A stretch of 45,246 nucleotides of DNA from Synechococcus sp. UW140 (GTDB lineage: Bacteria > Cyanobacteriota > Cyanobacteriia > PCC-6307 > Cyanobiaceae). Shown piece by piece: positions 1 to 45,246 of this stretch. A program made the position numbers and the translations under genes. Location of the stretch: positions 1 to 45,246 of the forward strand of contig CAMBZX010000004.1 in the NCBI GenBank assembly GCA_945872185.1, given 5' to 3'. The notes below the pieces were generated by a model. That model did no database searches, was not told the origin of the DNA, and worked only from the letters and a program-made list of their open reading frames with translations. Numbering within the stretch: the stretch's first letter is position 1; every line of letters begins with the position of its first letter.

Positions 1-87
1 CTGTGTTCGGTTTGGTGGTAGTGCTCCGAACAGGGTCACAGACCGGCCCACCCATTGCCACAACAGAGAACTGAGGGAGGCGAGCCG

Positions 88-840
88 TCAGCCCCGGCTA
101 CGCCGGGGCTGCTCCTCCTGAGTTACACCACTCCACGGGACGCGGCCCCAGGCCTCGATGTCATCGGTACGGGGGATGAAGCGAGGTGCGGGTGCGCGCA
201 GCTTGCCGGCACTTTTCTTGAGCTGGTCGAGCCTGGCCCGCAGTTCAGGCGTGGCAATCGCGATGCCGCGTTGAGCCAGATAATTCACCATCTGGAGCAC
301 GCCATAGAACCCCTTGCTGTTGTAAGACCGGCGGATCAGCTGACTGCTGCGGTCCTCCCGCCAGAGCTGCAGCGACGCTGGCGTGTACAAGCAGAACTCC
401 TCCAGCGCTCTGGTGGTGGCGATCTGGTCGGCAGCAAAGGTGCGGCCGAAATAGCCGTTCGGCTTGAAGCAGGTGAAGGGATTGCGATCTCGGGCCTTGG
501 GCCCCCCAGGCGCGATCCAGCCCTGGACCGCGGCGCAGATCTCCCCCCAGCGCTGGTGCTGCTGGATAGGGGCTCGGCCATCGGCCGCCTCCAGAACCTC
601 CCAACTCAGGGGCGCCCCACCCTGGACGGCCCGCTCATGGGCCCGGAGGAGCAGCTCGGCCAGATCCCAGCAGGCCTGATCGTCATCCAGCCGGAAGCCG
701 CGGGCGGCCTGTTGGCGCCTGGGCGGCAGGGTGTCGTACACCTGGATGAAGGGGCTTCTGGAGGCCTGCTTGATCCGGTAGCGGCAGCCCGCAGCCTGGA
801 GGCGCAGCTGGGCCTGACTGAACGTGTCCTTGGCACGCAT
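88..840 (-). pseudogene. Probable truncated tyrosine recombinase/phage integrase-like protein (N-terminal SAM-like part only)
   Basis: 250-aa ORF; the segment '...GFYGVLQMVNYLAQRGIAIATPELRARLDQLKKSAGKLRAPAPRFIPRTDDIEAW' resembles the N-terminal half and inter-domain linker of cyanobacterial integrases; the reading frame stops before any R-H-R-Y catalytic domain; lies next to tRNA-Lys. Confidence 0.45.
90..110. terminator. Perfect 9-bp GC-rich hairpin (AGCCCCGGC-TAC-GCCGGGGCT) at the 3' end of the integrase-like ORF
   Basis: Inverted repeat 90-98 / 102-110 with 3-nt loop; no obvious T-tract. Confidence 0.4.
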
Positions 841-1017
841 GGCAGGGGGGCAGTCTCAACGCCAAAGTCTCGCCAAAGCGTGAGGAACTTTGTTCCTCAA
901 AACCGCTACGCAGGGAGTCATCTGGCTACGGACTGGTACAGCTGCCGCACTGACCAGGCTGTCCGAAAAGCCTTGCCTCAACTGGCTTTTGAGCCAGAAT
1001 TCAGGCTGTGTATGAAA

Positions 1018-1089
1018 TGGGTCGCCTGAGATTCGAACTCAGGACCAATCGGTTAAAAGCCGAGTGCTCTACCGCTGAGCTAGCGACCC
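1018..1089 (-). tRNA. trnK: tRNA-Lys (anticodon UUU)
   Basis: Reverse complement GGGTCGCTAGCTCAGCGGTAGAGCACTCGGCTTTTAACCGATTGGTCCTGAGTTCGAATCTCAGGCGACCCA: 7-bp acceptor stem, D-arm, CTTTTAA anticodon loop, GTTCGAATC T-arm. Confidence 0.95.
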
Positions 1090-1288
1090 TTTGGAAGCTG
1101 CCCCGAAAGGGGAGCTGGTCCGTGCTGGCATCCCGAAGGGATGGCCGACAACGTCCACCCAGAGAACGTATCACCCGGCCAGGCCCCTCCCGCAAGTGCA
1201 TCAGCGTGCGCAGCCATGGCGCCAGTCGGTTCTGCAGGGGAGCGAGCCGATCGCGTTGCGAAACCGTTCAGAACCGAGCCCACCGAGA

Positions 1289-1822
1289 ATGGTTGCAGCA
1301 GCCCCTACGACAGTGCTTGACGCCCCTTGGCCCGAGCCCCAGGTCCATGCCGACGCCTGGGTGGCTCCTGCGGCCGTCTTGATCGGTGATGTGCGGATGG
1401 CGGCAGGGTCGAGCCTCTGGCCGACAGCGGTGGCGCGTGGCGATGTCTGTCCGATCCTGATCGGTGAGAGCAGCAACGTGCAGGACGGGGCGATCCTGCA
1501 CGGTGATCCGGGCCAGCCAGTGTGCATCGGCGCTTTCGTGACGATTGGGCACCGGGCCGTGATCCATGGGGCCACGATCGAAGACGGCTGCCTGATCGGC
1601 ATCGGCGCCATCGTGCTCAATGGTGTCACCGTGGGCGCTGGCTCCCTGGTGGCCGCTGGATCGGTGGTGACCCGGGATGTGCCCGCCGCCAGCCTGGTGA
1701 TGGGAGCGCCGGCCCAGCTGAAACGGCCACTCAGCCACGAGGCCGTGGAGGAGCAGCGGGAGCATGCCCGGCGTTACAGACGTCTGGCCATGGCCCATGC
1801 CGGCAGAAGCGGCCAGCCCTGA
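1289..1822 (+). CDS. Gamma-class carbonic anhydrase-like / hexapeptide-repeat (left-handed beta-helix) protein
   Basis: 'AWVAPAAVLIGDVRMAAGSSLWPTAVARGDVCPILIGESSNVQDGAILHGDPGQPVCIGAFVTIGHRAVIHGATIEDGCLIGIGAIVLNGVTVGAGSLVAAGSVV' typical of the gamma-CA/YrdA family; ATG at 1289 in the 1091..1822 ORF. Confidence 0.9.
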   Translation: MVAAAPTTVLDAPWPEPQVHADAWVAPAAVLIGDVRMAAGSSLWPTAVARGDVCPILIGESSNVQDGAILHGDPGQPVCIGAFVTIGHRAVIHGATIEDGCLIGIGAIVLNGVTVGAGSLVAAGSVVTRDVPAASLVMGAPAQLKRPLSHEAVEEQREHARRYRRLAMAHAGRSGQP

Positions 1823-1860
1823 TTCCCCTAAGATTCCTGAACCCCTGCTCACTTGTCGTC

Positions 1861-1983
1861 ATGGACCTTCGGCTGCTCCTGGTCGCTGCCCCGATCCTCC
1901 TGGCTGTGGGCTGGGCTGGCTTCAACATCGGTCGTGCCGCCGTCGGCCAGTTGCAGCTGATGCTCAAGCGCGCCCGGGCCTGA
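1861..1983 (+). CDS. psbY: Photosystem II protein PsbY
   Basis: 40-aa ORF MDLRLLLVAAPILLAVGWAGFNIGRAAVGQLQLMLKRARA, single TM, characteristic PsbY sequence. Confidence 0.92.
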   Translation: MDLRLLLVAAPILLAVGWAGFNIGRAAVGQLQLMLKRARA

Positions 1984-2035
1984 TTCGCCCAGCATTTGTG
2001 TTGCGCCATAGCCCCTCCCCCAGAGCTGACCGACG

Positions 2036-3430
2036 TTGACCCCTGAGCTCCTGGTCATCGGTGCTGGTCTGGCGGGCACGGAAGCCGCCTGGCAGATCGC
2101 CTCTGCCGGTTTGGCGGTGCGTTTGGTGGAGATGCGTCCAGTGCGGCGCTCCCCTGCCCACCACAGCGCCGACTTCGCCGAACTGGTGTGTAGCAACAGC
2201 TTTGGTGCACTCTCGGCGGACCGTGCCGCCGGCCTGCTGCAGGAAGAACTGCGGCGTTTGGGTTCCCTGGTGATCCGCACCGCCGATATCCATGCGGTGC
2301 CTGCCGGTGGGGCGTTGGCGGTCGATCGGGGTCAGTACAGCGCTGCCCTGACCGCCAGGCTCGAAGGCCATCCCCTGGTGACCATTGAGCGACGCGAGCA
2401 GCTGCAGTTGCCGGAAGCGAATCAGATCGCCGTGCTCGCCACCGGCCCCCTCACCAGCGACAGCCTGGCCGCCGACCTGCGCGAGTTCACCGGGCGAGGG
2501 GATTGCCACTTCTTCGATGCTGCCAGCCCGATCGTGGCCGGCGAAAGCATCGACCTGGCGCGCGCCTTCCGGGCCAGCCGCTACGACAAGGGCGATGCCG
2601 ACTACATCAACTGCCCGCTGGATCGGGATCAGTTCCTGGCCTTCCGTGAGGCCCTGCTGCAGGCCGAGCAGGCGCAACTGAAGGATTTCGAACAGGAGAG
2701 TGCCAACTTCTTCGAGGGCTGCCTGCCGATTGAGGAACTCGCCCGCCGCGGCGAGGACACGATGCGCTACGGCCCGCTCAAACCGATCGGTCTCTGGGAT
2801 CCCCGCTGGGGTGATGTCAACGACCGCGATGTGCGCCGCGCCAATCGCGCCTATGCCGTGGTGCAACTGCGCCAGGAGGACAAAGATGGCCGCCTCTGGA
2901 ATCTGGTGGGTTTCCAGACCAATCTCAAATGGGGTGAACAGGCGCGGGTGCTGCGGATGATTCCGGGGCTGGAGAACGCCGAGTTTGTGCGCTTCGGCGT
3001 GATGCATCGCAACACCTTTCTGGAATCTCCCCAGCTGCTCGATCCCACCCTGCAGTTCCGCCGCCGCCCCACCCTGCTGGCCGCAGGCCAGATCACCGGC
3101 ACAGAGGGCTACGCGGCGGCCGTGGCTGGCGGCTGGCTGGCGGGCACCAATGCGGTTCGCCTGGCCCGGGGCCTGGCACCGATCAGCCTGCCGCCCACCA
3201 CGATGATCGGCGCCCTCACCCACTTCATCGCCACCGCTCCCTGCGGCGAGAGCCGCTCCGGCAAAGGTCGCTTCCAGCCGATGCCGCCCAACTTCGGCCT
3301 GCTGCCTGAGCTGGAGGAGCGCATCCGCGACAAGCGCCGCCGCTACGGCGCCTACCGCGACCGTTCCCTGCAGGATCTGGCGCCCTTCACCGGCGTTGAG
3401 ACCGGCGATCCTGCGCTGCAGATGGCCTGA
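2036..3430 (+). CDS. trmFO: FADH2-dependent methylenetetrahydrofolate-tRNA (uracil-5-)-methyltransferase TrmFO
   Basis: '[54 protein letters not shown]' and '[25 protein letters not shown]'; TTG start. Confidence 0.95.
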
Positions 3431-3453
3431 GCGGCCCAGCCGTTGCCAGGGCC

Positions 3454-5091
3454 ATGCAGCCCGAGCCTTTGCGGGCTCGAGGAACGGGCGTGAGCCCATC
3501 GGCAGAAGCGCTGCCAGCCGATGGCTTCCTAAGCTCAAATCGAGCCGTCTTCCCTGTTTTGAACGCAGCCAGCCCGGAGCATCGCTGGGATGTGATCGTG
3601 ATCGGCGCCGGCATCGGCGGCCTGGTCACCGCCTCGCAGCTGGCCGCCAAGGGGGCGAAGGTGCTGGTGCTGGAGCGCTATCTGATTCCGGGTGGATCGG
3701 GGGGGAGCTTCAAGCGCGAGGGCTACACCTTTGATGTGGGGGCCTCGATGATCTTCGGCTTCGGTGAAAAGGGCCATACCAACCTGCTCACCCGTGCCCT
3801 GGCCGATGTGGGCGAACATTGCGCCACCATCGCCGATCCGGTGCAGCTCGAATATCATCTGCCCGATGGCCTGCGGATCGCCGTCGACCGCGACTACGAG
3901 CAATTTCTCAGCGACCTGATCGCCCGCTTCCCCCACGAGGCCCGTGGCATTCGCCACTTTTATGACACCTGCTGGCAGGTGTTCCGTTGCCTCGATGCGA
4001 TGCCGTTGCTGTCGCTGGAGGATCCCGCCTATCTGGCCAAGGTGTTCTTCAAGGCGCCCTTGGCCTGTCTCGGCCTGGCTCGCTGGCTGCCGGTGAACGT
4101 GGGGGCGGTGGCCCGCCGCCATATCAGCGATCCGAATCTGCTGAAGTTCATCGACATGGAATGCTTCTGCTGGTCGGTGATGCCGGCGGATCAGACGCCG
4201 ATGATCAATGCCGGCATGGTGTTCTCCGATCGCCATGCCGGCGGCATCAACTACCCCAAGGGAGGCGTTGGTGTGATCGCCGAGCAGCTGGTGCGTGGCC
4301 TGGAGCGCCATGGCGGCGCGATTCGCTATCGGGCCCGGGTCACCAAGGTGCTGCTGGCAGGCGACAAGGCGGTAGGGGTGCAACTGGCCGGCGGCGCCAT
4401 GATTCACGCGGAGCGCATCATTTCCAATGCCACCCGCTGGGACACCTTCGGCAAACTGATCGATGAGGCCCACACGCCCGCGGCCGAGCGCACCTGGCGC
4501 CGGCGCTACAAACCGTCGCCGTCGTTCCTGTCGCTGCACCTGGGGGTGAAGGCTGAGGCCATCCCCAGCGGCACCCATGTGCACCACCTGCTGCTGGAGG
4601 AGTGGAGCGCGATGGAAGCGGAGCAGGGCACCGCCTTCGTCTCGATTCCCACCCTGCTCGATCCCTCGCTGGCGCCGGCGGGGCAGCACATCGTCCACAC
4701 CTTCACGCCCTCATCGATGGAGCACTGGCAGGGGCTGTCGCCCAGCGCCTATGCGGCCAAGAAACAGAGCGACGCCCAGCGGCTGATTAAGCGGCTGGAG
4801 GCCTTCCTGCCCGGGCTCGGCGACGCCATCAGCCATCGGGAAGTGGGCACACCGCGCAGCCATCGCCGCTTCCTCGGCCGCTCCGGCGGCAGCTACGGCC
4901 CGATTCCGGCCCTGCGCCTACCCGGCCTGCTGCCGATGCCCTTCAACCGCACCGGTATCGAAGGGTTGTACTGCGTTGGCGATTCCTGCTTCCCCGGCCA
5001 GGGCCTCAACGCTGTTGCTTTCAGTGGCTTCGCCTGCGCCCATCGCATCGGTGCCGATCTCGGCCTCAACCCCTGGGCGCTGCCGGATTGA
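3454..5091 (+). CDS. crtH: Carotenoid (prolycopene) isomerase CrtH; true start may be TTG at 3559
   Basis: 'WDVIVIGAGIGGLVTASQLAAKGAKVLVLERYLIPGGSGGSFKREGYTFDVGASMIFGFGEKGHTNLLTRAL', C-terminal 'GLYCVGDSCFPGQGLNAVAFSGFACAHRI'. Confidence 0.9.
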   Translation: MQPEPLRARGTGVSPSAEALPADGFLSSNRAVFPVLNAASPEHRWDVIVIGAGIGGLVTASQLAAKGAKVLVLERYLIPGGSGGSFKREGYTFDVGASMIFGFGEKGHTNLLTRALADVGEHCATIADPVQLEYHLPDGLRIAVDRDYEQFLSDLIARFPHEARGIRHFYDTCWQVFRCLDAMPLLSLEDPAYLAKVFFKAPLACLGLARWLPVNVGAVARRHISDPNLLKFIDMECFCWSVMPADQTPMINAGMVFSDRHAGGINYPKGGVGVIAEQLVRGLERHGGAIRYRARVTKVLLAGDKAVGVQLAGGAMIHAERIISNATRWDTFGKLIDEAHTPAAERTWRRRYKPSPSFLSLHLGVKAEAIPSGTHVHHLLLEEWSAMEAEQGTAFVSIPTLLDPSLAPAGQHIVHTFTPSSMEHWQGLSPSAYAAKKQSDAQRLIKRLEAFLPGLGDAISHREVGTPRSHRRFLGRSGGSYGPIPALRLPGLLPMPFNRTGIEGLYCVGDSCFPGQGLNAVAFSGFACAHRIGADLGLNPWALPD

Positions 5092-5128
5092 TATCGCAGG
5101 AGCGTGGGCGTCCTGCCGTGAGGCATCC

Positions 5129-6562
5129 TCAAAGATGGGCAAACGAGGTATGGGTCATCGGCTCCGGCATCGGCAGCTTGAGCGATTCAAACCAGGCCAC
5201 ATCGCGGCGGATGTCGTCGAGCAACTGATCGGCCATGTGGCGGCTGAAGCCGGCCCGCACGACGATGCGCAGCACGGAACGGTGCTGCTGATCCGGCGGC
5301 AGGGTGTAGGCCGGCACCAGCCAGCCCCGCTCCCGCAGCTTGTCGGAGAGATGGAAGACACTCCAGCAGCGCACGCGCGGATCGAGTTCGAGGCAGAAAA
5401 CAGGCAGCTGGCCGAGGGGATGGCTCACCAGTCGCAGTGGTGGCAGTTCGGCGAGCTGATCGGCCAGATAGCAGGCAATCGCCTCCAGCTCTGCCATGCG
5501 CTCGCGATAGCCCTGGCGGCCGAGATGGACGAAGTTGAAGTACTGGGCCACCACCTGGGCCCCCGGCCGCGAGAAGTTCATGCCGATCGTCGGCGTGACG
5601 CCACCGAGGTAGTTGACGTCAAAGCGCAGTTCCCTCGGCAGCAGGGCATCCCGGCGCCAGAGCAGCCAGCCCACTCCGGGCAGCACGCCGCCGTATTTGT
5701 GGCCGCTGGCATTGATCGACACCACCCGCGGCAGGCGAAAATCCCAGGCCCAGTCCGGCGCGTTGAACGGCGCCACGAAGCCCCCCGAAGCCGCATCGAT
5801 GTGCAGGGGAATCGCCAGACCCGTGCGCTGCTCCAGGCGATCGAGGGCAGCGGCGATGTCCGCAATCGGTTCATAGCTGCCATCGACGACGCTGCCCACC
5901 ACCCCCACCACCCCGATCGTGCCGGCATCGCAATGGGCCGCTGCCGCTTCTGCCTCCAGATGCAGCCGATCCGGCCCCAGGGGCACAAAGCGCGGTTCCA
6001 CCTCGAAGTAGGTGCAGAACTTGTCCCAGCAGACCTGGCGATTGGCCCCCATCACCAGATTGGGCCGCAGCGCCCCGCTGGCCTCAACGCCCTCAGCGCC
6101 CTGCTGACGATGGCGCCAGTGCCACTTGAGCACCAGGCCGGCCAGCATGCAGGCCTCGCTGGAGCCGGTGGTGGAGGTACCCACCGCATCGTGCGGATCG
6201 GGGGCCTGCCAGAGATCCGCCAGGATCAACAGGCAGCGTCGCTCCAGATCAGTCGTCTGGGGGTATTCGTCCTTGTCGATGATGTTCTTATCGGCACATT
6301 CGGCCAGCAAGCGCAATGCCTCCGGCTCCATCCAGGTGCCGACAAAGGTGGCCAGGTTGAGGCGGGCATTGCCATCGAGCATCAAGTGCCCGTGGATCAA
6401 CTCATAGGCGAGGTCGGCGCGCAGGCCCTGAGCGGCCAGCTGCTGCTCGGGGATGTCTGCCGGCAGTTGGGCCGCCATGGAGCGAGCCCGTAACTGGCCG
6501 CGCAGGCCCACCGGCACGGTCTCTGCCGCGAGGGGGCGGCGGTTGGCCTGGTTGAACTCCAT
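5129..6562 (-). CDS. gad: Glutamate decarboxylase (PLP-dependent, group II)
   Basis: 'NLATFVGTWMEPEALRLLAECADKNIIDKDEYPQTTDLERRCLLILADLWQAP', PLP lysine context 'VSINASGHKYGGVLPGVGWLLWR'; start MEFNQANRRP at 6562 (the 836-aa ORF over-extends upstream). Confidence 0.92.
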   Translation of the reverse strand: MEFNQANRRPLAAETVPVGLRGQLRARSMAAQLPADIPEQQLAAQGLRADLAYELIHGHLMLDGNARLNLATFVGTWMEPEALRLLAECADKNIIDKDEYPQTTDLERRCLLILADLWQAPDPHDAVGTSTTGSSEACMLAGLVLKWHWRHRQQGAEGVEASGALRPNLVMGANRQVCWDKFCTYFEVEPRFVPLGPDRLHLEAEAAAAHCDAGTIGVVGVVGSVVDGSYEPIADIAAALDRLEQRTGLAIPLHIDAASGGFVAPFNAPDWAWDFRLPRVVSINASGHKYGGVLPGVGWLLWRRDALLPRELRFDVNYLGGVTPTIGMNFSRPGAQVVAQYFNFVHLGRQGYRERMAELEAIACYLADQLAELPPLRLVSHPLGQLPVFCLELDPRVRCWSVFHLSDKLRERGWLVPAYTLPPDQQHRSVLRIVVRAGFSRHMADQLLDDIRRDVAWFESLKLPMPEPMTHTSFAHL

Positions 6563-6616
6563 GTCCCGAAGTCTGGCGGCCCGACCCGGCTGCGGCCTGG
6601 CGCCGCCCAGGATGGA

Positions 6617-7579
6617 GTGAGCCCGCCCGCGCTTCCGGCCATGGATCCTGCCCACGCCCGTGTGCTGAGCTACGTGCAGCAGCGGCCGCCTTCCAGCGGC
6701 GCGGGCCTGCGGCTGGCGCTCTGGCAGGGCAGCGGCAGCGCCGCCAGCGCCGCCGCTGTCGCCGAAAATCTGCAGCGGCTGGAGCAGGTCTGCGCCCTTG
6801 CCGCCGGGCATGGGGTGCAGCTGCTGGCTTTCCCCGAGCTCTATCTGAGCGGCTACAGCCTCACCCCGGCGCGGGCCGCCGCCCTGGCCGAGCCCCAGGA
6901 CGGCCCCAGCTTGCAACGGGTGGCAGCGGCCGCCCGCCGCCATGGCCTGGCGATCGCCTGCCCCTATCCCGAGCGGGCGCTGGTGGCCGGCGTGGAGCGC
7001 TATTACGACGCCATCGCCCTGGTTGGCGCCGATGGCTCGCTGCTGCGCAACTACCGCAAGACCCACCTCTGGGGACCGGAGGAAAAACAATGCTGGAGTG
7101 CGGGCTATCGCCACGCCGAGGAGGGGCCAGCGCTGACGGTGCAGGCAGTGAATGGGGTGCTGGTGGGCTTGCTGAACTGCTATGAGGCGGAGTTCCCCGA
7201 GCTCACCCGCGCCCTGGCGCTCCAGGGCGCCAGGCTGGTGCTGATCCCCACCGCAGCCGACGCCTGGGCGATCCTGAGCACCGGCGAGCGCAGCGATCGC
7301 CCCTATCCCGATGTCTCGCGAACCCTGCTGCCGGCCCATGCTTTCGAGAACGGCTGCTTCATCGCCTACGCCAATCGCTGCGGCCTCGAAACCGTCAACG
7401 GCCAGCCGATGGCCGCCTATCTGGGCAACAGTCTCATCTGCGGTCCCCATGGCGATGTGCTGGTGGCCGCCCGCCCCGAACCCACCCTGCTGATCGCCGA
7501 CTGCCTGCCCGGCGACTACGGCCCCACCCATCCGGCCGGCACCCAATATCACGACGATCTCAGGCCTGACCTCTACTGA
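6617..7579 (+). CDS. Nitrilase-family carbon-nitrogen hydrolase (start GTG 6617 or ATG 6641)
   Basis: Glu-Lys-Cys motifs: 'LLAFPELYLSGYSL', 'YRKTHLWGPEEK', 'VGLLNCYEAEFPELTRALALQGA'. Confidence 0.9.
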   Translation: MSPPALPAMDPAHARVLSYVQQRPPSSGAGLRLALWQGSGSAASAAAVAENLQRLEQVCALAAGHGVQLLAFPELYLSGYSLTPARAAALAEPQDGPSLQRVAAAARRHGLAIACPYPERALVAGVERYYDAIALVGADGSLLRNYRKTHLWGPEEKQCWSAGYRHAEEGPALTVQAVNGVLVGLLNCYEAEFPELTRALALQGARLVLIPTAADAWAILSTGERSDRPYPDVSRTLLPAHAFENGCFIAYANRCGLETVNGQPMAAYLGNSLICGPHGDVLVAARPEPTLLIADCLPGDYGPTHPAGTQYHDDLRPDLY

Positions 7580-7686
7580 GGCGCTGGCGCTGGGCTCTGC
7601 CGCGAGCGCGGCGGATTGCCGCCGCTGCTGCAGCCACAAGCATGGGCCAGAGCTCCATAAGGTGACGATCCGATCGGACGAGCGCC

Positions 7687-7971
7687 ATGAGCTCCAGTTC
7701 CCTGCCCAACTCCGCCGATCTGGCCCGCTACCTCGAGAGCCGCGGCGAACTGGGCAAACCCTGGATGTGGCACCTGCTGCGCCTGGCCAAGCTCAAGGAA
7801 GAGAAGGACAGCATGGAACCCCAGGAGTTCGTCGAGCGGCTTGCCGACGCCCACGCTGATCTGATGCGGCTGGGTGAGTTCTGGAAAGGCCGCGAAGCCG
7901 AGGTGTTTGAGGGCCGCTACCAACCCGCCATCGTGATTGAGCCCCTGCCCGGCTCCGAAGATGACCGTTGA
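7687..7971 (+). CDS. Conserved small cyanobacterial hypothetical protein
   Basis: 94-aa ORF 'MSSSSLPNSADLARYLESRGELGKPWMWHLLRLAKLKEEKDSMEPQEFVERLADAHADLMRLGEFWKGREAEVFEGRYQPAI'; coding-like composition. Confidence 0.7.
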   Translation: MSSSSLPNSADLARYLESRGELGKPWMWHLLRLAKLKEEKDSMEPQEFVERLADAHADLMRLGEFWKGREAEVFEGRYQPAIVIEPLPGSEDDR

Positions 7972-8074
7972 ACCCTCCGGGGCGTTGGCGCTGGCTGGCG
8001 ACGATCCAGCCCCAGGGGCCAAGCCTGAAGTCGGGTGTTTCAGGTTCTGAATTCAGCTCTGCCCCATCGGATCG

Positions 8075-8890
8075 ATGACTGCCGATCGCCCATCCCTGAA
8101 TCCCCAGACGGTCTCAGCCGCCATGCCCAGCGCTCCCCGCTGCTACCCAATGGCCGCGCTGATCCGTCTCACCTTGATCAGCCTCTATCTGGCCCTGGTG
8201 CTGCCCCTGCCGCTGTTGGCTCCCGGCGCCCTGCGTCCCTGGATGGCATTAGCCGTGCCAGCGGGTCTGGTGCTGGTGCTGGCGATCACAAGTGAGCGGG
8301 TGGAACTGGACGACCAGGGGCTGCGGGTGGGCCATCCCCCCTGGTGCTCCTGGTGCCTGCGCCGCGGCTGGAGCCTGCGCTGGGAGGCCATCAGCGGCCT
8401 CACGCCGGTGGCCACCAGTCAGGGCGGGCGGGTGTTCTATGTGCGCAGCCAGGGCCGTGGCGCTCCCAACCTGGGTTCGCCGCCAACCAGGGCCGATGGG
8501 CAAACGACGGCCAACGCGGTTGATGGGGATGGGGCCGTAATCGGTGATGCCGGGGGCGCCAGCGTTGGCGCTGGCAGTGGCACAGGCAGTGATAGTGGCA
8601 GCAGCACAGGCGCGCCTGGTGACGGTGACGGTGACGGTCGCAGTGGCGGTGGCGGTGGCGGTGGCGGCCGCTCCTACCTGCTGCCGCAGCGGATCGCCGG
8701 TTTCGACGATTTCCTGAGCCGGTTCAGCGCCGCCAGCGGCATCGACACGCGCTCCGTGGGCCGGATCACCCCGCCCTGGACCTACCAGCTCCTGGCCCTG
8801 CTCAGTGGCCTGCTGTTGATCGCTGAAATCGGCATGGTCAGCTTCGGGCCCTTCGGCCTCTGGGTCAGCCCGAACCAGGGTTTGGGCTGA
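8075..8890 (+). CDS. Membrane protein (PH-like topology) with low-complexity Gly/Asp/Ser insert
   Basis: N-terminal TM pair (LIRLTLISLYLALVLPLPLLAPGALRPWMALAVPAGLVLVLAI), C-terminal TM, central G/S/D-rich tract. Confidence 0.65.
   Translation: MTADRPSLNPQTVSAAMPSAPRCYPMAALIRLTLISLYLALVLPLPLLAPGALRPWMALAVPAGLVLVLAITSERVELDDQGLRVGHPPWCSWCLRRGWSLRWEAISGLTPVATSQGGRVFYVRSQGRGAPNLGSPPTRADGQTTANAVDGDGAVIGDAGGASVGAGSGTGSDSGSSTGAPGDGDGDGRSGGGGGGGGRSYLLPQRIAGFDDFLSRFSAASGIDTRSVGRITPPWTYQLLALLSGLLLIAEIGMVSFGPFGLWVSPNQGLG
8617..8671 (+). repeat. Low-complexity GGTGAC / GGTGGC tract inside CDS (GDGDGDGRSGGGGGGGG)
   Basis: gacggtgacggtgacggtcgcagtggcggtggcggtggcggtggcggc. Confidence 0.85.
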
Positions 8891-9384
8891 CGTTGCGATC
8901 GAAGGGCCCTGGTCGCCAGGGGCCTCGGTCGATCGGACGCTGTTGCGTCAGCGCCATGGCCTAAGCGCCATGGCCACAGCGCCGTTGCCGTCAAGCCGCC
9001 ACCGTGGTGCCGTCGCGGTGGCACCGCTGGCTCAGAGCCGTGCCTTCGCGGCGCCATGGCTCGCCGCCCATCCCCCGGGCCCTGCCCCATCCGCAAAATC
9101 CACCAGCCGCCAGCCGGCGTCACCGACTAGACGCAGCCACGGACCAGCCGGAGCCTGGGACGAGGCTGAGCCTGCATCCACCCGCCCCCCCCTCGGCGAC
9201 GGATCCTTCCCCGGAAGCGGCTGGGTGTTGGGTGCCGCGTGACGCTTCAGGCGCTTGGGCCCGCCTGCCACCCCTGGTGACCCCACGGCTAGGACCCCAC
9301 GGTCGTGACTGATTCCCCCTCCCCGGCCACTCCACGGAGCCGCCAGTGCCCTGTTGTCATAAATTCCGGCGGTGTGGGCCGGCG

Positions 9385-9798
9385 ATGACGCAGCGATTTC
9401 CCCTGGCCACGGTCGGAGCCCTGGTGACCAACCCGCAGGGGAAGGTGCTGCTCGTGCGCACGTGCAAGTGGCGGGGCAGCTGGGGGGTGCCTGGCGGCAA
9501 GGTGGAGTGGGGCGAAACGCTGGAGGCCGCCCTGTTGCGCGAGTTCCGCGAAGAGGTGGGCCTCGAGCTCAGCCAGGTGCAGTTCGCCCTGCTGCAGGAG
9601 GCCGTGACCGATCCCCAGTTCCATCGGAGCGCCCATTTTGTCCTGATCAATTACTTCGCCTCCAGTTCCTGCAGCGCGGTCACACCCAATCACGAGATTG
9701 AAGCCTGGCTCTGGTTGACGCCGGCAGAGGCCCTTCTCCTGCCGCTCAACAGCTTCACCAGGGTGCTGGTGCGTCTCTACATCGACCAGGGCAGATAG
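9385..9798 (+). CDS. NUDIX hydrolase
   Basis: Nudix box 'GGKVEWGETLEAALLREFREEVGLEL'; ATG 9385. Confidence 0.92.
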   Translation: MTQRFPLATVGALVTNPQGKVLLVRTCKWRGSWGVPGGKVEWGETLEAALLREFREEVGLELSQVQFALLQEAVTDPQFHRSAHFVLINYFASSSCSAVTPNHEIEAWLWLTPAEALLLPLNSFTRVLVRLYIDQGR

Positions 9799-9850
9799 AC
9801 GAGCGCTCGAACGCCGGCCTTTTCTCTGCGCCACGTGGCCAGCCTGGGCA

Positions 9851-9900
9851 GATCAAATCAAATCAAATCAATCAAATCAAGCAAATCCCATCAAATCAAA
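9851..9900. repeat. Pentanucleotide (ATCAA)n tract, imperfect
   Basis: gatcaaatcaaatcaaatcaatcaaatcaagcaaatcccatcaaatcaaatag; overlaps the stop codon region of the minus-strand SDR. Confidence 0.9.
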
Positions 9901-10625
9901 TAGCCGCCTGACACCTTGATGTTGGTGCCGGTGATGTAAGCACTGGCCGGATCGGCCAGGAACAGCACCGCCCGGGCCACCTCCTCGGGGCGGCCGAAGC
10001 GGCCGGCCGGGATCCGCTCCAGGGGCGGCTTGCGTTCGGAGTTGTCCAGGGTGCCGGGGGAGACGCCATTGACCGTGATGCCATGGGGCGCCTCGGTCAC
10101 CGCCAGGGTGCGGGTGAGCATCAGCACGCCGGTCTTGCCGATCTTGTAGGGGGTGAGTGCCGGTACCGCGCGCATGGAATCGGCATCCACGTCGATCAGG
10201 TTGACGATGCGACCGAAGCCCTGGCGCCGCATCATCGGCAGGGCCGCCTGGCAGGCGTGATAGGTGATGTGCAGGGTTTCCTCGACGCCGCTGTGCCACT
10301 CGGCCACGCTCGTCGCCTCCAGGCGCTTCCAGAGGATGCCGCAGGCGTTGTTCACCAGGATGTGCAAGCCGCCGAGGCTCTCGGCCGCCTGGCGGAAGGC
10401 CACCTCGGTGGCGGCGGCATCGCGGAGGTCCACCGCGATCGCCAGGGCGCGGCGGCCCAGCCCTTCCACCGCCGCCACCAGCTGCCGGGCCTCAGCCCCA
10501 CTCTGGTGGTGATGGATCACCAGATCGGCCCCCGCCTCGGCCAGGGCCAGGGCGATGCTGCGGCCGGTGCGCCTGGCGGCCCCGGTCACCAGGGCCACCC
10601 GACCGTGCAAGGGCAGGGTGCTCAT
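9891..10625 (-). CDS. SDR-family pteridine reductase-like oxidoreductase (PTR1/FolM type)
   Basis: 'VALVTGAARRTGRSIALALAEAGADLVIHHHQSGAEA', 'NLIDVDADSMRAVPALTPYKIGKTG' (Asp at the usual catalytic Ser position plus YxxxK, as in PTR1); start ATG 10625 overlaps the upstream stop. Confidence 0.8.
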   Translation of the reverse strand: MSTLPLHGRVALVTGAARRTGRSIALALAEAGADLVIHHHQSGAEARQLVAAVEGLGRRALAIAVDLRDAAATEVAFRQAAESLGGLHILVNNACGILWKRLEATSVAEWHSGVEETLHITYHACQAALPMMRRQGFGRIVNLIDVDADSMRAVPALTPYKIGKTGVLMLTRTLAVTEAPHGITVNGVSPGTLDNSERKPPLERIPAGRFGRPEEVARAVLFLADPASAYITGTNIKVSGGYLI

Positions 10626-11401
10626 GGGGTCTCGCTCGTGTTTGCCGCCAGCAGGGCTTGGAGCATGTCCGGGTGGTGGGTGCGGATGATGTCGGCCCCG
10701 GCGAAGAGCACATTGGAGGCAAACAGAATGCGGGCCAGGCGCTCGGGCTTGCGGGCGGCGTAGAGCAGGATCGGGCAATCGAGCACCCGCAGCCGCTCCA
10801 GGTTCCAGAGCACGCTGTTCTGCAACTGAATCTTGCCGTAGTCGTCGGTGGCGGGGTGGATGATGCCGAGATTGGGATCAATGATCACCTCACGCACCCC
10901 GCAGGCGCGGGCCTGCTCCACCCGGGGTCCGAGGTGGTCGAGCAGGGCCTGCAGTCCGTAGGGCACCGGTTCGGCGTCTCGCATGCGATAGGCATCGCCA
11001 TAGGGCATGTAGGTGAGGATCAGGGGTGCACCAGCCGCGGCGACGGCCTCCAGCGCTTCCGGGCCGATCATGGCGCCGGTGAAATTGATGTCGGTGGCCC
11101 CCGCCGCCAGGGCGACCTGCACGGTGGCGGAACTCCAGGTGTCCACCGAAACCCGGTAGCCCTCCTGGCGCAGGCGTCGCAGCGCTGGCAGCAAACGCCG
11201 CTGTTCCTCGTGGTCGTCGATCATCGCGGCGGTGGGGGTGATCGAGCGGGCCCCCAGATCGAGGCTGGCGCAGCCGTGGGCCTGGAGCCAGGCGGCCCGC
11301 TCCAGCAGCTGCGCGGTGCTCGATACCACCGAATCGCTCACCATCGATTCGGGCGAGAGGTTGATGACTCCCAGCAGGAGGCGGGGGCGGGATTGGGCCA
11401 T
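10622..11401 (-). CDS. Divergent dihydropteroate synthase-like (pterin-binding TIM barrel) protein
   Basis: 'LLLGVINLSPESMVSDS', 'GCASLDLGARSITPTAAMIDDHEEQRRLLPAL', 'VSVDTWSSATVQVALAAGATDINFTGA', 'EVIIDPNLGI', 'LYAARKPERLARIL'; scaffold conserved, canonical motifs altered. Confidence 0.75.
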   Translation of the reverse strand: MAQSRPRLLLGVINLSPESMVSDSVVSSTAQLLERAAWLQAHGCASLDLGARSITPTAAMIDDHEEQRRLLPALRRLRQEGYRVSVDTWSSATVQVALAAGATDINFTGAMIGPEALEAVAAAGAPLILTYMPYGDAYRMRDAEPVPYGLQALLDHLGPRVEQARACGVREVIIDPNLGIIHPATDDYGKIQLQNSVLWNLERLRVLDCPILLYAARKPERLARILFASNVLFAGADIIRTHHPDMLQALLAANTSETP

Positions 11402-11418
11402 GGGGAAGCGCAGGGGGA

Positions 11419-12651
11419 TCAGAACGGGCGATGGTCGGCGGTGTCCGCCCGCACCGCCGCCTGCAGCCGGGCCAGGGCCTGGGGCTGCAGACGGCCCACC
11501 TCGTCCCAGGTGGCGGTGAGGGGATGGTGGTGATCGTCCTGCACGAAGCTCCGCCCCGCCTCGAACAGACAGGTGCTGAAGAACGCCAGCGCCCGATCTT
11601 CCGTGCCGCGATCAAGGCGCAGGCCGTTGATGGCGGCATCGTCGGCATAGGACTCGATCAGATCCAGCGCGATGCGTTGATAGGCCGTCACCAGGGTGCG
11701 CACCAACCCCAGGTCCAGCACCTGGCCCTGGCCGGCCAGGCCGCGGAACAGGCTCTGGGCGATGTCGCGACTCATCCGGCCCAGGCCGGTGCGGCCATCC
11801 CCCTGGCAGAGGTCGAAGCGTTGGTGCTTGTGGTCGTAGGCATCAGCGATGTCCACCTGACAGATCTGGCGGGTGGAGTGGTCGCGGAACACCTCCGTCA
11901 GCACTCCGATCTCCAGACCCCAGTCGCAGGGCAGATGCAGACGGCGGGCCGCACCCACCCGCAGGGCGCACTCGCCGGCCAGGGGGTAGCGGAAGCTGTC
12001 GAGAAAGTCCAGATAGCGGCTGGCGGGCAGGCAGCGTTTCAGCGCCCGCAGCAGGGGGGTGACGAACAGCCGGCTGACGCGCCCGTAGATCATGCCGTCG
12101 CTGATGCGCGGGTAGAAGGCCTTGGCGAAGACATAGCCACAGTCGGGACGGAGCAGCGGATAGACCAGTCGCGCCAGCATCGGCGATCCGAAGCTCACCA
12201 CATCGCAGTCGTGCAGGGCCACCACCTCGGCCAGGCCGTGGGCCTGCATCAGGCCGAGGCAGAGCCAGATGTTGTGTCCCTTGCCCCGTTCGCGTGGCGC
12301 CAGCCCCAGCTCGCCCAGCTCCGCCACCAGGGCCCCGATCCGGGGACCGTCGTTCCAGATCACATGGTGGCGCTGGGGCAGCGACGCGAACAGGGCGAGG
12401 GCCTGGCGGTAGTCGGCGGCATCCGCCTGGTCGAGGCCAATCACGATCTCAGCCAGCCAGGGGATGGTGGCGAGTTGACGCACCATCGGCCCCAGGGCCG
12501 GCCCCTGCAGTTCGCTGGACAGACAGGGCAACACCAGGGTGATCGGCGTGCGGCGGGCCAGCTGGGCCACCTCCGCCTCCAGATCGGCCGCGCGGCGCTC
12601 CCCCAGCGCGTGCAGGGTGGTGACGATGCCGTTCTGGAAAAAGTCGCTCAT
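11419..12651 (-). CDS. gpgS: Glucosyl-3-phosphoglycerate synthase (GT81)
   Basis: 'DFFQNGIVTTLHALGER', 'GKGHNIWLCLGLMQAHGLAEVVALHDCDVVSF', 'GECALRVGAARRLHLPCDWGLEIGVLTEVFRDH'. Confidence 0.85.
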   Translation of the reverse strand: MSDFFQNGIVTTLHALGERRAADLEAEVAQLARRTPITLVLPCLSSELQGPALGPMVRQLATIPWLAEIVIGLDQADAADYRQALALFASLPQRHHVIWNDGPRIGALVAELGELGLAPRERGKGHNIWLCLGLMQAHGLAEVVALHDCDVVSFGSPMLARLVYPLLRPDCGYVFAKAFYPRISDGMIYGRVSRLFVTPLLRALKRCLPASRYLDFLDSFRYPLAGECALRVGAARRLHLPCDWGLEIGVLTEVFRDHSTRQICQVDIADAYDHKHQRFDLCQGDGRTGLGRMSRDIAQSLFRGLAGQGQVLDLGLVRTLVTAYQRIALDLIESYADDAAINGLRLDRGTEDRALAFFSTCLFEAGRSFVQDDHHHPLTATWDEVGRLQPQALARLQAAVRADTADHRPF

Positions 12652-13568
12652 CGGGTTTCGGCACCAGCCCAGGCCCCGACCGCGCTCAAAGCCGCCTGCA
12701 CAGCCTCCAGCCAGGGCCCGGGGCCACCGGCGATCACCTGCCGCTCAAGGCGGCGTGGAGCCTGGAACGTCGCCGTAGGCGCCGCGTCAGCCCCCAGCAC
12801 CGAGGGGGCCAGGCTCAGGGGCCTGCAGTCAGCGGGGTGAAACACGAGAGCTACAGCGGCGCTCTCCAGCAGGCTGCGGTCGTTCTCGCTGTCGCCGCAG
12901 GCCAGCAGCTGCAACGAAGCCGGCGCGCCGCCCTGCCAGGCCAGCAGCTGGACCAGGGCCTCCCCCTTGTCGAACGGGGGGGCGACGTGAACCAACCGCC
13001 CGCCGCTCACCGCCCGCAGGCCCTCCCCGGCCAGCTGCTGCTGGAACGGTTCCAGGCTGTCGTCCGCATGCCAGACCAGGGGCAGCGAGGCCAGGCGTTG
13101 CAGCGCCAGACGCGCCAGCTGTGGCTCCAGGCCGAGCCACTGGTGGATCGCGTCGAAACTCAGTTCCTCCAGCAGCGAAAACCGCAGTCCACCGTCCCGG
13201 CGCAGCCTCAGCAGCAATACCCGCAGCCAGGCCGGATCAGCACCGCGTACAAAGGCGCCGTAGGCGCCCAGCACCAGCTTCGGCTCGCCGGCCCTGGCCG
13301 TGGGCCAGCAGGCCAGGGGCCAGCCGATGCCGCAGCCGTTCTCAAACAAAAAGGGCTGGGGCGGCAAGTCCGCCAGGGTCTGAAAGGCCACCATTTCGGC
13401 GAAGGTCTTGCTGGAGGCCAGCAGGGTGGGGATGCCGCGTTGGTGCAGCTGGCGCAGGCAGTGGCCGGCCAGCAGGGTCTCGCCCCCGTGCTCCAGCAGG
13501 GTGTGGTCCACATCACTCACCACGCGCCAGCCCGCTCCGCTGGGCCGCTGCGCTGGCGCGCTCCCCAT
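12648..13568 (-). CDS. gpgP: HAD-family glucosyl/mannosyl-3-phosphoglycerate phosphatase
   Basis: 'VVSDVDHTLLEHGGETL' (HAD motif I), 'ASSKTFAEM', 'LLACGDSENDRSLLESA' (motif IV); overlaps gpgS start. Confidence 0.82.
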   Translation of the reverse strand: MGSAPAQRPSGAGWRVVSDVDHTLLEHGGETLLAGHCLRQLHQRGIPTLLASSKTFAEMVAFQTLADLPPQPFLFENGCGIGWPLACWPTARAGEPKLVLGAYGAFVRGADPAWLRVLLLRLRRDGGLRFSLLEELSFDAIHQWLGLEPQLARLALQRLASLPLVWHADDSLEPFQQQLAGEGLRAVSGGRLVHVAPPFDKGEALVQLLAWQGGAPASLQLLACGDSENDRSLLESAAVALVFHPADCRPLSLAPSVLGADAAPTATFQAPRRLERQVIAGGPGPWLEAVQAALSAVGAWAGAETR

Positions 13569-14080
13569 CAGGAGCCCTCCACCAGCCGTTCCACACCACC
13601 CGGATCGGTAAGCGCGGCCGCCAGCGCATGCACCGAGCGGCCGGAGCGCGGATCGATCCAGGCCGGGGCAATCTCCGCCAGCGGCAGCAACACAAAGCCC
13701 CGCTCCGCCATGCGGGGATGGGGAATCTGCAGGCGCTCGCTGTCCAGAAGCAGCTGGCCGTAGAAGATGAGGTCGAGATCGAGGGTGCGAGGCCCCCAGC
13801 GCTCGGCCCGGACGCGCCCGTAGCGTTGCTCCGTCGCCAGCAACAGATCGAGCAGGGCCTCCGGCGGCAGGCTGACCTCCAGCACGGCGCAGCCATTGAG
13901 ATAATCCGGCTGCACTGGGCCGATCGGGGCGCTGCGATACCAGCTGGAGCGCGCCAGCACACGCACACCGGCGCTCTGATCCAGGGCTGCGAGGGCCCCT
14001 TCGAGGCTGGCGCGGCTGGCGCCCAGGTTGCTGCCAAGGGCAATGGCGGCCTGCTGGAGCGGTTCTGGAGGTAACTGCAT
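13568..14080 (-). CDS. folK: 2-amino-4-hydroxy-6-hydroxymethyldihydropteridine diphosphokinase (HPPK)
   Basis: 'AAIALGSNLGASRASLEGALAAL', 'RYGRVRAERWGPRTLDLDLIFYG', 'IPHPRMAERGFVLLPLAEIAP'. Confidence 0.93.
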   Translation of the reverse strand: MQLPPEPLQQAAIALGSNLGASRASLEGALAALDQSAGVRVLARSSWYRSAPIGPVQPDYLNGCAVLEVSLPPEALLDLLLATEQRYGRVRAERWGPRTLDLDLIFYGQLLLDSERLQIPHPRMAERGFVLLPLAEIAPAWIDPRSGRSVHALAAALTDPGGVERLVEGS

Positions 14081-14095
14081 GGCGTTGGCGGAGGG

Positions 14096-14503
14096 TCAGC
14101 AGGATTCGCCCTTGGAGCGGGTCATGGCGATGGCGATGCGGCCCTGGAAGCGGGGAATGGGGGGAGACACCTTCACCAGGCGCGCCTGCACTTTGCGCAC
14201 CGGCGCAAAGGCGAGCACCGCCTCGATGATCACCGAATTGAGCCGTTCAATCGTTTTGAATCGCGAGGTCTCCAGCAGGGTGGTGACCCGGTCGACCACG
14301 TCGGCGTAGTTGAGGGTGTGTTCCAGCTGGTCGTCGGCGCCGGTGAGCGCAAGATTCATCCAGATGGTGAGGTCGAGCTCAAACCACTGGCCCAGGACCC
14401 GCTCTTCCGGGAAATAGCCGGTGTAGCCGTAGCAGCGAATCCCCGTGATTTCGATCGCATCCAGCGGAGCGCCTTGGCTGTCCATGATCGGAATCGAATC
14501 CAT
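14096..14503 (-). CDS. folB: Dihydroneopterin aldolase
   Basis: 'DAIEITGIRCYGYTGYFPEERVLGQWFELDLTIWMNL', 'LNYADVVDRVTTLLETSRFKTIERLNSVIIEAVLA'; start ATG 14503. Confidence 0.88.
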   Translation of the reverse strand: MDSIPIMDSQGAPLDAIEITGIRCYGYTGYFPEERVLGQWFELDLTIWMNLALTGADDQLEHTLNYADVVDRVTTLLETSRFKTIERLNSVIIEAVLAFAPVRKVQARLVKVSPPIPRFQGRIAIAMTRSKGESC

Positions 14504-14781
14504 CGGGGTGCTGGTGTCCCAGTCGGTGCGTGACGGGAAGAACCTTGGCCGAACCAAGTCCCATGACGCTGCCCGGGACGCAAGGTCCAAGGGCTGGGCT
14601 GGGAAGCCCGGCATGACCAGGGTGTTCAGCCGGGATCGTACTGGCGACGCAGCCCAGCCAGGGGAAGCTGGCTCTGCGACAACCCACGCGGCCCACAGGC
14701 CGCCCCCCGAGACTCAGACCCGGGATCGGACAGGGACGTCAAGCTTTAAAAATGCGGTCGAGCATCCTGAGGTTGAGCGCT

Positions 14782-14823
14782 GAAGACTGAGCCTTGAAGA
14801 CAGAGCCTTGGAGACTGAAAGCC
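14782..14823. repeat. Three imperfect 14-bp direct repeats (GAAGACTGAGCCTT / GAAGACAGAGCCTT / GGAGACTGAAAGCC)
   Basis: Tandem units at 14782, 14796 and 14810, in the gap upstream of the export operon. Confidence 0.8.
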
Positions 14824-14964
14824 ACGCTGTAAGGTCGACGGCAGTCCAGCCACGAACAGGTGGTCTGTGCGCATGCTCCTGGCAGCGAGCTACGGCGACT
14901 CCAACAAGACAGCAGTCGGCCACAGGCTTGCAGTGGATCGCGCCCCCCACCCGGCCCGGCAGCG

Positions 14965-16494
14965 ATGGCCATGGTCCTGAAGGGGCGATGGGCCGGGTCG
15001 TATCGATTGGTTTGGTCTGGAATGGTGGCGCTGGCTCTGGTCCAGCCCGGCGCCAGGGGCGCAGTCCGCGAAGAGGTCTCACCCCCAGAACTACGGGAGC
15101 TCCGCAGTCTGCTGGAGGGGAGCCAGCGGGTATCGATGGCAGAAGCAATCAGCTCCACCCTGCGCCACAATCCCTCACTTCAGGCCTCATTCGCCAAGAT
15201 CCAGGCCAGGGCGTGGAACCTGACGGCCAATCGGCGGCGCTGGTGGCCAACGGCGGCGGTGCAGGCCGACCCTGACACGACCATGTTGGGGCAGGTCTTC
15301 GAAACAACCGTAGCCAAGTACCCGAACAGCAGCAGCAGCACTTTTGCAACCAGCACTTATAACAGCAGTTACAGCAATTACAGCAACTATGGCAATGCGT
15401 CGCTGGGGCTGATTCTGAGCTGGAGTTTCTTTGATCCCACGCGACAGCCCGCCATCAACAGTGCCAGCGCCAGCCTCAGCGCCCAGAAATTGACATTTAA
15501 TGCGGTGGCCCGCAGTCTTGTTCTTGATACCCAGATTCTCTACCACACCCTGCAACAAACAGAGCGACTGATCCAGGTTTACGAGAGGATTTTACGTGAG
15601 AATGCAAAGCAGGTGGCGATGATCAATGCCCAGTTGAAAGCCGGTATGACCAACATCGGCGATGTGGCAGAGAAGCGGACACAAATGCTTAACCAGTTGA
15701 CCCATCTGGTCCTGCTCTACCAGCAGCAAACCCACAATGCTTCGAATCTGGCGACCAACATGGGCCTGACTCCCGGCAGTGCGGTGCTGCCTCTGGATCC
15801 GCCCGAGGAGCCGCCCCCCTGGCCCCTCAGCCTGGAGGCCACGATCCAGGAGGGACTGCAATTGCGAGAAGAGATCCAGGCGAGCCTGGCCGAAGCTTCG
15901 GCCTACCAGTGGGATGCACGCCGGCTTGTCAACACCTATCTACCCGTATTGATGCTCACAGGCACAGCCTATGGCTATCGCGGACAGGGAACCTTCGCTG
16001 GCAACGTGGCCCAGGATCCAGCGCCTTACTTCAGCAGACAGCACAGCACGGATGCCAGGCTCGGATTGGGCTTGCGCTGGGATTTCCTTGATGGTGGAAT
16101 CCGCAATGCCGAAGCACGGCAAGCGGATTTCCAGGCCAAAGTGTTCGAGAGTCAGGCCCAAGAGAACCGCCTCAACATAGCCAATCAGGTTCGTCGCAGT
16201 TATATGAGCTATCGGACAGCGAAACTCGCCTTACCTGGGGCAAGCCAAGCCTGTATCGAATCTGAAATAGCGCTAAAAGTAGCGAATAAGCGATACCAAG
16301 TTGGAATCGGCGACATGGCAGACTTGATCCAGGCCACCCAGCTGCTGGCGGAAGCGGCACAGAATCTCAAGGCAATACAGCTGAGTTATAGCAACTCTTT
16401 GGCTGAGCTCTATCGCTATTCAGCTCAATGGCCAGCCAAGCAAAGTGATCAAATTCTACGGGATATTCGCTCGTTTGACGAAGCACAACCATGA
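14965..16494 (+). CDS. Outer membrane efflux protein (TolC/OEP family)
   Basis: Signal peptide-like N-terminus; 'AISSTLRHNPSLQASFAKIQARAWNLTANRRRWWPTAAVQAD', 'LGLGLRWDFLDGGIRNAEARQADFQAKVFESQAQENRLNIANQVRRSYMSY'. Confidence 0.85.
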   Translation: MAMVLKGRWAGSYRLVWSGMVALALVQPGARGAVREEVSPPELRELRSLLEGSQRVSMAEAISSTLRHNPSLQASFAKIQARAWNLTANRRRWWPTAAVQADPDTTMLGQVFETTVAKYPNSSSSTFATSTYNSSYSNYSNYGNASLGLILSWSFFDPTRQPAINSASASLSAQKLTFNAVARSLVLDTQILYHTLQQTERLIQVYERILRENAKQVAMINAQLKAGMTNIGDVAEKRTQMLNQLTHLVLLYQQQTHNASNLATNMGLTPGSAVLPLDPPEEPPPWPLSLEATIQEGLQLREEIQASLAEASAYQWDARRLVNTYLPVLMLTGTAYGYRGQGTFAGNVAQDPAPYFSRQHSTDARLGLGLRWDFLDGGIRNAEARQADFQAKVFESQAQENRLNIANQVRRSYMSYRTAKLALPGASQACIESEIALKVANKRYQVGIGDMADLIQATQLLAEAAQNLKAIQLSYSNSLAELYRYSAQWPAKQSDQILRDIRSFDEAQP

Positions 16495-17897
16495 ATAACA
16501 AAATCGATCCTGCTGAGCCCATTCAAGCCAGGACCTCGCCTGCAGCGGTGAAGCTGTTATCGATACCTTTGCGGTTCTCGATCATCATCAGCTTACTGAT
16601 CAGCCTCTCTGGCATTGCCTGGGCCTGCTTTGCACGAATCCCGATCTATGTCAACGGTATTGCCTACATGCTCAGGCTAGGTGATGTGGACGCAATTGTT
16701 GCCAATGCCGAAGGACGCATTTATTACCAATTTACTGCTTCTCAGTTAATCAGTCAGCCGCTGTTCAAGCGCCTCTACCAAATCACCAAGGATCAAGATG
16801 CAATTGAAAAGTCCGAGGTGCCAGAACTCATCAGAGAACTACTCGCCACCCGTACCAGCGGCCCCAGGCTAGACCTCAATAACACCTATCCAAACATGGT
16901 GCCCCCAGGCCAGGTGCTGGCCTGGATTGACTCTCCCCCCAGCCGTAATCATCTAACTAAAAGTCTTCTTTCCTATAACCAGGAAAGCATTATGCTCACC
17001 AGCAAAAGTGAAGAGCTCAAGAGAATAAGCAATAAGATAAATGCAAAACTGTCAATTCTTAGGCAACAAGTTAAATCAGAAAGCGAGCAACTCGAGAAAA
17101 TCTCAGCCTTACTTGGTACAGGCTATGCCAGTCGCGAAAATGTCCTTAGACAAAAGGCCAGGGTGGACGATGTCCGGACAGCAATCATCTCCCATGCCCA
17201 GGAAATTGCCATTAATTCACATGAGCAAACAGAAAACGAAGTAAATCAGCAAAAGGCGCTGGTTAAGTTGCGCAGTGATCTTCTCGACTATATTGACAAG
17301 TGTTTTTTGTTCGCCAAAAAGCCTCTCTACATTGTCGATCTTAACAGTCCTCAGTTCAGTCTGGTTCATGCCGAAGACACGGTTATGAATGTCTCAGCAG
17401 TCAAGCTCAGCCAGTTACCCGATCACATCCCCGGATATCTGAGCCAGAGAGATGCCCAACAAATCAACACGGACATGGCTGTGCTTGTAACGCCAGTGGG
17501 CATGGATCGCGCCCAATTCGGTGGCATCATGGGCAAGGTCCAGAAAGTCAATAATCTCCCCTCCAACCTCCAGCAGATCGCCGAACGCATCGGCTCAGTG
17601 GCCATCGCCAAGGAGGTGAGCGCCATGATTGAAAATCCTGTGCGCGTTGATTTGATCCTCCAGCGTGATCCCCGTGATCAGGAGCCTAATCATGGCGGGT
17701 TTCGCTGGTCTTCACCGGGTTCGCCACCCTTCCCAATCAGCTCGGGAAATCAACTGAACCTTCAGATCACAGCCCAGCGGGTGTCCCCCATCAGCCTCCT
17801 GATCCCGTTCATCCTTAAGACTTCAGGGGTCAGTCCTCTCAGTCGCTCACCCCATCGCCAGCAAGCAATTGCGCCGAACAGCCAGGGTGCGCCGTGA
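16491..17897 (+). CDS. HlyD-like membrane fusion protein, NHLM bacteriocin-type secretion protein
   Basis: N-terminal TM 'FSIIISLLISLSGIAWACFARIPIYVNGIAYMLRLGDVDAIVANAEGRI', coiled coil, C-terminal beta domain; ATGA overlap with the OEP gene. Confidence 0.75.
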   Translation: MNNKIDPAEPIQARTSPAAVKLLSIPLRFSIIISLLISLSGIAWACFARIPIYVNGIAYMLRLGDVDAIVANAEGRIYYQFTASQLISQPLFKRLYQITKDQDAIEKSEVPELIRELLATRTSGPRLDLNNTYPNMVPPGQVLAWIDSPPSRNHLTKSLLSYNQESIMLTSKSEELKRISNKINAKLSILRQQVKSESEQLEKISALLGTGYASRENVLRQKARVDDVRTAIISHAQEIAINSHEQTENEVNQQKALVKLRSDLLDYIDKCFLFAKKPLYIVDLNSPQFSLVHAEDTVMNVSAVKLSQLPDHIPGYLSQRDAQQINTDMAVLVTPVGMDRAQFGGIMGKVQKVNNLPSNLQQIAERIGSVAIAKEVSAMIENPVRVDLILQRDPRDQEPNHGGFRWSSPGSPPFPISSGNQLNLQITAQRVSPISLLIPFILKTSGVSPLSRSPHRQQAIAPNSQGAP

Positions 17898-20089
17898 TGA
17901 AAGTTCAGCGACTCACCCGCCAGCGTCGAATCAACGCGATTCTGGAATCTGAGCCCAATGAATCCGGTGCTGTCGCCCTCGGCATCATTCTTGCCTTCCA
18001 TGGCCGGCATCTGGGGCTGACAGCCATCAAAAATGACTGTGGCGTCACCCGAGATGGCACCACGCCAGCCAAACTGCTGGCGGCGGCCCGGCTGCATGGC
18101 CTGCAGAGCCAACAGCAGCTGAAGGTGGGGCCGGAGTCACTGCTGGAGCTGGAACGATCCGGCCGTTTGCCGGCGATTGTGCACACCAAGGACAACCGCT
18201 ACATCGTTCTGGTGCGCTGGCGTCGCGATGGCCTGGAGGTGTTCGATACAGCTCGAGGCAGCCTACGGATCCAGCCAGAGCAGCTCCAGGCCGCCGAGAT
18301 CCTGCTGCTGCAGCCCGGTCCAGACTTCCAGCCTCAGGGCACACCCCCCTCGATCTGGACTGTGCTGCTGCGGTTACTACAGCCCCTCAGCGCTGAACTG
18401 GCCCTGCTGACGCTGATCGCCAGCGCCGCTGTTGTCCCCCTGTTGATGATTGCCGGCAGCACCTCCCAGTTCATTGATGGCTTTCTGCAGCAGCAGCGGC
18501 TGTCCTTTGGGCTGCCGATCCTGTGGTTGGTTCTGATGGCGGTGGCACTCTGGCTGCTGCTGAGCCTGTTTCGCAATCTCATGATCAGGCGGGTCAACTA
18601 TGTGTTGACCCGCAGCTTTGCTGCCGACATCTTTGAATATGCCTTCTCAGCCGATTTCCCCTACTACCTTCAACGCAGCAGCTCGGAGCTGGCTGGAAGG
18701 ATGAGCTTTGCCATGTATATTCCCAATCTGGTCGTTAATCGCATTGGATCGGCATGCCTGCAACTGTGGACAGGCGTTCTGCTGATTGTTTTCTCCTCGC
18801 TGATCTCTCCGATCCTGTTCCTGCTGCTGCTGGCAGGATTCATTCTGGCCATAGCCTACAATGTTTGGATTGCACTGAGCCTAGCTGTTAATAACGACAT
18901 CCTTGCGTCAGAAGGCAACCAGGCAGGATCCAAGGGGATTGAAGCAATCGCCAATATTGAGTCAATCAAGTCATCTGGACTGGAACTTAATTTTTTAAGG
19001 GAATTTCAGTGGCATTATCTCGAAGGAATTCGTCAAACACAGATTATTGGTAGACTGGCAATCCGATCGGATCTTTCGGTGAATGGATCCGTCTTCGCGA
19101 TTACGGCCATCCTGCTTGGCGTCGGCGGTTTGCTGATCATCCAAGGCTCCCTGTCATTGGGGGCCCTGCTGGCCTTCCTCTTTCTACAATCACAAATCAA
19201 TAATGCCATATATCAGATTCCAAACATCAGCAATAGTTGGCAGCAGGCGCAAGGTAAGCTGCGCCGCTATCACGACCTCGCGACGGCACCACGTGATCCC
19301 TATCTGAGAGGCTTTTCTCGCTATTCTGATCTGCCACTTGAACGCCAAAAGCTGGTGGGTCGAATTGAGCTTGAGAACGTCAATTATGCGTTTAGCCCTG
19401 TTGATGAGGCTTACATCTGTAATCTCAACATCCAAGTGAATCCGGGGGAGCATCTGGCACTGGTTGGCAGCAGTGGCTCTGGCAAATCAACGATCATCCG
19501 GATGCTTGCTGGTTTTTATCGACCGAGCTCAGGCCATTACCGCATCGCCGGTCGCGAATGGATGACGATTCCGGATCCGACGATCCGCTCCTCCCTCGCC
19601 TATGTGCCCCAAGATGTCTTTGTCTTTAATACTTCATTCGAGGACAACATCAAGCTCTGGCGTCCGGACTGCAGTCACGCCGATGTTGTCAGAGCTGCCA
19701 TGGCTGCCGATCTTCACGATGACATTATGAAATATGGTGAGTCTTATAATGCAATCATGAAAGACAATGGCACCAATCTCAGTGGTGGCCAGCGTCAGCG
19801 ACTGGAAATAGCCCGAGCCTTAATTCATAAGCCCACCATTCTATTGCTGGATGAAGCCACCAGTGCCCTGGACAACAGAACCGAGGAGCATGTGCTGGCT
19901 GCTTTGCGGCGTTTGGGCATCACCGTCATCAGCGTCGCCCACCGTCTCAATGCCGCCAAGCAAAGCGATCAGGTGATTGTGCTGGAGCAGGGCAAGGTGC
20001 TGGAGCAGGGCCCCCCGGACCAGTTGCTGGCCCGCCAGGGTGCCTTTCAGCGTCTGGTGCTGGCCGAAGGCCAGCTGCAGGGGCATTGA
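17894..20089 (+). CDS. NHLM-type ABC exporter with degenerate C39-like peptidase domain (permease/ATPase)
   Basis: N-terminal C39-like 'EPNESGAVALGIILAFHGRHLGLTAIKNDCGVTRDGT'; Walker A 'GSSGSGKST', signature 'LSGGQRQRLEIARAL', Walker B 'ILLLDEATSALD'. Confidence 0.88.
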   Translation: MMKVQRLTRQRRINAILESEPNESGAVALGIILAFHGRHLGLTAIKNDCGVTRDGTTPAKLLAAARLHGLQSQQQLKVGPESLLELERSGRLPAIVHTKDNRYIVLVRWRRDGLEVFDTARGSLRIQPEQLQAAEILLLQPGPDFQPQGTPPSIWTVLLRLLQPLSAELALLTLIASAAVVPLLMIAGSTSQFIDGFLQQQRLSFGLPILWLVLMAVALWLLLSLFRNLMIRRVNYVLTRSFAADIFEYAFSADFPYYLQRSSSELAGRMSFAMYIPNLVVNRIGSACLQLWTGVLLIVFSSLISPILFLLLLAGFILAIAYNVWIALSLAVNNDILASEGNQAGSKGIEAIANIESIKSSGLELNFLREFQWHYLEGIRQTQIIGRLAIRSDLSVNGSVFAITAILLGVGGLLIIQGSLSLGALLAFLFLQSQINNAIYQIPNISNSWQQAQGKLRRYHDLATAPRDPYLRGFSRYSDLPLERQKLVGRIELENVNYAFSPVDEAYICNLNIQVNPGEHLALVGSSGSGKSTIIRMLAGFYRPSSGHYRIAGREWMTIPDPTIRSSLAYVPQDVFVFNTSFEDNIKLWRPDCSHADVVRAAMAADLHDDIMKYGESYNAIMKDNGTNLSGGQRQRLEIARALIHKPTILLLDEATSALDNRTEEHVLAALRRLGITVISVAHRLNAAKQSDQVIVLEQGKVLEQGPPDQLLARQGAFQRLVLAEGQLQGH

Positions 20090-20093
20090 GCTG

Positions 20094-22289
20094 ATGCACC
20101 GACTCCAACCCAGCGCCGATCCACCGCCTGGTCAAGGGCCAGCGCACCAGTTGCTCGGTAGCCTCGATCGCAGCCTGTATCGCCTCAACCGCCAGAGACC
20201 GGCAGAAACGCATGGCGATAGCCGCATCCTGCTGCTCAGCAAGGCCCTCAGGCTCCTCGGTATGACGAGCTACCGGATTCATGCCTATCCGGGGAGCTTT
20301 CTAGATTTGCTGGAGCACAATGATATCTATAATCGAACCATCGCACTCCCCACGAATCTTGAAAAGGGCGAATACCAGCTGCTGATTCTGTTCAGCACCA
20401 GTGATCACACTCCCTATCTGCTCAGCCGCTCTGGCCAACGCAACCAGGTGCTCACCGCGGTGGATGGCCAGGTGGTACCGCTCAGGGGTGGGCTGCCAGC
20501 CCTGCATCACCAGGCCATCGAACTCTATCCGCTGTTGCCGGCAACGCTGCAGGGACCCTGGGATGTGCTGCGCTTCACCTACGGCACGGACATGGCGGCC
20601 ATCGTGGCACTGTTGGCGATCTCGCTGGTTGTGGTGGGATTCAGCCTCTCGATTCCTATCCTCACCAATATTCTTGTTTCGCAAGTTCTGCCCCAAACCG
20701 ACTACACCCTGCTGCTTGAAAGTTTGGTTGTGGTGAGCCTGATCATTATTGCTTCTATCTCTGGTCAATACGTGCAAGGCCTGATGGCCTTGAGACTGGA
20801 AATAATCTCCGATCTACGCCTGCAGACAGCTCTCTGGGACCGGCTCACAAAACTACCACTCCTATTCATTCAGAGTCAGAGCATCGGCGATATCAACTCG
20901 CGCGTCACCGCCATCTATCGCATTCGTAGCCAGATCAATGCAGGCACGCTTAAAAGCCTGCTGTCTGCCCTGTTCTCCCTGGCATTCTTCGTGCTGATGT
21001 TCAGCTACAGCCCCAGGCTTGCTCTCTGGTCTTCAGCGCTTGTTGTCATTGTGTATGCGGCTATTTTCCAGATTGCACGCATCGCCATCTCGATTCAGGA
21101 TGAGATTAACCCCCAGATGGCAAGAATTGCAAACTTCGCCTACCAATCACTTTGCGGCATTGCCCAGGTCCGCACACTCGGATGTGAAGCCTTTGTCCTG
21201 AAGCGCTGGATGATTTTGTTTACGGAGTTCGCAGATGCAAACCTGCGCTCCACCTCCTTTTCCCAGCTCATTGAGCTGGCGACCAATCTGCTGAGCATGG
21301 CTGGCTCTTTGTTGCTCTTTGCGGTTGCGATAATCCAGGTGCTCACATCTCCAGCAGATTTATCTAACCCCTCATCAATCGCTTCCTTCATCGCCTTTTA
21401 TGCGGCTTTCATCGCCTTTTGTGCAGCCGTGTCTTCGGCGACCAGTGCTCTTGCTGACGTGTTCTCCAATGTGATTTCTCTGTGGAAGCGATGTGAGCCT
21501 GTTCTTTATCAACCTGTAGAAAGCGGATATGAACCCGAGGCCATTCACCATGAAGTACAAGGTAACTTCTCGATCTGCGACCTGTCCTTCCAGTTTCCTG
21601 GCAGTAACCACCGAACATTTGTCAATCTCAACTTCGAAGTAAGGGCTGGGTCCTATGTGGCGATCACCGGCCCCAGCGGTGCTGGCAAATCAACATTGTT
21701 GAAGCTGATCACCGGTCTGATGAGTCCCAGCTCTGGCGAAATCCTGGTGGATCACATTCCCCTGCCATTACTGGCAATTCGTGCCTATCGCAGACAACTC
21801 GGCATCGTCATCCAGGATGCGCGCCTCGATAACGGCACCATTTTGAATGTGGTTTTAGGAGGTCGTACAGATGATGAGCCAGCCGTCTGGGCGGCCCTGG
21901 AGCAGGCCTGCATCGCAGCAGAAATACGCAGCATGCCACTTGGACTCCACACCCCCATCCTCAATGGAGGCAGCAACATTTCCGGCGGTCAGCGGCAGCG
22001 CCTGGCCCTGGCCCGCGCCCTGCTACCCCAGCCCAGGGTCTTGCTGCTGGATGAGGCCACCAGTGCCATTGATACCATCTCTCAGCAGCAAATCTCCAAC
22101 ACCATCGATTCTCTCGGGATCACCCGCATTGCCATCGCCCACCGCCTCTCCACCTTGCGCAATGCCAACCAGGTGATCGTCATCGAGAACGGCACCATCT
22201 CTCAACGCGGCAGTTTCCAGGAGTTGCTGGAGCAGGAGGGCTACCTGCGGCGCATGGTGGAGCTGGAAACCCGTAGCGGTGCTGGGTGA
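20094..22289 (+). CDS. Second NHLM-type ABC transporter permease/ATP-binding protein
   Basis: 'GPSGAGKSTLLKLITGL', 'NISGGQRQRLALARALLPQPRVLLLDEATSAID'; distinct N-terminal extension; ATG 20094. Confidence 0.87.
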   Translation: MHRLQPSADPPPGQGPAHQLLGSLDRSLYRLNRQRPAETHGDSRILLLSKALRLLGMTSYRIHAYPGSFLDLLEHNDIYNRTIALPTNLEKGEYQLLILFSTSDHTPYLLSRSGQRNQVLTAVDGQVVPLRGGLPALHHQAIELYPLLPATLQGPWDVLRFTYGTDMAAIVALLAISLVVVGFSLSIPILTNILVSQVLPQTDYTLLLESLVVVSLIIIASISGQYVQGLMALRLEIISDLRLQTALWDRLTKLPLLFIQSQSIGDINSRVTAIYRIRSQINAGTLKSLLSALFSLAFFVLMFSYSPRLALWSSALVVIVYAAIFQIARIAISIQDEINPQMARIANFAYQSLCGIAQVRTLGCEAFVLKRWMILFTEFADANLRSTSFSQLIELATNLLSMAGSLLLFAVAIIQVLTSPADLSNPSSIASFIAFYAAFIAFCAAVSSATSALADVFSNVISLWKRCEPVLYQPVESGYEPEAIHHEVQGNFSICDLSFQFPGSNHRTFVNLNFEVRAGSYVAITGPSGAGKSTLLKLITGLMSPSSGEILVDHIPLPLLAIRAYRRQLGIVIQDARLDNGTILNVVLGGRTDDEPAVWAALEQACIAAEIRSMPLGLHTPILNGGSNISGGQRQRLALARALLPQPRVLLLDEATSAIDTISQQQISNTIDSLGITRIAIAHRLSTLRNANQVIVIENGTISQRGSFQELLEQEGYLRRMVELETRSGAG

Positions 22290-22338
22290 TACTGCCCAGC
22301 TGGCGAGCAGGCCCAAACTCCCGCTATGTTTAACCCGG

Positions 22339-22467
22339 ATGGAGAAGTTACTTCAACTACTTCATGACGCGGGGGCACAGTCCTCTAGTTTCAGTCACTC
22401 AAATGTAGCGTCCAAAGATTTGCTGATTGAAGTTGTTTTTAATCAGAAGCACATTGATCCTGATTAA
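22339..22467 (+). CDS. Possible 42-aa small protein downstream of the exporter (uncertain)
   Basis: MEKLLQLLHDAGAQSSSFSHSNVASKDLLIEVVFNQKHIDPD; no clear RBS and no GG leader motif. Confidence 0.25.
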   Translation: MEKLLQLLHDAGAQSSSFSHSNVASKDLLIEVVFNQKHIDPD

Positions 22468-22485
22468 AGTCCCTCTGGAACTTCG

Positions 22486-23343
22486 TTAGTTCAGATCCTC
22501 AAATCGCTGGGTGAGGCGTGATTTCGCTATCTCGATTGGTGCCACTGGTAATGGCAGTGGTTGGCGCAGTAGGCCGAGCAACACTGGGATGGCCAGGAAG
22601 CTGACGTACACCAGTGCGATCTCAACCACAACGTCAAAGGCTAAGGCCGAAAAGGTGATCAACGATCCGGCTTGCTCATACCCATAGCCCGCGGAATCGA
22701 TCTCGACCCACCGGCCACCGACAGCAACCTGGGTCGATGACCAGACGGTACCGAGGCAAACCATAAAGCCGAACATCATCAGTGTGCGCTGGCGCCAGCG
22801 CTTACGGATAACGTAGAACACGATCACAAGAAGACTTAGGACAGCCAGGGCGAGCAGAGCTCTGGAATCCAAAAGGTTTCGGCGTGATGCTGGCTCCAAG
22901 GCTAGTAAGAACCGACGCGATCTGAACGTTGCCAGGGCAATTGTTCCCAAAACCACCACTCCTGCGATCAATCCACTGATCCGGGTGCTTCGATTCAGGA
23001 TTCTGTCACCGACGAACAAACCGACAACAGCAACGAAGGCCCCTTCCGACATTCCCTGAATGACCCAGGACAGCGTCAGGGAGAGCGGTTGGCCGAACAG
23101 CGAACGTACTGGCATGTCGCGGATGCCTTGAAGCGTCAGGAGGGCTTCGGCGGCAGCCCATAGAAGCGAACCGCACACAAAGACCCACAGGTAATCAAGT
23201 CGGCGCTGCCGACGCCAATCCCATAGCACCATGCCAATTGTGATGAAAGCGATCAGCAGCTTAGGCGTGAAGTCACGTGCGAAGCCAGCACCACGAATGA
23301 TGTAAATAGCAGCAAGATTCATCAGTTCAATATCTGGATACAT
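22486..23343 (-). CDS. Polytopic integral membrane protein, unknown function
   Basis: 285 aa with multiple hydrophobic segments (LLIAFITIGMVLW, LWVFVCGSLLWAAAEAL, LIAGVVVLGTIAL, LLALAVLSLLVIVFYVI, IALVYVSFLAIPVLLGLL). Confidence 0.65.
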   Translation of the reverse strand: MYPDIELMNLAAIYIIRGAGFARDFTPKLLIAFITIGMVLWDWRRQRRLDYLWVFVCGSLLWAAAEALLTLQGIRDMPVRSLFGQPLSLTLSWVIQGMSEGAFVAVVGLFVGDRILNRSTRISGLIAGVVVLGTIALATFRSRRFLLALEPASRRNLLDSRALLALAVLSLLVIVFYVIRKRWRQRTLMMFGFMVCLGTVWSSTQVAVGGRWVEIDSAGYGYEQAGSLITFSALAFDVVVEIALVYVSFLAIPVLLGLLRQPLPLPVAPIEIAKSRLTQRFEDLN

Positions 23344-23848
23344 GATTGTAGAGCTCCACGGTCACGGGCGCTGGACGCGGCACAAGCAATGAAGTGGTAT
23401 GACTTCTTATTCGTTGCCAGCTTCGATTTTCTGCTAGTTATGATTTGCGACAATTCAGGCGCTCAAACAAGAGATGACTTGGAAATTAGCGGTAAATAAT
23501 CGAGGCCGAAATAAGTCCTCGCGATTTGCGTGACGAACTCAATGGCCAAGAAGTATTCAGACAAAAGCTTCATGGAGTCTGTGTGGCTATCGAGAAGAGC
23601 AGATATTTATTGCAGGAAGACGAATACCCCTTGTTTTCGAAATAAAGACTTCTTGCATTTTGGCCGCATTACGCTTTTTCTTCGCTGCCCTGCAATGGGG
23701 TAAGTCTGATGTCACATTTGAAACCCAACGGCGGCACGGTGCTCCTACAGGCATTGCCGGCGTAGGCTGGTAGCTGTGAATAGGGTGTCAAGGATGAATT
23801 GGGTGATGCCGGTCCATCTGCGATGTCAGGTCCAGTTGCTTATCCGCC

Positions 23849-24979
23849 ATGAACGTTGACAGCCGTGCATCGCGATTCGGGTACCAGTTGGGGTTGCTCG
23901 GGTTTACGCGTTTCACGAATGTGCTGAGACTCGCTCCTCTCGCCCCTGCTATCGAGATTCGCTACCTGCCGCTCCTCTTGCTTCTGATCGTTGTGAGCCT
24001 GATCAGCGTTCCTTTACGATTGCTTGAGACGTTGATCTGGGGACGGAGAATCCAACAAGCCAAGATCAATGAGGCGCCGGTGTTCATTTTGGGCCACTGG
24101 CGAAGTGGTACTACATATTTACATAATCTGCTCATCCAGGATTCGACATTTGGCTATGTCAGCATGTACCAGAGTATCGCGCCTGAATGTTCACTGATTG
24201 GTGGCTCATGGCTGCAACAGTTTTTGGCGCGATTGGTGCCATTAAAGCGGCCGATGGATAATATGTGCTGGCCACTTGATGCTCCTCAGGAAGAAGAGTT
24301 TGCCCTATCTAAGATGCTACCATGGGCTTTTTATGTTAGCTTGCTATTCCCAGGCAAGAACCGGGAATTCTTCGCCAAAGCCGTAGAGTTTAAGGATTAT
24401 CAGGATCATCGCTTTCAATCCTTTGCCTGCGCTTATCGCAAGGTGCTGGCCATTGCGACTCTTCGGGCGGGTGGGAAGCAGTTGATTCTTAAAAATCCAA
24501 TTAATACTGCGCGCATCGGGGTGCTTCTTGAGTTATTCCCGAAGGCACGTTTTATACATATTGCCAGAAATCCCTACGAGGTTTTCTCTTCCACATTAGG
24601 ACTCTATCAAAATCTTGGTACACTCACTCGGCTCCAAGCCCTACCACCAGGCCAGGACCGGGAATCGATTGCAGCGATTTACGATTCGATGATGCATCGA
24701 TATTTCACTGATCGCGATTTGATTCCTGAGGGACAACTGGTTGAGGTTCGCTTTGAGGACTTGGAGCGTGACCCTTTAAGGGAGCTTGGAACGATCTACC
24801 AAAAATTAGGATTGCATGGATTTGAATCCAGTCTTTCTTCTTTTCAGAGTTATCTTGAAACGCAGAGCTCTTACATCAAAAATAATCATAAAATTTCGGA
24901 TGCAGATCGAAACTTTGTTAACACTCGCTGGCAGTTCGCATTCCAGCCTCTAGGGTATTCACCTAAGCCTCAGAAGTAG
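23849..24979 (+). CDS. Sulfotransferase family protein
   Basis: PAPS 5'-loop 'PVFILGHWRSGTTYLHNLLIQD', 3'-PB-like 'ARFIHIARNPYEVFSSTLGLYQ', 'VRFEDLERDPLRELGTIYQKLGL'. Confidence 0.88.
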   Translation: MNVDSRASRFGYQLGLLGFTRFTNVLRLAPLAPAIEIRYLPLLLLLIVVSLISVPLRLLETLIWGRRIQQAKINEAPVFILGHWRSGTTYLHNLLIQDSTFGYVSMYQSIAPECSLIGGSWLQQFLARLVPLKRPMDNMCWPLDAPQEEEFALSKMLPWAFYVSLLFPGKNREFFAKAVEFKDYQDHRFQSFACAYRKVLAIATLRAGGKQLILKNPINTARIGVLLELFPKARFIHIARNPYEVFSSTLGLYQNLGTLTRLQALPPGQDRESIAAIYDSMMHRYFTDRDLIPEGQLVEVRFEDLERDPLRELGTIYQKLGLHGFESSLSSFQSYLETQSSYIKNNHKISDADRNFVNTRWQFAFQPLGYSPKPQK

Positions 24980-25093
24980 CCTTACCCGATAAGGTTGTAT
25001 GTTAGAATTCAAAATCTGTGGCGTTATCTCAGCATTGTCGCCATACTTTTTCAATGTCGATGACCAGTATAGGCATGGCTGTCGGGATGGCAT

Positions 25094-25969
25094 CTAAATT
25101 GCTATTTCATTGGAATTATTGCATGGGACTTTGTGCTTGTCATTGTTTTTCATTGATTCACTGTTAAGCCAATCTGAGGCCAGCATGTTGTTGTCGATCT
25201 GTGCGGGATGAAATCCTGGTCGGAGATAAGACCATGCCGCGTGCAGCAGATGTGGAACAACTAGATTCAGCTCATGGTTTCTACTCCAGCAGGCCAGGAT
25301 GCTTTTGATCGTGATACGAGAATCCTGTCGCATAAGGTGCTGGCTTGCTGACAGCCAAAAGCAAAGGATCTCTCCAGATGCAATTAGCATTCCAGTCCAG
25401 CGTATAAGTAAATTTCCAGAAACATTTTGAAAGACATCATAAGCGACGGATTTGTGCTCAATCTCCTCAGCTGCATGCCAGCGAAACAAGGCTGCCATTG
25501 TTGGATCTGCTTTGTCACCCAGCGAGTGACCTGGCTTGAGAATCCACTCCCCTAGCGATGAAATCAGATGCTCTAATGCTACGGTGATACTGAGGTTTAG
25601 TAGAGGTGATCGTGTTGATTCCATTCTCTTGTAGGCAAGATTCTGGTACCAAGTCAGCCAGGATTCTATTTCGTAGCCTTGTTTGACGAGCATCAACTGA
25701 TATTCTCGATGATGCAAGCTATGGCTAGCTTCTTGGCCAACAAAGCGTTGTACCTGCAGCCTTAGGGCTTGATCATTAGTTGATCGAGAGGCATCGAGAA
25801 TAGTGCGCACAAAAAAGTTTTCACCGTCCGGGATGAAAAGATGCAGTGCATTGACGAAGCAAGTAAGCTCAGGTTCTTTTCCGTACCAATAACGTGGTAC
25901 ATCCTTGAGTGAAAAGTTGGGATGCCGGACAACAGGCAGTCCCGCCAAAGTTTCAGAGTCGCTCTTCAT
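25094..25969 (-). CDS. PF10118-like putative metal-dependent hydrolase (possible diiron helical bundle)
   Basis: 'FVGQEASHSLHHREYQLMLV' and 'FRWHAAEEIEHKSVAYDVFQNVSGN' (ExxH-type motifs). Confidence 0.75.
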   Translation of the reverse strand: MKSDSETLAGLPVVRHPNFSLKDVPRYWYGKEPELTCFVNALHLFIPDGENFFVRTILDASRSTNDQALRLQVQRFVGQEASHSLHHREYQLMLVKQGYEIESWLTWYQNLAYKRMESTRSPLLNLSITVALEHLISSLGEWILKPGHSLGDKADPTMAALFRWHAAEEIEHKSVAYDVFQNVSGNLLIRWTGMLIASGEILCFWLSASQHLMRQDSRITIKSILACWSRNHELNLVVPHLLHAAWSYLRPGFHPAQIDNNMLASDWLNSESMKNNDKHKVPCNNSNEIAI

Positions 25970-26705
25970 TAGTAAATCCAGCAGAGAAGTAAATGAAACG
26001 GGAATGGTGACTGCGTAGATCCTGATTGGCAGAACTAAAAGTGCTTGTGCTGTCTATTGTTCCCTGAGGGTTGAGACCCAAGACTGTGTTGGCAACTTTA
26101 GTCCTGATCTGATTAATGCTCATCATAGCGTTCCGGCTGCCAAAATTCGTACAGTAGCCTCTTGAGTCATTGTCTACCCCTTTTGTCGCTGCCTAGGGTC
26201 TGGCCACCTCCATGAAGTAGGGCTGTGTCATCATCACCTCAATAGGCACTCGATATTTCGAATCACTTTTAAATATAAAACACTCTACACACTCTAAGCA
26301 TAAATCGAGACTTGCTCTCTAATTTTAATTTTGTGGCAACTTCTTGGGATTTTGTTTGTCCTATTGTTTGTATTTGCTTGGTTTGTGGCAGCATTTATCT
26401 AATGAGTGTGGGTTTTAAACGGTGAAAATGGCTAGCAGTCTCGAAGCCAACAACCCTGAACGCCGAAGATGCATGTTTAGTGCAGCACTATTGGCATGGT
26501 AAAACTAAAACGAGGCCCCAAGGCTAAATCCATTAAACTGTCATCATCATTGTCACAAGCGGCTTTCCATAATCATCTATTGATATCGTTTGTGACTGAG
26601 TGCAAGTAAAGATCACAGCGTCAAGCCTTGAAATGTTCGGCTATGCCCAAAGCAATTGGATCTTACTGCTCAGCGATTCCTTGGAAATTCTGAATAATCG
26701 CATGT

Positions 26706-29700
26706 TTAAAGCGCAGCTAAGGGTGACTGTTGTTGAAGAAGTGCGGCTCCATAGGTCACAAAAAGTTTCTCATACGTCGGACAGCGCACCCCAAGTTCAT
26801 CAAGTGCTGCAACGGTGAGGGCCGAACTGGGTCGTGATCTTTGCCCAATTTGGTTGAGTTCAGGATAGGTGAGTTGCTCAACACCCCAACGGCGAGTGAA
26901 AAATCCACGCATCTCATGAAGTGGATTGCTTGGATTCTTCTCAATCGCCGACAACCATTGCTCCATTGACACTCTTTGCACTGGTGCGCCTTTGTTGGCA
27001 AGTCCACCCATAAGGTCTCTTAGTGAATGTGGCTTGGGATGCTGTAGGTGGAAGCATCGTCCCTGTGACTCTGGCCGCCAGGACAGGGCCGTTACTGCAT
27101 CCGCAACGTAGTCAATGGGAACTAAGTCGAGTTCCCACGACACATCAGGTGCCATACCAAGTTGTAGACATCCTTTTAGCAAGCGATAAAGAAGGTCGTC
27201 TTGATGCCAAACTCCAGTTTGGGAGTGGCCACCAATCAGGGGAGGTCTATAAATCGTGACCGGTAGTCCTTTCAAGCCGGCCTGGGCAACCAAGCGATCA
27301 CTGACCCATTTGGTTTGTGAGTAGCCATTGAAGATTCCTTCCCAGGATCCGATCTCATCAGTTTCAAGGATTTCCTTGTCTCGATATGCCGCCCCTTCGA
27401 AAATGGCTACGCTGGAGATCATCTGGACTGGAATTCCGCCGTGATCAAACGCGATTCGGAGAATGCGACGCGTTCCCTCTACATTGGTTGCAGCCAGCTG
27501 GCTGTAGGTAGCCATTTGGCTGAGATGGGCACCGTTATGAATAATACCCCCGATACCTGTGCCCAAAGCCGCATATTGATCGGCTTCCATGCCGAATCCA
27601 GGTTTGGCCAGGTCTCCGGGGATCGCGATGATACGGCTCTCCCAACCTTCATTCCAAATGCCATAGCGCACCATGTTGGAACGGATACGTTCCAACCCCT
27701 CGCTGGCATCAGCAGAACGGACCAGACAACGGACACGCAACTCTGGCGAACGTTGGAGTTGACCTGCCAGAAGATAGGCACCGAGGAATCCGGATGCTCC
27801 GGTTAATAGGATCTCTTTTCCCGGCATATCTCCTAGGTAATGCCCAGGATTGATGCTCCAATCACCAGGCAAGGTAGCTTCTTGGCCCAGGTCAAGATAC
27901 TTCTTCTGACGTGCCAAGGGATCGATCAGGCCTGCGAGTACGTAGTGACCAAGGCCATCCAATGTTGGATCTCCTGCCAAGGATTCAAGTTCCAGGCTGA
28001 CACCAAGATCTCGTTTAATCATGGCCGCCAATTCAACTGCCATCAATGAGTCAAGGCCGATATGGAAGAGCGATTCTCCTGGATCCAGGGAACTTGGATC
28101 GCTGAGTCCCATTACCCGTGCAAGGTTGGCTTGTAGCAGGCTAACCACAAGGGCATGGTGTTCTGCTTCTGGAGACTCAGCGATTTTATCAAGCAAGACC
28201 TGGCGGCTCTCTGCTGTGTCATCACCTTTACTTGCTTCACATACATTGAGTAAATCTTCGAGTACTCTTGCTTGTCTAGTTGAACTCTGCTCTGAGACTC
28301 GCTGCCAGTTGTTATTGACAACTGCCAGTTGTCCGCCAATGCCTCGCAGGAGAGCGATCTCAAGGGCCTTGAAAGCCTGTGCTGGCTCCAACAATCCCAC
28401 CCCAAAGGCTTCGAATCTCTTTCGATCCCGATCCGAAAGCGAGCCAGCCATGCCGGCTCCCGCCCAGGGACCCCACTGGATGGAGAGATGCAGCCCATCT
28501 GGGCATTCAGGGTCAAGGCTCCTGGCCAAACAGTCTCCATCAAGCGCACCATTAGCGGCGCTATAGCTCACCTGACCAGGAGAGCCCAGCAAGGCAGCCA
28601 TGGAGGAGAAACTCACATAAAAATGATTGCCACTAAGAGCGCGGTGGAGAATCTCCCAACCTCCAAATTTAGGTGAGATAACCCTATGCATGCGCTCCTG
28701 GGTCTGACTGGCGATCAGACCATCATCCAAAATGCCAGCAGCATGAAACACACCGAGGAGTGGCTTGTTTTGTGGGAGGGCTGCTTGTACTTCAGCCAAT
28801 ACTGTAGCTGCTGCAGTTTCCTTCTCACTCACGGCTGCAAAATCGACGGCCAGACATTGGCATTCCACTCCTGCATCCGTTAGGCGAGCCAGGACCTGCC
28901 GGGCGGTGTCCGGTGGGTCACTGGCACCGCGGGCAATGGCTATCAGGGATGTTGCGCCGTGGCTTGCCAGCCATTCCAGTAACTGAAGTCCTAAACCACC
29001 AAATGCTCCAGTCACCAGATAGGTACCCTGCGCTCGAATCACCAACGGCTCCGGCCGCTCGGGTTGGACAATCACGACTTTGCCCACGTGTTTCGCCTGG
29101 GCTATCCAGCGAAAGGCGTCAACGGTCTGATCGATCGTGAAAACCTTCAACGGGATCGGCATCAGCACCCCCTGTTCAAGATCCTTTAGCAATCGAATCA
29201 ACAGATTCCGGATCAGTTGGGGATCGGCAACGGCAACCTCCAGCAGATCAAAGGGTAGGTAGCGGGCGTCGGGTCGCCGCTTCCGGGCCTCTTCGCCAGA
29301 CCAGATCTCGATTTTTCCTAGTTCGACAAAGCGACCGCCTTGAGCAAGGGCCCGAAATCCGGCGTCCACCCACTCGCCTTTAAGGCTATTGAGCACCACA
29401 TCCACTCCCCTGCCTTGCGTGGAGTGCAGTACCGCATCGGCAAAGTCAAGACTTCGGGAATCGAACACCGCCTCAACCCCTTGTTCCAACAAGGCGGCAT
29501 GTTTGGCCTGGCTCGCAGTAGCGAAAATCCTGGCGCCGCGTGATCGGGCGACTTGTAGAGCAGCCTGGCCTACGCCGCCTGCCGCCGCATGAATGAGCAC
29601 GGTTTCACCCACCTGCAGATCGGCCAGAGTTTCCAGGCCATAAAGTGCGGTGAGGAAGACGGTGCTGATACTGGCTCCCAGCTCCGGCGTGATGGTGCTG

Positions 29701-32700
29701 GGTAGTACGACGCAGAGTTCAGAGCGGCAAAGCACATGGCTGGCCAGGCTGCCAACTGCCAGGGCAGCCAGCACACGCTCCCCGAGCAGAGCGGGATCTA
29801 CCCCTGGGCCGATGGCAATCACCCTACCTACGCATTCGCCACCAAAGGGAATTTTTGCGGCGGCGTCGATTCCGAGCTGGGCGCTATACGTAGAAAGTAG
29901 ACCCAGGGCGTTCAGTACATCACGAAAATTGAGACCGGTTGCTTCGACAGCGACCTCCACTTCCCCCGGGCGTGGCTGCTGCTGCGGTAAGGACTGCCAC
30001 ACCAGAGCCTCCAAGCTGCCGCATGCACGGGTGCTGAGTCGGAACCGATCGAGAGTCGCCAAGCGACGCAGTCGTGGAATCTGGAGACGTCCACCGTACC
30101 AGCGTAGACTGGCTTCTATTCTGGCCCCTGCCCAGATCTCACCCCAGGCACTTGCCGTGGGGTGTTCGCAGATCGGTTCTGGTAGATAGAGTTGGGTCCA
30201 GCGATATTGCGGATATTCCAGGGCAGATGTTTTAAATAAACTTTCCAGGGCACCCTGAGCAGCCCCGGCACCATCGAGCAGGAGCCAGATTGGCCTGACC
30301 TGTCCACTCGCTAATTGCTTGATTTGCTGAAGAATCTGACTACATAGCTCTGCAATCGCCCCTGATGAGCGAATGTTGACAAGTGTTGGCCAGATCAGCA
30401 CATCTCCTGCAATGTCCGGCACCACATGATCAAGGCCGATCTCATGTACTTGGAGGTTCTGGGACTCGCACCAGGCTGCGAGCTCAGGCGCAGATTTAAG
30501 CGGGCGCCCTAGCAGAGAGAGCTGATTCTGCGCTGGGTTCAGCTGCATGAGAGTTGTCTCCTCCTGTGCATCAAGATCTATCCAATCGCGATGAATCATC
30601 CAGGAGGCAGGTTCTTCTATTTGCGTGAACTCTTCGTCGATGGGGAACAGCCATTCAAGTGCTTGACGGGGCATGCGACGCAAGCGGAACCCCTCTATCC
30701 AGCCCAATATTGTGCTGCCTGTATGCAACACCAGATCGCATATCACGAAGGCTGGCTCCGAGCTGGAGCGCAATCTCACCTGACAACTGAAATTGTCTGG
30801 CAGCGGCAGGGATTGCAGGTCCATGGCCACCAGCCCAACCGGCAGTAAAAATTGGCCTGCGGTTGAGGTTGGACCAAGAAGTGCCGCAACCGCTTGAAAA
30901 CAACTATCGAGCAACCCGCGATCGCTGCCCCCGGAGGGACGTTCGAGATCTGCCCAGGCGATCTCGCCACTACTCACCAGTTGCTTCAGGCCTCTGAATG
31001 TGGGTCCATAGCAGAGTCCGAAACATTCCAAGGCGGCATAAAAGCCCTCCAGATCGATCGGGGTGAGTTCCGATGGTGGCAGCCCCGGCGCGAACGGTGG
31101 GCTCTCCAGGGCTTCACCGTGGGCGGGAAGCTGGGCCTGGCCATGGCAAACCCAGTTGCAATCCGCAGCTGTTTCACTGTTACTAAAGAAGCGGAGAAAA
31201 GTCGTATCCGCAGCAGGATCTGGATCGAGCTTAAATAAGAGAGAGACTGGCTGATTGCTAAGCTTGAGCGGCCGTGCTAAAGCAAGGTTAATCAGGCGTA
31301 GAGGTAATTTTTCCTGTGACAGAACATCGCAACATTGGTCAATAAAACCTGCTGCGGGAAAAATTACTGTCTCCCGAATGCGATGATCCGTTAGATCAGA
31401 TGGTTTATCCATCGCAATGGTGCGTTTGTAGTGGCGCTCCAGGCTTGGTATGTCTAGAAGTTTTAGCTGCCGAGAAGAATCTGGTCCCGCTCCATCTTTG
31501 GGTTCAGATATTTCTGTAGGATCAGTTTTTGAGGCTGCATTGCCCAGGCCAATATGATCTGTCCAGAGACTGGCGCCAGAAGCCGTACCTTTGCTGGCCC
31601 ACCAAAACTTCTGCCTCTCAAATGGATAGCCTGGCAGTGAGACGAATTGATGCTCGTAGGGCTGATGGAAACTTTGCCAATCGCTGGAATAACCGGAAAC
31701 GTAGAGCTGCCCAAGTGTTGTGAATAGTGTTTTGCAGTCTGACTGGCCAGGTACCAAGCTCGGCAGGAAGGTAAGAGCTGGATCCTCAAGGCATTGGCGC
31801 GCCAGGCCGATCAAGGTTGGTCGCGCGCCGATCTCCAGGAAAACTTGAGCCCCTAAGGCATTGACGCAGTTAATTCCTTGCTCGAATCGCACTGGATTAA
31901 TCACGTGTTCACACCAGTATTCTGGGTGAGCTATTTCTGAACCAGTAACCTTGCCAGTGAGGTTGCTGATTAGAATTTTTGTTGGTGCTGAAAAACTTAT
32001 TTTCCCTAGTTCCTTCTCAAAGCTCGCCAGCATCGGTGCCATGGCAGGAGAGTGGAAGGCATGTGAAACACGTAGTTCGCGCACATCAATCCCAGCGGCT
32101 TGAGCTTTAGCCACCACGCGCTGGATCGATTCAAGTGGACCGGAAACAACAGTGTTTTCAGGTGTATTATACGCAGCTATAGCCACTTCAGGCTCGGTTT
32201 TCAGCCATGGAGCTAGACGTTCCTGAGCACAGAGGATTGCAGCCATGCCGCCATTTGTCGGCAAGGCTTGCATCAGTTGGGAACGAGCAATCACCAGTTG
32301 ACAAGCATCCTCCAGGCTAAACACACCTGCAAGATGGGCCGCCAGGACCTCGCCGATACTATGCCCCAGAAGCAGGTCTGGTGATACACCCCATTCCAGC
32401 CAAAGTTGGCTGATGGCATAGCCAACAGCGAACAGAACTGGTTGGGTGTATCCCGTACTGTCAAGGGGTGAGGTAGCTTTATTTCCGCTCCCATGATTCG
32501 GCTCGATTAGTGTGCGCAATGGTAGGTCCAGATGGGGGTCGAGCAGGGCGCTGACCCTCTCAAAAGCCCTTCTGAAGCTGGGGTGCTCCCGCAGTAGCTC
32601 ACTCGCCATCCCAGGGCTTTGCGAGCCTTGGCCGGTAAATAGCCAGGCGATCTTGCCAGGACGACGGGATGCCAGACCCCGTCGTATTTCTCGTGGCAGT

Positions 32701-34334
32701 GGTGTGCGCTTCTGACTGAGTACCTGTAATTGTTGACTCAGTTCGGCTCGGTCCTTCGCAATACAGACGGCTCGTTCGCGGAAGGTCGTACGTTGCAGGT
32801 TTGTACTGGCGCAGAGATCCTTGATTGATAGACTTGGCTGTTGATCCAGTAGCTGTAGATAACCAGTGGCAAGTGCCGATAGTGCATGGTCTGTTCGTGC
32901 CGATAGTGTCAGCAGATACAGGTTTGGTTGATTGCTGTAGCGCGCAGGCGTTGGCCCGCATGGCTCTGATTCACTTAGCACCGCATGGGCATTCGTTCCG
33001 CCAAAACCAAAAGAACTTACTCCCGCTATCAGCTCATGTTCTGGCAATGGGAATGGCGTCAATTCCGTTTGTACTTTTAATTTCAGGCCCTTAAAGTCGA
33101 TTGAAGGATTCGGGGTCTCAAAATTCAGGCTTGGGGGAATCTGACGTCGCTTGATGCACAGGGCTGTTTTGATCAGTCCTGTGATTCCGGCAGCCGTTTC
33201 GGAATGCCCCAGATTCGTCTTCACTGAGCCGACGTGGCAGGGACTTGATTCGGATCGTCCTTCACCAAAAACGGTGCCAAGAGCTCGCAACTCAATAGGA
33301 TCACCCTGTCGCGTGCCGGTGCCATGGGCTTCCACATACTGTGTGCGAGCAGGGTCGATTCCGGCACTGGCAAAAGCTTTGCGAACACACGCAATCTGGG
33401 CGTCTACGTTTGGCGCTACCATGCCATCGCTACGGCCATCGGAATTGACAGCTGTGCCACGAATCAGCGCATAGATTCGATCTCCATCCTTTAGTGCCTT
33501 TGCATAGGGCTTGAGCAGGACCATGCCAGCACCTTCTGAACGCACATAGCCATTCGCTTTGGCATCAAAGCTTTTGCATCGACCTTCAGGTGAGAGCAGG
33601 CCAGCCTTGCAGAATGTCGTTTGGATTCCAGGATGGATCAAGGCTTGAGCCCCACCCACAAAAGCCATGCTGGATTCGCCGGACCTGAGGCTTTTGCAGG
33701 CTAGGTGAACGGCTACGAGCGAGGATGAGCAGGCAGTATCAACAGTGAGACTTGGACCTTTAAGATCAAAAAAGTAAGACAGACGATTGGCCGCTATACA
33801 TCCTGTATTTCCTGGAAGGACATAGGGCTCATTGTGCGGAGTCGCCCATTCTTCTTCGGATGCCCAGAGTAATGAGCCGTAGTCATTGCTGGAAATACCA
33901 ATGAAAACACCAACGTCCTGATTGCGGATCGCTTCCTGGGGGTAGCCGGCATCTTCCATGGCCCGCCAGGCCACCTCCATGAGCATCCGCTGTTGGGGGT
34001 CCATGCAGATAGCTTCACGCGGCGAGATACCAAAAAAGCTGGCGTCAAATTGATCAATTCCACTGAGGAAGCCTCCATATTTGATGTGCTGAGTATACGG
34101 ATTGCTAGGGTCGGGATGGTAATGGCTGTCAAGTTTCCAGCGAGTGCCCGGGACTTCACTGATTGCAGATTGAGACGAAGCCAGAAACGACCAAAAGTCA
34201 TCAGGCGTATCAATCCCACCCGGCAACCGGCAGCCTATTCCGACAATCGCGATTGCATCAAGGGCCGTTGCGTTGGTATCCGTCGACGGTTCCTGAGTGC
34301 TCACGTTTTCAGTCATGCAGCCAATTTCGATCAT
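26706..34334 (-). CDS. Type I polyketide synthase, single module KS-AT-DH-(psiKR)-ER-KR-ACP with terminal thioester reductase
   Basis: KS 'VDTACSSSLVAVHLA', 'VEAHGTGT', 'KTNLGHSE'; AT 'GHSIGE', 'HAFHS' (malonyl-type); DH 'DHRIRETVIFPAAGFID'/'LLDSCFQ'; ER 'GETVLIHAAAGGVGQAALQVA'; KR 'TYLVTGAFGGLGLQLLEWL', 'AGILDD', 'SYSAANGALD'; ACP 'GLDSLMAVEL'; reductase 'EILLTGASGFLGAYLL', 'YSQTKWVSD'. Confidence 0.95.
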   Translation of the reverse strand: MIEIGCMTENVSTQEPSTDTNATALDAIAIVGIGCRLPGGIDTPDDFWSFLASSQSAISEVPGTRWKLDSHYHPDPSNPYTQHIKYGGFLSGIDQFDASFFGISPREAICMDPQQRMLMEVAWRAMEDAGYPQEAIRNQDVGVFIGISSNDYGSLLWASEEEWATPHNEPYVLPGNTGCIAANRLSYFFDLKGPSLTVDTACSSSLVAVHLACKSLRSGESSMAFVGGAQALIHPGIQTTFCKAGLLSPEGRCKSFDAKANGYVRSEGAGMVLLKPYAKALKDGDRIYALIRGTAVNSDGRSDGMVAPNVDAQIACVRKAFASAGIDPARTQYVEAHGTGTRQGDPIELRALGTVFGEGRSESSPCHVGSVKTNLGHSETAAGITGLIKTALCIKRRQIPPSLNFETPNPSIDFKGLKLKVQTELTPFPLPEHELIAGVSSFGFGGTNAHAVLSESEPCGPTPARYSNQPNLYLLTLSARTDHALSALATGYLQLLDQQPSLSIKDLCASTNLQRTTFRERAVCIAKDRAELSQQLQVLSQKRTPLPREIRRGLASRRPGKIAWLFTGQGSQSPGMASELLREHPSFRRAFERVSALLDPHLDLPLRTLIEPNHGSGNKATSPLDSTGYTQPVLFAVGYAISQLWLEWGVSPDLLLGHSIGEVLAAHLAGVFSLEDACQLVIARSQLMQALPTNGGMAAILCAQERLAPWLKTEPEVAIAAYNTPENTVVSGPLESIQRVVAKAQAAGIDVRELRVSHAFHSPAMAPMLASFEKELGKISFSAPTKILISNLTGKVTGSEIAHPEYWCEHVINPVRFEQGINCVNALGAQVFLEIGARPTLIGLARQCLEDPALTFLPSLVPGQSDCKTLFTTLGQLYVSGYSSDWQSFHQPYEHQFVSLPGYPFERQKFWWASKGTASGASLWTDHIGLGNAASKTDPTEISEPKDGAGPDSSRQLKLLDIPSLERHYKRTIAMDKPSDLTDHRIRETVIFPAAGFIDQCCDVLSQEKLPLRLINLALARPLKLSNQPVSLLFKLDPDPAADTTFLRFFSNSETAADCNWVCHGQAQLPAHGEALESPPFAPGLPPSELTPIDLEGFYAALECFGLCYGPTFRGLKQLVSSGEIAWADLERPSGGSDRGLLDSCFQAVAALLGPTSTAGQFLLPVGLVAMDLQSLPLPDNFSCQVRLRSSSEPAFVICDLVLHTGSTILGWIEGFRLRRMPRQALEWLFPIDEEFTQIEEPASWMIHRDWIDLDAQEETTLMQLNPAQNQLSLLGRPLKSAPELAAWCESQNLQVHEIGLDHVVPDIAGDVLIWPTLVNIRSSGAIAELCSQILQQIKQLASGQVRPIWLLLDGAGAAQGALESLFKTSALEYPQYRWTQLYLPEPICEHPTASAWGEIWAGARIEASLRWYGGRLQIPRLRRLATLDRFRLSTRACGSLEALVWQSLPQQQPRPGEVEVAVEATGLNFRDVLNALGLLSTYSAQLGIDAAAKIPFGGECVGRVIAIGPGVDPALLGERVLAALAVGSLASHVLCRSELCVVLPSTITPELGASISTVFLTALYGLETLADLQVGETVLIHAAAGGVGQAALQVARSRGARIFATASQAKHAALLEQGVEAVFDSRSLDFADAVLHSTQGRGVDVVLNSLKGEWVDAGFRALAQGGRFVELGKIEIWSGEEARKRRPDARYLPFDLLEVAVADPQLIRNLLIRLLKDLEQGVLMPIPLKVFTIDQTVDAFRWIAQAKHVGKVVIVQPERPEPLVIRAQGTYLVTGAFGGLGLQLLEWLASHGATSLIAIARGASDPPDTARQVLARLTDAGVECQCLAVDFAAVSEKETAAATVLAEVQAALPQNKPLLGVFHAAGILDDGLIASQTQERMHRVISPKFGGWEILHRALSGNHFYVSFSSMAALLGSPGQVSYSAANGALDGDCLARSLDPECPDGLHLSIQWGPWAGAGMAGSLSDRDRKRFEAFGVGLLEPAQAFKALEIALLRGIGGQLAVVNNNWQRVSEQSSTRQARVLEDLLNVCEASKGDDTAESRQVLLDKIAESPEAEHHALVVSLLQANLARVMGLSDPSSLDPGESLFHIGLDSLMAVELAAMIKRDLGVSLELESLAGDPTLDGLGHYVLAGLIDPLARQKKYLDLGQEATLPGDWSINPGHYLGDMPGKEILLTGASGFLGAYLLAGQLQRSPELRVRCLVRSADASEGLERIRSNMVRYGIWNEGWESRIIAIPGDLAKPGFGMEADQYAALGTGIGGIIHNGAHLSQMATYSQLAATNVEGTRRILRIAFDHGGIPVQMISSVAIFEGAAYRDKEILETDEIGSWEGIFNGYSQTKWVSDRLVAQAGLKGLPVTIYRPPLIGGHSQTGVWHQDDLLYRLLKGCLQLGMAPDVSWELDLVPIDYVADAVTALSWRPESQGRCFHLQHPKPHSLRDLMGGLANKGAPVQRVSMEQWLSAIEKNPSNPLHEMRGFFTRRWGVEQLTYPELNQIGQRSRPSSALTVAALDELGVRCPTYEKLFVTYGAALLQQQSPLAAL

Positions 34335-34800
34335 CCGATCAAAGTCTGGTCTATGTCGATCTTAACAAGATGACCAGAGGTCTCGAGGTTATCGCTTGCG
34401 GAGAGCTTGTCCCCTTCTTTCCCCCCGGGCGAATAAGAGTTGGTGATGAAGGCAGCAGGAATCAGCCATGACCTGGAACCGAATCCTGGTCACCTCTCGC
34501 TTTTTGGGTGTGGGATTCGGAGACCCCACTCCGCCATTGGGCGCTCAAGTGAATTTCTGCTTCTGAGTCTTGAGACCTGAGGCCAGGTTCAAGGCCGAGC
34601 ATCGTTGAATTGGTTGCAATATCCCTTTCCCACCCGTGGTGAGGCTCAAGGGCCTCGCCTGTTGTTGGCCAACGCTCCGAGCTGAACCAGAGCGGCGTCT
34701 GGACAGCCATCGAATCCTTGTCCCGACGCCGGATGTCGAGTGCGCACTGCCATCCGCTCCTGCATCTGGGCCGTGCCCATCGCCAACAACAGGGACCCGC

Positions 34801-35580
34801 TCAGATCAGGCGATTGCCGGGTGACTGACTGGCCATCAGGCTCGGCTGCGGCGCTATGGGGGCGTCGTTCTGGTCGGGCAGGGTGTCGAGGCTGAAGCGG
34901 TAACCCTGCTGCCGCATCGTCTCGATGCCACCGCCATCGCCGAGGCCAGCCTGCTCCAGCTTGCGACGCAAGGTGAGCACTTGGGTATCGACGGAGCGGG
35001 GGCCACCACTGAACGGAGGCCAGGCCATGCGCAACAATTCCTGCCGGGTGCGTACCACGCCCGGGGGCATCAGCAAGGCACAGAGCAAGGCGAACTCCCG
35101 TGGGCTGAGCTCCACCGGTTGGTCCCGCAAGGTCACCTGGCGCAATAACAGATGCACTTCCAAGGGGCCGACGCAGACCCGTTCCTGCAGGCCGCTCCCG
35201 CTGCGACGCAAAAGGGTGCGGCAGCGAGCTGCCAACTCTTCGAGGCCAAATGGTTTGCGCAGGACATCGTCGGCGCCGGCATCCAGCAAGGCCACCACCG
35301 GTTCGGAGCCGGAACGGGCCGTGAGCACCATCACCGCACAGTGCAGCTGGCTGGCCAGACGCAGGGCAGAGGTCTCCTCCAGCAGTTCGGCGCTGACCAG
35401 CAGATCAGGGGACTGGTCATGACAGATTTCCACGGCCTCCCGGGCCGTTGCCACCGCTGCCGCGAGGTGGCCGTCCTGGCGGAGCCGCTGGGCGAGCACG
35501 GTGCGCAGAGTGGCATGGGGATCCACAACCAACACACGCTTGGGATGGCCTGAGGATTCGCTCACCGACTGCTGCACCAT
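34801..35580 (-). CDS. OmpR-type response regulator lacking the canonical phosphoacceptor Asp
   Basis: Receiver 'RVLVVDPHATLR...PDLLVSAELLEE...MVLTAR...GADDVLRKPFGLEEL' plus winged-helix 'VELSPREFALLCALLMPPGVVRTRQELLRMAWP...VDTQVLTLRRKLE...RQQGYRF'. Confidence 0.88.
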   Translation of the reverse strand: MVQQSVSESSGHPKRVLVVDPHATLRTVLAQRLRQDGHLAAAVATAREAVEICHDQSPDLLVSAELLEETSALRLASQLHCAVMVLTARSGSEPVVALLDAGADDVLRKPFGLEELAARCRTLLRRSGSGLQERVCVGPLEVHLLLRQVTLRDQPVELSPREFALLCALLMPPGVVRTRQELLRMAWPPFSGGPRSVDTQVLTLRRKLEQAGLGDGGGIETMRQQGYRFSLDTLPDQNDAPIAPQPSLMASQSPGNRLI

Positions 35581-35863
35581 CCGGAAAGCCTCAACGTCAG
35601 GGATGAGAGCTGGCTGTCAGAGGGATTTGATTTGCTGCAAACATCCTCCAACATCCTGAGCAATCATCGAATCGCTCCCAACTTAACGGTGCTTTCGGCA
35701 CAAAGCGAGTATCAGCCGCTGCCTTTGACCTGTTTCGCCATGGTTTGCTGACGAAGCTGGGATCAAGGGGATCGGGGGCGGAGATCCGACCAAGCGTTGG
35801 CGGCTCAGGTCCTCGCTGGTCGCAGGGTCGCGCGACAGAATGGGCCGGCGGGCTGGAGGCCCT

Positions 35864-36130
35864 ATGACATCTCTGCAACACCCCGACTCCATTCGCCATT
35901 TCCAGTCGCTCTGCGACGCCTGCCAAGAGCTGGCCCACCGCCGCCACGGACCTGGCGAGCTACGCCTGTATGCCGATGGTTACTTGCATGCCCTGCGGCG
36001 CACCGCCGTGCTCGATCCCATTTCCCAGAGGCGCCTGGAAGAATTGATCGATCGCTGGATCATGGACCCATCCGCCTTCATTGGCGCCGATGGCGATCGG
36101 CGGACTTTGTATGAAAGCGGACGCCTCTGA
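35864..36130 (+). CDS. Conserved cyanobacterial hypothetical protein
   Basis: MTSLQHPDSIRHFQSLCDACQELAHRRHGPGELRLYADGYLHALRRTAVLDPISQRRLEELIDRWIMDPSAFIGADGDRRTLYESGRL; coding-like. Confidence 0.7.
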   Translation: MTSLQHPDSIRHFQSLCDACQELAHRRHGPGELRLYADGYLHALRRTAVLDPISQRRLEELIDRWIMDPSAFIGADGDRRTLYESGRL

Positions 36131-36145
36131 GGCTGCAGTCCTGGC

Positions 36146-36469
36146 TCAGGAGGCCAGAGCCACCTCAAGCTTCTCGCGCAGCTCGCCGCTGTTGTACATC
36201 TCGATCAAGATGTCGGAGCCGCCGAGGAATTCGCCTTTCACATACACCTGCGGGATGGTCGGCCAGTCGGAGAACTCTTTGATGCCCTGGCGGATCTCGG
36301 GATCGGAGAGCACATCAAAGGTTTCAAACGAGATGCCAAGGGCATGCAGGATCTGCACGACGTTGTTGGAGAAGCCGCACTGAGGCATCAGTTTCGTGCC
36401 CTTCATGAACACCAGCACAGGGCTGCTGGTGACCAGGGTGGTGATGCGTTGCTGGGTGTTCGGGTCCAT
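36146..36469 (-). CDS. grxD: Monothiol glutaredoxin (Grx4/GrxD type)
   Basis: 'PVLVFMKGTKLMPQCGFSNNVVQIL', 'DWPTIPQVYVKGEFLGGSDILIEMYNSGEL' (CGFS). Confidence 0.95.
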   Translation of the reverse strand: MDPNTQQRITTLVTSSPVLVFMKGTKLMPQCGFSNNVVQILHALGISFETFDVLSDPEIRQGIKEFSDWPTIPQVYVKGEFLGGSDILIEMYNSGELREKLEVALAS

Positions 36470-36477
36470 GGATGGAT

Positions 36478-36708
36478 TCAGGGAGTGGAGGTCTGCACGG
36501 CCAGGGCATGGATGGCCTCCGTGGCCAGTTCGCTGCGCAGGGCGCCGTAAACCAGCTGGTGCTGGCGCACCCTGTTGAGACCGGCGAAGGCGGCAGACAC
36601 CACCTTCACCTGGAGATGGTCCCCGCCGCCGGTGAGATCCTCGACCTCCACGGCGGCATCGGGCAGGGCACGGCGAATGGCATCCCTGACCTGATCCGGT
36701 TGAACCAT
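36478..36708 (-). CDS. bolA: BolA family protein
   Basis: '[51 protein letters not shown]'. Confidence 0.92.
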
Positions 36709-36741
36709 GACGCAGCGGGGAGACAGGGGGGAAGCGGGAAT

Positions 36742-37320
36742 CTAGTTGCCAGCAGCCGCTCCGGCGGCATAGGGGGTGCTGACGAAGCCGATTTCCACCA
36801 GTTGCTGGTAGGCCTTGCGCCCTTGCTCGGAGGCCGGTGTGGTGGCGGTGAGCACCTCCACCAGCAGGGGAACGGCCACTTCCGCCTGGCCCTGGCGACG
36901 CAACAGGGCGGCCAGCCGCATGTTGGATTCAGCCAGCAGCTCGATCGACTGGCGACCCTTGTCGTCCATCTCGCGGGGAATGCGGGCATCGAGGCCGCGG
37001 AAGGCGCCGGCGATCGTGCGGTAGAAGCCCGCGAGGGCGCGGCTGGCAACCCGGGCGTCGTCATAGAGGCGACGGGCCTCCACCAGGTTGCCGGCGGCGG
37101 CGGCGGCATCGCCGCGGGCCAGCAGCTGGCGCACGGCCGCCACATCGAAGGCGCTGCCGGCAGCTGCTGGCGGACCAGCGGCTTCGCTCTGGGCCAGGGC
37201 GCTACTGGCGCCGAAGGGAGCCACCAGGGTCAGCAGGCCGAGGGCCAGCCCCAGCGCCTTGCCCTGGAGGCGGAATGGAGCCCTGGGGCCGAAGGCTTGG
37301 CGGAAATCGGGCCTGGTCAC
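36742..37320 (-). CDS. Secreted/TPR-like hypothetical protein
   Basis: Signal-like segment 'LGLALGLLTLVAPFGASSALAQS' followed by helical repeats. Confidence 0.6.
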   Translation of the reverse strand: MTRPDFRQAFGPRAPFRLQGKALGLALGLLTLVAPFGASSALAQSEAAGPPAAAGSAFDVAAVRQLLARGDAAAAAGNLVEARRLYDDARVASRALAGFYRTIAGAFRGLDARIPREMDDKGRQSIELLAESNMRLAALLRRQGQAEVAVPLLVEVLTATTPASEQGRKAYQQLVEIGFVSTPYAAGAAAGN

Positions 37321-37347
37321 GGTGACGCCGAAAGGGAGGGGCGAACT

Positions 37348-38079
37348 CTACGGGCGATCGATCGGGCGACCGACGGCTGCGCGGGCCGCTTGCTCGGCCG
37401 ACTGCATGGCCAGGCTGAGGTCCTGGGTGAATTGACGGGCGGCATCCCGCCCCTGACCCTGGGCCAACAGGGGAGGGCCAAAGCAGACGGCGGCCCCGTC
37501 CCCTGGGCGGGGCTGGGCATGGCCATAGGCGATGCCCACCGGCACCACCGGGACGGTCACGCCCTGGGTCGCCGCCATCTGGGCCAGGCGCGCCAGACCC
37601 TGCTGTAGCCGGATCGGACCGTCATCACGGCAGATGTTGCCTTCCGGGAACACCACCAGCTGCTGCCCCATCCCGAGCAGATCGATGGCATAGCGAAGGC
37701 TGGACAAGGTCGGTCGCCCCTGGTCGACGGGAAAACAGCCGAGGCGATGCAGGAACCAGCCCTGCAGGCCCTTCATTTCATCGATCGTGACCATGAAGCG
37801 GCAATCGCGACCCGTGGCCCGGCGGCCGGCGGCATGCGGCAGCAACAGGGCATCCCAGCGGGCCCGATGGGTGGGCGCCAGCAGCACGGCGCCGTGGAGC
37901 GGCAGATGCTGCCGCTCCAGCACCCGCACGCGATCGAAAAAGCTGGGCAGGGCCAGATCCTGGGTGAGAAGGGTCGCCAGGGGAGCCAGCCAAGGGCTGA
38001 TCCCGCTACCGAGACCCCGTTCCCGTTTCAGGGCCAGATCGCTGATCGGCGTGGACTGGCCCTCACGTGCCGCCAACAC
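37348..38079 (-). CDS. plsC: 1-acyl-sn-glycerol-3-phosphate acyltransferase
   Basis: 'LLAPTHRARWDALLL' (HX4D-type), 'LVVFPEGNICRDDGPIRLQQGLARLAQ'. Confidence 0.88.
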   Translation of the reverse strand: MLAAREGQSTPISDLALKRERGLGSGISPWLAPLATLLTQDLALPSFFDRVRVLERQHLPLHGAVLLAPTHRARWDALLLPHAAGRRATGRDCRFMVTIDEMKGLQGWFLHRLGCFPVDQGRPTLSSLRYAIDLLGMGQQLVVFPEGNICRDDGPIRLQQGLARLAQMAATQGVTVPVVPVGIAYGHAQPRPGDGAAVCFGPPLLAQGQGRDAARQFTQDLSLAMQSAEQAARAAVGRPIDRP

Positions 38080-38215
38080 GACTGCATCCTCGAAGTCTGT
38101 CTGCTGAACCTAGGGGCGGCACCCGGCCCAGACCCAGCCGGTACGGGCAGTTGAACCTTCGGCCGATACGGTTTCCCCATCACTCCCCTGCTGCGCAACC
38201 TGCCGCGCCCCGACC

Positions 38216-38962
38216 ATGGCCAGCCTCGGCGTCAACATCGATCACATCGCCAACGTGCGTCAGGCCCGGCGCAGCGTGGAACCGGATCCGGTCAGCTACG
38301 CCCTGCTGGCGGAACTAGGCGGCGCCGACGGCATCACCGTGCACCTGCGCGAAGACCGGCGCCATATCCAGGATCGGGATGTGGAGTTGTTGCGCGCCAC
38401 CGTGCGCTCCCGGCTCAATCTTGAGATGGCCGCCACCGCCGAAATGGAGGCGATCGCCCTGCGCTTGCGGCCGGACATGGTCACCCTGGTGCCGGAACAG
38501 CGCCAGGAGGTCACCACCGAGGGCGGCCTGGATGTGGCCTCCCAGGTGGGTGTCCTGGCGGAGTTGGTCGGTCGTCTGCAGGCGGCCGACATCGGCGTCA
38601 GCCTGTTCGTCGATGCCGATCCGGCCCAGCTGGACGCCTGTCGTGCCACCGGCAGCCGCTGGGTGGAGCTGCACACCGGCCGCTACGCCGAAGCGCCATG
38701 GACGCAGCAGCCGCAGGAACTGGTGCGGCTGCTCGAGGGCAGCGCCATCGCCCGCTCCCTCGGCCTGCGGGTGAACGCCGGCCATGGCCTCACTTATCAG
38801 AACGTGGAGCCGATTGCGGCGATCGAGGGCATGGAGGAACTGAACATCGGCCACACGATCGTGGCCCGGGCCCTGGCGGTGGGTCTGGAGACGGCAGTGC
38901 GGCAGATGAAGGCGCTGGTTCAGAATCCCCGCCGCGACCCCCTGTTCGGCCAGCGCCCATGA
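38216..38962 (+). CDS. pdxJ: Pyridoxine 5'-phosphate synthase
   Basis: '[55 protein letters not shown]', '[22 protein letters not shown]'. Confidence 0.96.
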
Positions 38963-39279
38963 GCACGTTCCACTTCATTGCGGCCAGTGAGGCCTTCCTC
39001 TGCGAAGAGGAGCCGCTGGAGGAGGTGCTGCGGGAGCGGGTTCGCAACTACGCCGAACAGCAGCGCCCGATTGATTTCTGGCTGGTGCGCCGGCCGGCTT
39101 TCCTCGAGGCTGCTGAGCTGGCTCCCCTGGCCCAGGCCGTGCCGCGGCCGGCCGCGGCCGTGGTCTCCAGCGATGCAAAGTTCATCACCTTTCTGAAGCT
39201 GCGGCTGGAGTTCGTCGCCCGCGGCAGCTTTGAAGCCCCCTCCGCCACCATCGCCTCCGCCCAGGCCAGCCTGGGGTGA
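38959..39279 (+). CDS. ycf54: Ycf54 family protein (MgPME-cyclase-associated)
   Basis: '[56 protein letters not shown]...[32 protein letters not shown]'; 4-nt overlap with pdxJ. Confidence 0.88.
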
Positions 39280-39613
39280 AACCGCCCGGATCCAGCCCAG
39301 ACCCCAGGTGGACCCTTCGGGCTCACTGCCGAGGCCCGAGCCTGCAGGACCTGGCCTGGGGACGGTTCTGAGTTCGATCCCCGAGGGGGGAAGTCATCGG
39401 GCATCGCGCCGCCAGGGACCAATCCAGCCAGGTGCGGGGATGTCAGCTGTGCGGTGGCCTTCTTCGCTCTACGGGTGCCGCTGCCAGGGGGCTGACGCCA
39501 GCGATTAAAGGTGTGCCGCTGAGCGAGGCAATCACTTCCCTGGGTTGGGGGCGCTGGCCAGAGCAGCTATGCGCAACGGCTGTGCCGAGCGGCGCCGGCA
39601 CCAGCCCCACCGC

Positions 39614-39982
39614 TCAGAACAGTCCCAAAAAGCGCTTGCGGGGGAGCTCGGCCGAGCTGGAGTCACCCGCTGCGGAGTTCGCTGCACTGGTTTTCGCACG
39701 GCTGGCGTCCTGCTGATAACGGGGTGTGTTGTCGCCGATCGTCAGTAGGGCCTCCTTGTTCTTCCACCACACCCAGTCGCGGATCGGCGGAGTGTTCTGG
39801 AGATCGGCGCGGCTCAGGCCCAGACCCAGCTTGGCGGAGGCCTCCAACAGCACGTCCAGCATCGCCTCGCCATCCCCGCAGCGGGCCAGGGCCTCGTTTG
39901 TGCGCTTGGCCCCATTAATGGCCTTCAGCAGCAGATTGATGCGCTGCGTCACCGGCAGGGATTTCGGATCGACTCCCGCCAT
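39614..39982 (-). CDS. Conserved cyanobacterial hypothetical protein
   Basis: MAGVDPKSLPVTQRINLLLKAINGAKRTNEALARCGDGEAMLDVLLEASAKLGLGLSRADLQNTPPIRDWVWWKNKEALLTIGD...; start ATG 39982. Confidence 0.65.
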   Translation of the reverse strand: MAGVDPKSLPVTQRINLLLKAINGAKRTNEALARCGDGEAMLDVLLEASAKLGLGLSRADLQNTPPIRDWVWWKNKEALLTIGDNTPRYQQDASRAKTSAANSAAGDSSSAELPRKRFLGLF

Positions 39983-40480
39983 CGCGCCTCTCCAGCCTGC
40001 AATCACGGCACCGTATCAGCGGAGCCTGGGCCCCTGGGGCGTTCGTGGACAGCCTTTGGGCGAGGCCCCAGGCCGGGTTCGCCCTTGCCTGCGCTCCAGC
40101 CCCGAGGCGCGTGTTAGCCATCGCCCATTCAGAGCGAAAGGCCCGCCAGCGCTGCCGGCGACCGTGCCAAGTGGTCTCAGGCTGATCTCGCCAGGACCCC
40201 GCTTCAGGCACGACGCCTGGGACTCGAGATCGATTGCTGGGCAGCCGAGTTGGTGCAGCCAGTGCGTCGAGATTCGGTCACTTTTGTCTCAACCTGTTTG
40301 CGGATTGCATCGCCTCGGCAGCGGCAAGCCCCCCGAATTTCTGTTTAGTGATCGATCGGCAACACGCTGCCAGGGACAGCAATCCGGAGCTGGATGGATC
40401 AGCGTCGCTGATGGCGTTCTGAAGACTGGGGGGCTGACAGATCACCCTGTGGCGGGCAACACTGGACCTAACGCATCCTT

Positions 40481-41287
40481 TTGATGACGCCCCCCCACGA
40501 GTCCACGAAGCATCCGGTATTGCACTGGATCATCGGGGACGTCCATGGCTGCGCCGATGCCCTCGAGGCTCTGATCGAACGCCTGCCGCGTCACCATCGC
40601 CTGGTGTTCTGCGGTGATGTGATCAACCGCGGCCCCCGCATCGAAGCGGCCATGAGTCTGGCCTGGCAGCTGGTGGAGAGCGGTCGGGCGATCTGGCTGA
40701 TGGGCAACCACGAGCGCACCCTGGTGGAGCAGTTGCGCGCCGGCGACTGGCGGGCTCTTCAGTCCCTGGCGGGCTGCGACACCTATCGCCAGCTGGGCGA
40801 CCTGGGCTGTCGCCGTTGGCTGGAGCGGCTGGAGCAGTTGCCGATGGCCTACTGGGGCCAGGGCTGGGTGGCCACCCATGCCGGTTTTGACCCGCTCAGC
40901 TGGCAGCCCGATCCGACGGTGCGGATGGCCTTCTGGCAGAACTACGACGGCCGCTTCGGCGATGTGATCGTCGGCCACACCCCCGGTCCGGGCGTGCGCC
41001 GCGTCGGCCCCGCGCGCCAGATCGTGCTGATCGACACCGGCGCCTGTTATGGCGGCCAACTCACCGCCTATTGCCCGGAAACCGGCGCCTTCATCCAGGA
41101 GGAGGGAGAGAGCGAGGAGTGGAAACTCCAAGCAACCCTGCCCGGGCTCCAGCGATCTGGGCAACGTCGCTCTGGACAAAGTCTCTCTGCACAGCGTCTC
41201 TCTGGGCAACGTTCCACTGGGGAATGGCGGCCGGGGCAACAGCTGACAGGAGAATCGTTCCCAGGACAACGGCTGCCCCGGCGCTGA
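40481..41287 (+). CDS. Calcineurin-like metallophosphoesterase (ApaH/PrpE-like) with repetitive C-terminal tail
   Basis: 'WIIGDVHGCADALEALI', 'LVFCGDVINRGP', 'WLMGNHERTL', 'VIVGHTPG', 'VLIDTGACYGGQLTAY'. Confidence 0.9.
   Translation: MMTPPHESTKHPVLHWIIGDVHGCADALEALIERLPRHHRLVFCGDVINRGPRIEAAMSLAWQLVESGRAIWLMGNHERTLVEQLRAGDWRALQSLAGCDTYRQLGDLGCRRWLERLEQLPMAYWGQGWVATHAGFDPLSWQPDPTVRMAFWQNYDGRFGDVIVGHTPGPGVRRVGPARQIVLIDTGACYGGQLTAYCPETGAFIQEEGESEEWKLQATLPGLQRSGQRRSGQSLSAQRLSGQRSTGEWRPGQQLTGESFPGQRLPRR
41141..41265 (+). repeat. Imperfect 15-nt repeats encoding SGQRx-type pentads
   Basis: RSGQR RSGQS LSAQR LSGQR STGEW RPGQQ LTGES FPGQR at the C-terminus of the metallophosphoesterase. Confidence 0.8.
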
Positions 41288-41315
41288 CACCCTCACCCCC
41301 GCTGAGCGGTACGCC

Positions 41316-44300
41316 GTGCTGATCGTCTACCGCAGCAACCGGGCCGAACTGCTGGCCCAGATCCTGGCTGCCCAGCTGAAGCTCAGCCCACCCGATCCCC
41401 TGGAAACGGTGCAGGTGGTGGTCAACACCTGGCCCACCAGCCGCTGGCTGGGGGAGCAACTGGCCCTTCACCTGGGCGGCATCGCCGCCAACCTGCGCTA
41501 TCCCTTTCCGGGTGCACGACTGCGCCAGCTGGTCGAGTCGGTGCTGCAGCAGAGCCCAGCGGCGGCTGGGGCCGCAGCCGATGGTGGCGCTGGCGGCGAC
41601 AGCCCGCCAGCCTCCTCGACCCTGGACCCCTGGCGGGCCAACGTGCTGGTGTGGCCGCTGCTGGAGCTGCTGCCCGCGGTGGCGGCCGGACCCCATGGGG
41701 CACCGCTGCGGCCCTGGCTCGATCGCTTCGCCGGGCAGGAGCGACTCGAACGGGACGCCTGGCAGCTGGGTCGTGCCATCGCCGATGCTTTCGACGATTA
41801 CGGCCTCTACCGCCCCGCCATGTTGCGGGCCTGGGCCCAGGGTGAAGCACACGATGACGGCGGCCGGCCCCTGCCGCTAAGCCAGCACTGGCAGGCGGCG
41901 TTGTACCGGGCCCTGGCCGCGCGCCTGCAGTGCGATCCCTTCGGCGTCAGGGTGGAAGCGGCGATCGAGCAGCTGCGGCGGCAGCAGCTGCCGCCGCAGC
42001 TGGCCAGCCAGCGGGTGCGACTGTTCGGCCTCAGCAGCATGGCGCCGGTTCAGGTGCGCCTGCTGCAGGCCCTCAGCGGCGTGATCGATGTGGAGATCTA
42101 CCTGCTCACCCCCTGCGCCGATCTCTGGCAGCGCTGCATCGATCGGCGCCGCCAATTGAGTGACAGCCTGGCCCTGGCGGAACCCTTCGGCATGGACTGG
42201 TTGCTGCAGGCGCCCGGGCTTGAGGCCCGCTTCGGTCGCCTGGGGGGGGAATTCCAGCAGCTGCTCGAGGGCACCGGTGAGGCCCAGCTGGGCCGCTGGG
42301 AGGCCCAGGACCTGTTCGTCGCCCCGGCCACCGTGTTGGTCGATCCCAGCGACGATGATGACCGGCCACCGCTGCTGCACCAGCTGCAGGCCCAGCTGGC
42401 CGATCCGGCCATCGTGCCGGCCCTGCGTCGCGCGCCAGGCGACAGCTCTCTGGAGTTCCACCCCTGTCCCGGGCCGCTGCGCCAGGTGCAGATCGTGCGC
42501 GATCGGTTGTTGCAACTGCTGGCCGCTGACCCCAACCTGCAGCCCCGGGATATCCTGGTGATGACCCCTCAGGTGGATCGCTTCGCCCCCCTGGTCGCTT
42601 CGGTGTTCGGCGACATGGGCGCCACCGGCGTCGATCTGCCCTGGCGGCTCACCGATCGCAGCCAGCAGAGCAGCGCCGGCATCGGCCGGGCCCTGTTGCA
42701 GCTGCTGCGCCTGGCCGGCGGCCGGCTCAGTGCCTCGGAACTGGAAAGCCTGCTGAGCTGCGGGCCCCTACAGCAGCACTTCGCCTTGAGCGCCGCCGAA
42801 ACGGCCCAGCTCACCGAGGCCCTGCAGCACTGCGGCTTCCGCTGGGGTCTCGATGGCCGCGATCGCCACGGCGATCCGACCCACAGCCTGCGCTGGAGTG
42901 TCGATCGCCTGCTGCTGGGATTGGTGCTCCCGGAAGCCGCCGGTCTGGCGCCGGGCCACACCGCCCCCGCCACCAGTGGCAGCTCCCTCGATCTCAGCGG
43001 CCGCTGGCTGCGACTGCTGGATCGCCTGCAGCACTGGTTGAGCGTGCTGCGCCAGGGGGCCCTGGTGGCGCGTTGGAGCGAGCTGCTGGTGGAGCTGCTG
43101 GCCGACCTGTTCGGTGAAGGCGGTGACGCCGCCTGGGAACTGCCACCGCTGCTCGCCGCCATCGACAACTGGCAGCAGGCCGCGGCGTCCTGTGCCCTGA
43201 TCCTCGATGCCCAGGTGGTGGCCGATGGGCTCGACGAGGGGCTGAGTGTGGACAGCGGCCGCTTCGGCCATCGCAGCGGCGCCCTCACGATCAGCGCCCT
43301 CGAGCCGATGCGGGCGATTCCCCATCGGGTGATCGTGTTGATGGGTCTTGATGCCGGCCCCTTCCCGCGCCAGAGCAACCGCTCCGGCTTTCACCTGATG
43401 GAATCGCGGCGCCGCCTCGGTGATCCCGATCCCGCCGACCAGGATCGCTACGCCCTGATGGAGGCCCTGCTCTCGGCCCGCGACCACCTGCTGATCAGCT
43501 GGAGCTGCCGCGACGATCGCAGCGGCGATGCGCTCGAACCGGCCTCACCGGTGCGGCAATGGATGCAATGGCTGGATGGCGAACTGGCTGGCGGCAGCGG
43601 CGCCCTGGTGGCCGCCCATGCCCCCAGCCCGCTGGAGCGCAGCAATTTCCTCGACACACTGGAACGGCCTGCCCCCAGCTGTGATCGCCGCCTGCTGGCC
43701 GCGCGCCAACTGCTCGAAAGCGCGCCACCGCCGCCGCCCATCGCCCTGCTGCAGGGCCCGATGCCCGAGGCCCTGCAGCCGGAGCTGGCGGCCAACCCCC
43801 TGGAGGATCTGACCGCCTGGCTGAAGGCACCGCAGAAGCACTGGCTGCGCAGCCTCGGCCTGCGGCCGGGGGAATGGCAGGAGCGGATCGAGGACCTCGA
43901 TCCCCTGGCCCTGGCCGAGCGGCAAAGGGCGGCGCTGCTGCGCGATCGGCTGGCGGAGCTGGAGGCGGACCCGCAGAACGGCGCCGGCCCGGAACCAAGC
44001 GAGCCCAGCGACTGGCTCGAGCACTACCGCGGCCAGGGCCGGCTGCCCGCCCTGGCGGGAGCGGAACTGGAAGCCGAGGGCCTGCACCAGCGATGGTCCA
44101 GCCTGCGCAGCAGCCTCGCGGCCCTGGGTCCGGCCCACCGCGAGCCCCTGGTCTGGGGGGACTGGCAGGGGGAACCCCGCTGGCAAGGGCAGAGCATCGT
44201 GCTCGTGCATACCGCCAAGATCAGGCCGGCCCAGCGGCTGGAGCTGTGGCTGCAATTGTTATTCGCCGTGGTGGCCGCCGCCGCTGGCGGCCGCCAACCG

Positions 44301-44684
44301 CTGCAGGGCGTGGTGATCGCCCGCGATGACAAGCGCCGGGACCAGTTCAGCCCCCAGCTCAAGCTCAGACCACCGGGCCTCGACCAGGCCCAGACGCAAC
44401 TGGCGCAGCTCGTCGCCCTGCAACAGCAGTGGCGCTGCACCTGCTGGCCGGTGCCACCGCTGAGTGGCTGGGCCTGGGTTCTGGCCGAAGCGAAGCGCGC
44501 CGGCACCGGTTTTGAAGCCGCCCAGCGCCAGTGGGAAGGGGCCCCCAACCAGTGGGCCGAGCGGCAGCAGGAGGAGATGGTCGTCTGCTTCGGCGCCGAC
44601 CGGGAGGCCAGCGATCTGATTGATGCGATGTTCGAGGCGCGGGCCAAGGAGCTGTGGCAACCCCTGCTGGAGGCGCAGCTGTGA
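41316..44684 (+). CDS. recC: Exodeoxyribonuclease V gamma subunit RecC
   Basis: 'MLIVYRSNRAELLAQILAAQLKLSPPDPLETVQVVVNTWPTSRWLGEQLALHLGGIAANLRYPFPGARL', 'MRAIPHRVIVLMGLDAGPFPRQSNRSGFHLM'. Confidence 0.93.
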   Translation: MLIVYRSNRAELLAQILAAQLKLSPPDPLETVQVVVNTWPTSRWLGEQLALHLGGIAANLRYPFPGARLRQLVESVLQQSPAAAGAAADGGAGGDSPPASSTLDPWRANVLVWPLLELLPAVAAGPHGAPLRPWLDRFAGQERLERDAWQLGRAIADAFDDYGLYRPAMLRAWAQGEAHDDGGRPLPLSQHWQAALYRALAARLQCDPFGVRVEAAIEQLRRQQLPPQLASQRVRLFGLSSMAPVQVRLLQALSGVIDVEIYLLTPCADLWQRCIDRRRQLSDSLALAEPFGMDWLLQAPGLEARFGRLGGEFQQLLEGTGEAQLGRWEAQDLFVAPATVLVDPSDDDDRPPLLHQLQAQLADPAIVPALRRAPGDSSLEFHPCPGPLRQVQIVRDRLLQLLAADPNLQPRDILVMTPQVDRFAPLVASVFGDMGATGVDLPWRLTDRSQQSSAGIGRALLQLLRLAGGRLSASELESLLSCGPLQQHFALSAAETAQLTEALQHCGFRWGLDGRDRHGDPTHSLRWSVDRLLLGLVLPEAAGLAPGHTAPATSGSSLDLSGRWLRLLDRLQHWLSVLRQGALVARWSELLVELLADLFGEGGDAAWELPPLLAAIDNWQQAAASCALILDAQVVADGLDEGLSVDSGRFGHRSGALTISALEPMRAIPHRVIVLMGLDAGPFPRQSNRSGFHLMESRRRLGDPDPADQDRYALMEALLSARDHLLISWSCRDDRSGDALEPASPVRQWMQWLDGELAGGSGALVAAHAPSPLERSNFLDTLERPAPSCDRRLLAARQLLESAPPPPPIALLQGPMPEALQPELAANPLEDLTAWLKAPQKHWLRSLGLRPGEWQERIEDLDPLALAERQRAALLRDRLAELEADPQNGAGPEPSEPSDWLEHYRGQGRLPALAGAELEAEGLHQRWSSLRSSLAALGPAHREPLVWGDWQGEPRWQGQSIVLVHTAKIRPAQRLELWLQLLFAVVAAAAGGRQPLQGVVIARDDKRRDQFSPQLKLRPPGLDQAQTQLAQLVALQQQWRCTCWPVPPLSGWAWVLAEAKRAGTGFEAAQRQWEGAPNQWAERQQEEMVVCFGADREASDLIDAMFEARAKELWQPLLEAQL

Positions 44685-45246
44685 TGGAGATCTTCGAAGC
44701 CAACGACTTTCCGCTGGACCCCGGTGTGCGGCTGCTGGAGGCCAGCGCCGGCACGGGCAAGACCTTCGCCCTGGCCCACCTGGTGCTACGCCTGATCAGC
44801 GAAGAGCAGCTGCCGATGCGCCGGCTGCTGGTGGTCACCTTCACCGAAGCGGCTGCTGCCGAGCTGCGTGATCGCATCGGGCGGCGATTGCAGGAGGCCC
44901 TGCGCGCCCTCGAACAACCGCAGCGCCGCGAACTCGACGCCGTTCTGGCCGACTGGCTCCAGCGCCGTGGCACCGGCGACCACGATCCACTGCGGGCCCG
45001 GTTGCTGCTGGCCCTCGAAGAGCTCGATGGCGCCGATATCACCACGATCCACGGCTTCTGCTACCGCAATCTCAGCCGCCATGCGCTCGAAGCCGGTCGC
45101 CCCCCCGATCCCGAGCTCGAAACCGACAGCGACACCACCCTGCAGCAGATTGCCCACGACTACTGGCAGCAGCAGGTGCTGCCCCTGCCCGTCTCGCTGC
45201 TGGGGGGACTGGGCCAGAAACAGGTGGACCCGGAACGGGTGCGCCA
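44684..45246 (+). CDS. recB: Exodeoxyribonuclease V beta subunit RecB (N-terminal part, runs off the window)
   Basis: Open frame from ATG 44684: MEIFEANDFPLDPGVRLLEASAGTGKTFALAHLVLRLISEEQLPMRRLLVVTFTEAAAAELRDRI...ITTIHGFCYRNL; Walker A and UvrD/RecB motifs; ATGA overlap with recC. Absent from the supplied ORF track because there is no stop in the window. Confidence 0.95.
   Translation, partial: MEIFEANDFPLDPGVRLLEASAGTGKTFALAHLVLRLISEEQLPMRRLLVVTFTEAAAAELRDRIGRRLQEALRALEQPQRRELDAVLADWLQRRGTGDHDPLRARLLLALEELDGADITTIHGFCYRNLSRHALEAGRPPDPELETDSDTTLQQIAHDYWQQQVLPLPVSLLGGLGQKQVDPERVR

Follow-up and report, generated by a model that had tools for sequence, protein, structure and literature searches.

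The polyketide synthase (PKS) encoded in the window (the whole stretch of 45,246 nucleotides analysed here, from Synechococcus sp. UW140) is not a singleton but part of a widespread picocyanobacterial family of PKSs that end in a thioester reductase (R). Within this family the window copy is atypical, being island-borne, without glycosyltransferases, and linked to a PF10118 protein and a sulfotransferase. Judged from its domains and relatives, the enzyme is on balance best read as a stand-alone, iterative, fully reducing and malonyl-using synthase with reductive release, the product of which would be glycosylated in most relatives and oxidised, perhaps also sulfated, in the window variant. An initial annotation of this DNA had described a single fully reducing module with reductive release, and this part stood; its reading as a fused heterocyst glycolipid (Hgl) system did not, and the widespread family and the island setting had been missed.

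The PKS gene was a single open reading frame of 2542 codons, as first annotated, with an ATG start and no internal stops; its minus-strand orientation had not been given before. The features of the window are listed in Table 1. Pfam recovered KS, AT, DH, ER, KR, ACP (PF00550) and NAD_binding_4 (PF07993) in the expected order, and all domains passed the cut-offs except for the N-terminal DH model (PF21089, 26.8 vs 27 bits). Spans from Pfam and NCBIfam were 27–406 for the KS (with an extension to 520), 564–881 for the AT, 966–1226 for the DH, about 1456–1755 for the ER, 1770–1958 for the KR, 2067–2132 for the ACP, and from 2177 onward for the thioester reductase. Residues ~1245–1435 had no match to a Pfam or NCBIfam family model, and this region was assigned as a putative structural ketoreductase (psiKR) because of its position and because the Beta-ketacyl_N and SpnB_Rossmann models matched sister PKSs there; the remainder of the previously claimed order, KS-AT-DH-psiKR-ER-KR-ACP-R, was borne out by the models directly. 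Catalytic motifs were complete in every domain, from the C-H-H of the KS to the reductase (TGASGFLG/S/YSQTK), so that the intactness claimed for KS, AT, ER, KR, ACP and R held and could be extended to the DH (HRIRETVIFP and LLDSCFQ); the ER carried AAAGGVG and the KR GAFGGLG/LDD/S-Y-N. The GHSIG and HAFHS motifs of the AT agreed with the malonyl type proposed earlier, an HAFH-type motif denoting malonyl specificity. The thioester-reductase terminus scored 281 bits against the NCBIfam model TIGR01746 (Thioester-redct; cut-off 213), which together with the intact R motifs backs reductive release. AMP-ligase/FAAL and thioesterase models of Pfam had zero matches on the protein, in line with the reported lack of a loading domain and of a thioesterase. 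An olefin synthase was rejected, as both the FAAL loading part and the sulfotransferase-thioesterase end were missing from the protein, and a PUFA synthase was rejected since the curated PfaA model reached 435 bits vs a cut-off of 1010 and the ACP was single, not tandem.

Table 1. Features of the window, with positions in the 45,246-nucleotide stretch (aa, residues of the PKS).
Feature	Position	Strand	Residues or extent	Basis or remark
Variable island	8896–34798			flanks ~100–400 bp apart in five genus genomes
Exporter cassette	14860–22289	+		outer-membrane efflux protein, NHLM-type HlyD, NHLM-type peptidase ABC, second ABC
Hydrophobic protein, likely membrane	22486–23343	-		homologue in G021 only, among site loci compared
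Sulfotransfer_3 sulfotransferase	23849–24979	+		N-terminal hydrophobic segment; strong match in two genomes only
PF10118 protein, predicted ferritin-like di-metal oxidase	25094–25969	-		downstream of PKS, same strand
PKS gene	26706–34334	-	2542 aa	KS-AT-DH-psiKR-ER-KR-ACP-R; ORF, Pfam, NCBIfam
Thioester reductase	26745–27821	-	aa 2172–2530	Pfam, NCBIfam, PDB match, motif
Acyl carrier protein, GLDSL	27921–28157	-	aa 2060–2138	Pfam, motif
Ketoreductase, B-type LDD, S-Y-N intact	28365–29042	-	aa 1765–1990	Pfam, motif
Enoylreductase	29061–30017	-	aa 1440–1758	Pfam, motif
Putative structural (psi) ketoreductase region	30030–30602	-	aa 1245–1435	inferred from position in sister PKSs
Dehydratase, H(X8)P and D...Q intact	30639–31457	-	aa 960–1232	Pfam, motif
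Acyltransferase, GHSIG and HAFHS, malonyl type	31695–32657	-	aa 560–880	Pfam, motif
Ketosynthase, C-H-H intact	32970–34256	-	aa 27–455	Pfam, motif check
OmpR-type response regulator	34801–35580	-		genus-wide; right edge of island, outside PKS system

In the proposed mechanism, a starter acyl group would load on the KS and be elongated with malonyl units, each beta-keto group being reduced by the KR, dehydrated by the DH and saturated by the ER over several rounds, until the R domain would reduce the thioester with NAD(P)H and set the long saturated chain free as an aldehyde or primary alcohol. We infer malonyl extension, full reduction and release from the sequence, and likewise chain length, tailoring and the choice between aldehyde and alcohol; iteration, which is unreadable from sequence, is probable. 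The matches listed for the window's own genome (86% complete) revealed no further type I PKS, the sole other PKS match being weaker than those listed (about E 1e-29), so that repeated rounds would fall to one module. PPTase-family genes were present. The best full-length relatives among solved and curated proteins included the iterative mycobacterial MAS/Pks2, which resemble the window PKS in their single KS-AT-DH-ER-KR-ACP module and high full-length score, whereas the window PKS has a malonyl-type AT motif and a terminal thioester reductase. In the strongest alternative, the enzyme would extend a FAS-made fatty acyl chain by one or a few reduced C2 units, and so give a slightly longer aldehyde or alcohol. 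The missing loading domain and the presence of one module only would suit such an extender, as would the second module (KS-KR-ACP-R) of the two-protein relatives described below, which probably does one further round; yet a whole reductive set plus R would be costly for one C2 unit, and MAS and Pks2, its closest full-length relatives with this set of domains, work iteratively. Such limited extension is rather unlikely.

Between the window PKS and its homologue in genome G021 (94% identical) the overall dN/dS was 0.17, with values of 0.05–0.14 across KS, AT, DH, ER, ACP and R (KS 0.05, ER 0.06, R 0.10) and higher values only in the KR (0.24) and in the structural region, which was the fastest evolving part (0.48). 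The intact frame and motifs and the low dN/dS mark the window PKS as a genuine gene maintained by purifying selection rather than a product of chance, and a pseudogene was ruled out by the motifs and dN/dS. Its location in a low-GC island found in two genomes only, with the cluster partners missing, could be that of a non-functional passenger of a recent island, but with frame and motifs intact and most catalytic domains so constrained since the split from the G021 copy, this is improbable. Scans for promoters and terminators found no more matches than shuffled sequences did.

Phylogenetic analysis placed both the KS and the R domain of the window PKS inside picocyanobacterial clades. The KS domains of picocyanobacterial R-ended PKSs formed one clade (23 rows, support 100/100), and the KS domains of HglE and HglC, recognised by the hgl gene order in L166–L168, were placed far outside it, with 27–35% identity to the window KS. 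The KS tree therefore ruled out an Hgl-type origin of the KS and contradicted the earlier proposal of a fused HglC/A/B-like system. Among R domains, those of picocyanobacteria (100/100) and those of HglB (100/99) each formed a clade, and the topology test of the two as one clade neither favoured nor rejected it (p-AU 0.508). HglB gave the best identity to the window R outside picocyanobacteria (43–45%), and the nearest solved R domain by sequence was that of MxaA (PDB 4u7w, 238 bits), the closest solved thioester reductase but one from a PKS/NRPS assembly line (myxalamid).

The Hgl PKSs (HglE/HglC/HglA/HglB; PMC11804610) and the R-ended PKSs are nevertheless alike in the reductive release from an ACP-R end, in the lipid logic, and in the glycosyltransferase and ABC export genes found in relatives. 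The window PKS differs from them by its KS of another clade, its single fused protein, the lack of a chain length factor and the in-line cis-AT, and the hgl island order E-(F/G/D)-C-A-B was absent around it on comparison with L166–L168. Descent by fusion from the Hgl system would account for the identity of the R domain to HglB and for the glycosyltransferase and DevBCA-like genes of relatives; set against the distant, strongly supported position of the KS, the missing chain length factor and an R topology test that favours neither side, it is very improbable. Synechococcus, Prochlorococcus and Cyanobium are absent from the text of the 2025 hgl survey (PMC11804610).

The sister of the R-ended KS clade (support 99/96) was a pair of cyanobacterial KS-AT-DH-ER-KR-ACP-aminotransferase proteins (L169:4417-12165 and L053:3674-11833). 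Their terminus, a class I/II aminotransferase (alpha-oxoamine-synthase-like), represents another lipid-type chain termination, and sphingoid-like amino lipids could be their products. The PKS of Xenococcus PCC 7305 has such a sister KS and the same module, KS-AT-DH-psiKR-ER-KR-ACP, but ends in this aminotransferase instead of the R of the window PKS.

Close relatives of the window PKS occurred in 13 of 149 genomes, the window's own counted. The ACP-R part was found in 46 of 400 sampled picocyanobacterial genomes (31 of the 251 good ones; 16 genera), a count that takes in the more distant KS-AT-KR-ACP-R protein of G084. Named carriers were Synechococcus sp. 8F6, Cyanobium sp. T1B-Tous, Synechococcus UW140 MAGs and three Prochlorococcus single-cell genomes. 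Three architectures made up the family. The first was the single protein of the window type; the second, seen in Prochlorococcus and relatives with small genomes (L042–L045, L047, L062–L064), was also a single protein, but lacked the AT and was ~2190 aa long. In the latter, the KS-AT linker joined straight onto the post-AT linker, the AT being gone exactly between them; malonyl must then be supplied in trans, perhaps by FabD. They are a simple example from nature, inside one small family, of how an acyltransferase acting in cis can give way to one acting in trans. The third architecture comprised a fully reducing KS-AT-DH-ER-KR-ACP protein and an AT-less KS-KR-ACP-R protein (L039, L040, L041, L049, L066). 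By established PKS logic, this two-protein form would leave a 3-hydroxyl beside the reduced end, and thus a 1,3-diol; two non-heterocytous cyanobacteria that carry hgl islands are reported to contain C24 1,3-diols and glycosides of these (PMC11804610). A further cyanobacterial family, with proteins of ~1900–2000 aa and the order KS-AT-KR-ACP-R, was also observed (L050, L051, L052, L069, L094, L109, L111), with L109 cut by a contig end.

In most carriers the PKS was flanked by genes for an MFS protein, GT28, GT2, an SRPBCC protein, a membrane/hydrolase protein and a cytochrome P450, and the order MFS-GT28-PKS-GT2-SRPBCC-hydrolase-P450 was kept from Cyanobium to Prochlorococcus. Both glycosyltransferases were of lipid type (GT28/MGDG-synthase-like and GT2/GT21 HpnI-like). 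Gene E of the cluster encoded a membrane protein with an alpha/beta-hydrolase motif (GHSSG), for which the fold search was weak, a lipase being the best match (E 0.006). In the two-protein loci L039 (identical to L067), L041 and L049, a HlyD-FtsX-ABC set, resembling the DevBCA exporter in make-up, took the place of the cluster. Strong GT28 matches were found in 9 of 149 genomes, every one a PKS carrier; chance co-occurrence would be ~1e-11, a figure that ignores kinship between genomes. This restriction of GT28 to PKS carriers and the content of the cluster are the main evidence on the product, and suggest that the clustered PKS of relatives makes a glycolipid. In most relatives, the lipid would probably be hydroxylated by the P450 and glycosylated by the two glycosyltransferases.

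The family probably corresponds to CF-20, which Calteau et al. (2014, PMC4247773) list as a PKS family of unknown product, widespread among picocyanobacteria of marine and fresh waters and conserved in its gene order. The match is by description, as the passages on CF-20 name neither domains nor product, and the window copy stands apart from the conserved cluster (PMC4247773). The literature search, in which selected papers were covered in detail, recognised no product assignment for the R-ended picocyanobacterial PKS family, in keeping with the earlier view that the product is undescribed, and yielded nothing on an iterative thioester-reductase PKS making fatty alcohol in cyanobacteria. Since the R-ended PKS is linked to glycosyltransferases, the product class is directly testable by lipidomics (8F6, T1B-Tous). 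Picocyanobacteria, which rank among the most abundant phototrophs, are commonly described as PKS-poor. A conserved lipid-type PKS cluster extending into Prochlorococcus would mean an overlooked lipid or a possible biomarker.

The setting of the window copy was different. The flanks of the PKS region showed conserved synteny with other genomes of the genus and the named relatives were Synechococcus, Cyanobium and Prochlorococcus, which upheld the claimed picocyanobacterial chromosome; a plasmid origin was rejected, as plasmid records matched at <60% identity only (top matches 32–37%). The PKS lay in a variable island absent from G007, G002, G023, G020 and G025, where the two flanks were almost adjacent. 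The G+C content was 54% for the PKS and 48% for the adjoining segment, against 67–68% for the flanks and 66% for the clustered paralogue, which indicates that the island was acquired horizontally and recently. None of the MFS, GT28, GT2, SRPBCC, hydrolase and P450 genes stood beside the window PKS, and GT28, GT2 and P450 were not found among the matches listed for its genome (86% complete), so that the glycolipid reading of the family may not hold for the window.

Instead, the linked putative di-metal oxidase, and perhaps the sulfotransferase, would act as tailoring enzymes in the window variant. Strong matches to both genes were found in 2 of 42 genus genomes, the two carriers of the window-type PKS, and in none of the 40 others. 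The PF10118 protein had an invariant E/ExxH/E/ExxH set (E50, E80xxH83, E133, E169xxH172) and was modelled as all-helical (mean pLDDT 77), and its fold matches were headed by an R2-like ligand-binding oxidase, followed by other di-metal oxidases; as these matches were weak (best E 0.035), a di-metal oxidase, despite the "predicted hydrolase" name of the family, is only a lead. The protein had no sequence match in PDB, and a literature search for the PF10118 accession met it in a lanthipeptide context. A CylC-type halogenase was rejected, the CylC survey being without picocyanobacterial CylC homologues and without mention of PF10118.

For the window product, a long-chain lipid that is hydroxylated or sulfated can reasonably be hypothesised from the linkage seen in two related genomes, and shared ancestry alone could explain that linkage. 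A specific sulfolipid pathway, in which the PF10118 protein oxidises the fatty alcohol and the sulfotransferase caps it to a long-chain alkyl sulfate, draws on the co-occurrence in both carriers, the location of the two genes in the 48% G+C segment with PF10118 just downstream on the PKS strand, and the intact ligand set with its weak fold matches; with two related genomes only and the sulfotransferase on the opposite strand, it is a tentative proposal. Equally speculative is the broader view that picocyanobacteria, including Prochlorococcus, might make an envelope glycolipid like that of heterocysts through a single-protein PKS that evolved separately and that in some lineages, having lost exactly its AT domain, receives malonyl in trans, the window variant being a mobile form with an oxidised and sulfated head in place of the sugar.

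The exporter cassette, with its NHLM-bacteriocin-type parts, lay in the same island as the PKS. HPPK- and FolB-like genes (folate pathway) lay at 13568–14614 within the variable segment, and a counterpart of this stretch occupied the equivalent position in G015 (L187) and in none of G007, G002, G023, G020 and G025. Genome G021 carried both PKS types, a clustered copy (L037) and one of the window type (L036), and offers a natural comparison of clustered and island PKS for genetics.
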